Below the pieces are notes generated by a model, which made no database searches, was not told where the DNA came from, and saw only the letters and a program-made list of their open reading frames with translations. Made by a program: the position numbers and the translations under genes. Positions 1-64,000 of a stretch of 64,000 bases of DNA are shown here, piece after piece. Each line of letters opens with the position of its first letter. The first letter of the stretch is position 1. This stretch comes from an uncultured Erysipelotrichaceae bacterium (GTDB lineage Bacteria > Bacillota_I > Bacilli_A > Erysipelotrichales > Erysipelotrichaceae): the NCBI GenBank assembly GCA_947569705.1, contig CANOSP010000010.1, positions 1 through 64,000 on the forward strand. Direction: 5' to 3'.

Positions 1-2166
1 CGAATCTTGTCCGTTTATGATTTCATAACGATAAGTTGTCTGTGTACCGCCGATTATATCGGGAGTTCCCTCAGTTCCTTGAATGGTTCCGATCACTCCA
101 TTTCCCTTTACATTCGTTTGACTCGCCGTGAAAGTAGGTGTAGTTGTATCGCTTGAAGCACTGTCCGGTGTCAATGTCGCATTCACACCACGATAGATAA
201 TGATTTCCTTTTCTACATACACAGGATCATAATTATCATTACCCGTACTTGGATCATCATCAGCGGTTGCCCGAATCGTCACCTTATTAAACGCATTATT
301 ACCGTTATAAGTAACTTGACCTGTTTCCGAATCTATTTCAATCAAGCTTGAGAATCCACCTGTTTTGGAATAAGTAATTTTCACTCCTGTACTCGGATTC
401 GCTGTCGCTGTTTCACTCCAAGCTGTTGCCGCATCTACCATTGATTTCTTTGTCATATTGGAATCATCAAACGCTACCGTCAACTTTGTTTTCGCTACAG
501 TGAATGATGTACATGCTTTTGTGTCTGTTGTAGCTACGATCGGATCTCCGTTCGCATCAACAGAATTAATACAAAATTTATAAGTCCCTGCTTTTAATCC
601 GCCGTTTGATAAGTCAGGTGCAGTATTTTTGATTTTTACATTCAAGGATGTATTATTTGAAGAACCTTGACTGTTCAATCCGTCAATCTCAAAATTTTGA
701 TAAGTATTGTCCCCGTCAGATTCTACTGTATAAGTCAGCGGCATCACTCCTTGAGGATTGACTGTAATTTTTCCTATCACCTGTCCTGCATTTACATTCT
801 TGTTAAACTCATATTCGTTTCCGCCTGATGCTCCGCTTTGCGGTGTCGCTGTATAACTTATACTATGCGGTTTTACAATCTCAAGATTTTTATAATCAGA
901 AATTAATGAGCATCCGGCAGGAGTGTTATCACTATCGCTATATGCTTCATTAACAATCGCAATCTTATAATTACCGATTGGAATCCCGGTAGTATCAAAT
1001 GTATAATCACCTTTACCCTTAGCCGATTCAAGCGGCTTATAATATTTCAATTCTCCGCTTTGATTAAACACCAATACCGATAATGTATATGAATTCCCGC
1101 GCGCATCAGTGCCATTATTTGCATCAGCGTTTAACTTCACCGTACTGTTCTCAATTATTTTAGAAACCACATTACCGGTTTGATTCTTAATTGAATTAAA
1201 ATTCACAGTCAAAGCAGAATCATGTATGCGGAGTTTCATATCCTCACCAACCGCATTTTTCATCAAGTCACCGGTTGTAAATACCGGCTCTTTCACTTTT
1301 GCGATCTCATTTGCGGTTCCCTTTGAAACGGCAAATACCACATTTGAAAGATCAAGGAAAGTTCCGAAACGATAGTAATGAGAAGTATTGACATTATGAC
1401 GTGGGTCGGTGTAAGCACCAGTTGCACAAGTAACCATATGTTGCATATCAAGTGTGGAAAAGCGTATTGTTCCCCAATACACATCACAGTTATTTACTGT
1501 AATATCTGCCGATGTTAATCCCAAGCCGCTGGGTTGTGAACCATATCCCCATGAAAGTTCATATGCACTGTGATAAACAAATATTCGATTTTCTGAATAA
1601 TCTATAAAATTCTCAATGCTAGCGCCAGTACTTTCTGCACGAAAATTTTTGTAGACCAAGCGATCCTTAATCAGTGAATTTTCTACCACATTATTTGCAA
1701 CTGACGAATTTAATTGATCTAATACTGTTCGAACATTACTATCTCGATATAAAATTCCGGTTCCCCAGATAACAGGTCCCCATGCACGTGAATTCATTAC
1801 ATGCCATGTAGATGAAGGATAAGTAATTACCGGACCGGATGATATAGTAAAACCTTGAAAAACCGTAGAATCTAATGTATAGGAACCCGGATTGGTCGCA
1901 TTACTTGAGCCGCTTTGTATTAATCGCCAAGCTAACGGATCACCCTCCGGAGAAGTTTCATTAAATAATATAGAATCACCTTTTTTCATTGCTCCGTTTG
2001 TCCCGTCCGGCAGTACTCCTTTATATCCGATCCTGCCTGTTACCTCACCACCGGATTGATAATTAGCAACACTTGCTTTCATCGTTTTTTGCACATAATC
2101 GCATGCCAAAGCAATACTAAAAGTGCTTATTAAAGCAATCATTATAATTATAAATTTTTTCTGCAC
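1..2166 (-). CDS. Large secreted surface protein, C-terminus beyond window edge
   Basis: An open frame of 722 codons runs from a GTG at 2166 to the window edge without a stop, so the gene is partial. The GTG is preceded by GAGGTG at a suitable distance, and no better ATG exists upstream. The product starts with a hydrophobic signal sequence of about 21 residues ending in ALAC, which could be a signal peptidase I site or a poor lipobox. The next 250 residues contain aromatic-rich stretches that I do not recognise. After that come several Thr/Ser/Asn-rich beta-sandwich-like segments of the kind found in cadherin-like or Ig-like repeat regions of large adhesins (for example IDSETGQVTYNGNN). A surface or adhesin role is inferred from architecture only. 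The sigma factor gene lies 131 bp upstream on the same strand. Confidence 0.75.
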   Translation of the reverse strand, partial: MQKKFIIIMIALISTFSIALACDYVQKTMKASVANYQSGGEVTGRIGYKGVLPDGTNGAMKKGDSILFNETSPEGDPLAWRLIQSGSSNATNPGSYTLDSTVFQGFTISSGPVITYPSSTWHVMNSRAWGPVIWGTGILYRDSNVRTVLDQLNSSVANNVVENSLIKDRLVYKNFRAESTGASIENFIDYSENRIFVYHSAYELSWGYGSQPSGLGLTSADITVNNCDVYWGTIRFSTLDMQHMVTCATGAYTDPRHNVNTSHYYRFGTFLDLSNVVFAVSKGTANEIAKVKEPVFTTGDLMKNAVGEDMKLRIHDSALTVNFNSIKNQTGNVVSKIIENSTVKLNADANNGTDARGNSYTLSVLVFNQSGELKYYKPLESAKGKGDYTFDTTGIPIGNYKIAIVNEAYSDSDNTPAGCSLISDYKNLEIVKPHSISYTATPQSGASGGNEYEFNKNVNAGQVIGKITVNPQGVMPLTYTVESDGDNTYQNFEIDGLNSQGSSNNTSLNVKIKNTAPDLSNGGLKAGTYKFCINSVDANGDPIVATTDTKACTSFTVAKTKLTVAFDDSNMTKKSMVDAATAWSETATANPSTGVKITYSKTGGFSSLIEIDSETGQVTYNGNNAFNKVTIRATADDDPSTGNDNYDPVYVEKEIIIYRGVNATLTPDSASSDTTTPTFTASQTNVKGNGVIGTIQGTEGTPDIIGGTQTTYRYEIINGQDS

Positions 2167-2297
2167 TGTAATCACCTCAATCATTAAGCAAGCGATTTGA
2201 AACAAAATCCGGTTACTCTTCGCCGATGCTTCAGATACTGGATGCAGGTAACTGTTGAAAGGTTGAACAAATATGAAATTTTTTAAAAATACTGCAA

Positions 2298-3332
2298 TTA
2301 TTTATATTTTTCAATCAGCTGATGCCAATTTCTGCGTTCTAATAACTCTTGATAACCACCCTGATAATCAATCAAAGCTTCATAAACCGGAAGAATCTCC
2401 TGAATCTCCCGTTCACTTTTAGTCCTCATCTCCACATCACAATCTGCCCAATCAATTAAGACGGTATAAGCTTCTCTCGGTGTAACAATCTTTTGATTCC
2501 GATACTCTAAGGAGCGAAATTCTTTTTTCGGTGTTATCGTATCCTGTGTTTTGTTACTTTCCGCATCTATCCATGCCTTGATACCTAATGCAGTTGAAAG
2601 ACAAATAACAGCGGTTAATGAAAATTTAATAGCCTGTAATATTCCTGATGTAGGAATTGCCGTTCGCAAAAAAGGAATCGACACAAACTTTGGCTCTTTA
2701 ACCAATGAACCGCCTAACATAAACAGTGTTGCTTCCAAAGTTTTATTATGAAAGTTCAATGTAATATCATTTGCTTTTTCATATGCTTCTATTTCTGCTT
2801 TCAAATATTTTTTCGCATACAACAAACGACTTTTTATCGTCCCTTCCGGGCTTTCCGTCAATTCGGCGATTTCTTTAATTGACAACTGTGAAAAGAAAAA
2901 CAAAATCAGCACTTCACGATATTGCGATTTTAGATTTCTCATACAGTCATACAGCACCTCTAAATCGCTTTCATGATGCGCTTTCTTTTGCGGACAAAAT
3001 TCTTCACGCATTTCTTCGCTGTTTTGTAAAAGATCCAAATATTCATCGCCCATGTAATGATCTTTGTTTTTACGAAACAACATTTTGGCTTTGGAATAAG
3101 TTATGCGACTCAGCCATGCTTTGAATTGAGACGGTTCTTTTAAATCATTGATTGATTTTTGAACCTGCAAAAAAACTTCCTGAACAATTTCATCCGTGTC
3201 GGCATGGTTTTTGGTCAGTCCGTATGCGATGTATCTAACCAGCTTATAATAACGCCGATAGATTTCATTAAAGGCTGCTTCGTCCTGTTGCTGCAAATTC
3301 GCAATCAGTTCAGGAAGTTTCATTGTTTTCAT
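2298..3332 (-). CDS. ECF-like sigma-70 factor with C-terminal membrane segment
   Basis: The 344-residue product has a sigma region 2 at about residues 15-90 (core-binding and -10 helix, with DTDEIVQEVFLQV) and a region 4 helix-turn-helix at about 130-180 (LSIKEIAELTESPEGTIKSRL). Typical ECF sigmas end near residue 180. This one continues for about 165 residues, with one clear hydrophobic segment near 232-254 followed by a polar tail of about 90 residues. The extension is probably a built-in anchor whose tail faces outward, which could hold the sigma at the membrane until released. Proteolytic release is inference. The ATG at 3332 follows AAAGGAG. It is the gene immediately upstream of the large surface protein and may control it. 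No separate anti-sigma gene is adjacent. Confidence 0.85.
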   Translation of the reverse strand: MKTMKLPELIANLQQQDEAAFNEIYRRYYKLVRYIAYGLTKNHADTDEIVQEVFLQVQKSINDLKEPSQFKAWLSRITYSKAKMLFRKNKDHYMGDEYLDLLQNSEEMREEFCPQKKAHHESDLEVLYDCMRNLKSQYREVLILFFFSQLSIKEIAELTESPEGTIKSRLLYAKKYLKAEIEAYEKANDITLNFHNKTLEATLFMLGGSLVKEPKFVSIPFLRTAIPTSGILQAIKFSLTAVICLSTALGIKAWIDAESNKTQDTITPKKEFRSLEYRNQKIVTPREAYTVLIDWADCDVEMRTKSEREIQEILPVYEALIDYQGGYQELLERRNWHQLIEKYK

Positions 3333-3670
3333 AAAATCTCCTTTTTCTGTCTGTTTTTTTATAATAAATCATACATGGGGATATGTCAACAGCTTAAGCA
3401 CTTGAAAATTTTAACAATTGATATTATCGCATTTTACATTGATTGAGATTCGACGCTTTAAACAACGCATTTCTGTTATAATTTTTCGGTAATTCTGCAA
3501 TTTTCTGCCCAATAAAAAAAGCAGCCGATGTATGTTTAAGGGATACCCGAAACGCATACATGCGGCTGTTTTCTTGATTCAAAAGATAGTTCTCTGTTCA
3601 TTTGTTGCGAATGATCAATAGGATTTCGCTTCATGTAATATTACCATTCGCTAATATTATAAAGTTTGAA
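3333..3670. other. Intergenic region between sigma factor and DUF1848 gene
   Basis: This 338-bp gap holds the upstream region of the sigma gene and, at 3522-3568, the terminator of the upstream operon. No coding sequence with a convincing ribosome site was seen. Confidence 0.5.
3513..3568 (-). terminator. Intrinsic terminator of the pheA-DUF1848 operon
   Basis: The arms CAGCCGATGTATG (3522-3534) and CATACATGCGGCTG (3555-3568) pair with a single one-base bulge. On the minus strand the hairpin is followed by a run of seven T residues (3514-3520 on the plus strand). It lies about 100 bp beyond the stop of the DUF1848 gene, so it ends the four-gene operon. Confidence 0.85.
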
Positions 3671-4591
3671 TTAAAATAACGGTATCTGACGATGTTGCTT
3701 TTCTGTGCGAATTGTGATATGATCCTTTGCCGTAATTTCACCGATCAGCACACTTGCGTCGGGGTTGTGAGTGAGGCAGCGTTGCTTTACCGCTTCTTCA
3801 TTATAATTCGCATAACAATAGCGACAATAATGAGAACAGGTATTATAATCACCAATATCAACCGTCGACAGACAGTTACAGCTTCTAACTGCCTTTCCCT
3901 GCGGCGGATCGTATGGATGATGAAGCAGCTTTTCCATAATTTCCTTTGATATACAGGCTCCGTTTTTGATTCCGTACTCGCTCAGATCAATCGCTTCCGC
4001 ACAGGTTTGCAGCGTTAAATCATAAGGTTTAACGATTTTTGAGAAGACCTTTGCACACTCTATCATTTCGGTTTTTGTGATTGGATGTAAGGACAGTTCT
4101 TTCGCATGTTGGGTCGTATTTTTATAAATATCGACAAAGGAAAAAATGATGGTGTCAATATAGGGTGCTACTTGATCAATCAGCTTTTGAAATGCCTTTT
4201 GATGATACTCTATCGTATAGCGATTATTTAACAGGACGGGATCATAGCGTAAGACAACTCGCTCTTTTCCGATTTTTTCACTTAATGCGATAATGGATTG
4301 AATCACCTGTTGCTTATCAGGTACATGCGGTTCAATATCGTGATGATACGGTGTTAAGGTGATATGGAAAAGATACGGAAAGGGAATTTCATCTAATCTG
4401 TTAATCATCGGGAAAGGATCTTTGGTACAAAAAAGACAAGCATCGATATTGCTTTTGGTTAAAGGAATGCGGCTGAGTTGATGCGGATCGTACAGATTGC
4501 GCACATCGACAAAGCCGGCACGAATGCGATTGAAAAACCATTCACTGTAAAACGCCGGTATATCACAGCGTCCGCTGACGAATAAAATCAT
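3671..4591 (-). CDS. DUF1848 family Fe-S protein
   Basis: The 306-residue protein matches the DUF1848 family: an N-terminal MILFVSGRCDIPAFYSEWF, a DACLFCTKDP motif, and a C-terminal cysteine cluster with the form CxHYCRYCYANY near residue 260. The C-terminal CxxxCxxC arrangement resembles radical-SAM or spore-photoproduct-lyase-like cluster sites, so an iron-sulphur cluster is likely. Its reaction and substrate are not established. The ATG follows AAGGAGG six bases upstream. It is the last gene of the pheA operon, 42 bp after the PP2C-like gene, and a terminator follows. Its link with phenylalanine synthesis is unclear and may only be positional. Confidence 0.8.
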   Translation of the reverse strand: MILFVSGRCDIPAFYSEWFFNRIRAGFVDVRNLYDPHQLSRIPLTKSNIDACLFCTKDPFPMINRLDEIPFPYLFHITLTPYHHDIEPHVPDKQQVIQSIIALSEKIGKERVVLRYDPVLLNNRYTIEYHQKAFQKLIDQVAPYIDTIIFSFVDIYKNTTQHAKELSLHPITKTEMIECAKVFSKIVKPYDLTLQTCAEAIDLSEYGIKNGACISKEIMEKLLHHPYDPPQGKAVRSCNCLSTVDIGDYNTCSHYCRYCYANYNEEAVKQRCLTHNPDASVLIGEITAKDHITIRTEKQHRQIPLF

Positions 4592-4633
4592 AAGCTTCCT
4601 CCTTACCTTATTTCAATTCTGTGAAGTTTTATT

Positions 4634-5509
4634 TTATTCGTTTCGATGATGAAGCTGATTCACTTCATTGACATCAAAAAATACTACGGTGCTTTGTCCG
4701 GATAATGTCTCCTGCATATAACGTGCCAGCTTTTCGTTTTTCTGTTTTTTCATTAACATCGATTCGTACAGTTCTACAAACTCTCCGCTTCGTTCCTGTT
4801 TTAAATATTGATCCAAATAAGTCGTTACCTTTTGACAGTTATAGTATTTGGAAAAACCGTTACATACAAGCGATACGCTTTTTATATCATGCAGCGGCAT
4901 GGAACCTGTCAAGGCATATTTCACTACAGTCGCATCTTCTCCCAACACATAGTATCCGCCTTCAATATTGCGCTTTAAGCGATTCTCCACCAGTAAATGA
5001 TCCATAAAATTACGCGCTGTGAATAACGGCATACGCTTTTTATCATGCATTTCTCTGCTTAACTCTAATAATTTAGCGTCCAACTCCTGAAGCCGCAAAT
5101 CGCTGTATGAGGTTATCGTGTTATCTTGATGAGTGATGATCAGCTCACAATTTCCTAATATAAAATAGTATAAGCGTGAGTGCAGTACTCTGACCACTGC
5201 ACAACAAGCATTAGGAAATTCTAAATCGCAACAGTTTTGCGCTGTCGGATAGTTTAAAAGCCGTCGGTGAATATGCCGCATTCCCTGATACATAATATCG
5301 GGAATACTCCATCGTCGGTTGGTTAAGTTTTGTTTTAAATACATGTTTAATTCTTTGACAAACCATTCGCCGTCATGTGCTGCTTCGGTGATATGAGTAG
5401 GAAACAGTGCATCACTTCCGTCAATTACCCATGCGCAGTTTTCCTGCACACTGCACACGTCCATCGCTTCCGGATCGGAAGTGGAGCCGTATTGAACATT
5501 GGTAAACAT
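4634..5509 (-). CDS. PP2C-like phosphatase domain protein
   Basis: The 291-residue protein has the general pattern of a compact PP2C-type phosphatase: WVIDGSD near residue 30 (the metal-binding DG motif), a NACCAVVRV strand, LGNCELI at the position of the usual GDS turn, and SVSLVCNGF where SLLLASDGF is common. Both later metal positions carry Asn where Asp is usual, so activity may be altered or lost. It starts nine bases after the aminotransferase stop with AAGGAA upstream, which suggests coupled expression. Its substrate is unknown. The family call rests on motif order and is moderately sure. Confidence 0.65.
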   Translation of the reverse strand: MFTNVQYGSTSDPEAMDVCSVQENCAWVIDGSDALFPTHITEAAHDGEWFVKELNMYLKQNLTNRRWSIPDIMYQGMRHIHRRLLNYPTAQNCCDLEFPNACCAVVRVLHSRLYYFILGNCELIITHQDNTITSYSDLRLQELDAKLLELSREMHDKKRMPLFTARNFMDHLLVENRLKRNIEGGYYVLGEDATVVKYALTGSMPLHDIKSVSLVCNGFSKYYNCQKVTTYLDQYLKQERSGEFVELYESMLMKKQKNEKLARYMQETLSGQSTVVFFDVNEVNQLHHRNE

Positions 5510-5518
5510 GCGGTTTCC

Positions 5519-6754
5519 TTACTGACAGTGATCCAGTATGGTTTTCATGCGTTTTGCCAGTCCCTTACAGTCACTGACACTTAAAGAACAGACCGCAACA
5601 CGAATGCCTTGATTTACTTTTACGGTAAATATTAATTCATCCATCAATGCCTGATGATAACGATCTCTTTGTTCATTATTATCCATACGTATTGTCACAA
5701 AGAAGCCTTCCTTATACGGATAACACGGCAGTCCCGCTTCTTTCGCTTCGCTTGTAAATATATCACTGCGCTGTTTTAACAATTCCACATAACCTGCTTT
5801 TTCTTTGTTATATGCTGCTAAATGATCGCTCGTTACAGCGGTGAAATTATCCATTGCCGCATTGGCAATATTGGACCATGTTGCACGTGCCGCCTTTTCA
5901 AACACCACTTCCACATTGCGCACATCTTCCGCATTTTGTCCCATAATCAGTGCTGCACCGCATCGCAAGCCATAGGATGTCAAAGATTTACTGCAGCTGA
6001 AAGCAATCACAATAATTACATTTTCACTGATGGCGTTGAATTGTTCCATATAGTCACGGGAATGAATAATATCATAGGAGTAATCAATATAGGCAATATC
6101 GTTTAATAATACGACCGGCATTTGCTTGCCGCATTCATTTAAAAAGCTGATAACTTCTTTCCATTCTGCTTCGGTTAATGAATAACCGGTCGGATTATGG
6201 CATGGATCATTGATCACTACGACAAGCTTTTCTTGTTGCGCCATAACTTCACGGCACGTTTGTTTAAAGTCGGTTATATTGAAATGATCATCTTCAAATA
6301 AGGAATATGTCTTTGTTTTTAAATTCGCCATTGTTGCCATTAATTGATAGGATCCCCATGCAATTTGCGGCAGTATCACAGTTTCCCCTTGATCTAAGCA
6401 TTCACTGATTGTAATATTCACTGCGCCGGTTCCGCCCGGTGTCGCAATTACGCTGTGTGCCAATGTGCTGTTGATTGAGCCAAGCAGCCAGTTCGCCACT
6501 TGATCGCGATAGCTTTTATTCCCGGTAAACGAGCCGGCATATTTCGCTTTGATTTCTTTCGGTATTTCATTGTATGGAGTAAATACGGAGTCAAAGGCAA
6601 CAAGCTTTCCGCTTTCGTCATACAAGGATCCGATCGTCGCATCGACAACCTTGTCTTTGCCGTGTTGTGCTTTTGCTTTAGCTGCTTTTTCAACAATTAC
6701 AAATACCGTATCTTCAATCGGTGTGGTATTCACTTCGTTTTTTACAAATCTCAT
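5519..6754 (-). CDS. Class I/II PLP aminotransferase, probably aromatic amino acid type
   Basis: The 411-residue protein has the fold-type I aminotransferase signatures: GGTGAVN for cofactor phosphate binding, NDPCHNPTGYSL (Asn and Pro-Thr-Gly contacts), a LNDIAYIDYSY segment and SCSKSLTSYGLRCG with the PLP lysine. Its ATG overlaps the TGA of the prephenate dehydratase gene (ATGA at 6751-6754), a sign of translational coupling. The likely role is to transaminate phenylpyruvate to phenylalanine, the last step of the pathway started by its neighbour. Broader substrates such as aspartate or tyrosine cannot be excluded from sequence. Confidence 0.88.
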   Translation of the reverse strand: MRFVKNEVNTTPIEDTVFVIVEKAAKAKAQHGKDKVVDATIGSLYDESGKLVAFDSVFTPYNEIPKEIKAKYAGSFTGNKSYRDQVANWLLGSINSTLAHSVIATPGGTGAVNITISECLDQGETVILPQIAWGSYQLMATMANLKTKTYSLFEDDHFNITDFKQTCREVMAQQEKLVVVINDPCHNPTGYSLTEAEWKEVISFLNECGKQMPVVLLNDIAYIDYSYDIIHSRDYMEQFNAISENVIIVIAFSCSKSLTSYGLRCGAALIMGQNAEDVRNVEVVFEKAARATWSNIANAAMDNFTAVTSDHLAAYNKEKAGYVELLKQRSDIFTSEAKEAGLPCYPYKEGFFVTIRMDNNEQRDRYHQALMDELIFTVKVNQGIRVAVCSLSVSDCKGLAKRMKTILDHCQ

Positions 6755-7836
6755 GCTTCATCCCTACTTTCTTTCGTATAGTATCCTGCAATTTTTATTT
6801 CTTTACATAACGACTTCATCGCGGTATACAGTTGTTTAAATTCTTTGCTGTCAAGCTGCGCTACTAACTCTACATAGAAATAATAGGCAAACGGTTCATC
6901 TTTTAATGAACGGGAGTGGATGCTTTCCATGTTGAATCCGTGATCGCTGATGATTGCCATTACTTTGGCTAAGGATCCGGTGGTATGCGGCAGGGTAAAT
7001 ACTAAGGAAATGCGATTTCCTTCTGCCGGTAACTGTTTTCCTATGACAATAAAGCGAGTCGTATTATCACTCGATGTATTTATATCTTCTGCCAATATGC
7101 TTAATCCGTACAGTTCCGCGGTTTCTTTAGATGCGATTGCGGCTTTGGTAATATCGTTTTGTTCGGCAATATATTGTGCTGCCATCGCTGTATTGGGATA
7201 GGGAATACATTCAATATTTCTGCCTTCCAAGAATTTCTTTGACTGTGATATTGCTTGATCTTTGGAATATACTTGGCGGATATCGCTGATTTCGGCACCT
7301 TTGATGCCTAACAGATTCTGATGTATTTTTAAGTCGTACATACGATGGATACAAATATTATGTGACAGGATTAAATCCATGTTTTCTCCGACTTCTCCGG
7401 TATAGGAATTTTCAAACGGCAACACGCCGTAACTTGCTTCTCCGTTCTCTACTTGTTCGACAACTTCCTCAAAGGTCGGTAAATGTACGAGCGTATCATC
7501 GGGAAACAGCTGCATCGCCGCTATATGGGAAAAGGCTCCCAATGTTCCTGCATATGCTATATGATTATGGTGAATACGGGTCTTTTGATAGGCTCGTGAC
7601 AATCTCATCACTTCGGTGATAAACTCGGTATAGTAACCTTTATAGGTTGTATCTTGTATGTATTCGGTGTTTTTTTCTATGACTTGTGCCTCTCTTGCGG
7701 AGTCCAAAATTTCCATTTGGTGTGCCAGCTTATAGGCGATGACTTCTTCGACTGTTTGCATCCGTTCTTCAAACAGTTTTGCCATTTGCGCATCGATTTC
7801 GTTGATTTTTTTGCGGGCGGATTGCAGTTGATCCAT
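6751..7836 (-). CDS. pheA: Bifunctional chorismate mutase / prephenate dehydratase
   Basis: The 361-residue protein converts chorismate to prephenate and then to phenylpyruvate. An AroQ-type chorismate mutase helix bundle fills about residues 1-85 (IDAQMAKLFEERMQ). The prephenate dehydratase domain spans about 90-275 and ends with the NTTRFIVIG motif containing the catalytic Thr-Arg-Phe. An ACT regulatory domain (GSLAKVMAIISDHGFNMES) follows, so feedback by phenylalanine is likely. It is the first gene of a four-gene operon that includes an aminotransferase, which together would complete phenylalanine synthesis. The ATG has GGAAGTG upstream. Confidence 0.95.
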   Translation of the reverse strand: MDQLQSARKKINEIDAQMAKLFEERMQTVEEVIAYKLAHQMEILDSAREAQVIEKNTEYIQDTTYKGYYTEFITEVMRLSRAYQKTRIHHNHIAYAGTLGAFSHIAAMQLFPDDTLVHLPTFEEVVEQVENGEASYGVLPFENSYTGEVGENMDLILSHNICIHRMYDLKIHQNLLGIKGAEISDIRQVYSKDQAISQSKKFLEGRNIECIPYPNTAMAAQYIAEQNDITKAAIASKETAELYGLSILAEDINTSSDNTTRFIVIGKQLPAEGNRISLVFTLPHTTGSLAKVMAIISDHGFNMESIHSRSLKDEPFAYYFYVELVAQLDSKEFKQLYTAMKSLCKEIKIAGYYTKESRDEA

Positions 7837-7870
7837 GGTGTCACTTCCTTTAGTTTTTTTCGCTGTGTTT

Positions 7871-7879
7871 ATTATACCA
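7871..7879 (-). promoter_or_regulatory. Probable extended -10 promoter of the pheA operon
   Basis: The minus strand reads TGGTATAAT 35-45 bases upstream of the pheA start codon. It combines a perfect -10 hexamer with a TGn extension. The -35 region is weak, which fits an extended -10 promoter. No attenuator is visible in the short leader. Confidence 0.5.
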
Positions 7880-7990
7880 TGAATGCGATGAATTGCGTGC
7901 GATATTTAGTTATTTTAAGCGTTGATGCGGTGAATCGCTTTGATATGGGAATTTTTATGGTTGATCGTCAGGTTAATCGGATACAGAAAA

Positions 7991-8014
7991 AAGGCACCAT
8001 GTGTATGATGCCTT
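7991..8014 (-). terminator. Intrinsic terminator after pta
   Basis: On the minus strand the hairpin AAGGCATCA/TGGTGCCTT has nine paired positions with one G-T pair and a six-base loop, and it is followed by TTTTTT. It lies about 20 bp after the phosphate acetyltransferase stop. Confidence 0.85.
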
Positions 8015-8032
8015 GACTGTTATTGTGTTGTA

Positions 8033-9004
8033 TTATATGTCCATGCCTTTTTGTGCCGCAGTAACAATTGCCATCTTATAGATTTCTTCTTCGTTACAGC
8101 CGCGTGACAAGTCGTTGATCGGTGCGTTTAAGCCTTGCAGAATCGGTCCGATTGCTTCGTATCCGCCCAGTCGTGCCGCAATCTTATAACCGATATTGCC
8201 GGCATCGATATTAGGGAAGATAAATGTATTGACGTGTCCCGCCACATCGGAATGCGGTGCTTTCAGCTTCGCCACTTCATCGGCAACACAGCAGTCAAAC
8301 TGCATTTCTCCGTCTACCTCAAAATCTAACGGCATACGGTTTAAGCGCTCGCTTGCCTCTTGTACCTTGGAAACGCTCGCACCTTTGGCAGAGCCGTATG
8401 TAGAATAGGATAACAAGCCGATATGCGGTTCAATTCCGAATTGGCGTACGGTATTTGCTGTCTGTAGTGTAATCTCAACCAGTTCATCGGTATTTGGATC
8501 GATGTTGATGGAACAATCGCCCATAACGAGCTGTTCTTCGTCTTTTAACAGGATAAAGCAGCTTGATACAATGGAATTACCCGGTCTTGCTTTGATCAGC
8601 TGCAGTGCCGGTCTTACGGTATCGGCTGTGGAGTAGGTAGCTCCGCCCAGCAAACCATCCGCATAGCCCAATTGAACAAGCATGGTACCGAAGTAGTTGG
8701 TTTGTAACAACAGCTTGCGGCATGTTTCCGCATCCATTTTTCCTTTACGTAGTTCAATCATCTTCGTAACCATTTCGTCCATCATTTGATACTCATATGG
8801 ATCCAGTATTTCCATCTCATCTACCGAGACGCCGTTTGCTTTGGCACATCCGGTAATTTCGTTGCGGTTGCCTAACAGCACCGGTTCCAATACTTGATCC
8901 TCAAAGAGTCTAACCGCAGCTTTCAGTACACGCGGGTCGCTTCCCTCGGTAAATACGATGCGGATCCCTTTCCCTTTTATTTTATTAATTAATTCAGCAA
9001 TCAT
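8033..9004 (-). CDS. pta: Phosphate acetyltransferase
   Basis: The 323-residue protein matches the short form of phosphotransacetylase in length and sequence (IRIVFTEGSDPRVLKAA at the N-terminus, GLLGGATYSTADTVRPALQ in the middle, IFPNIDAGNIGYKIAARLGG near the C-terminus). It interconverts acetyl-CoA and acetyl phosphate in the fermentative acetate pathway in the cytoplasm. It has its own promoter and terminator, so it forms a single-gene unit. No acetate kinase gene is next to it. Confidence 0.95.
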   Translation of the reverse strand: MIAELINKIKGKGIRIVFTEGSDPRVLKAAVRLFEDQVLEPVLLGNRNEITGCAKANGVSVDEMEILDPYEYQMMDEMVTKMIELRKGKMDAETCRKLLLQTNYFGTMLVQLGYADGLLGGATYSTADTVRPALQLIKARPGNSIVSSCFILLKDEEQLVMGDCSINIDPNTDELVEITLQTANTVRQFGIEPHIGLLSYSTYGSAKGASVSKVQEASERLNRMPLDFEVDGEMQFDCCVADEVAKLKAPHSDVAGHVNTFIFPNIDAGNIGYKIAARLGGYEAIGPILQGLNAPINDLSRGCNEEEIYKMAIVTAAQKGMDI

Positions 9005-9033
9005 AAAACATATGCCTCACTTTCCTATGAATT

Positions 9034-9039
9034 ATTATA
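9034..9039 (-). promoter_or_regulatory. Probable -10 element of the pta promoter
   Basis: The minus strand carries TATAAT about 30 bases upstream of the pta start. The -35 region 17 bases further up is only a weak match (TTTATT-like). Confidence 0.45.
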
Positions 9040-9245
9040 CACCGAAGTTGTGGATAATAAAAGCGGTTTCAGGGAAGAAAAAGGAAAATGTTCTGAATTT
9101 ACAGCGATGATGTTTTCGCTGTCTTTATTCTGAAACAGATGTGATTGATAGATGCTGTCATTAATAATAATTCTTTGATGTTAGTAAAAATTCACGTGCT
9201 GATCAATATAAGCACTATCAAAAGTTTTAGGCTCAATTTCAAACA

Positions 9246-10796
9246 TTAATTGTTAACAGTATATCCCTTTGCTTCTAAATTGGCCTTCAGCTGTTCCATT
9301 GTGATGCTCCCTTGTGCATATTGCATCATTTGTTCTGATATGTAATTATCACCTATCGGTGAAGATGATTTTACCGTAATGGTCGTGCCGTTTATTTCAA
9401 CAGTCGATGTATATTCATTGACTACATAACCGTTTCCGCCAAAATCATCATCGTTAAATATTTCTGAATGATCAGGTGAAGTTCCTGAATTATTTGTCGG
9501 CGGTACGGTAGAACTTGGATATTTAGTCTCAGGCCATATCATATTTCCGTTCTCATCTGTCGCATGACCGTATACCTTCATTGAGATCGGCGGTACTCGA
9601 AAATATTTCGGGCCGGTTCCGATATATACCGAATTAATGACGACTTTATTGTTAAATCCACCATGTACTGCCTTGCCGTTACCTGCATATACGGCAACGT
9701 GCATAGAGCCTACTCCGCCGTCATCATAAAGAATGAGATCGCCGGGAACTGCCTCTCCTTCAGATATATATGTACCGATTGCCGGCATTTGATAGACACC
9801 GATATTGTAATAATTGCCTTGTCGAAAGATCTTTTCCGGCATTCCGGTTAAATAACCGCTGTTTACTAACGCCATAGTCGCAAGCTCATCACAAGCCATA
9901 TTCGCTCCTACATAATTCAATGCGGCTTGTAAGACCGGACTGCCTTGCGCATCAATCGTTTCATTTGAAGCAGTATTTGATGATGGTTGAGTGCTTTCTT
10001 GTTTTGGCGTAGCTGCAGCTTCTCCATTAACAACAAGCTTTTCTTCTGTTGTTTCTTTCTTCTTTGGTTCTGCCTGTTTATTAACTTTATATGAGATTGC
10101 TTTCCCCATTTTAGTACCTTTCACACCCGCTGCCAACTTCTCTTTGTTTACACTCACACCTTTTTCCTGCACCTTTACCTTATAGCTTGCTTCTGTAATA
10201 TTATAACCGTGATCAACAACAGCGACATGGATTGTATAGGTTCCCGCTTTCTGCGTATCCACGTCACTTGTCAATAACGTATATCCGCTGCGCAAACGAT
10301 ATTTCTTATAGTTTTTTATTTGATCATTAGTTTCAAAGGTTTGCTTCTTTGCCTTCTTCCTGAAATCCTTGACTGTTTTAATTCTTTTATCATATTCGTC
10401 TTGGCTGACAAGATCTATCACTTTATACTCACCGTCTGCTTTATCCGTTACGGTATCAATATTACCGATCGGATTATAGGATGCTTGAAACGGGATTTCA
10501 AATATTTGCTCAGGCTGAAGCAATTTGATTTCTGCTTTAACAGTATCTTCAACCTTAACTTTTTTGCTTTCCTCACGCTTAGTCTGTCCGGTAATAGTGG
10601 CTTTTACATCGTATACGCCGACTACCTTAGAATCAACTGCTACATTTAAAGAAAGCTTTTCTCCCTCTTTTACATCAAAATAATTTTCATTTACTACTTT
10701 ATCTCCGTATTCAATAGTTATATCAGATGAAATGCTTGAGCATGCACTCATACCAATCACAGATATACATAGAAAAGCTGCAGTATACTGTTTCAT
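9246..10796 (-). CDS. NlpC/P60-type cell-wall peptidase lipoprotein
   Basis: The 516-residue product begins with a lipoprotein signal ending in MSAC, so Cys19 is the likely lipidated residue. Residues 25-220 form beta-rich, lysine-rich segments, including one that resembles an Ig-like or PKD-like domain ending in YKVKVQEK. A low-complexity linker (about 240-280) leads to an NlpC/P60 domain at about 288-405 with Cys302 (MACDEL), His366 (SMHVAVYAG) and His378 (AVHGGF) as the probable catalytic set. The last 110 residues are unrecognised. The role would be cleavage of peptidoglycan stem peptides from the membrane surface. The start follows AGGAG. It lies 96 bp after the CHAP-BIG2 gene on the same strand and may be co-transcribed with it. 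Confidence 0.85.
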   Translation of the reverse strand: MKQYTAAFLCISVIGMSACSSISSDITIEYGDKVVNENYFDVKEGEKLSLNVAVDSKVVGVYDVKATITGQTKREESKKVKVEDTVKAEIKLLQPEQIFEIPFQASYNPIGNIDTVTDKADGEYKVIDLVSQDEYDKRIKTVKDFRKKAKKQTFETNDQIKNYKKYRLRSGYTLLTSDVDTQKAGTYTIHVAVVDHGYNITEASYKVKVQEKGVSVNKEKLAAGVKGTKMGKAISYKVNKQAEPKKKETTEEKLVVNGEAAATPKQESTQPSSNTASNETIDAQGSPVLQAALNYVGANMACDELATMALVNSGYLTGMPEKIFRQGNYYNIGVYQMPAIGTYISEGEAVPGDLILYDDGGVGSMHVAVYAGNGKAVHGGFNNKVVINSVYIGTGPKYFRVPPISMKVYGHATDENGNMIWPETKYPSSTVPPTNNSGTSPDHSEIFNDDDFGGNGYVVNEYTSTVEINGTTITVKSSSPIGDNYISEQMMQYAQGSITMEQLKANLEAKGYTVNN

Positions 10797-10892
10797 AACG
10801 TTTTCTCCTCATATGAAAGTTTTGAGCTTAAATATTTTCTAAATACATTTATTCATACCCTCACAATAATTCAATCTCTATCCTTTTTACAA

Positions 10893-12701
10893 TTATTTTG
10901 TTACTTTAATTAACGCTCGTATTTCTTTCCCATTCACTGTTCTTGCATATAGCCATGTTAAGCCCGTAGATCTCGCTGTTACTTTCCCGTTTTTATCTAC
11001 TGTGGCTATTTTGGAATTCCCGGTTCTCCATGTAACTGCCTGATTCGCATTGGTTGGATTTACTGTCGCTTTAAACTTATAGGTCGTTCCGCGTCTCATA
11101 ACTCGCTTGGCTGTATTTAGCTTCACGCTCTGAGGCTGCGGAATTACTTTTACTGTTGCCGTTACCTGCTTGCCGTTAATCGTTTTGGCAGTAATAACCG
11201 CTGTTCCTACACCTTTTGCTTTTACCAATCCGTTTTTATCTACGGTCGCCACCCTTGTATTGCTGCTTCGCCATGTTACCGCTTGATTCGCATTTGTCGG
11301 ATTTACCGTTGCTTTAAACTTTGTTTGCTTGCCTAATGTAACTACCTTACTGCTGTAATTCAATTTTACACCGCTCGGTTGCGGTATAATCTTTACTAAA
11401 GCTTTTGCTTCTTTTCCGTTTGTTGTTTTTGCATAAAGCCATGTGAGTCCTTCAGATTTGCCGGTTACTTTGCCATTCTTATCAACAGTAGCAATTTTAG
11501 GATTTCCCGTTCTCCAAGTAACCTTTTGGCTTGCATTATTAGGAGTAGCTATAGCTCTGAACGTATAAGAAAAACCTTTACTGATTACCTTTTTACTATC
11601 CGTTATTTTAACAGCAATCGGTTTTGCGGCAACTCGAACCAAAACTTTTGCTTCTTGACCGTTATCGAGCTTAGCTCGTATAATCGTACCGCCGGCTTTT
11701 AACGCTTTTACATTACCGTTTTGATCAACGCTCGCAACAGACGGTGAAGATGATGTCCATGTTATATTACCGACATAGGAATGATAAGGATTTAGATTAA
11801 CAGATAATTTATAAGTTTGTCCAATATCTAAATTAACTTCTGATACTGATGTCCCCATTGTAACAGATGTAGGTTCATTATCCATCAGATAAAAATATTT
11901 GCCTCTGGAGCGGATACATCCGGCCGAATTGCATGCATCAAAATATGCTATAAACCCACCGCGGTTAGGTAATTTCACCGTATAAGAGTTTTCATATATA
12001 ATCTTTTCATACGCAATCGCATTGGCCCAATTATCCAATATTGTTACTTTGTAATAATCCGTATTATTAACTGCATACCAGTTAACCGTTACAATTTGAT
12101 TGATCTGATCAAGCGTTACCCACGGCATTTCCCAAGTCACATTAGGATTTGGCGAAGGAGGGGTTGGGCTTGGTGTCGGTGTAGGATCTGGAACAGACGG
12201 TGGAGTAACAGGTAATTGAACAAACTTCACATATTTAGCTCCTGTTGTATACCTAATCGCATCGTTTACATATTGGGTGATCGATTTCGATGCAGTATAG
12301 TAATAATAATGATTAGGATCACCAAAATAAGTGCTGTTGGCTTCACTATACTCTAAGGAATTGCCATTCACACTCTCAATATAAGCGGTATGCAGTATAG
12401 TACCGTTTGCATTTACAATTAGTGCAATTGAAGCTGTGGTAGGATTACTGGAAACTGTCCCGGCATTTTGCCATTGCCCGATTAATCCGGGCAATCTGAT
12501 TCCATGTAATTCTTTTACCCTTCCCCATACATACCATGTACATTGTCCTCTGTATCCGGCAGATAACGGATTTTCGCCATTATATGCGCCCGCACTCCAA
12601 TTAGGATAGCTCGCTCCCTGCACCTCTGTCAGATTGAACGAACTAACTAAAGATAAAGTAAGTAAAAAGCATAACATCGTTTTGATAAGTTTTTTAACCA
12701 T
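10893..12701 (-). CDS. Secreted CHAP amidase with four BIG2 domains
   Basis: The ATG at 12701 is preferred because AAAGGAG lies eight bases upstream; a TTG six bases earlier is too close to that site. The 602-residue product has a signal peptide ending near residue 29, a CHAP domain at about 33-160 with Cys54 (GQCTWYVWG), His104 (ILHTAYIE) and the SLEYSEAN segment, a Pro-rich linker, a fibronectin-III-like segment and four BIG2 domains of about 80 residues to the exact C-terminus. It probably cuts peptidoglycan. There is no LPXTG motif or membrane tail, so wall retention may depend on the BIG2 array. It is divergent from the LytTR operon and may be one of its targets. Confidence 0.9.
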   Translation of the reverse strand: MVKKLIKTMLCFLLTLSLVSSFNLTEVQGASYPNWSAGAYNGENPLSAGYRGQCTWYVWGRVKELHGIRLPGLIGQWQNAGTVSSNPTTASIALIVNANGTILHTAYIESVNGNSLEYSEANSTYFGDPNHYYYYTASKSITQYVNDAIRYTTGAKYVKFVQLPVTPPSVPDPTPTPSPTPPSPNPNVTWEMPWVTLDQINQIVTVNWYAVNNTDYYKVTILDNWANAIAYEKIIYENSYTVKLPNRGGFIAYFDACNSAGCIRSRGKYFYLMDNEPTSVTMGTSVSEVNLDIGQTYKLSVNLNPYHSYVGNITWTSSSPSVASVDQNGNVKALKAGGTIIRAKLDNGQEAKVLVRVAAKPIAVKITDSKKVISKGFSYTFRAIATPNNASQKVTWRTGNPKIATVDKNGKVTGKSEGLTWLYAKTTNGKEAKALVKIIPQPSGVKLNYSSKVVTLGKQTKFKATVNPTNANQAVTWRSSNTRVATVDKNGLVKAKGVGTAVITAKTINGKQVTATVKVIPQPQSVKLNTAKRVMRRGTTYKFKATVNPTNANQAVTWRTGNSKIATVDKNGKVTARSTGLTWLYARTVNGKEIRALIKVTK

Positions 12702-12975
12702 AGTCAATTCTCCTTTGTATTTAGGCTTTCATTGTTTGAACAAATAATCATTCCCTATGAAGTTATCATAGTAGTTCAAAATAAAATAATTTTTACTTTA
12801 TTATCGGACATCCCTCGTTCCATATATTTATTATACAATACCATATCGACCTGCCCCTTAACTCCCCGTATGTCCCGATTTGCACAAAATATGTAATTTT
12901 TGGTAATTAGACTGCTCACATTCATGTCAAAAATCGACAGCAATTATGTTAAAATATACCGTGAGGAGAGAAAGT
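12702..12975. promoter_or_regulatory. Divergent control region between CHAP gene and LytTR operon
   Basis: This 274-bp region must hold promoters for both directions. On the plus strand TGTTAAAAT (12949-12957) is an extended -10 with no clear -35, as is common for activator-dependent promoters. Further up, GTAATT occurs twice ten bases apart (12893-12898 and 12903-12908). This could be an operator half-site pair, but it does not match the usual LytTR repeat spacing, so it is only a candidate. Confidence 0.4.
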
Positions 12976-13674
12976 ATGCAAAATATAATTATTTGTGAAG
13001 ATATACCGGCACAAGCAAAGCACCTGCAGCAAGAGGTTGAGAAGCTAAATATACCGGAGCTTTCCTGCAAGGTTTATTCAAGCGCTGCAGAACTTTTAAA
13101 AGATTTGCCGGAAATGAATGCTTACAGTATTTTTTTATTAGATGTCATGATGCCTGATATCGACGGCATTTCGCTTGCTAAAATAATCAATGAAAGCCAC
13201 CCGCATTCCTGTATCATTTACATCACTGCATATATTCATACTGTTACCGATGCACAGGATACGAAACATTGTTACTTTTTGTTAAAATCGGAGTTAGAAA
13301 AACGACTTCCGATTGCTGTGGAAAAAGCTATGAACCTTATTAAAGAAACCGCGAAAACGATTTTAGTAACACAAGGTTCTTCCAAGCTTGTAGTAAATAC
13401 GGATGATATTTTATATTTAGAGCGAGTCAAGCGCTATACATATATTGTCACCAAGGACGAAAAACTTCGAGTCAAAGAAGACATCAAGGATCTAATGTCA
13501 GTACTTGGTCCCTACTTTCATCGCTGCCACAATAGCTTTGTTGTAAATTTCAGCAAAGTAACCGCAATCAATAAGCAAACTTTTTTCATTGACTCTTGGG
13601 CGATACCGATCTCAAGAAGCCATTCAAAAACAAGCGAAGCTGCTTTTCATGATTATATGATACATACAATTTAA
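12976..13674 (+). CDS. LytTR-family response regulator (AgrA-like)
   Basis: The ATG at 12976 follows GAGGAGAG at good spacing and is preferred over an in-frame ATG 30 bases upstream. The 232-residue product has a receiver domain with the acidic pair Glu8/Asp9, phospho-acceptor Asp56 (LLDVMMPDIDG), Thr in YITAYI and Lys in LLKSEL. A LytTR DNA-binding domain covers about 130-230 (DDILYLERVKRYTYI, FHRCHNSFVVNFSKV, ISRSHSKTS). It would be phosphorylated by the AgrC-like system encoded directly downstream (12-bp gap) and act as a transcription activator. Targets are not shown; the adjacent surface-protein genes are reasonable candidates. Confidence 0.93.
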   Translation: MQNIIICEDIPAQAKHLQQEVEKLNIPELSCKVYSSAAELLKDLPEMNAYSIFLLDVMMPDIDGISLAKIINESHPHSCIIYITAYIHTVTDAQDTKHCYFLLKSELEKRLPIAVEKAMNLIKETAKTILVTQGSSKLVVNTDDILYLERVKRYTYIVTKDEKLRVKEDIKDLMSVLGPYFHRCHNSFVVNFSKVTAINKQTFFIDSWAIPISRSHSKTSEAAFHDYMIHTI

Positions 13675-13686
13675 AGGAGACAGAAC

Positions 13687-14520
13687 ATGAAAAAAGCAAA
13701 TTGGTTATTATGCTTTTCCATATTACAAGCAATCACGATTATTACCCTGCTCAGCATTGTATTACTGGAAACCAAAGCCTATACAATACCCCTGCAGATC
13801 TTTGCAATTCTTATCTGTGTGATTTCCTACGGTGCTCTTTACATGGTCTATCGCACGATTATCCAAAGAGCCAAGCTGGAAGCTGACAATGATATTCTGA
13901 CTAAACAGATTGCCTTACAAAAAGAACACTATATTGCATCACAGGAAAATGAAAAACAGTTGTTGGAAATCAAAAATGAACTGTTACAAAAAATGAATGT
14001 ACAGCATCCCGAAGCTTTTCAAGATGAAGCAGCCACTAGAGCTTATATCAATGAGTTAATCGAAAAATCCGATCAAATTCAACAATTAGAATATTGTCAA
14101 AATAAGGTAATTGATGCTATTTTATACAACAAGTTTCTTATTGCCAAAGCAAACCGCATAAAGATTGAAAGCGAAGTCATATTGCCCGATGATCTGTCAA
14201 TAGATCCCCTTGATTGTATGCGGCTGTTTACCAACCTTTTGGATAATGCGATTGAAGCTTGTGCTCCCGTAGCCGAAACAGAGCGATTTCTTACAATCAA
14301 ATCGCGTATTAACAATCATACAATGATACTCCAAGTGACCAACAGTAAGTTGAAAGAGAATAAAATTAATCTTGAGCATCCGCTTTCTACGAAAAAGGAT
14401 AAAGAAAATCACGGTTTGGGAATCAGTATTATTCAAGATGTCGTTAAACGAAATCGCGGTAATATCTCTGTAGACGATCAAGAAAATCAAGTAAGTGTGA
14501 ATGTCACCTTACAAATATAG
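13687..14520 (+). CDS. AgrC-like GHKL ATPase protein lacking the H-box histidine
   Basis: The 277-residue protein has two membrane segments (about 6-28 and 34-57), a coiled-coil linker and a GHKL catalytic domain at about 170-277. The N-box reads TNLLDNAIEA (182-191) and the G-box HGLGISII (242-249), so ATP binding should be intact. The dimerisation segment reads IKNELLQKM at residues 95-103. Aligned with LRHDLLNEI of the three proteins downstream, Asn97 takes the place of the phospho-acceptor His and Glu98 that of Asp. His81 and His107 lie off the motif. The protein also lacks a polytopic sensor domain. It looks like a catalytic subunit that phosphorylates histidines on partner proteins. It is 12 bp after the response regulator gene and 11 bp before the first sensor gene. 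Confidence 0.85.
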   Translation: MKKANWLLCFSILQAITIITLLSIVLLETKAYTIPLQIFAILICVISYGALYMVYRTIIQRAKLEADNDILTKQIALQKEHYIASQENEKQLLEIKNELLQKMNVQHPEAFQDEAATRAYINELIEKSDQIQQLEYCQNKVIDAILYNKFLIAKANRIKIESEVILPDDLSIDPLDCMRLFTNLLDNAIEACAPVAETERFLTIKSRINNHTMILQVTNSKLKENKINLEHPLSTKKDKENHGLGISIIQDVVKRNRGNISVDDQENQVSVNVTLQI

Positions 14521-14531
14521 AAGGAGTGCTT

Positions 14532-15335
14532 ATGAGAGTGATTACTACGATTTTTAATCAAGTTCTTGTTTCCGTTGTTTGGCTTGTCTTTACCCATTAT
14601 TTTTTAACTCCGAAAGAAAATAATTGGAAAAGAGAAGTCAAATCTTATCCGATATGGATCATATGGATTTTTCTTACCGCAACTATTTTATGGTATCACA
14701 CTGCCGTTAAAACCGTCCTTACACCGATCATTCTGACTCTGATTTTCAGCTATATCTATCAGTTTAATTTAAAACGCTTTGCATTAGCAATTCTGGCAAT
14801 AGAAGCAGTCACGATGATCATTGAGGTAATTGCTTTGTTAATATTAACACTGTGTTTAAATGTACGACCCGAAAATATTTCTTATATCGATAATATCTTA
14901 CTTCTGCCTTTTATTCTGTCCTTTAATATCGTTGCGTTTAACTTCATTCTAAAGAAATGCAATTCCATCGGACAGCTTCCTTCTTTTACACTCATCTTTT
15001 TTCTGTCACAAATTCCGATGACATTGATGGTAGAATTGACACTGCATCCTCATGATCGCGGATCTTTGGTCGTCCCCTGCCTGTTTATTGCCGTGTTAGG
15101 AATGTTTTTTCAAATGCTTATATGGCGTCAAAAGGATGAATACTTCAACATCAAAAAACAGAAGATGTTGAATCATCAGCTTTTGGATATTTATAATTTA
15201 GAACTTGATGCTTATTTGGAACAAAAAGATCAGCTGTTGATTCAAAGAAAGCTGCGTCATGATCTCTTAAATGAAATTCAAATCGTGAAATATATGGAAC
15301 AAAACCATATGCATCCGCAGGAGCATTCGCTGTGA
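14532..15335 (+). CDS. Sensor/H-box membrane protein 1 of the split kinase, no ATPase domain
   Basis: The ATG at 14532 follows AAGGAG at five bases; a GTG at 14526 overlaps that site and is rejected. The 267-residue product has six or seven membrane segments in the first 200 residues, then a charged helix (about 205-240) and the H-box KLRHDLLNEI with His243. The protein ends 24 residues after the histidine, so no N- or G-box exists. Full AgrC-like kinases continue with an ATPase domain of about 150 residues. The stop codon overlaps the GTG start of the next gene by three bases, so no lost downstream domain is hidden here. The signal it senses is unknown. Confidence 0.85.
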   Translation: MRVITTIFNQVLVSVVWLVFTHYFLTPKENNWKREVKSYPIWIIWIFLTATILWYHTAVKTVLTPIILTLIFSYIYQFNLKRFALAILAIEAVTMIIEVIALLILTLCLNVRPENISYIDNILLLPFILSFNIVAFNFILKKCNSIGQLPSFTLIFFLSQIPMTLMVELTLHPHDRGSLVVPCLFIAVLGMFFQMLIWRQKDEYFNIKKQKMLNHQLLDIYNLELDAYLEQKDQLLIQRKLRHDLLNEIQIVKYMEQNHMHPQEHSL

Positions 15336-16132
15336 GAGCTATAACAACAATTTTGACGCAACTGCTGTGTATGGTAATCTGGTTCCGTTTCACGCATCAG
15401 TTTTTAACACCAAAAGAAAATAACCGGAAAAGAGAAGCTAAAGTTTATGTATTATGGATGATCTGGACTGTATTTACCGCAACAATCTTTTGGCATGATA
15501 CAGAGTTCAAGGCTTTGATTACACCGTTTTTTTTGTATCTGTCTTTTTCCTATATTTATCAGCCCGACAGAAAACGCTTTATTATTACCATTATCTTAAT
15601 CTTTCTCGTTATCTTGATTTCGGAAATCATCAGTATTCTGATTTTTATCACGGTATTTCACAGACAACTTGAAGCGATGAACTGGATGGATAATCTATTG
15701 CTTTTGCCGCTGATTTTGGCGATCAATTATTTTATTTTGCATGCTGTTCTTAAGCGCAAAAATCTAGTTTCCGACATACCGAATATCAGTTTGATATTTG
15801 TCTTTTTACAGATTCCGATTATGCTGATGATTGACTTATCCTATCAACAACATGCACCCGGATCGTTAAAAATTGCAGTATGGATTCTTGCTTTTTTCAC
15901 ACTCTTTTTTCAAATTTTTCTTTGGAAGAAGCGAGAAAATTATTATAATACAAGGAAGCAGGAACAACTTAATGTGCGGTTGAAGGCTTTTTATACACAG
16001 GAGATGAGTGCTTATATGAAGCAAAGGGATCAAGAACAGCTTCAGCGCAGACTCCGCCATGATTTATTGAATGAAATACAGGTTATTAAATATATGGAGA
16101 ATACAGAAACAGACGATCCGAAAGGAGCGTAA
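15332..16132 (+). CDS. Sensor/H-box membrane protein 2 of the split kinase, no ATPase domain
   Basis: The 266-residue product is a clear paralogue of its neighbours: the same N-terminal pattern (FLTPKENNRKREAK), 6-7 membrane segments, a cytoplasmic helix and RLRHDLLNEIQVIKYME with His243 at the same position. It ends 23 residues later. The GTG start overlaps the stop of the first copy (GTGA), which implies coupled translation. It is closer to copy 3 than to copy 1 in the membrane region (both share FLYLSF and MLMIDLSYQQH). As in the other copies, the phospho-acceptor is present and the catalytic domain absent. Confidence 0.85.
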   Translation: MRAITTILTQLLCMVIWFRFTHQFLTPKENNRKREAKVYVLWMIWTVFTATIFWHDTEFKALITPFFLYLSFSYIYQPDRKRFIITIILIFLVILISEIISILIFITVFHRQLEAMNWMDNLLLLPLILAINYFILHAVLKRKNLVSDIPNISLIFVFLQIPIMLMIDLSYQQHAPGSLKIAVWILAFFTLFFQIFLWKKRENYYNTRKQEQLNVRLKAFYTQEMSAYMKQRDQEQLQRRLRHDLLNEIQVIKYMENTETDDPKGA

Positions 16133-16134
16133 TT

Positions 16135-16911
16135 ATGCGTATTTTAACAACAGTCATTAATCAAATGCTATGTAACATAATTTGGTTATATTTCACTCAT
16201 CACTTTTTGATCAAGCGCGAAAATAATTTTAAGCGGGAAGCGGTCATTTTTATATTTTATATCCTATGGGCGCTTTTAACCGCCACTGTTTTATGGTATG
16301 ATACGGAGCTTAAATCGCTTATCTCGCCAGTTTTTCTGTATTTATCGTTTGCTTATATTTATAAACATGATATGAAGCGATTTATCATCACACTTCTATA
16401 CATATTTATCGGAATTTTCTTAAGTGAGATATTCGGTATTCTCTTATTCATCATGGTGTTTCAAAAGCCGCTGGAGGCTCTCGGGTGGCTTGAGAATCTA
16501 ATTGTGATGCCTCCTGCCTTACTCTTTAATTTTTGGTTGGCAAACATCATTCTCAAGTCTAAGGGATTGATTACCGCTCTTCCCAATATCAGCCTATTAT
16601 TTGTATTCTCTCAGGTTCCGATTATGTTGATGATTGACTTATCTTATCAGCAGCATTCTCCCGGTTCCTTGATTTTGCCTGCGTTCTTGCTTCTTTTATT
16701 TACTGCAATTTCACAGTTGTTTTTGTGGAAGAAAAAAGATTCTTATTTTAATGCCAAGAAAGAACAAATGATTCGCAAGCAGCTCCAAGCTGTCTATGAG
16801 CAGGAAATGGAAGCTTATTTCAAGCAACGAGATCAGTTACAAATACAGCGGAAATTAAGACATGATTTATTGAATGAGATTCAAGTTATCAGTTACATGG
16901 AACAACAGTGA
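16135..16911 (+). CDS. Sensor/H-box membrane protein 3 of the split kinase, no ATPase domain
   Basis: The 258-residue product is the third tandem paralogue. It has the same membrane layout, a cytoplasmic helix (about 205-240) and KLRHDLLNEIQVISYMEQQ, with His243 and the C-terminus only 15 residues beyond. The ATG follows AAAGGAG and begins two bases after the stop of copy 2. The C-terminal tails of the three copies differ in length and sequence while the H-box is conserved, which suggests selection on the box and not on anything after it. No AgrB- or AgrD-like peptide gene is found next to the operon. Confidence 0.85.
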   Translation: MRILTTVINQMLCNIIWLYFTHHFLIKRENNFKREAVIFIFYILWALLTATVLWYDTELKSLISPVFLYLSFAYIYKHDMKRFIITLLYIFIGIFLSEIFGILLFIMVFQKPLEALGWLENLIVMPPALLFNFWLANIILKSKGLITALPNISLLFVFSQVPIMLMIDLSYQQHSPGSLILPAFLLLLFTAISQLFLWKKKDSYFNAKKEQMIRKQLQAVYEQEMEAYFKQRDQLQIQRKLRHDLLNEIQVISYMEQQ

Positions 16912-17092
16912 AAATTGCATAAAATGGACATCTAAATTATTTTAGGATTTTCTATTTGTTAATTTCCATATAAATAAAGATGCAACTTTTGATCTTTCCG
17001 GTAATTCATTTCTAGAAGGATGAAAGGTCATAAAAGAGACTCTTATAACAAATATAATTCTCCTTTAATTTTGTTACATGTTGTTTAACAAA
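16912..17092. other. Gap after the split-kinase operon
   Basis: I see no coding sequence with a good ribosome site here. In particular, no small peptide precursor gene could be supported on either strand. Confidence 0.4.
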
Positions 17093-17138
17093 AAAAAGGT
17101 AGCGGATATTCGTTTCCTTACTAATCCTCTACCTTTTT
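17093..17138. terminator. Bidirectional terminator between convergent units
   Basis: AAAAAGGTAG (17093-17102) pairs perfectly with CTACCTTTTT (17129-17138). Ten base pairs, with A-run and T-run on opposite sides, let the hairpin end transcripts from both the split-kinase operon (plus) and the BIG2 unit (minus). The GGTAG/CTACC core recurs after other BIG2 genes. Confidence 0.8.
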
Positions 17139-17195
17139 GAAACCCTATAATAATTTATAGCGTTTTTGATGAAACACTACATTAATTTAGAATTT

Positions 17196-19061
17196 TTATT
17201 TCACTACTTTAATTAAACATTTGATTTCTTTTCCATTTATGGTTTTCGCATAAAGCCATGTTAATCCTTCTGATTTTGCAATTACTTTTCCGTTTTTATC
17301 CACAGTTGCGATTTTATTATTACCGATTCTCCAAGTTATTGCCTGATTAGCGTTGGAAGGATTTACAGTTGCTTTGAATGTATATGCAGTGCCTTTTTTC
17401 ATAACCTTCTTAGTATTATTCAATTTCACACTTATCGGTTGAGGTATCACTTTAACAGTTGCTCTAATTTCCTTACCATTTATCGTCTTTGCATATATAT
17501 ATGCAGTACCTACAGCTTTTGCACTCACTTTACCATTCTTATCAACACTCGCTATTTTTGCATCGCTGCTTCGCCATGCCACTGCTTGATTAGCATTTGA
17601 TGGATTTACAGTTGCTTTAAATTGTATTGTTTTTCCTAATGTGACTACCTTATTACTATAATTCAGTTTCACACTTATGGGTTTGGGTATAACCTTTACA
17701 GTAGCTTTTATTTCCTTACCATTGATTGTCTTTGCGTAAATATATGCTGTACCTACAGCTTTTGCGCTCACTTTACCATTCTTATCAACGCTTGCAACTT
17801 TTGTGTTACTGCTACGCCATGTTACTGTCGGATTTGCATTGGTTGGTTTAACAATCACCTTAAACTGGCCTGTATTGCCTAGGGTAATTACTTTATTGCT
17901 CACATTCAGTGTTACACCGGTAGGTTTGATATTTAAACCCTTTGCACAACTGTAATTACCGCTTTTTCCTACTACAGTAGTACCTTTTATTTTCTGAATC
18001 GGATAAACTCGATAATAGTTATAAACAGCATTTGATGCAGTTGTATCTACAAATTTACTAGTTGTAACTGTTGCTCGATATTCATATTTACCGTTTCCGA
18101 TTCTCCTATAGACACGATAACCGTCTGCTTTATTAATATTGTTCCAATTCAGTGTAATTTTATTAACACCGCTTGCTTTGGCTTTTAAATTTTCTACATT
18201 GAGCGGTACGTATCTATTCGCAGAAAGCCAGCCTTGATTTGTTGCCAAGTGTTTCGGCATTTTACTTTTTAATTCTGTTTCTGTAATTAAATTACCGTTA
18301 AATCTTGTTCTATCGCTTTCTAAATTTTTAAGACCTCTTAAATCTGGCAATGATTTAAGATAATTATCGCTGGCTTTTAAATATTCCAATTGTGTCAGTG
18401 CTTTCACAACATCAATATTACTTACTTTATTGTCATCAAAGAATAAACCATGCAAGTTCTTTAAATTTTTTAATCCGGAAATGTCTCTAACATTATTATA
18501 TGAAAAATCTAAAATACATAACTGTTTCATATTTTGTATAGGTGAAATGTCTTCTATCTCATTGCCATACATGGTTAAATTAATTATTTTTGTTAACTTA
18601 TAAAGCGGAGAAATATCTTTAATATTATTATCACTTATATCAAGATCATTTATATAAATTAAATTTGTTAATGGTGAGATATTACTGATTTTATTGCTAT
18701 ATATACTCAACTTCGTCAAATATTTTAAATTCTTTAATGGCTCAATATTAGTAATTTGATTATTGTTTAAAACCAATTCTCGCAAATTTGACAAATAATC
18801 TATTCCTTTAATGTTCTTTATTTTATTACTTCCCGGCCAACTATGAAGTTTGTAAATTTCTTTTGCCTCTCCTTTTGTTAAAATACCATCACCGTTTTCA
18901 TCACCGAATTCTAAAACCAATTCATATAATACGCGATCCGGAATACCTGTTGAATCGTTTTTTATTATATCATTATTTGTTACCTGCGCTTTAACAGCTG
19001 ATATATTAATAATACCAAGTGCCAACAATAAGCACAAACATACTGTTTTCGCTTTTTTCAT
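17196..19061 (-). CDS. Secreted internalin-like LRR protein with three BIG2 domains
   Basis: The 621-residue product has a signal peptide (about 1-25), an EF-hand or dockerin-like loop DENGDGILTKGE (54-65), and about eight 22-residue leucine-rich repeats of the internalin type (pattern LxxLxLxxNxIxDISPL) to about residue 255. A fibronectin-III-like domain (about 285-375, WNNINKADGYRVYRR) and three BIG2 domains follow. LRR heads of this kind usually bind proteins. The partner is unknown. It is the last gene of a three-gene unit, 19 bp after the preceding gene, and ends before a strong terminator. It has no LPXTG or membrane anchor. It is a shorter paralogue of the LRR protein at 24633-27350. 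Confidence 0.9.
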   Translation of the reverse strand: MKKAKTVCLCLLLALGIINISAVKAQVTNNDIIKNDSTGIPDRVLYELVLEFGDENGDGILTKGEAKEIYKLHSWPGSNKIKNIKGIDYLSNLRELVLNNNQITNIEPLKNLKYLTKLSIYSNKISNISPLTNLIYINDLDISDNNIKDISPLYKLTKIINLTMYGNEIEDISPIQNMKQLCILDFSYNNVRDISGLKNLKNLHGLFFDDNKVSNIDVVKALTQLEYLKASDNYLKSLPDLRGLKNLESDRTRFNGNLITETELKSKMPKHLATNQGWLSANRYVPLNVENLKAKASGVNKITLNWNNINKADGYRVYRRIGNGKYEYRATVTTSKFVDTTASNAVYNYYRVYPIQKIKGTTVVGKSGNYSCAKGLNIKPTGVTLNVSNKVITLGNTGQFKVIVKPTNANPTVTWRSSNTKVASVDKNGKVSAKAVGTAYIYAKTINGKEIKATVKVIPKPISVKLNYSNKVVTLGKTIQFKATVNPSNANQAVAWRSSDAKIASVDKNGKVSAKAVGTAYIYAKTINGKEIRATVKVIPQPISVKLNNTKKVMKKGTAYTFKATVNPSNANQAITWRIGNNKIATVDKNGKVIAKSEGLTWLYAKTINGKEIKCLIKVVK

Positions 19062-19080
19062 TCTCTTTCTCCTCGCTTAT

Positions 19081-21645
19081 CTAGAAGCCAAAATCAAACA
19101 CCGAGATTCGTACTTCAATTTCCATTCCGTTCACAGCTTCTCCGATAATATAAACCTGTCCCTCTGCCTTTGCCTTCACTTTTCCGTATTTATCCACCGT
19201 CGCAACATTAGGATCACTGCTGTACCACTTGATTGTTTGATCTGCATTGCTTGGTTTAAGCGAAACTGAAATCGTCTGCGTTTCTCCCGGTGTCATCCAA
19301 GGCGAATAGCTTAGACTATAACCGGTCGGTTCCGGAATTACTTTAATAACTGTTTTAGTTTCTTTCCCGTTAATCGCTTTCGCATAAATATAAGCAGTTC
19401 CCGGAGCATTAGCGACCACTCTGCCGTTCTTATTTACAGATGCAACTTTTGAATTACTGCTGCGCCATGTAACCGCCTGATTTGCATTGCTTGGATATAC
19501 TGTCGCTTTTAATTGCGTTGCCTTACGCTCTGTTAATGTTTTACTGCTTATATTCAATTTTACGCCTGTTGGTTGCGGAATAACTTTTACCGTTGCTCTC
19601 GCTTCTTTTCCGTTGATGGTTTTGGCATAAACATAAACAGTTCCGGTAGTCTTTGCCGTAACCTTACCGGTCTTATCAACAGTAGCGATTCTTGAATTAC
19701 TTGTTCGCCATGTTAGTGATCTGTTGGCATTACCGGGAAAAACATTCGCTTTGAACTGTGTACTCTTTCCGACGGTTACTATTTTCTGACTGTAATTAAG
19801 CTTAATACTTGTGGGTTTGGCAAGCACATGGATCTGTGCTTCACCCTGTACTCCGTCCGCAGTTTTTGCATATATCGTTATGATACCCGGGGCCTTCGCA
19901 GTTACTCTTCCGGATTGATCCACAGAGGCAATCTTTGAATTTTTACTGCGCCAGGTGATTGGTGCTTTCGCATTCACTATTGCGGCCTTTAACTGTGCTG
20001 AGTCTCCTATGGTAAGATCTTTCTTGTTCGGTGTGATTTTTACACTGGGTTTCGGCAAAACTTTAATTAAAGTTTGTGTTTTATAACCATTGCCTGCTTC
20101 TGCATATAACCACGCTGTTCCTTGTTGCTTCGCAGTGATTGTCCCTGTGCTGTTTACTGTAAATATTTTTGTATTACCGGAACGCCATTTAATATAATTC
20201 GTACCGGAACCGTTTGGATTATACGAAACATCAAATTTCAATTGGCTTCCTGCATTCACAACCGGACTGGAATAATTCAGCTTTATATTATTATCATTTT
20301 TTGTAAGATAAGGGATATGATATAAACTAAACGAATTATAATTATTATCTTTCCCTGCTAAGAATACAAATTCATTATTGTAATAAACAGGGGCTGCATT
20401 GCCTGAATAATAGATATTCGCATATTTTCTTTTTACCAAAACTTTCAAATTATCATCGACTAACATATATACAAGGGAATGCTTACCGTTTATTTCCTCA
20501 TCATAGAACACCGCAAAACGATTATTTGACATTTTTACAACTCTCGGATCTCCGACCTTAATACCGGTTTTCGTCGGATGATATCCGGTAAGCCATTGAA
20601 ACTTCACCGATGCGCCTGTTTTATTTGTCTTGATCGCATAAAGATTTTTCATAGAGTCTAAGTTGCCGTTGACTCCTTGTATCTTATAGTTATGAGGAAC
20701 CGATTTACCAAACACAAAGCCGCCGTTACTGCCTAATTCAAATGCATTAACGGTTGTACCGGTTTTATTATCGCCTACCTCTCCGTTAATCAGAAACAAA
20801 TCCTGTTTCGTCGTCGTTTGATTTGGAGTATTAAAATTTAAAAATGCTTCTGATACAACAGATCTCGGATATGCATCGCCATGATCAATAAAATAAAGAT
20901 TGGTACCGTCTGTTTTTACAAATTGATTAAACGAATGACTGGTATACGGCTGCTTTAAATTTTTTATTTCTTTCATGGTAGCAGTATCAATATAGAAAGT
21001 AATATTGGATTCATGATTTTTCCCATCATCGGGATTTACAAACATCGAGCGGGATGTGTGTACAACTAAAATACCACGAATAATCGTCATGGAACTCTGA
21101 CCGCAAGCAAGTGATTCTACAATTCCGGCAAGAGCGTTTGAAGCGTTACTTTTTATTTTAGCTTGTGCTTTAAAATTAAATTCAGAATCATATTTAGCAA
21201 TAGAAATAACATCCTTGGTTCTGCTTTCAGAAGGATTATCTTCACCGGTCAGTAAATAATAATATCCGTCACTTCCCTGATGCACGGCACCGTATTTTCG
21301 CATTGGTAAACTAACCGTTTTTTTCTTAATAACAGTATAGCTGTTATTTAATGTATATACATCAAGTTTATTGGTATCTTCATTATAGGCCGTGATAAAC
21401 AAATTTCCGTTTGACTTCTTAAAATAATTTAAGTACTGAGGACGAGACCAATTAAGTGGTGCATCATAAGGTGAATTATAAGTATATAATGCTTTTTTGA
21501 TCCCGTTATTTGCACTTATATTTCCAAAATCTTTTATTGCACCAAATTCTGCTTTACTGACAGCCGCACTTGTTGTAACGGTGATTGTTTGTAAAAGCAG
21601 AATAGCACAAACTACTGTAGTTACAATTTTTCTAAGCCTTCTCAT
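19081..21645 (-). CDS. Secreted propeller-like protein with five BIG2 domains
   Basis: The 854-residue product begins with a signal peptide (about 1-28). Residues 60-440 have repeated beta-strand patterns such as GYYYLLTGED, NLYFIDHGDA and FVFLAGKDN, which suggest a beta-propeller, but I do not recognise a named family. Five BIG2 domains fill the remainder (about 455-854). The most C-terminal one is more divergent than in its neighbours and ends in DFGF. It is the middle gene of a three-gene unit (35 bp after the PPC gene, 19 bp before the LRR gene). A ligand-binding role is only inferred. Confidence 0.8.
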   Translation of the reverse strand: MRRLRKIVTTVVCAILLLQTITVTTSAAVSKAEFGAIKDFGNISANNGIKKALYTYNSPYDAPLNWSRPQYLNYFKKSNGNLFITAYNEDTNKLDVYTLNNSYTVIKKKTVSLPMRKYGAVHQGSDGYYYLLTGEDNPSESRTKDVISIAKYDSEFNFKAQAKIKSNASNALAGIVESLACGQSSMTIIRGILVVHTSRSMFVNPDDGKNHESNITFYIDTATMKEIKNLKQPYTSHSFNQFVKTDGTNLYFIDHGDAYPRSVVSEAFLNFNTPNQTTTKQDLFLINGEVGDNKTGTTVNAFELGSNGGFVFGKSVPHNYKIQGVNGNLDSMKNLYAIKTNKTGASVKFQWLTGYHPTKTGIKVGDPRVVKMSNNRFAVFYDEEINGKHSLVYMLVDDNLKVLVKRKYANIYYSGNAAPVYYNNEFVFLAGKDNNYNSFSLYHIPYLTKNDNNIKLNYSSPVVNAGSQLKFDVSYNPNGSGTNYIKWRSGNTKIFTVNSTGTITAKQQGTAWLYAEAGNGYKTQTLIKVLPKPSVKITPNKKDLTIGDSAQLKAAIVNAKAPITWRSKNSKIASVDQSGRVTAKAPGIITIYAKTADGVQGEAQIHVLAKPTSIKLNYSQKIVTVGKSTQFKANVFPGNANRSLTWRTSNSRIATVDKTGKVTAKTTGTVYVYAKTINGKEARATVKVIPQPTGVKLNISSKTLTERKATQLKATVYPSNANQAVTWRSSNSKVASVNKNGRVVANAPGTAYIYAKAINGKETKTVIKVIPEPTGYSLSYSPWMTPGETQTISVSLKPSNADQTIKWYSSDPNVATVDKYGKVKAKAEGQVYIIGEAVNGMEIEVRISVFDFGF

Positions 21646-21680
21646 ATTAATTGTCCTTCTTTCAATCTTTACTTTTAACT

Positions 21681-24419
21681 CTATTTCTCTACTTTAATTA
21701 AACACTTTATCTCTTTTCCGTTTAATGTTGTTGCATATAACCAAGTCAGCCCTTCTGATTTCGCTGTTACTTTACCGTTTTTATCTACTGTGGCAATACT
21801 TGGGGTTCCTGTTCTCCATGTCACCGCTTGATTCGCATTTGTAGGAGTTACTGTTGCTTTAAAAGTATAAGATGCCCCCTCTTTTAATGTTTTCTTATCA
21901 GCATCAAGTTTTACACCGGCTGGCTGCGGAATCACCTTAATTAAGGCTCTTGCTTCCTTACCGTCCGTTGTTTTCGCATACAGCCATGTTAAACCGACGG
22001 ACTTCGCTGTCACTTTACCGTTTTTATCTACTGTTGCAATGCTTGGGGTTCCTGTTCTCCATGTCACCGCTTGATTTGCGCCGCTCGGATAAACAGTCGC
22101 TTTTATTTGTGAACTCATACCGACTGTAATAATTCTTTTATCGGTGTTTAATTTCACTGAAGTAGATTGTGGCACTACTTTTACCAGTGATTTTGTCTCT
22201 TGTCCATTGATGGTTTTGGCATAAACCCATGTCATACCTATGGATTTAGCCGTAATCTTGCCATTCTTATCAATCGTTGCGATTTTAGTATTTCCGGTTC
22301 TCCAAGTCACCGTTTGATTCGCAGTAGCCGGATATACATTGGCTTTTAATTGTGCTGTTTTGCCCACAGCTACTATTGTCTTATCACTGTTTATCTCTGC
22401 AAATGCCGGTGCCGGTATTACTTTTATCAGAGCTTTTGCCTCTTTGCCGTTTGCAGTTTTCGCATACAACCATGTTAAACCACAAGATTTCGCTGTAACT
22501 TTTCCGGTTTTATCAACAGTCGCTATGTTTGTATTGCCCGTACGCCATGTCACTGCCTGACTTGCATTAGCAGGATATACAGTTGCTTTTAATTGTGATG
22601 TTTTACCGTAAGTGATCACCCGCTTGTCCGTATTTAATTTCACACCGGTTGCCGGAATCCTTTCAACTTTTACGAGTGTCTTTGCACTGCCGTATTTGCT
22701 TTTTGCGGTTACATAAGTATTTCCGTATCCCAATGCGGTAACTTTACCGTTACTATCTACTCTCGCAATCTTACTGTTTCCGACTGAATACGTAATATTT
22801 GAGCTTGGTGTCGATACTGCATTCATATTGAATGTGCCGCCTAAGCTTAATGTTTTTGTGGATACACCGACTTTCATACCCTTTCTATCCAGTTTAAAAT
22901 GATACGGAACCTTTTCCGATCCGTCTAAGAAAGTACCGTCTACTCTGATATAGTAAGTTCCCTTTGCTAAATGCACAGTATCTTGAATGTAGGACTCACT
23001 TGCATATGATGTTAAACCGCGAACAGAGAATTCGTTTTTATCTTCAATTCCTATATCCCAGCGAGAATAAGGATTCTTAAATGCTTTATGCCAAAATTCC
23101 AGTACATAATCCGCACTCGTACCGATATTAATCTTATAATAATCTTCATCACCGGAATCTAAAATCTTGCCGTAGTATTTGGTTCCTGTCTTGATCTGAT
23201 CGGCTGCAGAAGCAGAATTATTAAACTCCGTTTCCCAAACTGATGTTTTTGTATAATTGACCTTTAGAGTATATGGAATATCACTCATCATATAAAAGGT
23301 GTTCACTTTGATAAAATAGTTGCCTTTAGGTAATCCGACATCACTTAGCTTAGTAGAATTTTGGATCATAGTAGAATCAAAAGAAGTTATTTCAACAGCA
23401 TCTTCGGTTAATAAGTCAATGGTCCAGTGCTCTGCGCCTATTCCTGCCGCATGACCGAATTCAACATCAATTTTTCCGTCTTCCGGCAATGTGAAACGAT
23501 AATAGTCTACGTCGTTATCCGACATCAGCTTCCCGTTGATCAAAGTATTCAAACTTAAATGATCCGCAACAGTCATATCGTCATTATATTCGCTTTCCCA
23601 TGTATTTGTCTTTGTATAATTAACTGTTAATTGATATGGCTTACCATGTACAGATGAAGAATAAGATCTGATCTTGATATAGTAAGTTCCTTTCGGTAAA
23701 CCGATATTTTTTAACGTCGTTTTCTTTTGACTTAATTTGGAATCAAAATAAGATAATGCCTGTCGATTACCGTTTAAAAGTTCGATATTCCAGCTATCAA
23801 CGCTATTCTCTGCCGCATGCTCAAAAATCACATCAATTTTCCCGTTTTCGGTTAATGTAAAACGATAATAATCATTATCCTCATATGACATCAACTTACC
23901 ATTGATCAAGGCATTCATCTTAAGCGTATCAGCTGTAGAAAAATCATCATTTGTTTCACTTTCCCATGCGCTTGATTTTGTATAAGATACTTTCAATGTA
24001 TAAGACACTTTAGTAACACCGGAATTATAGGAAGAAATTTTAATATAATATTTTCCTTTCGGCAAACCGATATTCTTGTTCGACGTTACCTCTTGATTTA
24101 ATTCTGCATCGAATGAACAAATACTGCCGCTTTCAGCATTTAAAAGCTCAACATTCCAATGTGCAGAATCATTTTGAATTTGGTGCATAAAATCAATATC
24201 TATTTTTCCGTTTTCCGGCAACGTAAAATAGTAATAATCTATATCACCGTAAGCACTGATCACTCCTTGAATACTTGTATTCAACGGAAGATAATCAGCA
24301 CTGCTTACATCATTGTTGCTTTCAGACTCATAACGATCCGCAGCTGTAATCCTTGTCGGATACAGCATTGAACATACAATCGCTAAGCATAAACCCAGCA
24401 TCACATTCACTTTTCTCAT
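21681..24419 (-). CDS. Secreted protein with four PPC-like and five BIG2 domains
   Basis: The ATG at 24419 is chosen because a signal peptide starts there and AAAGGAG lies ten bases before it; an upstream in-frame ATG would add 21 charged residues. The 912-residue product has four repeats of about 110-120 residues with the pattern ExNDDxSxADxL, GxDVDYYRFTLPExGKIDV and LPKGxYYIKI, which is typical of bacterial pre-peptidase C-terminal domains. Five BIG2 domains follow. There is no enzyme domain, so this is probably a structural or binding protein. It heads a three-gene unit with a conserved promoter at 24504-24532. Confidence 0.88.
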   Translation of the reverse strand: MRKVNVMLGLCLAIVCSMLYPTRITAADRYESESNNDVSSADYLPLNTSIQGVISAYGDIDYYYFTLPENGKIDIDFMHQIQNDSAHWNVELLNAESGSICSFDAELNQEVTSNKNIGLPKGKYYIKISSYNSGVTKVSYTLKVSYTKSSAWESETNDDFSTADTLKMNALINGKLMSYEDNDYYRFTLTENGKIDVIFEHAAENSVDSWNIELLNGNRQALSYFDSKLSQKKTTLKNIGLPKGTYYIKIRSYSSSVHGKPYQLTVNYTKTNTWESEYNDDMTVADHLSLNTLINGKLMSDNDVDYYRFTLPEDGKIDVEFGHAAGIGAEHWTIDLLTEDAVEITSFDSTMIQNSTKLSDVGLPKGNYFIKVNTFYMMSDIPYTLKVNYTKTSVWETEFNNSASAADQIKTGTKYYGKILDSGDEDYYKINIGTSADYVLEFWHKAFKNPYSRWDIGIEDKNEFSVRGLTSYASESYIQDTVHLAKGTYYIRVDGTFLDGSEKVPYHFKLDRKGMKVGVSTKTLSLGGTFNMNAVSTPSSNITYSVGNSKIARVDSNGKVTALGYGNTYVTAKSKYGSAKTLVKVERIPATGVKLNTDKRVITYGKTSQLKATVYPANASQAVTWRTGNTNIATVDKTGKVTAKSCGLTWLYAKTANGKEAKALIKVIPAPAFAEINSDKTIVAVGKTAQLKANVYPATANQTVTWRTGNTKIATIDKNGKITAKSIGMTWVYAKTINGQETKSLVKVVPQSTSVKLNTDKRIITVGMSSQIKATVYPSGANQAVTWRTGTPSIATVDKNGKVTAKSVGLTWLYAKTTDGKEARALIKVIPQPAGVKLDADKKTLKEGASYTFKATVTPTNANQAVTWRTGTPSIATVDKNGKVTAKSEGLTWLYATTLNGKEIKCLIKVEK

Positions 24420-24503
24420 AACTTTCGTTCTCCTTTTCGCTGTTTTAAAAATCCCATTGATACTTTCTTGCTTGTCATACAAAACTTATTATTTCCTAAT
24501 TCT

Positions 24504-24532
24504 ATTTTACATGAATTGCCTTTGTTAAGCAA
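24504..24532 (-). promoter_or_regulatory. Promoter of the PPC/propeller/LRR unit
   Basis: The minus strand reads TTGCTT, 17 bases, TAAAAT, about 85 bases upstream of the start at 24419. The sequence CCAAATAGG directly before the -35 is nearly the same as that at 27420-27428, so this is a shared promoter type. Confidence 0.65.
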
Positions 24533-24593
24533 CCTATTTGGTGAATATCCGACTTAACCCGATCCATTTATGTCATTTTATTCAAATAATAAA

Positions 24594-24624
24594 AGGTAGA
24601 CGTTTACAGCAATAAACTCTACCT
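24594..24624 (-). terminator. Terminator after the 905-residue LRR gene
   Basis: AGGTAGA (24594-24600) pairs with TCTACCT (24618-24624) and is followed on the minus strand by TTTTATTATTT. The core is the same as in other BIG2 gene terminators. Confidence 0.7.
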
Positions 24625-24632
24625 ATTTAAAA

Positions 24633-27350
24633 TTACTTTTTAATCACTTTCACCAAGGCTCTTACTTCAAGTCCGTTCACTGTTTTCGCATACAGCCATG
24701 TCAATCCTTCAGATAGTGCAGTCACCTTTCCGCTCTTATCTACTTTCGCTATTTTTGTGTTTCCGATTCGCCATGTCACTGCTTGATTCGCATTGGTCGG
24801 ATTGACTGTCGCTTTAAATGTATATGTCGCTCCCTGTTTTATCTCTTGTTTTTCACTGTTCAATTTTACTGCCTTAGGTTGCGGGATTACCTTTACCGCT
24901 ACCTTTATTTCTTTTCCGTTGACCGTCTGTGCATAGATTGTCGCATTCCCCACTGCTCTTGCACTCACCATTCCGTTTTGATCGATACTCGCTACTTTTG
25001 GATTGTCACTTCGCCATGTCACTGCCTGATTCGCTCCCGTTGGATTTACAGTAGCTTTAAACTGCGTTGTTTTACCTAATGTGACAACCTTACTGCTGTA
25101 ATTAAGTTTCACATCCGTTGGCTGCGGTATCACCTTTACGACGGCTTTGACTTCTTTACCGTTAATCGCTTTCGCATAGATATATGCTGTACCTACTCTC
25201 TTTGCGGTTACTTTACCGGTTTGATCTACACTTGCAATATTTGAATTGCTGCTTCGCCATGTCACTGCTTGATTGGCATCTATCGGATTGACTGTCGCTT
25301 TAAACTGCGTTGCTTTCCCCAATGTGACAATCTTACTACTGTAATTCAATTTTACATCAATAGGTTGCGGTATCACCTTTATTAATGCTTTTGCTTCTTT
25401 TCCGTCTACTGTTTTTGCATACAGCCATGTCAATCCGACAGACTTTGCGGTTACTTTACCGGTTTGATCTACAGTTGCCGTTTGGGGATTACCTGTTCTC
25501 CATATCACCTTTTGGTTAGCTCCGTTTGGCAATACCGTTGCTTTTAATTGACTGACTTTACCAACTGTTATTATTCGCTTTTCAGCATTCAGCTTTATGC
25601 CTGATGTACCGACAACTATCCCCTTGGCATAAGCATAATTAGTACTTGTTCCTTTCGTCTCTTTTCCATCTTTGATTTTGTAAGGATAAACACGATAATA
25701 ATTATTTTCAGTATTTGATGCCGTTCGATCATAATAAACAAATTTATCTTCCCCGTTTACCTTCTGTATTTCATTTTTACTTACACCTAAATATTGATAA
25801 GCACCGTTCACGCCGATCCTTCTGTACACTGAATATCCGTCGGCATCACTATGCTTTAAGTCCCAATACAGCATCGTTTCATTGGTTCCGGTTGGTATTG
25901 CTTTTAAATTATCACAAGAAGGCAGCATATACCGATTGGCAAGAATCCACTTTGTATCATTCGCTAAATGTGTCGGCATTTTATTCTTGAACTCCCGTTC
26001 AGTGATATAGTTACTGTGAAAGCTCTCAAAGTCAGGTTTAAAAACGGTATAATAACCATCCAGATTTACAAGTTTTGTTAAATCCGGCAGTTCTCTGATC
26101 TCATTATATTGCAGATATAAGGTGTGTAAATTGATTAAATTACTGAGCGCACTGATATCACTTATATGATTCGTGTTCAGATATAAAGCAGTTAGAGACT
26201 GTAACTCCTTTAAGCTGTCAATATTACTTATACTGTTATTATCCAGATTTATTATTTCCAATGCCGTACAATATCTTAATGCGCTAATATTATTAATTTT
26301 ATTATAGCTGATATAAAGTTCATTCAAATTAATATTTTCTGCTAGAGGACTGATATCACTGATTTCATTATCTGATAAATCTAAAATTTCCAAATTTGAC
26401 AGATTACTTAACACTGAAATATCTTTAATTTTATGATAGGACAATGACAGCCATTTTAAAGCGTCAAGCTGCTCAAGCGGATCGATACTTTGAACATGGG
26501 TAAGCGCCCAAGGATCATTGGATAAATCCAAATATTCTAATAAAGAGAGTTCTGCGAGTGATGATATATCGGTAACAGCATTAGATCCAAGATCTAAATC
26601 AGTCAACTTCGTTAAATTTTTCAGCGAAGCTATATCAGTAATGTGATTAGAAGCAAAATTAATATCTACTAAGTCAGTTAAATACTCCAGTGCAGAAAGA
26701 TCTTTAATATTATTATGCTCAAAACGTAAATAATTCAATCTTGTTAAATTCGCAAGAGGACCGATATCTTCGATTTCATTCCAACCACTGTTAATAGTAG
26801 ACAACTGATTCATTTCTGACAATGCGGTAATATCTTTTATTTTATTATTTTGAATCCACAATTGTTCTAAGTTCACAAGATTGCTTAAATCAGAAATATC
26901 AATAATTTGATTAGATCCAATATTTAAATAGGTCAAATCAGTCAAGTTTGCGATCGGTGAAACATCTTTGATTTGATTATGACTCAAGTTCAGACTTGTT
27001 AAATTTATCATATTGTTCAATACTGTTAAATCAGATATCTGACCGCCGCGAAGCGCTAATACACTCAAGTTTGTTAATAGGTCTAATCCGGTTAAATCGG
27101 CAACACCTGAAGATGCATATTCAGAACCTAATGTCGTAATATGCAGAGCTTCCTGTTTTGTTAAAATACCGTCATGATCGGCATCTCCTGCTTCTAACAC
27201 CAATTTATATAACGCCGCATCTGGAATGCCGCTCGCATCATTCTTTATGACATCAACGCCGTCATTGTTTCCTTCTGCATTCACACATGTTATATTACAT
27301 ATTCCTATAATCATTACTAAGCACAAGCATAGCTTCCCAATCTTTTTCAT
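24633..27350 (-). CDS. Secreted internalin-like LRR protein with four BIG2 domains
   Basis: The ATG at 27350 has AAAAGGAG nine bases upstream and begins a signal peptide; an earlier in-frame ATG adds nine charged residues. The 905-residue product has the EF-hand or dockerin-like loop DADHDGILTKQE, then about eighteen 22-residue leucine-rich repeats (residues about 75-500; SLNLSHNQIKDVSPIANLT type), a fibronectin-III-like domain and four BIG2 domains. It is a longer version of the LRR protein at 17196-19061 with the same domain order. It is a single-gene unit with its own promoter and terminator. Host or bacterial protein binding is inferred from the LRR family. Confidence 0.9.
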   Translation of the reverse strand: MKKIGKLCLCLVMIIGICNITCVNAEGNNDGVDVIKNDASGIPDAALYKLVLEAGDADHDGILTKQEALHITTLGSEYASSGVADLTGLDLLTNLSVLALRGGQISDLTVLNNMINLTSLNLSHNQIKDVSPIANLTDLTYLNIGSNQIIDISDLSNLVNLEQLWIQNNKIKDITALSEMNQLSTINSGWNEIEDIGPLANLTRLNYLRFEHNNIKDLSALEYLTDLVDINFASNHITDIASLKNLTKLTDLDLGSNAVTDISSLAELSLLEYLDLSNDPWALTHVQSIDPLEQLDALKWLSLSYHKIKDISVLSNLSNLEILDLSDNEISDISPLAENINLNELYISYNKINNISALRYCTALEIINLDNNSISNIDSLKELQSLTALYLNTNHISDISALSNLINLHTLYLQYNEIRELPDLTKLVNLDGYYTVFKPDFESFHSNYITEREFKNKMPTHLANDTKWILANRYMLPSCDNLKAIPTGTNETMLYWDLKHSDADGYSVYRRIGVNGAYQYLGVSKNEIQKVNGEDKFVYYDRTASNTENNYYRVYPYKIKDGKETKGTSTNYAYAKGIVVGTSGIKLNAEKRIITVGKVSQLKATVLPNGANQKVIWRTGNPQTATVDQTGKVTAKSVGLTWLYAKTVDGKEAKALIKVIPQPIDVKLNYSSKIVTLGKATQFKATVNPIDANQAVTWRSSNSNIASVDQTGKVTAKRVGTAYIYAKAINGKEVKAVVKVIPQPTDVKLNYSSKVVTLGKTTQFKATVNPTGANQAVTWRSDNPKVASIDQNGMVSARAVGNATIYAQTVNGKEIKVAVKVIPQPKAVKLNSEKQEIKQGATYTFKATVNPTNANQAVTWRIGNTKIAKVDKSGKVTALSEGLTWLYAKTVNGLEVRALVKVIKK

Positions 27351-27390
27351 CAGTTCCGTCTCCTTTTCAATGTACACCTTTTATAAGGTC

Positions 27391-27419
27391 ATTTTACATT
27401 AATTATCAAGATAAAGCAA
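27391..27419 (-). promoter_or_regulatory. Promoter of the 905-residue LRR gene
   Basis: The minus strand reads TTGCTT, 17 bases, TAAAAT, about 40 bases upstream of the ATG at 27350. CCACATAGG precedes the -35, and ATTAATG precedes the -10. The arrangement matches the promoter at 24504-24532. Confidence 0.65.
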
Positions 27420-27450
27420 CCTATGTGGAACAATAAGCATCAACAAAAAA

Positions 27451-27481
27451 AGGTAGATGTTTAAATTACAAAACCCTACCT
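27451..27481 (-). terminator. Terminator after the CHAP-trefoil-BIG2 gene
   Basis: AGGTAG (27451-27456) pairs with CTACCT (27476-27481). On the minus strand seven or more T residues follow. The stem is short but has the conserved core. Confidence 0.6.
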
Positions 27482-27488
27482 ATATAAA

Positions 27489-29690
27489 TTACTTAACTAC
27501 CTTTATTAGAACCCTAGTCTCTTTGCCGTTTATCGTTTTCGCATATAAATACGTGCTTCCTGTTGCCTTAGCTGTTACTCTGCCGTTTTTATCAACAGTT
27601 GCGATCTTGGTATTCCCGGTTCTCCATGTAACAGCCTGATTCGCTCCCGTCGGATTGACAGTTGCTTTAAATGTATATCTTGTTCCTTGCTTCATTGTTT
27701 TGCTTGTACAATTAATGCGAACACTTCTTGGCTGCGGTATTACTTTCACTAAAGATCTTGTTTCTTTTCCGTTAATTGCTTTTGCGTAAACCCAAGTCAT
27801 TCCTACTGATTTCGCTGTTACTTTTCCGTTTCTATCTACTGTCGCTATCTTTGGATTTCCGATTCTCCATGTTACTTTTTGATTCGCATTCACAGGATAA
27901 ACTTGTGCATTAAATCTAGTTGTTTTACCTACTGTAACAATCTTTTTATCATAATCTATAAAAGTAGCTCTCGGTTGCGGTATTACTTTCACCAAAGACC
28001 TTGTTTCTTTTCCATTGATTGTTTTTGCATAAAGCCATGTCAAACCTTCTGATTTTCCGGTAACAACTCCGTTTTTATCCACCGTAGCTATTTTAGAATT
28101 CCCCGTACGCCACGTCACTTTCTGATTCGCTGATTGCGGATATACATTAGCTTGAAATTTAGATCGGCTTCCGACACTTACAATTTTTTTACTGTAATTA
28201 AGTTTAACGCTGTTTGGTTTAGCAACTACTTTAACAAGCACTGACTTTGTTAAGCCGTTTTCTGTTCTCGCTGTAATATACGCAGAACCCGGTTTTACAC
28301 CCTTTACGTTCCCGTTTTGGTCTACTTTAGCAATCGCAGAGGAAGAGGATGTCCATCTGATTCCGGTGGATGCATAACTCGGTGATAACTTATATTGAAG
28401 TTTGTATCCATATCCTTGAGTAATGGTTAAGCTTTGTCTGTTCAAACTGATTGAACTCGGTGCCGTACTTGCATCTACAAAATCAAAATACTGATATTGA
28501 TTGTTAGTGTTCACATATTCCCATGTATATAAATTACCGTTGGTTGAAGCCCCGTCAAATACCGTCTTACCATCGTTTTTCGCAATAACATATCCGCCGT
28601 AGCTTGAAGAATATATATTAAATGAAGGATTCACTGCCTCAGATGACTTTTTTAATTCCACCAATGTTCCGTTACTGTTCGCATTATTTTTAATATCCAT
28701 ATATCTTGAGGGACTATAAGCACTTTGTATTTTATAAGAACCGTCACTTTGTCGAATCAGCTTAAACAGGAACCGTGTATCATTCTTATTATCTAAGGTT
28801 TTCATGGTTAACATGCCACGATAATCATCATAATAAATATACTTCCCCGCACCCCTGTTTTTTAATCTCACATATCTGCCTGTTCCTACATTAACTTTAT
28901 TTCCGGTATAATAAATAGGGAAATAATTTGTAAACGTACCGCCGCTTGGATTCGCGGAATTCACTCGGAAATAAAACAATCCTTTATTGGGGATTTGATA
29001 TGTATAGGTTAACTTATTAGATGCCGGTTTAAATAAATTACTTGATGAAAAGAGCTTAGTATTTTTTCGTGTATCATATACATGTACCCGATAGGCATCA
29101 CTGTAAGGAGCATGATTCCAATTAATCGTTACCTTTCCTGTCGATTGATCGACTGTATAGGAAGGCACCGTCTTACTTAGATCCGGTTTAGGTGGCTTAG
29201 GTGTTGTTGTGTTTTTCAATCGAACAAAATATATATCAGTTCCGTTGGCATAATAAACAGCATTAATTTTGTATTGATTAATATCCATTTTAGCCGTGTA
29301 GTAGCCATAAATATTACCGGAATCAGTATTGTTTGCTTCACTATATTCAAGCATATTCCCTGATACATTCTCTATATAAGATACATGCACAATTTCACCT
29401 GTATATTTGTTATATATAACAGCAACCGATCCTGTAACAGGTGTATCTGCCACTTGCCCTTGATTCCGCCATTCATCATCCCAGTTGGATAATGTGATAC
29501 CTAATACTTCCTTTACTCTCCCCCATACATACCATGTACACTGACCTTTCATAAAAGGATTACTGCCATTATAATAACTTGCACTCCAATTTGGATAGCT
29601 TGCAGCTTTTACTTCAGTTAATTGAAAAGGACTCATCATAGCCAAAGCTAGCCACAAACACATAAGTAAATTAACCAATTTTTTTATCAT
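27489..29690 (-). CDS. Secreted CHAP amidase with trefoil-like domain and four BIG2 domains
   Basis: The 733-residue product has a signal peptide (about 1-29), a CHAP domain at about 30-165 with Cys51 (GQCTWYVWG), His102 (VHVSYIE) and MLEYSEAN (113-120), a Pro-rich linker, a fibronectin-III-like segment, and at about 270-415 a ricin-type beta-trefoil-like domain (YVRLKNRGAGKYIYYDD, SPSRYMDIKNN) that may bind carbohydrate. Four BIG2 domains complete the protein. It is a paralogue of the CHAP protein at 10893-12701 with the trefoil domain inserted. Peptidoglycan hydrolysis is inferred from the CHAP family. GGGAGG lies before the ATG. Confidence 0.88.
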   Translation of the reverse strand: MIKKLVNLLMCLWLALAMMSPFQLTEVKAASYPNWSASYYNGSNPFMKGQCTWYVWGRVKEVLGITLSNWDDEWRNQGQVADTPVTGSVAVIYNKYTGEIVHVSYIENVSGNMLEYSEANNTDSGNIYGYYTAKMDINQYKINAVYYANGTDIYFVRLKNTTTPKPPKPDLSKTVPSYTVDQSTGKVTINWNHAPYSDAYRVHVYDTRKNTKLFSSSNLFKPASNKLTYTYQIPNKGLFYFRVNSANPSGGTFTNYFPIYYTGNKVNVGTGRYVRLKNRGAGKYIYYDDYRGMLTMKTLDNKNDTRFLFKLIRQSDGSYKIQSAYSPSRYMDIKNNANSNGTLVELKKSSEAVNPSFNIYSSSYGGYVIAKNDGKTVFDGASTNGNLYTWEYVNTNNQYQYFDFVDASTAPSSISLNRQSLTITQGYGYKLQYKLSPSYASTGIRWTSSSSAIAKVDQNGNVKGVKPGSAYITARTENGLTKSVLVKVVAKPNSVKLNYSKKIVSVGSRSKFQANVYPQSANQKVTWRTGNSKIATVDKNGVVTGKSEGLTWLYAKTINGKETRSLVKVIPQPRATFIDYDKKIVTVGKTTRFNAQVYPVNANQKVTWRIGNPKIATVDRNGKVTAKSVGMTWVYAKAINGKETRSLVKVIPQPRSVRINCTSKTMKQGTRYTFKATVNPTGANQAVTWRTGNTKIATVDKNGRVTAKATGSTYLYAKTINGKETRVLIKVVK

Positions 29691-30094
29691 AGTTCTTCCT
29701 CCCTTTTAATTATAAATACTGACTATTCCTTTCTCCAATCTTTCAACTTTATCTACATTAATAGATTATTATTCTTTCAGGCGACCCCATCTCCTTTTAA
29801 TTTTTCACGAAAAAACTGTCTTTAAACATGTACATTCAGGAAGATTGTAAAAATATTCCTTTTTGTATGTTTTATAAAACAAAACATACATTTTCAACCT
29901 CTACTATAATATCTATAAATGTACACTTTTTAAACCAATTATATATATTTATATATGAGATTCAATAACAATCTATCTCTTATAGATACATTTTACAACT
30001 TTTTCCGGTTATAATCAAGCATTTTTAATATCCTTATTTTATTTAAGTACAAACAAAAAAGGCAATAGAAATTCATCTACTACCTTATTGATAA
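29691..30094. other. AT-rich intergenic region with a strong palindrome
   Basis: The region holds the upstream sequence of the CHAP-trefoil gene. A perfect ten-base inverted repeat, TGTATGTTTT (29865-29874) and AAAACATACA (29881-29890), lies about 180 bp upstream of its start and may be an operator. A degraded hairpin with AAGG and CCTT arms follows the pseudogene at about 30057-30085. No gene is supported. Confidence 0.5.
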
Positions 30095-31846
30095 CTATTT
30101 AACAATTAATAAGCATTTAGTTTCTTTTCCGTTAATAGTTTTTGCATAAGCATAAGTACTTCCTTTTGCTTTAGCGATAATTTTACCGTTTTTATCAATG
30201 ACAGCTACTTTAGGATTCCCTGTACGCCAGGTAACAGACTGATTTGCATTTACAGGATTTACCGTTGCTTTCAAGCTGATAGTGGTGCCTGCTTTCAACG
30301 TTAGCTTCTCTGAAGATAAAGTCACATGTTTAGGTTGTGGTATAACTTTCACCAAAGCTTTCTTTTCAATGCCGTTCGTCGTCTTTGCATACAACCATGT
30401 CATCCCCTCAGCTTTAGCGGTTACTTTACCGAATTTATCAACCGTCGCAATTTTTGAGTTTCCGGTTCTCCATGTAACAGACTGATTAGCTATTACAGGA
30501 TATACAGAAGCCTTAAATTGTGTTGTCCTATCGACCGTAACTATTTTCTTATTGTAATTTAAGATAACATCGGTAGGCTTAGGAAGAACCTTTATAAAAG
30601 CCTTAGCCTGTAGTCCATTGACTGTTGTAGCATAAATCCATGTGGTACCTTGTTTGACTGCAGTTACCTTTCCATTTTGATCGATCCTTGCTACATTTGG
30701 ATTATCAGAACGCCAGTATACTTGCGGAACTGCATCTGACGAATTCACAACCGCTTTAAACTGAACTGTTTTACCTGATGAAATAATCTTATCACTAAAA
30801 TTTAAATTCACACTTTTCGGATCTTTCATAACTTTCACTAAAACTTTGATCCACTGTAGCAATTTCAGGATTTAAAGATTCCCGTTTGATATAATTATTC
30901 ACTTCTTTTTTTGTTTCTTTATGTTTAAAAGATATTTTTTTCTTTGTACTCGGTTCCATAATTAATTCTTCAGGTCCCGTTAAATCGTTAATGTTGGAGT
31001 AGGTTGTAACAGTTCTGCCTAGTGTTCTGCCTAAATATTTTGCGGTAATAACCGATGAACCAATATCAAGTGCTTTTAGAGTCCCATCTGCCTGAACAGA
31101 AACAATTCCAGGTCTGCTGCTTGAATAGGCAATCTTCGAATCATCTAATAATAAGTTAAAACCACCGGATTTTTTGTTAGTATTTACTAAGTGAACCTCT
31201 TTTTCTTTCCCATATTCCAAATAAAAATTGGTGGGCAGTGTTTCTAACCTAAACAAGTCTGAATTTTCGTCATATGGATGAAGAATCATTGATTGCCATT
31301 CAATATCCACAAACTCATCACGCGATAATTTGCTTTTATACACCGTTTTATTCGCGGGTTCTTTTATCGGCTCTGCTTCTAACATGCTGAAAACTTGTAC
31401 CCAATAATATGTTTCATTGTTTTTAAAACACCCGATTCCCACTGATTTCCAATCTTTTAACGTCATATTTTGATAGTGACCGGGTGAATTTTTCCAAGAG
31501 GTATAAGCCCCTCGGGCAGTTACCTGCCCATAGGTAATATTCTCGCCGCCCATTTTACTGTTAATGGTAAAACAACCGTCGCCGTTCGGACGCTCATGAC
31601 TATAATTTATCGCTGTCTCAGCTGCTCTCTCCATTGCCGCAGCTAATAACTCCTCATCCATGGTAAGCTCATTGAGACCAAGTCTTCTGCGTTCTTCATT
31701 CACTAAATCTAAGACATCCTACGCTTTATCGTAATAGTTCTCTCCTGAATAATTCAATACGTGGTTCTGTTAATTGCTCTTGTCGGCACACATAACATAA
31801 TCATCATGACAGCTAGTGTTATAATGCCGGAAAATAATTTTTTCAT
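30095..31846 (-). pseudogene. Decayed CAP-domain BIG2 protein gene
   Basis: The gene is broken at three places. An ATG at 31846 starts a normal signal peptide (MKKLFSGIITLAVMM...) that runs into a TGA after 30 codons. The reading frame then shifts, and the CAP part has an in-frame TAG at 31719-31721 just before DVLDLVNEERRRLG. The CAP domain itself (SPGHYQNMTLKDWKSVGIG, YYWVQVFS) is intact to about 31300. Near 30830-30850 a BIG2 domain breaks off after PEIATVDQ and resumes in another frame at KVLVKVMKDPKSV, so about 25 codons are missing together with a frame change. Three BIG2 domains follow to 30095. The parent protein would have been secreted. A similar CAP domain survives at 58715-61600. 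Confidence 0.85.
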
Positions 31847-31876
31847 ATAGCACCCCTCTTTAATATCGTAGCACTT

Positions 31877-33598
31877 TTATTTGGTTACTTTTATTAAACT
31901 TCTCGTTTCTATCCCATTCACTGTTTTTGCATAAAGCCACGTTAATCCTTCAGATTTTCCCGTAACTCTACCGTTTTTATCGACTGTCGCAATTTTTGAA
32001 TTACCGATTCGCCATGTTACTGCCTGATTCGCATTAGTCGGATTTACAGTAGCTTTTAACGTACAAGATCTGCCAATTTTCAAAATCTGCTTTTCTGTAT
32101 TAATTTTCACACTTTTCGGTTGAGGAATCACTTTGACCGTTGCTCTTATTTCTTTACCGTTAATCGTTTTAGCATATATATAAGCCGTTCCGACCGATTT
32201 CGCTGTAACAATGCCGTTTTTATCTACAGTCGCAACTTTCGTGTTGTGGCTTCTCCATGTCACTGCCTGATTCGCATTAGTCGGATTTACTGTTGCCTTA
32301 AATTGAGTGGTTTTTCCTTGAGTAACTATCTTACTGCTGTAATTTAATTTTACCCCTGTCGGCTGCGGAATCACTTTAACCGTTGCTCTTATTTCTTTAC
32401 CGTTAATTGTTTTAGCATATATATAAGCCGTTCCGGCTGATTTTGCTGTAACCAATCCGTTCTTATCAACTGTCGCAATTCTTGTATTGCTGCTTCTCCA
32501 CGTCACTGCCTGATTCGCATTAGTTGGATTTACTGTTGCTTTAAATTGCGTCGTTTTCCCCATTGTTACAATTTTACTGCTATAATTTAATTTTACACTT
32601 GTCGGCTGAGGGATTACTTTGATTGATGCTTTTACCTCAGACCCATCTGCTGCTCTTGCATACAGCCAAGTGCTTCCAACAGATTTACCGGTAACTTTCC
32701 CGTTTTGATCCACAACGGCAATATTCGGATTCCCTACACGCCAAGTAACATTCTGTTTAGGTGATACAGACAATACCGTAGACTTTCCGACTGTTACAAT
32801 TCTACTGGTGGCACTCATTTTCATATCTGAAGAAACGGTAACTTTACAGCTCGCTCTATATTTATCATTTATTATAACAGTGATATACGCAATTCCGGGT
32901 TTTAATGCTTGAACTTTTAATCCGCCGTTTATTGACTCTATTTCTACCACTCCGGGCTGATTCATTGAAAGTTCCCAAAAGGTTTTTTTAACATCACTCG
33001 CATCAGCAGGTTGAATTATCACACGAAGCGTAGTCATGCCACCAGGCTTTAATGTTAATTCGCTCTTATCCAAAGAAACTCCTGTTACAGAAATCGGCTC
33101 AGGATATCTTGTATAGTAATAGTCAGCTTGTAATACTTCAGCTTTTGATATTACTCTGCCCCAGTGAACAGATGAATTATAATTTCCTTCTGCAATCACA
33201 ATATGATCTGCGTTTTTCTCCAGAATAATAACACTATGCGAATCATTATTCATACGTAATATATCGCCCACTTTTAAAGCGCCATAATTGATTGTATCAA
33301 AACGATGAGCTGCTCGATCACCAAACGCCGCATCACTCAGCATGAACGCAAATGCTGCACAGCCATAGCCCTGTATCGGAGCGCCTTGCCATAAATGTCC
33401 GTTTGAATTAGTCCAACTGGTACCCTCGGGATACTGATTTTTCAAAGCTATCATTCTATCATATGCCTGTTTTTCCGTTGGTGCTGAAATCGTCTTAGAT
33501 GATAACACTTCACTTTGATTCGCATTTACTTCTACACAAGGAATTACACTGTTTATCATAAAAGATAAAATCACTAGTATATAAAATATTTTTTTCAT
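31877..33598 (-). CDS. Secreted papain-like amidase with five BIG2 or BIG2-like domains
   Basis: The 573-residue product has a signal peptide (about 1-27) and a CHAP/NlpC-like cysteine hydrolase domain at about 40-165 with Cys80 (GYGCAAFAF), His121 (NDSHSVIILE) and the HIVIAEGNYN segment. Five BIG2-type domains follow; the first two are divergent and the last three are standard. The third and fourth are nearly identical to each other at DNA level (about 32120-32640). Cleavage of peptidoglycan is inferred. It lies 27 bp after the lysozyme gene and 30 bp before the CAP pseudogene, so it appears to be part of the long downstream tail of the glycan operon. Confidence 0.8.
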   Translation of the reverse strand: MKKIFYILVILSFMINSVIPCVEVNANQSEVLSSKTISAPTEKQAYDRMIALKNQYPEGTSWTNSNGHLWQGAPIQGYGCAAFAFMLSDAAFGDRAAHRFDTINYGALKVGDILRMNNDSHSVIILEKNADHIVIAEGNYNSSVHWGRVISKAEVLQADYYYTRYPEPISVTGVSLDKSELTLKPGGMTTLRVIIQPADASDVKKTFWELSMNQPGVVEIESINGGLKVQALKPGIAYITVIINDKYRASCKVTVSSDMKMSATSRIVTVGKSTVLSVSPKQNVTWRVGNPNIAVVDQNGKVTGKSVGSTWLYARAADGSEVKASIKVIPQPTSVKLNYSSKIVTMGKTTQFKATVNPTNANQAVTWRSSNTRIATVDKNGLVTAKSAGTAYIYAKTINGKEIRATVKVIPQPTGVKLNYSSKIVTQGKTTQFKATVNPTNANQAVTWRSHNTKVATVDKNGIVTAKSVGTAYIYAKTINGKEIRATVKVIPQPKSVKINTEKQILKIGRSCTLKATVNPTNANQAVTWRIGNSKIATVDKNGRVTGKSEGLTWLYAKTVNGIETRSLIKVTK

Positions 33599-33625
33599 AT
33601 CTTTCTTCTGCCTCCTGTTTCTATT

Positions 33626-36472
33626 TTACCGTACGATAATTAAACACTTTGTTTCTTTGTTATTCCAAGTCTTTGCATACAGCCACGTATTGCCTTTTCC
33701 GACTGCGGTGACATTACCGTATTTATCTACAGTTGCTATATTCGCATTATCAGTCCGCCATGTAACAGTTTGTGAAGATCTGATCGGATTAACTATGGCT
33801 TTAAATTGGTATTTCTCTGAAATAGCCATCACTCTGCTTATATGATTAATTGTTACTCCCGTTGCTGCCGGCAATACTTTAACCAATGCTTTCGCTTCTA
33901 AACCATTGCTTGTTTTAGCATATACATATGTACTGCCCTCTGCTTTTGCACTGACCTTACCATTTTGATCAACCGCTGCGATAGTGCTGTCACCGATTCG
34001 CCATGTAAGTGTATCGCCTGCCTCAGTCGGATTTGTTATCGCTTTGAACTGATACCAACTGCCTACTGATACCGGAATCTGCTTTGCATTTAAAGTAATT
34101 GATGTTGCAGGTACTGACACCTTTATCAAGCATTTTACTTCTTTATTATTCCATGTTTTTGCATAAACATATGTACTGCCTGTTCCTACTGCGGTTACAT
34201 TTCCGTTTTTATCTACGGTTGCTACCTTGGAATTACCGGTTCGCCATGTAACACTTTGCGATGCTCCGCTTGGATTTACGGTTGCCTTAAGTTGATATTT
34301 ATCATGTAATATCAATGACTTATCGGTACAATTCACCGTAACATTGGTCGCTGCCGGCAATACTTTAACCAATGCCTTCGCTTCTAAACCATTGCTTGTT
34401 TTGGCATATACATATGTACTGCCCTCTGCTTTTGCACTGACCTTACCATTTTGATCAACCGCTGCGATAGTGCTGTCACCGATTCGCCATGTAAGTGTAT
34501 CGCCGGCTTCAGTCGGATTCGTTGTTGCTTTAAATTGATACCAACTGCCTACTGATACCGGAATCTGCTTTGCATTCAAGGTGATTGATGTTGCAGGTAC
34601 CGATACCTTTATCAAGCATTTTGCTTCTTTATTATTCCATGTTTTTGCATAAACATATGTACTTCCTGTTCCTACTGCGGTTACATTTCCGTTTTTATCT
34701 ACGGTTGCCACCTTAGTATCACCGGTTCGCCATGTTACGCTTTGCGATGCTCCGGTCGGATTTACGGTTGCCTTGAATTGATATTTATCATGTAATGTCA
34801 ATGACTTATCGGTACAATTCAACGTAACTTTGGTCGCTGCCGGCAGTACTTTAACCAATGCCTTCGCTTCTAAACCGTTGCTTGTTTTAGCATATACATA
34901 TGTATTGCCTTCTGCTTTCGCGCTGACTTTGCCGTTTTGATCAACCGTTGCGATACTGCTGTTGCCGATTCGCCATGTAAGTGTATCGCCGGCTTCAGTC
35001 GGATTCGTTGCTGCTTTAAATTTATACCAACTGCCTACTGATACCGGAATCTGCTTTGCATTCAAGGTGATTGATGTTGCCGGATTCGTTACTTTTATCA
35101 AACATTTAGCTTCTTTATTATTCCAAGTCTTTGCATATAAATAGGTACTGCCGATTCCGACTGCTTTCACATTCCCATATTTATCGACACTAGCGATCTT
35201 TTCATTGCCGACTCTCCATGTGACTGCCTGTGAAGCATTAGAAGGATTTACAGCCGCTTTAAATTTAAAAGAATCATTGATTTTTATTTCCTTACTACTG
35301 TAATTTATAGAAACAGAAGTAGCTGCAGGAATCACAGTTACCAATGCTTTTGCCTCAAAGCCGTTATTTGTTTTTGCATAAATCCACGTTTTACCGACAG
35401 CTTTGGCTGTCACTCTTCCTTTTTGGTCTACAAGCGCAATATCCGATCGACCGGATCTCCAGCTGATACTTGAACTCGCATTTGCCGGAGTCATCGTTGC
35501 TTTCAACTGATATACGCTGCCTACCGACATTGTCCGATCTTCATCAGATAACTCGATTCCTTTAGCGCTTGGTTTGATAAATTGATTACTGAAGCAGTTT
35601 AAATCTACACGCCCGCTGATACCGTTCACATATCCTCCGGAGCTATATTGCCATCCTTGTTCACCGCTGTAATAGGCATTCTTATAACCTAACGTATCTG
35701 TATAAGCCGCTATCCATGACACATGAGATAAAATCTCCGGATCATTCAATTTTGACTGCAAATAAGAACGATAGCTGTATACATGCACCTGCTTATATCC
35801 CAATTCACTCATTCTGTTTAAATATGTTTTAATTACCTTTTTATAACCGCTAACAGTTTCAGGCGGTTTTCTGGTTGCTCCCTCATAATACCAAGGACTG
35901 AAATTTTCAATATCATAATAAATCGGATAAGATAAATTTACATTGGCACGTGCAAGCATCTGTGCAGTTCCTGTTGCCTCTGCATATGCAAAATTCGCGT
36001 CATATGCATAACTGTATAAATAGATTCCATACGGAATTCCCAAACGATTACATTCAGAAACATTCCTTCTGAAATAATCATCTTCCTCTAAATAACCGTA
36101 TCCGACTCGTATAATTGCACCGTCTACTCCGGCAGCCTTTACTTTATTCCAGTCGATAACACCGTTATGCTCAGACACATCAATAACGTATTTCGATCCG
36201 GAACCATACATTAATTTTCCTTCTGCATCATAAAATTTTTTTATTCCGTTTGTTTTTGTCCAATATGGTCCGCCGCTTCGTGAAGTTACTTGCTGTTCAC
36301 TTCCCATAGCAACATCTTTCATACCTTGAATTTCTTCCTTACTGATCGGTACAAAATTTTCTTCCGTAATAATATCAGTATCAACCTCAGCTTCTTTTGC
36401 CCATATCTGCATATTCACCAACAATAATGAACAAATAACGCTTAAAGTTACGGCAATCCTTCTCTTTCGCAT
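33626..36472 (-). CDS. Secreted GH25 lysozyme with eight BIG2 domains
   Basis: The 948-residue product has a signal peptide (about 1-25), a short linker and a GH25 muramidase domain at about 95-300. VIDVSEHNG with Asp98 and YPIYYDIEN with Asp187/Glu189 form the expected acidic active site. Eight BIG2 domains run to the C-terminus, and the central six are three copies of a two-domain unit. It should cut the MurNAc-GlcNAc bond of peptidoglycan. It is 18 bp after the aspartate ammonia-lyase gene with no terminator between, so it is probably transcribed with the glycan genes. No LPXTG motif is present. Confidence 0.92.
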   Translation of the reverse strand: MRKRRIAVTLSVICSLLLVNMQIWAKEAEVDTDIITEENFVPISKEEIQGMKDVAMGSEQQVTSRSGGPYWTKTNGIKKFYDAEGKLMYGSGSKYVIDVSEHNGVIDWNKVKAAGVDGAIIRVGYGYLEEDDYFRRNVSECNRLGIPYGIYLYSYAYDANFAYAEATGTAQMLARANVNLSYPIYYDIENFSPWYYEGATRKPPETVSGYKKVIKTYLNRMSELGYKQVHVYSYRSYLQSKLNDPEILSHVSWIAAYTDTLGYKNAYYSGEQGWQYSSGGYVNGISGRVDLNCFSNQFIKPSAKGIELSDEDRTMSVGSVYQLKATMTPANASSSISWRSGRSDIALVDQKGRVTAKAVGKTWIYAKTNNGFEAKALVTVIPAATSVSINYSSKEIKINDSFKFKAAVNPSNASQAVTWRVGNEKIASVDKYGNVKAVGIGSTYLYAKTWNNKEAKCLIKVTNPATSITLNAKQIPVSVGSWYKFKAATNPTEAGDTLTWRIGNSSIATVDQNGKVSAKAEGNTYVYAKTSNGLEAKALVKVLPAATKVTLNCTDKSLTLHDKYQFKATVNPTGASQSVTWRTGDTKVATVDKNGNVTAVGTGSTYVYAKTWNNKEAKCLIKVSVPATSITLNAKQIPVSVGSWYQFKATTNPTEAGDTLTWRIGDSTIAAVDQNGKVSAKAEGSTYVYAKTSNGLEAKALVKVLPAATNVTVNCTDKSLILHDKYQLKATVNPSGASQSVTWRTGNSKVATVDKNGNVTAVGTGSTYVYAKTWNNKEVKCLIKVSVPATSITLNAKQIPVSVGSWYQFKAITNPTEAGDTLTWRIGDSTIAAVDQNGKVSAKAEGSTYVYAKTSNGLEAKALVKVLPAATGVTINHISRVMAISEKYQFKAIVNPIRSSQTVTWRTDNANIATVDKYGNVTAVGKGNTWLYAKTWNNKETKCLIIVR
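33865..35322 (-). repeat. Three 486-bp tandem repeats in the lysozyme gene
   Basis: The same DNA (starting CTGCCGGCAATACTT or close variants) recurs at 33865, 34351 and 34837, exactly 486 bp apart, and a diverged edge lies at 35323. Each unit encodes two BIG2 domains (162 codons). The first two copies are almost identical, which indicates recent duplication or gene conversion. Confidence 0.9.
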
Positions 36473-36490
36473 GCTTCCCTCTCCTCTTCT

Positions 36491-37867
36491 TTATGTTATT
36501 GTATAAATATCCTGAAACTTGTCAATGATATCTTCACTGTTTATATTAACAATAAGCATCGCATCTTTTATAGATATATTTTTTTCAAGTGCCGTTTTAA
36601 CAATGACAGCTGCTTTATCATAACCAATTTCCGGTGTCAATGCGGTTAAAATACAATAAGAGTTTTCAATCAGTTCCTTGCATCTTTGTTTATTCGCTTT
36701 CACATTTTCTAATGCGTTTTTTCTTAAAGTGAAACACCCGTTTGAAAGAATTTCAATCGATTCATATAAATTATAACACAAAATAGGCTCAAATACATTT
36801 AATTCAAGCTGTCCCGACTCCGCAGCTTTGCAAACGGTATGATGATTTCCCATAACCTGGAAACACACCTGGTTCATAACCTCAGGTATCACCGGATTTA
36901 CTTTCCCCGGCATAATAGAAGAACCGGGCTGCTTGGCAGGCAATATAATCTCATTTAAACCGGTTCTCGGTCCCGAAGCCATTAAACGCAGATCATTGCA
37001 TATTTTGGAAAGATTAATTGCCAGCATATTTAAGGATGAACTGGCCCATACAAATGAATCTACATTTCTTGTTCCGTCAATTAAATCATCCATTCCTTTT
37101 AAATCAATTTTTGAAAAGTCTTTTAAATAAGATAAACAAATTTCTTTATAATTTTCGGGTGCATTTAATTCTGTACCGATTGCAGTAGCACCTATATTAA
37201 TAAATTTCAACTTTTCAAAAGTAAATTTTATTCGATCTAAATCCCGCAGCAAAGAACCTGCGTATGCCTGAAACTCCTGTCCCATACGAATCGGAACTGC
37301 ATCCTGTAAATGAGTCCTCCCCGGCTTCAATACATCGTCAAATTCTCTGCTTTTCTCCAAAAAAACTTCATGCAGAAGCAATAATTCCTGAATCAGCTCT
37401 TCTACTAAATAAAGGGCGGTAATTCTGCATACAGTCGGAAATATATCATTTGTAGACTGGCTTTTATTCACATCATCTAACGGATGAATATAATCATATG
37501 AACCCATTGGTTTACCTGCCAGCTGTGCTGCTCTGTTGGCAATCACCTCATTTGCATTCATATTAAATGATGTACCCGCACCGCCTTGAATAGGATCTGT
37601 TATAAACGCTTCATCCAGTAGGCCGCTGCTTACCTCATCACAAGCCTGCAGCATATAATTAAGCTTTTCTTTATCCAGCTTGCCGCATTCATAATTAGCC
37701 AAGATACAAGCTCTTTTCACTAAACCGATCACATGAATCATCTTTGGGTGGAACGTTTTCCCGGTAATTCTGAAATTATGATATGCACGTAATGTCTGAC
37801 AGCCGTAATACGCATTCTTTGGTACATCGATAGAACCTAAAGAGTCTTTTTCTGAACGAAATTCCAT
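36491..37867 (-). CDS. aspA: Aspartate ammonia-lyase
   Basis: The 458-residue protein belongs to the fumarase/aspartase superfamily. GSSIMPGKVNP contains the catalytic serine loop, and the full-length match (GAGTSFNMNANEVIANRA, STNDIFPT, GRTHLQDAVPI) points to aspartase more than class II fumarase. It converts aspartate to fumarate and ammonia. The close C-terminal position in the glycan operon (18 bp from the thioesterase gene) is unusual. It might supply fumarate or shift aspartate pools for the acylation line, or be a passenger. The pathway role cannot be decided from sequence. Confidence 0.88.
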   Translation of the reverse strand: MEFRSEKDSLGSIDVPKNAYYGCQTLRAYHNFRITGKTFHPKMIHVIGLVKRACILANYECGKLDKEKLNYMLQACDEVSSGLLDEAFITDPIQGGAGTSFNMNANEVIANRAAQLAGKPMGSYDYIHPLDDVNKSQSTNDIFPTVCRITALYLVEELIQELLLLHEVFLEKSREFDDVLKPGRTHLQDAVPIRMGQEFQAYAGSLLRDLDRIKFTFEKLKFINIGATAIGTELNAPENYKEICLSYLKDFSKIDLKGMDDLIDGTRNVDSFVWASSSLNMLAINLSKICNDLRLMASGPRTGLNEIILPAKQPGSSIMPGKVNPVIPEVMNQVCFQVMGNHHTVCKAAESGQLELNVFEPILCYNLYESIEILSNGCFTLRKNALENVKANKQRCKELIENSYCILTALTPEIGYDKAAVIVKTALEKNISIKDAMLIVNINSEDIIDKFQDIYTIT

Positions 37868-37885
37868 TTATCACACCTCTAATCC

Positions 37886-38578
37886 TTATTTAGTTTGAAT
37901 ATATTTTAGAATAATATCAGCAATTCTTTCTTCATTGTTTTTTAAGAAAAAATGGTCACCTTCAAATTCATAAAAGTGCGTATCTTTTAAACTCATTTCT
38001 TTCCATTCAGAAATAAGCTGAAAAGGTATATCGTTTTTTGAATATAAAACTTTCAAATCAACATCCAATTTCTTTTTAGTTTTATCAAAATCATAAGACT
38101 CCAGCAATCGATAATCGTTGCGAATTTGCGGCAGAATTAAGGGCCAAAAGCGTTTGTCAGAGAAAACCTGTCGATTCATCGGGCTAAACTTTAACATCTG
38201 CTTCACCAAATCTTCATCAGATAAGTTCGACAGCGTTTCTTCTACACTTGATCTTGTAGGTGCATAATGTGCTGCCACAATCAGTAATTTAGGTTTTTTA
38301 ATTAACATTTCATTTGCCAGTATTTCATACGCAACAAGACTTCCCATACTGTAACCGAAAATAATGATGTCATTACAAGAATCCAATCTTTGATTAATCT
38401 TGTCACTGATATCTTCAGTCATTTCATCAAATGAACTGTACGGCAATTCCTTTCTTCTTGAGCCTCTTGCGGTGTACTCAATCGCTGTACAATCTATTTG
38501 ATCATGAAACTCCTTAATTAACGGTTCAAAGAAACCGGCATTACCCCCGGCATATGAAATACAAAACATTTGAATCAT
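37886..38578 (-). CDS. Type II thioesterase (GrsT-like)
   Basis: The 230-residue alpha/beta hydrolase has GYSMGS with nucleophile Ser77, an Asp in LYSKNDIP and His209 in EGDHFF, and an N-terminal SYAGGNAGFF. These are features of external thioesterases that clear wrong acyl groups from carrier proteins in NRPS/PKS systems. Here the carrier would be the stand-alone ACP at 43570-43809. No NRPS or PKS is in the window. The start follows GGGAGGG. Confidence 0.9.
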   Translation of the reverse strand: MIQMFCISYAGGNAGFFEPLIKEFHDQIDCTAIEYTARGSRRKELPYSSFDEMTEDISDKINQRLDSCNDIIIFGYSMGSLVAYEILANEMLIKKPKLLIVAAHYAPTRSSVEETLSNLSDEDLVKQMLKFSPMNRQVFSDKRFWPLILPQIRNDYRLLESYDFDKTKKKLDVDLKVLYSKNDIPFQLISEWKEMSLKDTHFYEFEGDHFFLKNNEERIADIILKYIQTK

Positions 38579-38581
38579 AGG

Positions 38582-41500
38582 TTACCCTCCCTGCACCTCA
38601 GAGTTATTATGCATTTTCTCTTTTCTGAACATCTTTCTGTACATATCAATGATCTTCTCTTTCAGCTTATTGACACCGGTCATGTTCATCATTAACACTA
38701 TAATACAAAGCAAAAAGAAGAAAGTGATAATTGATATTTTTAACCCCAGCATGAATCCGGGTGTTTCATACTTTAACAAAATTTCATTAACGCCTGCTTC
38801 TGCCATAACAGCCATATACATGCCGTTAGCTTCCATGATATTTGTTTCCTTCCCGTTAATATATGCAGTCCAACCTTTTGAATAAGGAATGGATATTGTT
38901 ACCAAGCGTTTTTTATCCGTCGAAATTTTTCCTTTTATACCGTTGTCAACCAACGATATATCAGTAACCGGTACGGCTTTTAACGCATCAATCTTTGCTT
39001 TGAACTTATCCATCGGCTGTACAATGACTTCAAGGTCATCAAAGGAATACACACCGGCACGACTGAACTTTATTTTAATATGATCGCTTTTTGTATTTCC
39101 TATGTTCAAAAGCAAGTCTCTTTTACCAAAATAATATTGATAATTATTATTTAATAAAGTCCCTGTATCATTCATAATACCAATTTTCGCCGTAATCGTT
39201 GAGGTAGTAACAGGAGACCAGTTTAAATAATTACTAATGAAATTTTTCAAAACATAACGCTTTCCGTGTATCTCTAAATCTTCCTTTATATTTCCTTTCG
39301 GATTAATTGCCTCAAAACCGGCATTACTGAATAACACATGAATTTCTCCATTTATTTTTTGTTCATTTGTTATTGTAATTTCTACAGCATCATCCTTCAC
39401 AACAAAATAATCATCATATACTTCAAATACACTGCTGTCTGCATAATCAAGCCTCAATCTCCGCAGCACTTCATTTTTATCTAAAATAATTTTATGATCA
39501 TATTGAACATCGGTTTTAGGATAATCGATATCTTCTTTCAAAACTGCTCCCTGCAACATCGCTTGTTCTTTTTCGTGTGCATCCATATTCTCATATTGCT
39601 CATAAGGAATATACGAAGAATAAGTATACATAAAAGGCAGTACATTTTCATTTTGATACAAATATTCCTTTTCACTTGAACCGTCAGAGAATTGTTTCAT
39701 CTGAGAACCGATAAATTCATAACCATACGGAACACGACGCAGACTTGAATCTGTGACTGTCAAGTACTTTACACTTGCTAATGAATTCAGCGCAGCCCTT
39801 TGATCGAAATCAAGCATCAAAAACGGAACATTTTGCTGAGAATTTCCAAGTTGCAAAGAATAATTGGTTATATTTCCTTCTGTAAAGCTAAAATAGCTGG
39901 ATATTGCATTCACGTTATTTCTTAAACCATAATTTTTTTGATCATATTTTTTACCGATCGGATAAAGGACGGAGTCTACTCTGTACAAGCTTTCATCTTT
40001 TACAAGCTGTAAAGCAGTCGTTGGATTATCTTTCGCCATATCCACAACTTTTCCGGTATCCGCGAATCTTGTGATATAACCGTTCTTCGGTGAAAATAAA
40101 GTATATGATTTTATCATCGTTTCTAAACATAGCAATGACAGTAAGATATAAATGATTTGCTTTTTCTCTTTAAAAAATCTGGCATAATTAATAAATAAAA
40201 ACAATACGAAATAAACAAAGTATAAAATGACGCCGGGTTTCAAGTCAGATTTTGTTAAGAATGAAACCAGCAAATAGATACATAAGTATGCGGCAACGAC
40301 CAGCGAGCTTACATTAAAAGCAAATTTTCGTTTTTCTAATGTTCTTGGCAGCATGATAACCACTATCATCGCAATCCAGAATGAATATACATAACACCAA
40401 CGCAATGTTCTTCCCATAAATCCATTAAATACAAGAACCGCAAAAGGTACAAGAAAAACAACGGTGTACAACAAAAATTGACCCGCATAAATGCTCTTTT
40501 CCTTGAATTTTTCAACAAACATATAAACAATACAGAATACAGCTAAACCGGATATTGCAATAAAACCGTAAGAACCGAATTCTTCTATATTAATAAATCC
40601 TTTAATAAAATCAAAATAGTAGCTCAAATCCCAATGAAACCAGCTTAATCCGGTTACGGCACCCGTTCGGCTGCTGCCTAAAGATCGAATTAAAGCCGGA
40701 AGTAAACTGAAAGCACTTAATGCAACGCCGAATAAATACTGCCACAAAAAACAACAAACGATATTAAAAAAATCCTTCCAGGTCCGCTCTTGTTTATCTC
40801 TTGTTTCAAAATACTTAAACAATGCGTAAATCACTGCCGGAAGTGTAATCATATATAAGAAATAGATATAACTGATACAGCTTAAAAATACGATAAAGAT
40901 AAAAAGATACGACCTTTTCTTTTCAAAGATCAGGTCAACACCGCGCAGCAAAAGCGGAAAATAAAACATCATCTCCAAAAAAAACGTATGACGCGGCGCT
41001 ACATAAAGTGAATATCCGCAGAAAAGATAAGTCATACATCCGATTAAAATCGCATATTTATGTTTAGATTTTGTTGAAGCAAAGCAGATAAAGGATAATC
41101 CGCATAAATATAAACTGATAAATGTACGAAATAAAAAATAGAATTCGATTTGGGATTCATCAAAGAAAGCAAACAGCATATTAAAGAGACGAAAATTGAT
41201 TATATTACCGATTACATCTTGACCGAAACCTGCTTTTAATGTCCAAAACGGTATATTTAAAACTTGATCTTGAAAGATGGATTCAAAGATTGTGCCAAGC
41301 CATTCTTTCATATATGTCAATGAAGAATAATGCTGAGAAATACCGTCAGGGATCCATAAAAATGATTTACCTTGAATAATAAACGGTGAAAAAATCAACA
41401 AGAAAAAGAAAATAAACAAAAGTGTATAAGAAAAGTAAATATTATCTTTCAGCGATAACAGTTGTTTCTTAATGTCTTCCCGGTTCATCTTTTTTGTCAT
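38582..41500 (-). CDS. YfhO-family polytopic membrane protein
   Basis: The 972-residue protein has about a dozen membrane segments in its first 500 residues, a large extracytoplasmic domain (about 500-900) and a terminal membrane segment. The N-terminal SFLWIPDGISQHYSSL is typical of YfhO-family proteins, whose DG-x-x-QH loop lies outside the membrane. YfhO proteins of Bacillus and Listeria are needed for glycosylation of lipoteichoic acid and probably act as GT-C transferases. By analogy it would transfer the lipid-linked sugar made by the GT2 at 45086 to an outer acceptor. The acceptor is unknown. Confidence 0.85.
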   Translation of the reverse strand: MTKKMNREDIKKQLLSLKDNIYFSYTLLFIFFFLLIFSPFIIQGKSFLWIPDGISQHYSSLTYMKEWLGTIFESIFQDQVLNIPFWTLKAGFGQDVIGNIINFRLFNMLFAFFDESQIEFYFLFRTFISLYLCGLSFICFASTKSKHKYAILIGCMTYLFCGYSLYVAPRHTFFLEMMFYFPLLLRGVDLIFEKKRSYLFIFIVFLSCISYIYFLYMITLPAVIYALFKYFETRDKQERTWKDFFNIVCCFLWQYLFGVALSAFSLLPALIRSLGSSRTGAVTGLSWFHWDLSYYFDFIKGFINIEEFGSYGFIAISGLAVFCIVYMFVEKFKEKSIYAGQFLLYTVVFLVPFAVLVFNGFMGRTLRWCYVYSFWIAMIVVIMLPRTLEKRKFAFNVSSLVVAAYLCIYLLVSFLTKSDLKPGVILYFVYFVLFLFINYARFFKEKKQIIYILLSLLCLETMIKSYTLFSPKNGYITRFADTGKVVDMAKDNPTTALQLVKDESLYRVDSVLYPIGKKYDQKNYGLRNNVNAISSYFSFTEGNITNYSLQLGNSQQNVPFLMLDFDQRAALNSLASVKYLTVTDSSLRRVPYGYEFIGSQMKQFSDGSSEKEYLYQNENVLPFMYTYSSYIPYEQYENMDAHEKEQAMLQGAVLKEDIDYPKTDVQYDHKIILDKNEVLRRLRLDYADSSVFEVYDDYFVVKDDAVEITITNEQKINGEIHVLFSNAGFEAINPKGNIKEDLEIHGKRYVLKNFISNYLNWSPVTTSTITAKIGIMNDTGTLLNNNYQYYFGKRDLLLNIGNTKSDHIKIKFSRAGVYSFDDLEVIVQPMDKFKAKIDALKAVPVTDISLVDNGIKGKISTDKKRLVTISIPYSKGWTAYINGKETNIMEANGMYMAVMAEAGVNEILLKYETPGFMLGLKISIITFFFLLCIIVLMMNMTGVNKLKEKIIDMYRKMFRKEKMHNNSEVQGG

Positions 41501-41504
41501 AACA

Positions 41505-42149
41505 TCAGTCCATTTTCACATATATATCTTGAGGATTTTTAAAAACCCCTCCTAAAGAGCCATAAAGATTCATTACAGCTGTATTCTTAGTTGAAATTCT
41601 GCCTTCAATACTTGCATATCCTTGTTCTGCATATATTTGACAAACATTTGCATACAAACTCAACGCGGCTCCCATCATACGGTATTTTTCATCAACCGCT
41701 ACAAGATGGAAGAAGGGAACTGTTCCGTCTTTTATAAAAGTAACATTCGCAAAAGCAATAATCAAACCTTTGTATCGACAAACATAAGTTGCTTCTGCTT
41801 GATCCATATAATATTGAATCGTATTTTTATACAACAATTCACTTTCCGATGACGGCACACAAAATCTGGAATCATTGCTAAAACTGCGATAAGCAATTTC
41901 CAATAACTCTTGTTTGTCACTACTATGGAATTGCTCAGCCTTAAGTCTGATTTTTTTACTAAAATCATTTTGCCTATTCTTTAAAGGAACAGCAACGTCA
42001 AGCATCCTGTCATATAGATATAACTGCTTCTGCGCACATTCTTTAACTTGATCTAATCCATGATTTTCAAGGCATAGTCTAAGGTACTGTATATTATCAA
42101 TTTCACAATTATCTAATGAGTCCGATTCTAAATTAGCTATTTTAATCAA
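41505..42149 (-). CDS. GNAT-family acyltransferase
   Basis: The 214-residue protein has a C-terminal GNAT domain (about 115-214: FFHLVAVDEKYRMMGAALSLY as the acyl-CoA loop, AVMNLYGSLGGVF near the end). It resembles sugar amine acetyltransferases such as WecD in its NxAVMNLYxSLGG segment. It probably acylates an amino sugar. Its ATG overlaps the ligase stop (ATGA), so it is coupled to the AMP ligase, and its acyl donor may be acyl-ACP instead of acyl-CoA. The donor is not proven. Confidence 0.8.
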   Translation of the reverse strand: MIKIANLESDSLDNCEIDNIQYLRLCLENHGLDQVKECAQKQLYLYDRMLDVAVPLKNRQNDFSKKIRLKAEQFHSSDKQELLEIAYRSFSNDSRFCVPSSESELLYKNTIQYYMDQAEATYVCRYKGLIIAFANVTFIKDGTVPFFHLVAVDEKYRMMGAALSLYANVCQIYAEQGYASIEGRISTKNTAVMNLYGSLGGVFKNPQDIYVKMD

Positions 42150-43558
42150 ATCATGTCCTCCAAATCTTTATAAAGTATTTTACCTGAATCATTCTTAGGG
42201 ATCTGCTCGATCTCTTTCACTTCAAAAGCACTGATATTTAATTTCGTTTTTGCACTGATAAAATTTCTAATTTCACTCAGTTGTGCTTGATTCGGTTCTA
42301 CAACAAAAATAGACATTTTATCATCACGTCCGGTACAAGCACACTCTTTTACGGCAAATTGACCTTTGATTATACGCTCTGCTTCATCAAGGTTGACGCG
42401 ATTTCCGAATATTTTCAAAAACCTTTTTAATCTTCCGACAATATAATAATAACCGTCTATATCCCGTTTAGCAATATCTCCGGTATGCAAAATGCCTTTT
42501 CTTTCATCGCCTTTGATTAAATCATTACCGCATTCTGCATAACCAAGCGTTACGTTATCCCCTTGATAAACTAACTCTCCTGCAATTTCCGACTCATTGA
42601 TTTCCTGATTATCTGTATCTAACAATTTAAAATTCCCACCGGGAATTGCTATTCCCATACTTCCGTATTTTTCAAGTGATTTATCAGCCGGTAAATAAGC
42701 CATTCTCGCTGTTGCCTCTGTCTGTCCGTACATTACAATAAATTTTTTATTGTGCTCTTTGGCATACTCTGCATATTTTTTATGTAATTCGGGCAATAAT
42801 TTACCTCCTGCTTGCGTCATCATTCTTAATGACGGTAAATCCATTTGAAAAAAACGCAATCGATTTAGCATCTCATAAGTATAAGGTACTCCGCCGAATG
42901 ATGTCGCTGAGTTTTCTTTGAAAAACTTCCAAAAGTCTTTATCCATCAATGTTTTATCTGTCAATAACACTGTTGCGCCTACATATAAATGTGAATTAAT
43001 GATTGAAAGACCATAAGTATAATTCATCGGCAAAGTCGTAATCGGCAACTCGTCTTTGGTGATTTCCAGATAAGATACAATAGACTCTGTGTTAGAATGA
43101 ATATTTTTATAACTCTGCCTTACTAACTTGGGACTGCCGGTACTTCCCGATGTAGTTAGCAATAACGCTAATTCATCGTTTAACGGATATGGCTTCAGGT
43201 TTGTTTTATATAAAGCGTAATCCTTTAATTCAAACACTTTTTCAAAGCCGGCTGTTTTATTTTCTGCTCGACAAGATGCCCAAATGTATTGAGGATGATA
43301 GATTTCGATTAAGGATTGAAACAATTCCTTGTCTATTTTTTCAGCCAACAATAAAGGTACAATTTCATTTAAATGAAAGCTTACATAACCGATTAATGAT
43401 GCCACGGTATTACTGCATAGCTGAAAAACCAAACAACGCTTGCCGATAGAGCGGTTAAGCTGCGCTGCATATTGAAACAACTCATCATAAGTAAGTACAT
43501 CTTGGTTGTCCTGAATAGCCGCAATTCTTGTACCGTAATTCTTAAATATTTTTTCCAT
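42146..43558 (-). CDS. AMP-dependent acyl/aminoacyl ligase
   Basis: The 470-residue protein has the adenylation motifs LTTSGSTGSPK (phosphate loop), MYGQTEATAR, HTGDIAKRDIDGYYYIVGR and a terminal NDSGKILYKDL with the conserved lysine. It activates a carboxylic acid as an AMP ester and most likely loads it on the adjacent ACP, whose gene is 11 bp upstream. It lacks an attached carrier or condensation domain. The substrate (small acid, amino acid or fatty acid) cannot be read from the sequence by eye. The ATG follows AGGAG. Confidence 0.9.
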   Translation of the reverse strand: MEKIFKNYGTRIAAIQDNQDVLTYDELFQYAAQLNRSIGKRCLVFQLCSNTVASLIGYVSFHLNEIVPLLLAEKIDKELFQSLIEIYHPQYIWASCRAENKTAGFEKVFELKDYALYKTNLKPYPLNDELALLLTTSGSTGSPKLVRQSYKNIHSNTESIVSYLEITKDELPITTLPMNYTYGLSIINSHLYVGATVLLTDKTLMDKDFWKFFKENSATSFGGVPYTYEMLNRLRFFQMDLPSLRMMTQAGGKLLPELHKKYAEYAKEHNKKFIVMYGQTEATARMAYLPADKSLEKYGSMGIAIPGGNFKLLDTDNQEINESEIAGELVYQGDNVTLGYAECGNDLIKGDERKGILHTGDIAKRDIDGYYYIVGRLKRFLKIFGNRVNLDEAERIIKGQFAVKECACTGRDDKMSIFVVEPNQAQLSEIRNFISAKTKLNISAFEVKEIEQIPKNDSGKILYKDLEDMI

Positions 43559-43569
43559 ACGGCCATCTC

Positions 43570-43809
43570 CTAAATACTGATATCGTATTTCTTCAAAATT
43601 GTTTTTCCGTTCTCATAAGAATTCAACTCCATAATATCTTCACTTTCCAAGTAAATATTAAAAGTTTCTTCCAACATAGCAATTAAATTCATATGTCCGA
43701 TAGAATCCCATTCACTTACATTTTCACTCGTAAACTCCTCATTCAAGGCTTCTGCCTCAACCTGAAAGCACTCTGTAAATACTCCGTTATACATTTCTAA
43801 AGTTGTCAT
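43570..43809 (-). CDS. Stand-alone acyl/peptidyl carrier protein
   Basis: The 79-residue protein has EWDSIGHMNLI, where Ser36 is the expected 4'-phosphopantetheine site, and the four-helix carrier pattern (AMLEETF, LESEDIMELNSYENGKTIL). It is a discrete carrier that would hold the acyl group activated by the ligase downstream. A phosphopantetheinyl transferase in the same operon would modify Ser36. AGGAGG lies before the ATG. Confidence 0.92.
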   Translation of the reverse strand: MTTLEMYNGVFTECFQVEAEALNEEFTSENVSEWDSIGHMNLIAMLEETFNIYLESEDIMELNSYENGKTILKKYDISI

Positions 43810-43820
43810 ATTTTTTCCTC

Positions 43821-44426
43821 CTATATCGTAATATTTCTTTTAATTCTGGCAGGATTACCTGCTACAGTTAATTCATCCGCTACATCACTTACTACAGCAG
43901 AACCGGCTTCCACCACACATCGATCACCTATCGTGATTTGCTCTTTCAGTACAGCGTTCGCTTTTATATGAGAATTCGCTCCTATCTTACAACCGCCGGC
44001 AATTGTCACTTTTGTTTCAATTACACTGTGTTCTGTTACAACCACGTCATGAGAAACAGAAGCGTATTCCGCAATTAAGACATTAGCAGATAATACACTG
44101 TCCGGATAAACGATAACACCGTTACCGATAATACACCCCTCATTGATTACAGTACTTTTATCTATGTAGTTGTTTGGATGAATTAATGTCGCAAATTCCG
44201 CATGATTTTGTTTTTGTATTTCATATTCCGTTTGACGTACCTTAGGATCAAAAGCCGCAATTACAACCTTATTGTCACCGCTTTTAAAGTTATCGTAAGA
44301 AATCGATTCAGCAATCGCTAAGTTACTTTTATTGACAATCTCTATTTCGTTCCATTGTTTGATAGCTTCCGCAATCCGCTTAACAAACTGCCAAGAGTCA
44401 TCTAAAGCAATAATACTAAGTTTCAT
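43821..44426 (-). CDS. NeuD-like left-handed beta-helix acyltransferase, copy 1
   Basis: The 201-residue protein has an N-terminal PglD-like nucleotide/ligand fold and hexapeptide repeats from about residue 90 (INEGCIIGNGVIVYPDSVL, VTIAGGCKIGANSHIKANA), ending in TVAGNPARIKRNI. Members of this group acylate amino or hydroxyl groups of nucleotide sugars. Its N-terminal GxGGxG is absent, unlike the next gene, so it may use a different substrate. It probably acts on the deoxyamino sugar. Confidence 0.85.
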   Translation of the reverse strand: MKLSIIALDDSWQFVKRIAEAIKQWNEIEIVNKSNLAIAESISYDNFKSGDNKVVIAAFDPKVRQTEYEIQKQNHAEFATLIHPNNYIDKSTVINEGCIIGNGVIVYPDSVLSANVLIAEYASVSHDVVVTEHSVIETKVTIAGGCKIGANSHIKANAVLKEQITIGDRCVVEAGSAVVSDVADELTVAGNPARIKRNITI

Positions 44427-44435
44427 AAATTCCTC

Positions 44436-45089
44436 CTAAAACACTTTATGTTCTTTGTTTTTAGACATTACCCGCCCGGGATTTCCCATGCACACACATT
44501 CTTCAGCTAAATCTTGATTAACAATTGTTCCCATAGCCGCAATTGCATAAGGGTAAATATGCACATGGGAAGCCACTGCTACATGCATACCGATAAACGC
44601 ATGATGGTCCATATGAACCGCATCACCGATGGAAGCCTTAGCAGATACTTGCACACAATCACCGATCAAAACATGATTACCGATTGTCGCATAAGCCTGT
44701 ACCCATGAGCCTTTACCAATCACTGTATGATCACCGATCACTGCCCCCATCTTAATTTGAGCTCCGGGTGCAATCTTAACATTTTTTCCGACAACAGCAT
44801 CCGGATGAATGATACTACAGATGGTATATCCACATGCTGTAACCTTATCTATCAACTTTTCTTTCGTTGCCAATTCCCCCAATGCAATATGTATTTCTGC
44901 ATCCTTGACAGAATAATTTTTTTGAAACTCTTCAAAGGGATAACAGGCATATTCCTTAAACATACCGCTTGGTTTAGTATCATCAATAAAAACTACTTCA
45001 TTCCAGCGATGATCTTTCTTTTGAATGTCATTTACAATACAGTACGTTTCCTTACCTGCACCGCCGGTTCCGTAAATCGCCAATATCAT
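44436..45089 (-). CDS. NeuD-like left-handed beta-helix acyltransferase, copy 2
   Basis: The 217-residue protein begins with MILAIYGTGGAGKE, the dinucleotide-binding-like loop common to PglD/NeuD acyltransferases. Hexapeptide repeats run from about residue 90 to 190, and the end reads CVCMGNPGRVM. The likely His near VHMDHHAFIG could be catalytic. With the first copy and the GNAT protein there are three candidate acyltransferases in the locus. Its ATG overlaps the stop of the GT2 gene. Confidence 0.88.
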   Translation of the reverse strand: MILAIYGTGGAGKETYCIVNDIQKKDHRWNEVVFIDDTKPSGMFKEYACYPFEEFQKNYSVKDAEIHIALGELATKEKLIDKVTACGYTICSIIHPDAVVGKNVKIAPGAQIKMGAVIGDHTVIGKGSWVQAYATIGNHVLIGDCVQVSAKASIGDAVHMDHHAFIGMHVAVASHVHIYPYAIAAMGTIVNQDLAEECVCMGNPGRVMSKNKEHKVF

Positions 45090-46030
45090 GCCTTGTCCTC
45101 CTCAGTCTCATCAATCATATCATCGATAATATATCGAGGCATTTTTCTATCATTCTGCATCCATTTAAATTGATATAATCCCATTACAGACAATAGGACA
45201 TTCACTGAACCGATACCTAACAATAACAAACTGATAACTATACAGAAATATGCATTATCTGTATTCTGTGTAAAACTGAATAAGCCGTATAGAAACATCA
45301 CAAATGATATTATAAGACACAATATCGAAAAACGCAAAAAATAGCGAAACGGTTTATCGCTGTAAACAGCAAATATATTCAGTGCTTGATTCAATTTTTT
45401 TGTAAAACTCCACCCAGAAGAACCGATCTCACGTTTTTTTCTGACATATTCTATTTGTTTCGCCGATCCGCCAAGTTCTAATAATAATAGTTGCATCGAA
45501 TTATTATGTGTGTCTGATATAATAAATTCTTTAGCGATTTTTTTATCAACCAAATAAAAATCAAAGCCTCCGATAGGATAATTTTTATTAATATTCTTAT
45601 TAATAAACTTATGTAACAGATTAGAACAAAATGCACCGATTCCTTTTTCTGCTCTTCCTTTTCTTTTGGCTATCACAAACGGGTAACCTTGTTCCCAATA
45701 ATTCAGCATTTCAGCAAAAAGTTCAAATGGATCCTGTAAATCTGCCGAAATGACACCAATGACATCTCCCTTGGCTATTTTCATTCCGCAATTCACAGCA
45801 GCACGCTGTCCGCTGTTCTTTAATAGATTCACAATCTTTATCTTCTTCGGATACATCGCTTGATATTCTTTCATGACATCATAAGATTTATCGGGCGATC
45901 CGTCACAAACAAGAATTACTTCTGCTTCGTAACCCAAAAACAACGACAGCCGATCCATAATATAAGGTATTGTGACCGGTAAATTTTTTTCATTTTTATA
46001 AACAGGTAAAATGATTGAAAACTTTTTCAT
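45086..46030 (-). CDS. GT2 glycosyltransferase with C-terminal membrane hairpin (CsbB/ArnC-like)
   Basis: The 314-residue protein has a GT-A domain (SIILPVYKNEKNLPVTI, LVCDGSPDKS, VISADLQDP with the metal-binding DxD-like site, GGFDFYLVDK) and two membrane segments at about 230-290. This is the layout of polyprenyl-phosphate sugar transferases such as CsbB, ArnC and GtrB. It probably moves the sugar from its nucleotide carrier to undecaprenyl phosphate on the inner membrane face. With YfhO and the flippase it would form an extracytoplasmic glycosylation path. Confidence 0.9.
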   Translation of the reverse strand: MKKFSIILPVYKNEKNLPVTIPYIMDRLSLFLGYEAEVILVCDGSPDKSYDVMKEYQAMYPKKIKIVNLLKNSGQRAAVNCGMKIAKGDVIGVISADLQDPFELFAEMLNYWEQGYPFVIAKRKGRAEKGIGAFCSNLLHKFINKNINKNYPIGGFDFYLVDKKIAKEFIISDTHNNSMQLLLLELGGSAKQIEYVRKKREIGSSGWSFTKKLNQALNIFAVYSDKPFRYFLRFSILCLIISFVMFLYGLFSFTQNTDNAYFCIVISLLLLGIGSVNVLLSVMGLYQFKWMQNDRKMPRYIIDDMIDETEEDKA

Positions 46031-46626
46031 GCAATCCTCTCCTTAAACTCGCAATAATCAATAATATCTGCAAATTCCAAACGCCTGCATTTTACATCAG
46101 GATCTTGATGGCATATCATCATCTCATAGTCATCCTGCAAATTCACTTCTGTTAGCGGATAACGATTTCCTTCATATACTGCCTCAAAGTGATGACCCCT
46201 AACCGTCACTTCAATATCTTTAACAGCTTCTGCCAACCGAATTCCCAAATACTTCACAAGAGCCTCTTTCCCACACCATATCTGATAAAAGTGTTTTAAA
46301 TGATCTCCTGCATAGTTTTGCTCTGATGAACATAAACAGCGATTCATAACAGCAGAATTGATTTTTTTTTGATATTGGACATCAATTCCTATACATTGCT
46401 TTGAAATTCCTACCGCAACAATATCATGAGAGTGAGATACTGAACAATATTTTTCTATTCCTAAAAAATACGGCTTTCCGTTTTTAGTATAAACTATATC
46501 AGCAACAGTATTTCCGACCGAGCATAAATAGTAATTTAAAATGCCTTTTCCGATAACGGAAAGAAGATTCTTTGGTCTAAAGTGCATATTTTTCAAGCAT
46601 GTCCCAATATCAATCCAATATATCAT
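46027..46626 (-). CDS. Sfp-type 4'-phosphopantetheinyl transferase
   Basis: The ATG at 46626 is preferred because GGGGAGAGG lies six bases before it; an ATG 21 bases upstream has no comparable site. The product of about 199 residues has CIGIDVQ (the metal-binding GxDxE-like motif) and WCGKEALVKYLG (WxxKEAxxK). It would attach the pantetheine arm to Ser36 of the operon ACP. Its presence supports a dedicated carrier system. Its stop overlaps the start of the GT2 gene. Confidence 0.9.
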   Translation of the reverse strand: MIYWIDIGTCLKNMHFRPKNLLSVIGKGILNYYLCSVGNTVADIVYTKNGKPYFLGIEKYCSVSHSHDIVAVGISKQCIGIDVQYQKKINSAVMNRCLCSSEQNYAGDHLKHFYQIWCGKEALVKYLGIRLAEAVKDIEVTVRGHHFEAVYEGNRYPLTEVNLQDDYEMMICHQDPDVKCRRLEFADIIDYCEFKERIA

Positions 46627-46643
46627 AACAATCCTCTCCCCTA

Positions 46644-47918
46644 TCATACTTTAACACTTAATCCCTTTAATTTCAATCTTATTTTTAACGAAGCAATTAC
46701 TACAAAAAAGCCGCTTAATATGATCATTAACAATAAGTATCCGTAAGCTGCTCCCATCATTTCATAATCGGCCACAAAAACCGGCGATAAGAAATATGCA
46801 AGAACAGCGACAAAACCATATCCGATAATTAATGTTCTTTGAATTCTCATAATCGTTATGACCGTCGTCAAAAAACCGGACAAGCCTAAGAATCCGCCGC
46901 CTACAAGCAAAACAATTAATTCTGCTTTGTAATCGGATAAGTCTGTATTATAAAGAATAGATAAAACAGGAACGCCTAATAAATACGCTCCGATAACACA
47001 AATTAGCGTTATACCCGCTATAACCAAAACTTGAAATGCTACTTTTTTTATAAATTCTTTATAACACTTATGACTCCAAAGCACTGACATTTGGGTAATA
47101 ATCGGATTAAAAATAAAGTTGTTCAATAAACCGATTACAAATACAGGCATTGAGATAAAGCCGTAACAAGCCTGAAGTGTATCATTTAATTGTGCATCAA
47201 TCGCATATTTCGGAGCATTACCGATATAAAAAGAAAGAAAAGCACTGATACATAAGGGAAAGCAAACTCTCAATAAGCATGATACATTTTGAAATCTCAG
47301 ATTCCGTTCCTGCTTTTTGAATTTTGGATAAGTGAAGAACAAAAGCAGAACTAGACAGATTACAGTAAATACAGTGGATACAATTAATGCATTAAAAAGG
47401 TTCTTTAATAACAAAAGACTCACAGAAAACACGAATAATGTGAAGAAAATTCTCACCGTCATCACTTTGGAACCAACATCAAGTCGCCCTTCCTGCTGAT
47501 ACATTGCAATATAAACATCTTCAATAGCATCAATCATTTTGAACACACACATACACAATATAATTAATGATTTCTCTGTAGAATAATTGTTTTGATTGCC
47601 TGTAATCAAGATATATAATGCAGAAATCAGTATCATCGCAATACAACTTACAACTCTCGAAGCCTTATATTCTTTGAAGCTAAATTGATGCTTCACATCT
47701 GATACTTGATAATAGCGCATCCCGTATTTACCGATTGTTAAAAACAAATTTGCATTCGCATAAGCTATCGTAAAAATCCCGGCATCCGTTAATCCGAGTG
47801 TTCTTGTAAGTATCATCAACATAATTACGGACTGGAAAGCTGTCAGCATGCTTCCTAACATATTCCATAAATAGCTGTCTTTTTTTATATCTTTGCTTAT
47901 CAGTAAGAATCGTTTCAT
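46644..47918 (-). CDS. Oligosaccharide flippase-like membrane protein
   Basis: The 424-residue protein has about 12 membrane segments and the MATE/Wzx pattern near the N-terminus (ILTRTLGLTDAGIFTIAYAN). It probably exports a lipid-linked sugar or oligosaccharide across the membrane. It may take the place of the GtcA-type flippase used with CsbB and YfhO. No polymerase with a clear Wzy signature is present, though the neighbour at 47932 could have such a role. Confidence 0.85.
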   Translation of the reverse strand: MKRFLLISKDIKKDSYLWNMLGSMLTAFQSVIMLMILTRTLGLTDAGIFTIAYANANLFLTIGKYGMRYYQVSDVKHQFSFKEYKASRVVSCIAMILISALYILITGNQNNYSTEKSLIILCMCVFKMIDAIEDVYIAMYQQEGRLDVGSKVMTVRIFFTLFVFSVSLLLLKNLFNALIVSTVFTVICLVLLLFFTYPKFKKQERNLRFQNVSCLLRVCFPLCISAFLSFYIGNAPKYAIDAQLNDTLQACYGFISMPVFVIGLLNNFIFNPIITQMSVLWSHKCYKEFIKKVAFQVLVIAGITLICVIGAYLLGVPVLSILYNTDLSDYKAELIVLLVGGGFLGLSGFLTTVITIMRIQRTLIIGYGFVAVLAYFLSPVFVADYEMMGAAYGYLLLMIILSGFFVVIASLKIRLKLKGLSVKV

Positions 47919-47931
47919 ATAACCACGCTTT

Positions 47932-49386
47932 CTACTTCGCTAAATATTGAAAGAACAAGTTTTTACTGCAATCCGTAGATTCATAATCATTCTGTAGGAC
48001 CTTGTCAGTGCCTACCGATGCTGCATTTACACTTTCATTCATTACGTAACGTTCATGCGTTTTCGATATATTTCTCACAATTTCATTTAGCGGGGTAATT
48101 GCTCCCAAAAATACAACAACAAGAACTGTTATTGCATAATGTTTATTTCTAAAATCAATTTCATAAATTGATTGAACGAAATAAATAAATAATACAGTTA
48201 ATGCCGGTATGCTGGCACGCATGCAAAAATTATCTCCGCCGTAAGCTTTAATCAAAGGACAAGCACACAACCATAAAACACAAATATAGAACAGTGGATT
48301 ACTGCGTTGTGTGAAATAACAAACAGAAACAATCCCACCGATTTCCACCATGAGAAATACCAAGACCGTGAGCCATCCACCGTTTTGTAAAGGGAATAGT
48401 CCGATACCTCCGGCTCCCTCAGATGTTTTCATTAAGTACAAGAAGAATATGAAGCTTATAAGTATACTAAATAAGTTTACATAAGAAACCGTATCCTTTA
48501 TCCAGCTTCTCCACCATTCGATGCCAAACTTCTTACTTTGATAATTTTTATTAAAACATTGATAAGCAATAATCGGTAACATCCCTATTAACGGCAATGT
48601 ACAGCAAATCAATGCAGCACTTATAAATAATCCTATATTTTTATTTTGTTGATTCAGAAGTAATGCAATCACGATCAACCATGCCGGTATCGCTTGATTA
48701 AAAACCCAAAATAATTGCGTTGTATTTGAAGAAAACTGAAATAATGTCCACCACTCCAAATGCTGCGTTTGTGTAATCACAGAGAGATCTTCGCCTATAA
48801 TATAATATCCGATAATATCCATTCCGCTAAAGAGAACAAAAAGTACTAACGGAAGAACTCTTATTTTTTTAAGCAAAATGCAAACGCCGTAATAGAATAA
48901 GGCAATACCGAACACCGCCCAAACTATTTGTGAGAGGAAGCCGGCTTTCAAGCCAAATCCTTTACCTATCAATGCACAAGGCAGCCAAAATCCGATGTAA
49001 TAGGACATACCTCTTGTTTCCGTAACACCGTTTACATTTATTTGTTTCATAATAGGCCAATCTTCATTTACAAGCGTCTCAAACATTGCATTGCGCCATA
49101 TATGATCTTCGGTTTGATATGCAAGTTTACCGATTCCGGAAATCAATACCCAGATCAATATGATAACCAATATAATAAACAGTTTTTTCTGATCACTGCG
49201 GGAAAGTAAAACAGATTCATTTTCATCCTTTACCGAGCTAACCTTATAAAGAATAAATAATAATGCAGCTACCAAAGGGATTGCATAAATTAATTTCATC
49301 CAGCCTAAAAGAAATATAAGAATAGGAATACTTATATAACAATATGTCAGATTAAAAAATATGCGCTTTGATAGGTTTAAGGTCAT
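47932..49386 (-). CDS. Polytopic membrane protein, possible glycosyl transfer or polymerase role
   Basis: The 484-residue protein has about 11-12 membrane segments and no motif I can name. An extracytoplasmic loop at about residues 88-130 contains YQTEDHIWRNAMFETLVNED, with acidic residues as in GT-C transferases. It shares the layout of DUF-type membrane proteins seen in polysaccharide loci. Its role, GT-C transfer or polymerisation, is inferred from context only. It lies 13 bp from the flippase gene. Confidence 0.6.
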   Translation of the reverse strand: MTLNLSKRIFFNLTYCYISIPILIFLLGWMKLIYAIPLVAALLFILYKVSSVKDENESVLLSRSDQKKLFIILVIILIWVLISGIGKLAYQTEDHIWRNAMFETLVNEDWPIMKQINVNGVTETRGMSYYIGFWLPCALIGKGFGLKAGFLSQIVWAVFGIALFYYGVCILLKKIRVLPLVLFVLFSGMDIIGYYIIGEDLSVITQTQHLEWWTLFQFSSNTTQLFWVFNQAIPAWLIVIALLLNQQNKNIGLFISAALICCTLPLIGMLPIIAYQCFNKNYQSKKFGIEWWRSWIKDTVSYVNLFSILISFIFFLYLMKTSEGAGGIGLFPLQNGGWLTVLVFLMVEIGGIVSVCYFTQRSNPLFYICVLWLCACPLIKAYGGDNFCMRASIPALTVLFIYFVQSIYEIDFRNKHYAITVLVVVFLGAITPLNEIVRNISKTHERYVMNESVNAASVGTDKVLQNDYESTDCSKNLFFQYLAK

Positions 49387-49410
49387 AAGACTTCCTCCGC
49401 AATTTCATTG

Positions 49411-50535
49411 TTACCTTGAAATCTCAGTCAAAATAATATCACAAATTCTGTTAACATCGGCAATTTCAAGATCAGAATAACAAGGCAATGTTAATACATT
49501 TTTAGAAATATAATCTGCGACCGGCAAATTAGCTGAATCACAAACATTCTCGCAGCATTCAAAATCACTCGTTAAAGGATAAAAATACTTTCTTGCATAA
49601 ACATTATGCTTTGCTAAAACATCTGAGATATGATCACGGTTCATACCCAACACAGCAGAATCAAATACTACAGGAAAATAAGCATAATTATTTTTGACAT
49701 CTTGTTGGATCGGACACAACCGTATTCCGTCAATATTTGAAAGACGTGAGCGGTAACATTCAATAACATTTTTTCGTTTTTCAATGTATTCCTCTATATG
49801 TCTAAGATTACACAAGCCCATAGCCGCATGTACCTCTGTCATCTTTGCATTAGTACCGATATAAGGTACTTCATCGCTATTACGCTTTTGACCGAATTGT
49901 TTAAGAGAATTTAATAGATCGACTAAATCATCACGATAGGTCAAGCATCCGCCTTCAACTGTATTAAATACCTTTGTCGCATGAAAGCTGAACATCGACA
50001 TATCACCGAATCCGGCAACGCTTTGTCCCTTATAATCTTCATGGAAAGCATGAGCCGCATCATAGATTACTTTTAAGTTGTGCTTTTTTGCAATTCTGTC
50101 AATTTCTTCAACATCACAAATGTTTCCGTAAACATGTACCGGCAAAATTGCACACGTTTTTTCCGTAATCAATTCCTCGATCTTGCTCACATCAATCGTA
50201 TAATCATTAGGATTTATATCACAAAAAACCGGTTTTAAACCTTGTCTTAAAATCGCTTGTGTCGTTGATGCAAAAGTAAAAGGAGTTGTTATTACTTCAC
50301 CTTCCAAATTCAAAGCATCAAGGGCTGCTTCCAGTGCCAAATGGCCGTTCGCATACAAAGTAACATGCTCAACCTCCAAAAAATCCTCTAATTGCTTTTG
50401 CAATTTGACATGTTTCGGACCTGAGTGAGTTAACTGCTTTGTCTCCCATAGAGAGCTGATTTCTTCCATATATTCATCCAAAGGAGGCATAGAAGGACTT
50501 ACAACAGGGATTACTTTACTATTTGTTTCTTTCAT
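49411..50535 (-). CDS. DegT-family nucleotide-sugar aminotransferase (VioA-like)
   Basis: The ATG at 50535 follows AAAGG by ten bases; an upstream GTG is too close to that site. The 374-residue product has YDAAHAFHEDYKG and SFHATKVFNTVEGG, where the lysine binds PLP, which resembles C4 aminotransferases for dTDP-4-keto-6-deoxy sugars such as VioA. It would add an amino group at C4 of the 2-deoxy-4-keto sugar made by the neighbours. A C3 amination cannot be excluded from sequence. It lies 48 bp after the ketoreductase gene. Confidence 0.88.
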   Translation of the reverse strand: MKETNSKVIPVVSPSMPPLDEYMEEISSLWETKQLTHSGPKHVKLQKQLEDFLEVEHVTLYANGHLALEAALDALNLEGEVITTPFTFASTTQAILRQGLKPVFCDINPNDYTIDVSKIEELITEKTCAILPVHVYGNICDVEEIDRIAKKHNLKVIYDAAHAFHEDYKGQSVAGFGDMSMFSFHATKVFNTVEGGCLTYRDDLVDLLNSLKQFGQKRNSDEVPYIGTNAKMTEVHAAMGLCNLRHIEEYIEKRKNVIECYRSRLSNIDGIRLCPIQQDVKNNYAYFPVVFDSAVLGMNRDHISDVLAKHNVYARKYFYPLTSDFECCENVCDSANLPVADYISKNVLTLPCYSDLEIADVNRICDIILTEISR

Positions 50536-50583
50536 TATATCCACACCTTTCTTTATCCGTTATTACGCTTTTTACTCAAAAGA

Positions 50584-51600
50584 TTAATTTTTCGCCAAGC
50601 TGCGTGCTTCATCTACCAGCTTTGCCTGCAATAAAATTTCTTCGTAAATCTGTTTTCGCGTCTGATCCTCATGAATCGCTTTTGCGAGCATTTGAATTGA
50701 TTTTCTGAAATGAGAATCTTCATTTAACAATGTTTCACTCATTTCATTATTGTGCAGTACCTTGACAATCGGCTGCAGCTGATCCGGTGCCGTAAATATA
50801 CGATCAGTCGATAATATTCCGGAAGAACCCCAAACTGACAGGCTGCATCGATATTCACAGTCCATTCCGTATTCACCGATGAATACCTCATTGCGATCAT
50901 TTTTAAACATGTAACTGCCGTACATATCAACATCGAACTGTGAATAATCCTTCATCACACACGAAATCATTTGAACGGACGGCCCCAGCAGCTTCGTTGC
51001 CAGTTTGATCACATATCCGCCGGCATCGAGTAATGCGCCGCCGCCCAATGCTTTGTTATAGCGAAAATCATTTGCCTGACGCATCGGAAATCCGAATTGG
51101 GCGTGATAAGAATGAATGGTTCCGACCGCGCCGTTTTCCAGCTGCTCTTTAATTTGTGAAAGTTGGCTGTGATATTGGAACATATAATTCTCATGAAGTG
51201 CCAATCCCTTGCTCTGTGCTAAATCAACCAATTCTTTTGTATCTTCATAAGAAGTCGTTGACGGCTTCTCAACAAACACGTGCTTGCCGTTTTCCAGCGC
51301 AGCCTTTGCCCAACGCATGTGCAGTGCCGGCGGAAGCGGCAAATAGACAACATCAATCTCATCTGAACAAATCATATTCATATAGCCGTGAAAGATTTTT
51401 CCGCCGTATGTATCGACAAAGCTCTGTGCTTTTGCCTCTTCTTTTTTTATCACGCTGTCATCGACTTCTCCGTCCCATTCGCTTAGATCGGCAATCGCTA
51501 CACCGGTATACACAAACGCTTCTTCCTGCTGCAGTGAGGGCAAGAATCGTCTGAATGCAATTTCAGACGGACATATAATACCAATTCTGATCTTTTCCAT
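50584..51600 (-). CDS. Gfo/Idh/MocA-type nucleotide-sugar ketoreductase (KijD10-like)
   Basis: The 338-residue protein has a Rossmann domain (GIICPSEIAF at the N-terminus), the family EKP motif (HVFVEKPSTTSYEDT) and HENYMFQYH, the C-terminal-domain catalytic segment typical of sugar 3-ketoreductases such as KijD10. In deoxysugar pathways these enzymes reduce the C3 ketone of the product of the 2,3-dehydratase, which is encoded 3 bp upstream. The pair gives a 4-keto-2,6-dideoxyhexose. The cofactor should be NADP(H). Confidence 0.88.
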   Translation of the reverse strand: MEKIRIGIICPSEIAFRRFLPSLQQEEAFVYTGVAIADLSEWDGEVDDSVIKKEEAKAQSFVDTYGGKIFHGYMNMICSDEIDVVYLPLPPALHMRWAKAALENGKHVFVEKPSTTSYEDTKELVDLAQSKGLALHENYMFQYHSQLSQIKEQLENGAVGTIHSYHAQFGFPMRQANDFRYNKALGGGALLDAGGYVIKLATKLLGPSVQMISCVMKDYSQFDVDMYGSYMFKNDRNEVFIGEYGMDCEYRCSLSVWGSSGILSTDRIFTAPDQLQPIVKVLHNNEMSETLLNEDSHFRKSIQMLAKAIHEDQTRKQIYEEILLQAKLVDEARSLAKN

Positions 51601-51603
51601 AAT

Positions 51604-52998
51604 TTACGCCTCCAATAATGATAGCAAATTTCTTAACTGTATATTCAATACATTATTTACTTGTATCAATGTATTCAACGTCTTATAGTCTACCCAAAAA
51701 CAACCGTTTTCTTCCTTCACCGCAAGCTCATTTTTATTTATTTCGATTATCACATTGCGGTTTTGTTCATGATAGAAACGGCCGCCTTCTTCTGACAATA
51801 AAACATCGTGGAGTACATGATCCTGCTGTTTCAGCTTTGTTAACAGCAGTGATGTGACTTCATCATGTTCTACATCCATCAAAGAAGGCTCAAGCTGAAC
51901 ACTAGGCCCCAATTCAACCAAGTCAAAACAGCCGATTTCTTTCTTCACTTTCACAAGGAACTTGCGAATTCCTTGATCAACGCAGGTGAATAACCCAAAC
52001 AATGCAATTCCGGTCGCTTCAAACAACGGTTGAGTCCATTGCGTTACTTCTCTTCCTTCAATCATAATATCGCAAAATATCACTTTAAAATCATGTTCTC
52101 GACGGCATACAATTTCATTATTTACCTCATGCCAACTGCTCAACGCTGATAACGGTACGATCTCATCACTGACATCTTCAAACATCTTTATATTATTGAT
52201 TGACTGAAAAATTCGCGGAATAATGGTTTGATCATTTGCTTTGAACACAGAACGAAACAGTGCTTTATCTTTTACCTGCTGTTCCATTTCCAAAAGCTCT
52301 TCTTCACTTAATTCATGGTTGTAATAAGGTATACATGACAAAACGGTTCGTGTATCCATATTAACAATATTATCCTTGCGCATTAAGCGCTTAATTTGTC
52401 CCAATGTCATCCATTTAAAGTTTTTTTCCAAAGGAACATCTTCATCTACCATCACAATAATATTGCGATTACGCTTTTTATAAAAGCGAGAAGATTGTTC
52501 TGATTGAATCTGATCTACAACGATTGTATGTTGATAAGCATTGATAAAATAATCTAAATATTTCGGTTTTTTACCGCCGTGCTTCTGTGTGAAATTGCTT
52601 TTTGTAGCTTGAATTGTCGGAGACAACTGAATTTGATTTAGATTGCCGGGTTCTATTTTTGCCTGCATTAAAAAATTCAGCACGCCGTCAATTTCTTTAC
52701 AAAGAATCCCAAGATAGCCGATTTCATTTTGCAGAATCACCGGCTGTTCTGATAATATCTGATCCTTTCCTTTGCGCTGAATCCCTTTAATCACAAAAAA
52801 ACTGCCATTCTTGTTTCTGATGCAGCCGTCAGCTTCATCATAATACCAAAAATCGCTTTGTTTCAGTGGGATTTTATGAATTTCTACATTTGTAGTTTCA
52901 TTTAATTTTTGTATCCATTCATCGATTTCTGCATTTTCAGTTACATTTCCTTCTGTACAGATCCAAGAATGAAACAGCAGTTTTTTTAACATACTCAT
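51604..52998 (-). CDS. NDP-hexose 2,3-dehydratase
   Basis: The 464-residue protein has two copies of the family domain, each with the typical motifs. The first reads EIGYLGILCKEIDGVLNFL, QAKIEPGNLNQIQLSPT and SSRFYKKRNRNI, and the second has GPSVQLEPSLMD and RFYHEQNRNV. The enzyme removes water across C2-C3 of dTDP-4-keto-6-deoxyglucose to start 2-deoxysugar synthesis, as in TylX3 or EvaA. Such genes are typical of actinomycete antibiotic clusters and less expected in a surface-glycan locus of Bacillota. It is 4 bp from rmlA. Confidence 0.95.
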   Translation of the reverse strand: MSMLKKLLFHSWICTEGNVTENAEIDEWIQKLNETTNVEIHKIPLKQSDFWYYDEADGCIRNKNGSFFVIKGIQRKGKDQILSEQPVILQNEIGYLGILCKEIDGVLNFLMQAKIEPGNLNQIQLSPTIQATKSNFTQKHGGKKPKYLDYFINAYQHTIVVDQIQSEQSSRFYKKRNRNIIVMVDEDVPLEKNFKWMTLGQIKRLMRKDNIVNMDTRTVLSCIPYYNHELSEEELLEMEQQVKDKALFRSVFKANDQTIIPRIFQSINNIKMFEDVSDEIVPLSALSSWHEVNNEIVCRREHDFKVIFCDIMIEGREVTQWTQPLFEATGIALFGLFTCVDQGIRKFLVKVKKEIGCFDLVELGPSVQLEPSLMDVEHDEVTSLLLTKLKQQDHVLHDVLLSEEGGRFYHEQNRNVIIEINKNELAVKEENGCFWVDYKTLNTLIQVNNVLNIQLRNLLSLLEA

Positions 52999-53002
52999 AT
53001 GC

Positions 53003-53890
53003 TTATCCTCTTATCATTGACGCTTCATCATTGGCAAGACGCTGCAAATATTTTCCGTATTCTGTTTTCGCATTCTTTTCCGCAAGCTTTAACAGCTGCA
53101 TACGGTTAATAAATCCGCGAACATAAGCAATTTCTTCAATACAGGAAATATACAGACCTTGACGCTTCTGAATATTAGCAACATATTCGCTGGCTTCAAG
53201 CAAAGCATCGTGATTTCCTGTATCCAGCCACGCAAAGCCGCGTCCTAAGATTTGAATACGCAGTCGCTTTTGGCGAAGATATTCATTATTGATGCTGGTA
53301 ATTTCCAGTTCACCGCGTGCGGATGGTTTAATCTTTTTCGCGATTTCAATTACGTCATTGTCATAGAAATACAATCCGGGAACCGCAAAATTTGATTTTG
53401 GATGTTCCGGTTTTTCCTCTAATGTCAATACTTCATTTGTTTCATTATCAAAGGTAACCACACCGTATTCCGACGGATCTTTCACATGACAGCCGAAGAT
53501 CGTAGCGCCGTCACTTTCCACTGCTTTTTTAAGTACTGCGGAAAAATTACGTCCGTTGAATAAGTTATCACCTAATACCAAAGCTACACGATCATCACCG
53601 ATAAACTCTTCACCGATAATAAAAGCTTCCGCCAAACCTCGCGGCTGCTCCTGCACCTTGTATTGAATATTTAAGCCCAAGTCACTTCCGTCACCTAACA
53701 GATCCTGAAAAACCGGAAGATCTCTCGGTGTAGATATAATTAAAATATCACGAATATTCGCCAGCATCAGTGTTGATAACGGATAATAAATCATCGGTTT
53801 ATCATACACCGGTAAAATCTGCTTAGAAACTGCTTGAGTAACCGGATATAAGCGAGTGCCCGATCCGCCTGCTAAAATAATCCCTTTCAT
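53003..53890 (-). CDS. rmlA: Glucose-1-phosphate thymidylyltransferase
   Basis: The 295-residue protein has [17 protein letters not shown] and [12 protein letters not shown] at the N-terminus and [11 protein letters not shown], the signatures of RmlA. It makes dTDP-glucose from glucose-1-phosphate and dTTP, the first step of the dTDP-sugar route. It has the normal length. It lies 4 bp from rmlB and from the dehydratase gene, so the three are transcribed together. Confidence 0.96.
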
Positions 53891-53894
53891 CGTT

Positions 53895-54953
53895 TTACCG
53901 CCCTTCGTACATCAATTTATAATATTCTTGATATTTACCGCTTGTAATATGATCAATCCATTCCTGATGTTCACTGTACCATTTCAATGTTTTTTTGATA
54001 CCGTCTTCAAACTTTGTTTCCGGATACCAGCCAAGTTCATCGGTAATCTTGGTCGGATCAATACCGTAACGGCGATCATGCCCCTTGCGATCCGTCACAT
54101 AGGTAATCATATGCTCACCGACAGCCGAATCGATATGTTCCTTTACATATGCAATAATCGTCTTCACAATGAAAATGTTGGTTCTTTCATTATGACCGCC
54201 GATATTGTAAACTTCACCTAAGCGTCCTTTATTTATTACCGCATCGATTCCTTTGCAGTGATCTTCTACATACAGCCAATCACGCACATTCAAACCATCC
54301 CCGTATACCGGTGATTCTTTATGATGAACTGTATTATTGAAAATTAACGGTATCAATTTCTCAGGAAACTGATAAGGTCCGTAGTTATTGCTGCAGCGAG
54401 TGATATTTACCGGGAAACGATAAGTATCCGCAAATGCCTGCACAAATAAATCGGCGCTTGCTTTTGAGGCGCTGTAGGGACTGTGCGGACATAACGGAGT
54501 TGTTTCCGTAAAGTAGCCTTCTTCGCCTAATGAGCCGTACACCTCATCGGTAGATACTTGTAAAAACTTCACGCCATCTTTATATACATCGTCGCCTATT
54601 TGCCATGACGCTTTTGCGTGCTTTAATAAATTTACCGTTCCCTGTACATTGGTTTCCACAAAAATTTCAGGATTTAAAATACTGCGATCTACATGGCTTT
54701 CCGCCGCAAAATTGACTACATAATCAATTTCATATTGCTGAAACAGCTTCGCAATCGCTTGATCATCACAGATGTCAGCCTGAACAAATAGGTGTCTCGG
54801 ATCATTTTCCAAGCCCTTTAAATTTTCTAAGTTTCCTGCATACGTCAGTTTATCCACATTGACTACTTGAATATCCTGATATTTTTTCAACAAATAATAT
54901 ACAAAGTTACTTCCAATAAATCCGGCTCCGCCGGTAACTAAATATGTTTTCAT
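53895..54953 (-). CDS. rmlB: dTDP-glucose 4,6-dehydratase
   Basis: The 352-residue SDR enzyme has [11 protein letters not shown] for NAD binding, [15 protein letters not shown] and the YSASKAS catalytic pair, all as in RmlB. It forms dTDP-4-keto-6-deoxyglucose. No rmlC (3,5-epimerase) or rmlD gene follows, so the path does not continue to rhamnose here. Instead the adjacent 2,3-dehydratase takes the intermediate. It is the first gene of the operon, behind a leader of several hundred bases. Confidence 0.96.
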
Positions 54954-55658
54954 TTGCTTCCCTCTCTATCTTGGTTTGTAGGGTTTCTTGTTCGATCTAC
55001 AGATAGATGCGCTTAACCAAAACAAACAGATTTTATTTTTAGCTTTCTCTGTTCACACATCTAACTTTGAACCCTTTTCATATAGTCCTTTGAAATCATA
55101 CTTTATCAAAATATATGTTCTCATAAAACATTTCTGAAAATTCATAAGTATGTATTTCCTCTTTCTCATCTACCTATACATTATAATTTTACCCTATGAT
55201 ACCGTAAATTACAATGGTTAGATGGCTTTTTTGACCCGATTAACCATATTTTTGCTTAATTTAGGCATATCTCAATTAGTAGACTTTTATCATCAATGAC
55301 AAAACAGGCAAAAGTGTATGTTATGATAAAATTTTTTATGAAAAACACCTAAATTTTGAATCATCTATAAAAGTCTACCATAAAAAACTATTTTGCTTTT
55401 TTCCGTACGGTTTTATTGAAAACATATCCTATCGGATACAGGCACATTATAGCATACAGCTTCTTTCAAACACAAAGAGACAACACAATAATTTTATAAT
55501 TTTTCTTATTTTTCTTTCACATTGCTGCAAAATAAAAGCAATTATAATGCGATCTCTTCACATATCCCCCTTAATAAAGCCTTGCATTGCACACATAGAT
55601 GTAATAGAATATTAATGTTGCGAATACTTTATATTATAAAGAAGAGAGGATATTGAAT
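54954..55658. promoter_or_regulatory. Divergent control region and long leader of the glycan operon
   Basis: This gene-free stretch of about 700 bp lies between rmlB (minus) and the transglutaminase-like gene (plus). On the minus strand TGCTATAAT (55446-55454) is an extended -10, and TATAAT (55180-55185) is a second possible -10. A small palindrome TATCC-TATC-GGATA (55425-55438) sits at the expected start of the longer transcript. The perfect 12-base arms GTAGACTTTTAT (55279-55290) and ATAAAAGTCTAC (55367-55378) could form a long-range hairpin in the leader. On the plus strand TTGCAT (55582-55587), 17 bases and TAGAAT (55605-55610) would serve the other gene. No ORF is supported. Confidence 0.55.
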
Positions 55659-58346
55659 ATGAAAAAATCATTAAAATTGATTTTAGCGTTATTTTTAATG
55701 CTGTCTGCTTGGTCTTTTCCGACATCTGTTCATGCAAATGAAGAAGACACGGCAATCGGAAGGGATGTTGATTACATTCTGCCTACCGGCGGATTGCAAA
55801 CACCCCCGGAGCCAATCGTTGATGAACGAGAATTACCACAAAATTCGAATGGACGTGTATACAGCAGAACCGCTTCTTATACGGAAGCAGAGCTTTATCA
55901 AGAATTAGAGAATCGCGTAAAAGCAGCCTTGCTTGCAGGAAAAACATCCGTAGATATAGATGATTTACAAATTGATAGAAGTCTCTATAACATAAACAGC
56001 TTAATATATTATTCCCCTTATTTAAGTAACGGAATTGATATCGCATGCTATTACTCATTACCCGGCAATCAGTATACGATGATCAAGATTACTAATCCAT
56101 TGACACTTGCACAAACAAAAGCGTATATTGCGTCTGTAGATGCAGAACTTAATGAGATTATATCACAGGTTAACAATTCGATGTCTGATGAACAAAAAGC
56201 GTTGGTTATCCATGATTACCTCGTTTATGAATATGAGTATGATTACGACAACTTAACTGCCGATACACTCCCTGCAGATTCTTATCGAAGCGGCGGTTTG
56301 ATTATGAACAGAACCGGAGTATGTCAGGCATATGCATATGCATTTTATTACCTGATGAATAAATTCAATATTGAATGCTATGTCACAAGCAGTGATTCAA
56401 TGAATCATGCATGGAATATCATTAAAATCCAAGACGCATATTATCACGTTGACTGTACCTTTGATGATCCTGTTCGTGATCGCTTAGGTCAAGTCGGACA
56501 CAATTATTTCCTATGCAGTGACGCTGTGATTCAAGATGAAAATCATGAACATAATAATTGGAATTTAACCAATTTGAAATGTGACAGTGATAAATATGAT
56601 AACGCATATTGGATCAACGTAAACAGTAAGATTTGCTTTGACGGTGAAACTGCTTATTATTTACGTAGCAATGCCGATAGTTACGGTGGCACTATTATTG
56701 CTCGTAACAAAAATAAAGAAACTTCATTGTCGGTTACTTTGGGGGAATGGCCGGTATTAAATCAACCGGGCTATTTCTATAACGGAGCTTTCAGCGGATT
56801 ATATTTAAAGGACAAAGCGCTATATTACAATACAGCCACACAAATTCGTAAATATTCTTTAACAAACGGAACTGATGAACTTGTAGCAACGCCGAATACA
56901 AGTAACGGCAACATCTATGGCAGTCGTGTGCGTAAAAACGGTATTCAATATGTGATTAAGCAAACTCCGAATGAACAAGGAACAAAAAGCAGTACCGGCT
57001 CCTACGGGACTTATAAGCTTCAATATATCTTAAACGGCGGTAAAAACGCTGAACATAACCCTACAAACTATGCATCTGATCAAGCAACCATTATCCTGGG
57101 AAATCCGACTCGCAGCGGTTATATCTTTGCAGGATGGTACAGCGACAGCAGTTATAGCACAAAGGTAACACAAATTACAAAAGGAAGCAGCGGCAATAAA
57201 ACGTTATATGCAAAATGGAATTCAACCACTTATAAAATCACTTACCAATTAAACGGCGGAACAAACAGCAGTGCAAATCCGCTCACATATACAAAATCTT
57301 CTCCTACAATAAGCTTGAAGAATCCAACTCGTACGGGATACACATTTGTCGGTTGGTACAGCGACAGCACTTACAAAACAAAGGTAACAAGTATCGTCCA
57401 AGGCAGCGCCGGTAATAAAACGCTTTATGCGAAATGGACGCCGACAACCTATAAGATCACTTATAATCTGAACGGCGGTAAAAACAACACAGGCAATCGC
57501 AGTTCCTTTACAACCACTACTGCAACCTTTGCTTTAAAAAATCCGACTCGCAGCGGTTATACGTTCAACGGATGGTATTCAGACAGCAAATATACAAAAA
57601 GAGTCACAAGCGTTGTAAAAGGAAGCACCGGTAATAAAACACTTTATGCGAAATGGACGCCAACAGCCTATAAGATCACTTATAATCTGAACGGCGGTAA
57701 AAACAGCACAGGCAATCGCACTTCCTATACAATCACTAGCGCGACCTTTACTTTAAAAAATCCGACACGCACAGGATATACATTTAAGGGTTGGTATTCA
57801 GACAGCAAATATACAAAAAGAGTTACAAGCATCGCGAAAGGAAATATCGGCAACAAAACGCTTTATGCGAAATGGACTGCCAATACCTACAAGATCCGCT
57901 ATAATCAAAACGGAGCAACTTCAGGAAAGATGACAGATACAACTTGCAAATACGGATCAAACTGTACATTGCGTGCTAACACTTTCCAAAAGAAAGGATA
58001 TTCTTTCTTAGGATGGAGTACCTCTAAAAGCGGAAATGTCATTTATAAGAATAAAGCAACAGTAAAAAATTTGGTAAGCAGCAGCAATGCTGTAAAAACC
58101 CTGTTCGCAAAGTGGAAGCTCAACACTTATAAGATCACCTATCAATTAAACGGCGGTATCCAAAATAAGAGTAATATTACTTCATATAAGGTAACAAGTG
58201 CAACATTTACTTTAAAGAATCCAACCAAAAAAGGATATTTGTTCAAAGGCTGGTATTCAGATAAAGCATTTAAAAACAGAGTAACAAAAATCACAAAAGG
58301 CAGTGTCGGTAATAAAACACTCTATGCTAAATGGACAAAGAAATAA
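55659..58346 (+). CDS. Secreted transglutaminase-like protein with six InlB-type repeats
   Basis: The ATG at 55659 has AGAGG nine bases upstream and is better than the TTG six bases earlier. The 895-residue product has a signal peptide (about 1-27), and a transglutaminase-like cysteine domain at about 165-270 with Cys222 (GVCQAYAYA), His250 (NHAWN) and Asp265 (YHVDCTF). A region of unknown fold follows, then six repeats of about 70 residues (YKITYQLNGG, PTRxGYTFxGWYSD, NKTLYAKW) of the Listeria-Bacteroides type; the fifth is divergent. There is no LPXTG. Such proteins may crosslink or cleave surface amides. Its activity is unproven. Confidence 0.88.
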   Translation: MKKSLKLILALFLMLSAWSFPTSVHANEEDTAIGRDVDYILPTGGLQTPPEPIVDERELPQNSNGRVYSRTASYTEAELYQELENRVKAALLAGKTSVDIDDLQIDRSLYNINSLIYYSPYLSNGIDIACYYSLPGNQYTMIKITNPLTLAQTKAYIASVDAELNEIISQVNNSMSDEQKALVIHDYLVYEYEYDYDNLTADTLPADSYRSGGLIMNRTGVCQAYAYAFYYLMNKFNIECYVTSSDSMNHAWNIIKIQDAYYHVDCTFDDPVRDRLGQVGHNYFLCSDAVIQDENHEHNNWNLTNLKCDSDKYDNAYWINVNSKICFDGETAYYLRSNADSYGGTIIARNKNKETSLSVTLGEWPVLNQPGYFYNGAFSGLYLKDKALYYNTATQIRKYSLTNGTDELVATPNTSNGNIYGSRVRKNGIQYVIKQTPNEQGTKSSTGSYGTYKLQYILNGGKNAEHNPTNYASDQATIILGNPTRSGYIFAGWYSDSSYSTKVTQITKGSSGNKTLYAKWNSTTYKITYQLNGGTNSSANPLTYTKSSPTISLKNPTRTGYTFVGWYSDSTYKTKVTSIVQGSAGNKTLYAKWTPTTYKITYNLNGGKNNTGNRSSFTTTTATFALKNPTRSGYTFNGWYSDSKYTKRVTSVVKGSTGNKTLYAKWTPTAYKITYNLNGGKNSTGNRTSYTITSATFTLKNPTRTGYTFKGWYSDSKYTKRVTSIAKGNIGNKTLYAKWTANTYKIRYNQNGATSGKMTDTTCKYGSNCTLRANTFQKKGYSFLGWSTSKSGNVIYKNKATVKNLVSSSNAVKTLFAKWKLNTYKITYQLNGGIQNKSNITSYKVTSATFTLKNPTKKGYLFKGWYSDKAFKNRVTKITKGSVGNKTLYAKWTKK

Positions 58347-58401
58347 TAGACGCCTTTTAAATAAATATAAAGCTTTAATCAGCGGTTAAAATATTACGCA
58401 A

Positions 58402-58447
58402 ACCTTCAATGCAGTATGATAAAACATATGAAATTGAAGGTTTTTTT
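58402..58447 (+). terminator. Terminator of the transglutaminase-like gene
   Basis: ACCTTCAAT (58402-58410) pairs perfectly with ATTGAAGGT (58433-58441), and seven T residues end the element at 58447. Confidence 0.85.
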
Positions 58448-58560
58448 AATGGAAAATGAATAGAGTAAATTATTATACAATCCATCTACCACCATTTATT
58501 TACCTTTATACATATTTTTATTTGCACAATATCAGAAACATGTTTTTCACTGTATAGATT

Positions 58561-58612
58561 AAAAAAATCGTAAAATTACATATTGTGAAAGTCTATGTGT
58601 TCTTTACGATTT
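58561..58612 (-). terminator. Terminator of the LRR/CAP gene
   Basis: AAAATCGTAAA (58563-58573) pairs perfectly with TTTACGATTTT (58602-58612). On the minus strand the stem runs into a T-run. It lies about 100 bp after the stop of the minus-strand gene. Confidence 0.75.
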
Positions 58613-58714
58613 TATAATAGCTTGATTTTCAACAGTCATTTGTTGAGCAAAATCCATTGTGCTGCATCTACACACAATATATACAGATTTATCGAACTTA
58701 TAATTTAAAATGCA

Positions 58715-61600
58715 TTATTTTTTTGTTACTACTGCCCCTGTTTTACTCCAAGAACTATAAAGTTTTATTGATTCACCTTTATACTTACTTGTCTTATAGG
58801 CTCTGATTCTGACATAATATTTTTTCCCGGGATCAAGATTTGTAATGGTTTTATTTATAGTTTGATTATTGCTGATCGTAATTGTTTTTGTAGTTGTACC
58901 GGAAAAATTACTGTTTGCAGAATACTGAAGCTGGTATCCGCTCGTTTCTACTGTACGCTTCCCCCAATAGACACGTATTCCCTTAGATATAGAACTTACT
59001 TTAGTAAATCCGGTTGCTTTTGGCAAAATATTTATAGTTTTCTGTATTGATCCGCTGTAGTTACCTTTAAAATTAACGGATACCGTATATCTGCCGACAT
59101 TTTTACATCCTCCGGAATATGAAATTGTGTAATTAGCAGAGCTGATTGTTTTACCATTGCTTCCTATAACTTTAACAGTCGGTTTTTGTACTTTTCCGTT
59201 ATATATGAAGTTTGTAGCAGAAAGCGATATGCTTTTCGGATAATAAACAGTTGTTGCCGGCTTAGTTGCGCCGCACGAGCACTTATACGTTATCTTCCCG
59301 TTTTTAGTTGTTGTAGCCTTTGTTACCGTACTTATATATTTATGAGGGCAGGTAACGGTAAGCTTGGCGGACGGACGAAAATATTGAAGCTTGGCCATAA
59401 TATTGGCACTCCCCGGTGCAATCCCCTTTACGCTTCCGTTGGATGAAACAGTCGCGGCTTTTGTATTGCTGCTGCTCCAAGTAATATTTTTATCATTGTT
59501 CAATAAAGCCCGATGAGAAGTGAAACCCGGATTGGTTACATAAACCTTTGCCTTAATAGTAGAACCTTTTGTTATACTTGTTTTATCTAGTTGAGTATGA
59601 AATTTGAATGTATACTCCTTAGGTGACCAAATAATATCATTTCCTGTAGCGGCTTCTGTAAAAGTATCGTTTGCCAATGCAATCGTTTGAGTAACTGTTT
59701 TATTTGCAGGTCTATTACAATTTGATGTATTAGTGCCGCTTCCAAAACATTGAACCCAATAATAGACACCGTTATGTTTCACAACGCCAATACCAATTGT
59801 TTTTGCGTTTTTTGAAAGGATATTTTGTCTATGACCTGACGAGTTCATCCAAGAGTTCATAGCATTTTCTGCCGTCGTTTGTCCGGCAGCAACATTTTCA
59901 GCGATCATTTGATCGTTAAGATCAAAAGCACTTGAACTATCCGGACGCGTATGTGAGAACAAAAGTGCACTTTCCCCGGCTCGAATCATAGCTGAATTTA
60001 ACAATGAGCTGTCCATAACTAATTCATTCAATCCCTTAGCCTTACGTTGCTTGTTCACCAGCTGCAAAACTTTAAAAGCATTATTATAGTCTTGCAACAC
60101 ATTGATACTTACATTTTGCAGGTAACGATACCCATTAACTCCATAGGCACGTACCTGAGGATTCATGCATGAGATTTTAGTTGTGCTTGGAAACGCAAAA
60201 GAATGAACATATTTGGTGCTTTTCGGCAATGTAACTGCTTCAATAGATTTACATCCATAAAAAGCACTTCGATAAATGTCAGTAACACCTTCATTCAAAA
60301 ATACATTCTTCAGCTTAGTACACTTAAAAAATGCTTGATACGGAATAATTTTTAAACCTTTGGCCGTAAAATTAACCAAATTATTATCATCTCCGAAGCA
60401 ACCATTGCCGATTGAAGTGATGTTCACCGGTAATATAATGTTTGTAAGAGAAGAACAATTAGCAAAAGTTTGCGCATCCAATGATTTAAGCGATCCAAAA
60501 TCCACATTCGCTAACTCTGAACACCCTTTAAACATCTGGTAAGAGGTAGAAGTTAATCCTTTACCAAAGGATACCGATTCTAATCTCATACACTCATAGA
60601 ATGTAAAATTACCTAAAGATGTTACGCTATCAGGTATCTTTACAGATTTGAGGTTATAGCACGCTTGAAAAGCAGAAGAACCGATACTCTTTACTGAAGA
60701 AGGAATTGTTATATCTATCAGATTTCTGTTAAAATTGAATGCAGAATCGGATATTTCTGTAACTGTCGAAGGTATTTTATAAGTTGTGTCTGTTTTACCG
60801 GCTGGATACATAAATAAAGTTTTTCCATTATCAGTGAATAAAACTCCGTCCTTTACAGTAAAAACAGTATTACCGCTTGCCACAGTAAAGGAAGACAGCG
60901 GACAATTGAAAAAAGCCAAAGGTGATATGTCAGTCAACAATTTTGATATTTGAAAAGAACTCAAGGCTGTATTTTGAAAAACATATTCCCCCAATTGTGT
61001 TATTCCATTTGCTGAAAAGTTTTCAAGATCATAACAATTCGCAAAAACTCCTGCTTCTACAACATTAACAGATGCCGGCAATGAAATTTCAGTAATTGAA
61101 TAACACCCATAGAATGCGGCTTCATGAATTGTTTTCACTGTATTCGGTATAGACACAGAGGTAAGATTAGTGAGATTATAAAAAGCTTTTTCACCTATAG
61201 CGGTTATTCCGCTTTTCATAACAATCCTAGTAATGGATAATCGTTCAGAATACCATGGTGCTCCGCCTGTTTCATAATCGTTCATTTTACCTGAACCGGA
61301 AATAGTTAGTATTCCGTCTTTCAAAGACCATGTTAAACTATCACCGCAAGATTGTTGATCACTTACAGCTTTCAGTCTGCTTTGAACATATTGACGTGGT
61401 TTTGATAATTCATAACCGTTATTCAGTTTCTTATCATCGTCTTCAGCCAGCACTGCCTCTTCTTCCTCAAGCTTAACATAACCGGAATTATCAATTTTTG
61501 TTGATTCAACATTATCCGACGCAAAAGCATAAACTTGGACTCCCGATAACATAGAAACCGCCATTATAAAGCCTAATAGCAATAATTGGATTCTTTTCAT
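58715..61600 (-). CDS. Secreted BspA-type LRR protein with CAP, Ig-like and fibronectin-like domains
   Basis: The 961-residue product has a signal peptide (about 1-26), an acidic linker, and a BspA/LRR_5 region at about 85-485 (IGEKAFYNLTNLTSVSIPNTV and about a dozen similar units). A CAP/SCP domain follows at about 510-640 (LVNKQRKAKGLNELVMD, FSHTRPDSSS, NSSGHRQNILSKN, YYWVQCFG). Then come one BIG2-like domain, an SLSATNFIYNGKVQKPTV-type Ig-like segment and a C-terminal fibronectin-III domain. The CAP domain resembles that of the pseudogene at 30095-31846. Ligands are unknown. It has a strong promoter of its own. Confidence 0.88.
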   Translation of the reverse strand: MKRIQLLLLGFIMAVSMLSGVQVYAFASDNVESTKIDNSGYVKLEEEEAVLAEDDDKKLNNGYELSKPRQYVQSRLKAVSDQQSCGDSLTWSLKDGILTISGSGKMNDYETGGAPWYSERLSITRIVMKSGITAIGEKAFYNLTNLTSVSIPNTVKTIHEAAFYGCYSITEISLPASVNVVEAGVFANCYDLENFSANGITQLGEYVFQNTALSSFQISKLLTDISPLAFFNCPLSSFTVASGNTVFTVKDGVLFTDNGKTLFMYPAGKTDTTYKIPSTVTEISDSAFNFNRNLIDITIPSSVKSIGSSAFQACYNLKSVKIPDSVTSLGNFTFYECMRLESVSFGKGLTSTSYQMFKGCSELANVDFGSLKSLDAQTFANCSSLTNIILPVNITSIGNGCFGDDNNLVNFTAKGLKIIPYQAFFKCTKLKNVFLNEGVTDIYRSAFYGCKSIEAVTLPKSTKYVHSFAFPSTTKISCMNPQVRAYGVNGYRYLQNVSINVLQDYNNAFKVLQLVNKQRKAKGLNELVMDSSLLNSAMIRAGESALLFSHTRPDSSSAFDLNDQMIAENVAAGQTTAENAMNSWMNSSGHRQNILSKNAKTIGIGVVKHNGVYYWVQCFGSGTNTSNCNRPANKTVTQTIALANDTFTEAATGNDIIWSPKEYTFKFHTQLDKTSITKGSTIKAKVYVTNPGFTSHRALLNNDKNITWSSSNTKAATVSSNGSVKGIAPGSANIMAKLQYFRPSAKLTVTCPHKYISTVTKATTTKNGKITYKCSCGATKPATTVYYPKSISLSATNFIYNGKVQKPTVKVIGSNGKTISSANYTISYSGGCKNVGRYTVSVNFKGNYSGSIQKTINILPKATGFTKVSSISKGIRVYWGKRTVETSGYQLQYSANSNFSGTTTKTITISNNQTINKTITNLDPGKKYYVRIRAYKTSKYKGESIKLYSSWSKTGAVVTKK

Positions 61601-61816
61601 AGTTTTCTCCTTCTCGTATTTTCTATCCTGTTACATTAGAATTATATTATTCAAAAGAAAATTTATCAAGATCTAAATAATAATTCATAAATACTTATAA
61701 ACCAAAATAATATCAGTGAAGTTAGTTATAGCATCCCAAAAACAGCATAAAATAAATTACATAAAAGTAAGATTGTTATGAAAATGATAAATCTTACAGT
61801 GATTAACAATTAAATA
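61601..61816. other. AT-rich upstream region of the LRR/CAP gene
   Basis: It contains the promoter listed at 61641-61669. Beyond that I see only AT-rich sequence and no gene. Confidence 0.5.
61641..61669 (-). promoter_or_regulatory. Strong promoter of the LRR/CAP gene
   Basis: The minus strand reads TTGATA, 17 bases, TATAAT, about 40 bases upstream of the start codon. It is the best sigma-A-type match seen in the window. Confidence 0.75.
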
Positions 61817-61927
61817 TTAATAAAACCTGTTTATACATAAAGTCCCTTCGCGTTTTTCGCAATAAAAAGCGAGTCGATACGGCGTTAAATAATCGGTAAT
61901 TCGTTTACTCTTTAACCAATCCGCCAT
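61817..61927 (-). CDS. Small hypothetical ORF after the glf gene
   Basis: A 36-codon frame starts at an ATG with AAAAGGAG nine bases before it and reads MADWLKSKRITDYLTPY... to a TAA. It starts about 20 bp after the UDP-galactopyranose mutase stop. It could be a short peptide or the leftover N-terminus of a lost glycan gene. I do not recognise it. Confidence 0.4.
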   Translation of the reverse strand: MADWLKSKRITDYLTPYRLAFYCEKREGTLCINRFY

Positions 61928-61950
61928 ATCCACTCACTCCTTTTATACGA

Positions 61951-63036
61951 CTATAAACTCTCTGTCAGCTTCAACGCCTTATCCACAATGGCATCCATAT
62001 TATAATACTGATACTCCGCAAGTCTGCCGATAAAATACACATTCTGTTCCCGATCCATCAATTCCTTGTAAAGTGCAAACTTGTCCTTCCACTCCTTTGT
62101 CGGATACGGATAGTAAGGCTCCTTACCGAAACAAGGGAATTCCTTAACAATTGTCGTCTTATCATGCTTCTGCCAAGTCAGCTGCTTAAATTCCGTAATA
62201 CGTGTATAATCATAATCATTCGGATAATTTACAACCGGTGCCTGTTGATACATCTCGGTATCATGCGTTTCAAACTTGAACTCCAAGCTGCGATACAATA
62301 ATTCTCCGAATTTATAATCATAAAATTCATCAGCCGGTCCCGTATAAATCAGTTTATCATAAGTAATATCCTTTTGAATATCACGGAAATCACATTGTAA
62401 CAGCACATGAATGTTCTTGTGTCGCAACATCGCTTCACACATCTTTGTATATCCGTGTTTCGGCATTCCCTGATAGCGATCCGCAAAATAGCGAGTATCA
62501 CGATTAAAGCGGAACGGTATGCGACTGATCACGGAAGGATCTAATTCGGAAGGATCACATCCCCACTGCTTCATCGTATAATTCTTAAAGAATTTCTCAT
62601 AAATATCACGCCCTGCCTTAGACAGTGCCACATCCTCACTTGTTTGAATGGAATCAATCTTTACACAGCGCTGTTCAATAAAATCTGCCATTTCCTCTAC
62701 CGACAAATTCAAATGATACAGCTGATTCAATGTTTCTAACGAAATCGGCATCGGCAATAAATTGCCGTCCACATACGTCAACACACGGTGCTGGAAATCA
62801 TTCCATTCCGTAAACTGTGAAAGATAATCATACACATGCTTATGATTCGTATGAAAAATATGCGGACCGTATTGATGGATCAAAATCCCCTCGTCATTAT
62901 AACAATCATAAACATTGCCGCCGATATGATTTCTTTTCTCAACTAACAAAATCGGCTGATCATATTTTTGTGCAAGGCGTTCCGCAACGGTAATGCCCGC
63001 AATACCTGCACCGACGATCACATATGGATAATGCAT
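61951..63036 (-). CDS. glf: UDP-galactopyranose mutase
   Basis: The 361-residue flavoprotein has VIVGAGIAGITVAERLA for FAD binding, HIGGNVYDCYND, and HQYGPHIFHTN, plus the YTMKQWGCDPSELDPSV segment, all diagnostic for Glf. It converts UDP-galactopyranose to UDP-galactofuranose for surface glycans. It lies 11 bp after the flippase gene, so the two are probably co-transcribed as part of a second glycan locus that starts beyond the window. Confidence 0.96.
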   Translation of the reverse strand: MHYPYVIVGAGIAGITVAERLAQKYDQPILLVEKRNHIGGNVYDCYNDEGILIHQYGPHIFHTNHKHVYDYLSQFTEWNDFQHRVLTYVDGNLLPMPISLETLNQLYHLNLSVEEMADFIEQRCVKIDSIQTSEDVALSKAGRDIYEKFFKNYTMKQWGCDPSELDPSVISRIPFRFNRDTRYFADRYQGMPKHGYTKMCEAMLRHKNIHVLLQCDFRDIQKDITYDKLIYTGPADEFYDYKFGELLYRSLEFKFETHDTEMYQQAPVVNYPNDYDYTRITEFKQLTWQKHDKTTIVKEFPCFGKEPYYPYPTKEWKDKFALYKELMDREQNVYFIGRLAEYQYYNMDAIVDKALKLTESL

Positions 63037-63047
63037 ATACTTCCTCC

Positions 63048-64000
63048 TCAGCCTTTCAGCTTTTTACTCTTTTGTTTTATTGTATCAATGATACCATAGA
63101 TTAAGGAATCCTTCACTAAAATTAAACCGATAAAATAAAATGAAGCACCGATTCCCATCAATAACACCGTATATAACACAGAAGGCTTCAGCCAAATGCT
63201 CATCGGATATACAATCGCGAACATCGCCAAAGACATTAACAGATATTTACTGTTTTCTTTTATGATCGGTCTTAATCGTATTACATCATGCACACAATAA
63301 AATTGAAAGGCAGTTACCGACAGCTCGGCAATTACCGACGCAATCGTCGCCCCCAAGGATAAATAGCGCGGTATTAACACCAAATTTAACACAAGATTCA
63401 CACCGGATCCCACCAATGTCGATACCGTATATGCTTTTTGGCGGCGTGTCGGCAATAAAAACTGAATACCGATGACATTGCTCATACCGATAAAGATCAC
63501 AATCGGCGCAGTAATCATCACCAAAGGGATACTTGCCAAAAACTGATCCCCTAGAAACCACGGCACCAAATTATGAGCGATACCGATCAAACCGAACATA
63601 ATCGGACATCCGATTAACATCACAAACTGCAGAGATTGATAAATATAACGCTTAATCGCTTCATTTTGTTCCCCGGCATATAAGCTGGAAATACGCGGCA
63701 ACATCACCGTACCAAGTGAAGTCACGATCGTAAGTGCCAGCTTTACAATTTTCTGCGCCTGCTCATAATAACCGATTTCTCTTGTATTACCTGTTAAAAG
63801 CTCAATCATCGTTCGATCCAAGACCGTATACACCGAAACGGCAACCTGCGGAAAAAACAACACAAGCGTCGGGCGCAAATGCTTTTTGATCTCTAAGGAA
63901 TACTGATCCAATCTGACAAGATATTTCGGCAGGGTAAGCCACATACTCATATTGCCGAATAAAATCGACAATGACTGAATCAATACATAAAGCGGCAGAT
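63048..64000 (-). CDS. Oligosaccharide flippase (Wzx-like), N-terminus beyond window edge
   Basis: The frame is open to the window edge, so the N-terminus is missing; an internal TTG at 63983 is not the start. The visible 316 residues have about nine membrane segments and the polysaccharide-exporter pattern (VLDRTMIELLTGNTREIGYYEQAQKIVKL, GSGVNLVLNLVLIPRY split by short loops). Complete members have about 470 residues. It would flip lipid-linked repeat units. It is unlike the flippase at 46644 in detail, so two export routes exist. Confidence 0.9.
   Translation of the reverse strand, partial: LPLYVLIQSLSILFGNMSMWLTLPKYLVRLDQYSLEIKKHLRPTLVLFFPQVAVSVYTVLDRTMIELLTGNTREIGYYEQAQKIVKLALTIVTSLGTVMLPRISSLYAGEQNEAIKRYIYQSLQFVMLIGCPIMFGLIGIAHNLVPWFLGDQFLASIPLVMITAPIVIFIGMSNVIGIQFLLPTRRQKAYTVSTLVGSGVNLVLNLVLIPRYLSLGATIASVIAELSVTAFQFYCVHDVIRLRPIIKENSKYLLMSLAMFAIVYPMSIWLKPSVLYTVLLMGIGASFYFIGLILVKDSLIYGIIDTIKQKSKKLKG

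Follow-up and report, generated by a model that had tools for sequence, protein, structure and literature searches.

A putative AgrC/HPK10-type split histidine kinase in which several membrane receptors appear to share one ATPase subunit

Gene content of the operon

Depictions of histidine kinases nearly always show a homodimer that is complete in itself. The window analysed here, a stretch of 64,000 nucleotides from an uncultured Erysipelotrichaceae bacterium, contains an operon that encodes one ATPase subunit without the H-box histidine and three membrane sensors that carry the histidine and no ATPase domain.

All five genes lie on the forward strand in the order response regulator, ATPase subunit, sensor 1, sensor 2 and sensor 3, and neighbouring genes either overlap slightly or are no more than 12 bases apart. 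The response regulator (12976..13674) is of the AgrA type, with a receiver domain (Pfam Response_reg, E=1.5e-12), in which the acceptor aspartate lies within LLDVMMPDIDG, and a LytTR DNA-binding domain (E=1.4e-15). The sequence gaggag precedes its start at 12976, and an in-frame ATG is also present upstream at 12946. The ATPase subunit (13687..14520), which appears to be shared, has 277 residues and two transmembrane segments, and matches Pfam HATPase_c_5 over residues 173-275 (E=2.7e-22). Sensor 1 (14532..15335, 267 residues, with its ATG at 14532 and a GTG at 14526 as an alternative start) has seven hydrophobic segments followed by RHDLLNE, and ends 24 residues after the histidine, His243. 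Sensor 2 (15332..16132, 266 residues) and sensor 3 (16135..16911, 258 residues) have the same architecture, also with the histidine at position 243, and end 23 and 15 residues after it. On recheck, the reading frames and coordinates of the four kinase genes (13687-16911) in the original prediction were correct.

Distribution across the order

With a profile of the three sensors the cassette was found again in G006, a sister genome that matches bacterium c-19 (QZED01000034), and in a scan of genome contigs this sister genome was the only match. With the sensor profile, remote relatives were also retrieved in three other genera, all of them short H-box sensors near an ATPase without the histidine. 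Between the window and the sister genome, dN/dS is 0.08-0.26 over the five genes, with few changes in the response regulator and in sensor 1 (0.13 for sensor 1, 0.125 for sensor 2 and 0.17 for sensor 3), and the H-box is identical in all three sensors. Purifying selection thus acts on all five operon genes.

The survey covered 316 genomes of the order, which were searched with sensor and ATPase profiles before the regions were inspected. A split design was found at 23 loci in 20 genomes, spanning at least 13 genera and two families of the one order, with one to four sensors per ATPase. On sequence evidence, then, a divided kinase is present in this gut-type bacterium and in no fewer than 19 further species of the order. 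The loci fall into two classes that differ in where the sensors end, with class-1 loci, to which the window belongs, in 18 genomes and class-2 loci in four (two of them new). The division recurs but the gene order of the window does not always do so: besides response regulator–ATPase–sensors, we observed response regulator–sensor–ATPase–sensors, sensors–response regulator–sensor–ATPase, response regulator–sensor–ATPase and sensors–ATPase–response regulator. Both parts are present at all listed loci, and a response regulator at nearly all. Exceptions to the usual layout are G299, where the nearest sensor lies about 10.5 kb from the ATPase, and G111, where the response regulator is outside the operon; in the G056 assembly a stop codon interrupts the ATPase.

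With a four-row ATPase profile, class-1 ATPases score 128-411 bits versus at most 115.5 for fused kinases. In a tree of the ATPase domains class 1 forms one group (support 96/91) and class 2 another (86/77); an independent origin of the two classes of split ATPase was not shown, a single clade being not rejected (p-AU 0.266). Outside the order, scans of the class and of the phylum revealed no other class-1 split, in a phylum sample that apparently lacked Clostridia and whose matches all came from the same class. Soluble GHKL proteins of about 220 residues with an internal H-box, and a candidate in G594, are complete kinases and were rejected as splits.

Two further pairs were seen beside the two classes. 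In G045 (L142:4857-6493), a 211-residue GHKL protein is followed by a 334-residue sensor with RHDYKNV and 78 residues after the histidine, an apparent further split. A third type, in G123 (L103:14089-15686), combines a 247-residue GHKL protein lacking the histidine with a sensor that has RHDQRNH and a 40-residue tail, and lies on the same contig as a class-1 system.

The ATPase subunit and its missing histidine

The ATPase subunit has an intact N-box (NLLDNAIEA) and an intact G-box (HGLGI), preceded by a helical DHp-like part for which a Pfam search gave no DHp match. In this part the original prediction had placed Asn97 at the H-box position. An alignment in which the bacterial class contributed 17 fused HPK10 kinases bears this out, as Asn97 falls in the column of the H-box histidine. 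The histidine is missing from this column in 20 of 21 split ATPases, where N, E, K, L, Q or D takes its place, and is present in 14 of the 17 fused controls. Since Asn97 and the split ATPases align with the histidine column of the fused kinases, the proposed residue-for-residue register of IKNELLQKM with LRHDLLNEI holds. The N-box and G-box residues, by comparison, are invariant in all 14 class-1 ATPases aligned, each of which has a GHKL domain.

The one split ATPase with a histidine in the column is a class-1 protein of G155 (L105:8139-8981), which reads KHDVIE and lacks the asparagine at +4; it is possibly an intermediate or still active form. Two of the three fused controls without the histidine (both on L129) belong to the reciprocal split described below. 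The third, encoded in the genome of the window itself (L119:2417-3847, G000:C28), is an orphan 476-residue GHKL receptor with NNRTKNLDTQM at the H-box position and no adjacent regulator, which could pair with another histidine-bearing protein.

The H-box of the sensors

The motif R242-H243-D244-L245-L246-N247-E248 is common to all three sensors, of which the second and third are 42-45% identical to sensor 1. No HATPase domain was found in them with Pfam or NCBIfam, so that the description of three membrane sensors with a perfect RHDLLNE that end 15-24 residues past the histidine without an ATPase domain stands. The sensors fall under the cut-offs of both databases, and the NCBIfam search of the operon proteins added nothing decisive; in two sensors the Spo0B-type helix SPOB_a was the weak best Pfam match over the H-box. 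As the receptor halves lie under these cut-offs, such systems have probably been missed or annotated as hypothetical.

Among the short sensors listed across the loci, a list drawn using an H-box motif, H and D are present in 39 of 39 and the asparagine at +4 in 38 of 39. When the operons were walked without use of that motif, every complete sensor-like membrane gene adjoining them had the box, leaving aside unrelated neighbours that lie beyond the kinase genes; one gene is cut short by a contig end. In an alignment of ten sensors, in which the remote rows are only 15-18% identical to the first, the invariant positions are E98, R242, H243, D244 and N247 only.

Position of the cut and relation to AgrC

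AgrC of Staphylococcus aureus, with its regulator AgrA, is the closest solved relative and likewise pairs a multi-transmembrane receptor with a LytTR regulator, but it has sensor, histidine and ATPase in one polypeptide, whereas in the window these are divided over separate proteins. The ATPase profile has AgrC as its best match in the PDB (4bxi, E=3e-8; 6e52, E=5e-7), and the sensor-tail profile matches AgrC 6e52 weakly (E=0.1) yet in register, with LRHDllN on FRHDYVN; the two profiles thereby match successive parts of one AgrC structure, the sensor match being the weak one (E=0.1). The operon shows the GHKL HATPase_c_5 domain related to AgrC and the LytTR response regulator as partner. The HDxxN H-box typical of HPK10/AgrC is found in the sensors and not in the ATPase subunit, and no chain of the operon joins multi-transmembrane receptor, H-box and ATPase. 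Single-chain structure predictions were of low confidence (mean pLDDT 52 and 55).

In AgrC, a functional dimer, the DHp region is a hairpin of two helices; alpha1 ends at I252, 13 residues past His239, and M257 to N287, or +18 to +48, make up alpha2 (PMC6755735). Class-1 sensors mostly end 9-26 residues past the histidine, at or just after the turn between the AgrC DHp helices, and class-2 sensors end 32-46 residues past it, near the end of alpha2 at the border of DHp and ATPase. Judged by these predicted ends, the position of the cut differs between the classes. In class 1 the receptor is without alpha2, which the ATPase protein supplies while retaining a degenerate alpha1 of its own. The expectation that the two halves complement each other exactly was therefore only partly right: the functions are complementary and lie on separate polypeptides, but the cut is not exact, because the ATPase protein keeps its degenerate alpha1 along with alpha2 and alpha1 is thus present on both.

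A reciprocal partition

The strongest support for reading these loci as a split kinase was unplanned, and comes from a genus (g36) in which the partition is reversed. In four of its genomes (G084, G109, G314 and G041; L129:1294-4526, L136:3325-6565, L137 and L138:4328-7534), the shared subunit is a protein of about 235 residues with two transmembrane segments and YHDLSNH, and with no N-box, G-box or GHKL match. It is followed by two seven-transmembrane receptors of 411-426 residues, which have a GHKL domain and a shortened DHp region without the conserved histidine. LytTR regulators adjoin these genes in G084 and G041. The receptors have NLLKNA as their N-box in place of NLLDNA, which makes it less certain that they are active. 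Either partition would leave one histidine and one ATPase per presumed heteromer, and that two opposite partitions should both do so is a strong argument for complementation in trans.

Proposed mechanism and alternative explanations

The best explanation, and in our view a likely one, is a split AgrC/HPK10-type histidine kinase with multiple receptors. The sequences themselves show the gene content, the loss and retention of motifs and the conservation across two families. A split kinase predicts that its halves are conserved together and are complementary, which is the case at 23 loci in two families; the system is conserved and probably functional. In the mechanism that we propose, each receptor would associate with the ATPase subunit via the DHp helices to give a heteromer; in the class of the window, alpha1 of the receptor would pack on alpha1/alpha2 of the ATPase protein, and in class 2 the receptor would bring most of a DHp hairpin. 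On signal binding, the ATPase would phosphorylate His243 in trans, and the phosphate would pass to the LytTR regulator. Several receptors appear to share one catalytic engine, and receptors that draw on one pool of ATPase could integrate their signals or compete.

The alternative that survives best, though we think it unlikely, gives the sensors a role as competitors or as helices for phosphotransfer or phosphatase activity, and makes the ATPase protein a pseudokinase scaffold; another, fused kinase of the genome would phosphorylate the response regulator, and the operon would modulate it. Fused HPK10 kinase–regulator pairs with the histidine do occur elsewhere in the window's genome (L117, L118), HDxxN doubles as a phosphatase motif in bifunctional kinases (HE/DxxN/T, PMC3591291), and the weak SPOB_a match in two sensors fits a phosphotransfer role. 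However, the N- and G-boxes are invariant over 14 divergent homologues, which would be unexpected of a scaffold; both parts are present at every listed locus, with a regulator at nearly all, and the reciprocal split retains one ATPase and one histidine.

It is very improbable that His81, singled out beforehand as the competing acceptor, or another histidine of the ATPase protein makes this protein a complete kinase that the sensors merely regulate. The window protein shares His81 with most class-1 homologues, but it is replaced by tyrosine in 4 of 14, precedes the H-box column by 16 residues with no acidic residue after it in the window protein, and as acceptor would leave the conserved H-box of the sensors unexplained. 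For a reading of the genes as degenerate or mis-assembled, as truncated paralogues of a fused kinase, speaks the stop inside the ATPase at the G056 locus, but a pseudogene or assembly artefact is made highly improbable by the low dN/dS in all five genes and the operon walk; the same design occurs in 13 genera, and the consecutive sensors have overlapping or abutting stop and start codons, which leave no room for a lost ATPase domain. Fusion of sensor and ATPase into ordinary kinases during translation, by frameshift or readthrough, draws on overlapping genes at some loci (G080, G035, G139, G155) and is highly improbable given the gene order, since the ATPase precedes the sensors in the window, the order of sensors varies among loci and the ATPase has two transmembrane segments of its own.

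Relation to known split kinases

Split histidine kinases as such are already known; what appears new here is the striking one-to-many AgrC/HPK10 design together with its mirror-image version. CheA3 and CheA4 of Rhodobacter sphaeroides, put forward in the original prediction as a precedent for action in trans, do provide a biochemical one: like the proteins of the window, they carry ATP binding and acceptor on different proteins and are linked to a response regulator, and phosphorylation needs the two together; EnvZ, too, still works after artificial splitting (PMC3591291). CheA3 and CheA4 are, however, of the CheA class, acting in chemotaxis with a P1 acceptor domain and as one partner pair, whereas the window system is of the HPK10 type, with the acceptor helix on membrane receptors, a single ATPase per set of receptors and a LytTR regulator. 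No Pfam or NCBIfam match to the CheA P1, P3 or P5 domains (HPt, CheW-like) was found in the operon. The split CheA of Synechocystis, Hik36/Hik43 (PilL-N/PilL-C), likewise has an interacting acceptor half and catalytic half, but belongs to the CheA family, is encoded by distant genes and does not consist of receptors (PMC7656254).

A SMART census predicted 1556 of 42417 HisKA proteins to be split kinases, as they lack HATPase, with no partner assigned, and according to modelling work, split kinases that are bifunctional should show ultrasensitivity and bistability (PMC3591291). The loci described here have the acceptor histidine and the ATPase on different polypeptides that are encoded together, at 23 loci in 20 genomes. 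The census covers HisKA; the window sensors, being under the Pfam cut-offs, would therefore be missed by a census of that type. In line with the earlier statement that no described LytTR/HPK10 case was known, searches of open-access full text found no account of an HPK10/LytTR split kinase with one subunit for several receptors, only split CheA and the HisKA census.

In Spo0B-type phosphotransferases, an H-box helix is carried on a protein without a working ATPase. The shared histidine subunit of g36 resembles such a DHp domain with a dead ATPase domain, and SPOB_a is the weak match in the window sensors. These sensors nevertheless differ from the Spo0B type in having no second DHp helix and no remnant of an ATPase, in being seven-transmembrane proteins and in lying next to an ATPase of their own. 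A two-helix DHp hairpin and a degenerate ATPase on one chain are thus not found, class-1 sensors ending mostly 9-26 residues past the histidine.

It seems rather probable that these loci represent a kinase family in which one common catalytic subunit serves one to four receptors and in which evolution has divided histidine and ATPase both ways. If so, the logic would be comparable to that of a common signal-transducing chain with interchangeable receptors: a modular kinase of one shared ATPase and swappable receptors would allow signals to be integrated at the kinase itself. Such systems would lend themselves naturally to the study of trans-phosphorylation and of asymmetry in the DHp domain, and could supply parts from which to build synthetic receptors.

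Genomic neighbourhood and candidate targets

In comparison with AgrC/AgrA of S. aureus, no agrB- or agrD-like genes were noted adjoining the window operon. A search for LytTR-type repeats 5′ of the operon and of the neighbouring Big_2 genes gave nine direct-repeat pairs, where shuffled sequence gave 3.1 on average and 10 at most; the count is not above chance overall, and there was no motif in common. At 12924-12954, upstream of the response regulator start at 12976, lies a weak direct repeat, ATGTCAAAA / ATGTTAAAA, 22 bases apart.

Divergent from the operon, on the reverse strand, a secreted protein with CHAP and Big_2 domains (10893..12707; Pfam) is encoded and is a possible target. A divergent CHAP and Big_2 gene also adjoins the cassette in the sister genome (L018:9673-11388; Pfam), and large secreted or repeat proteins adjoin a split-kinase locus in two further cases (L015, L091). 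The Big_2 surface proteins near the operon are candidate targets. In all, six Big_2 secreted proteins are encoded on the reverse strand around the operon (10893-29690), with CHAP, LRR, PPC or ricin-type lectin domains.
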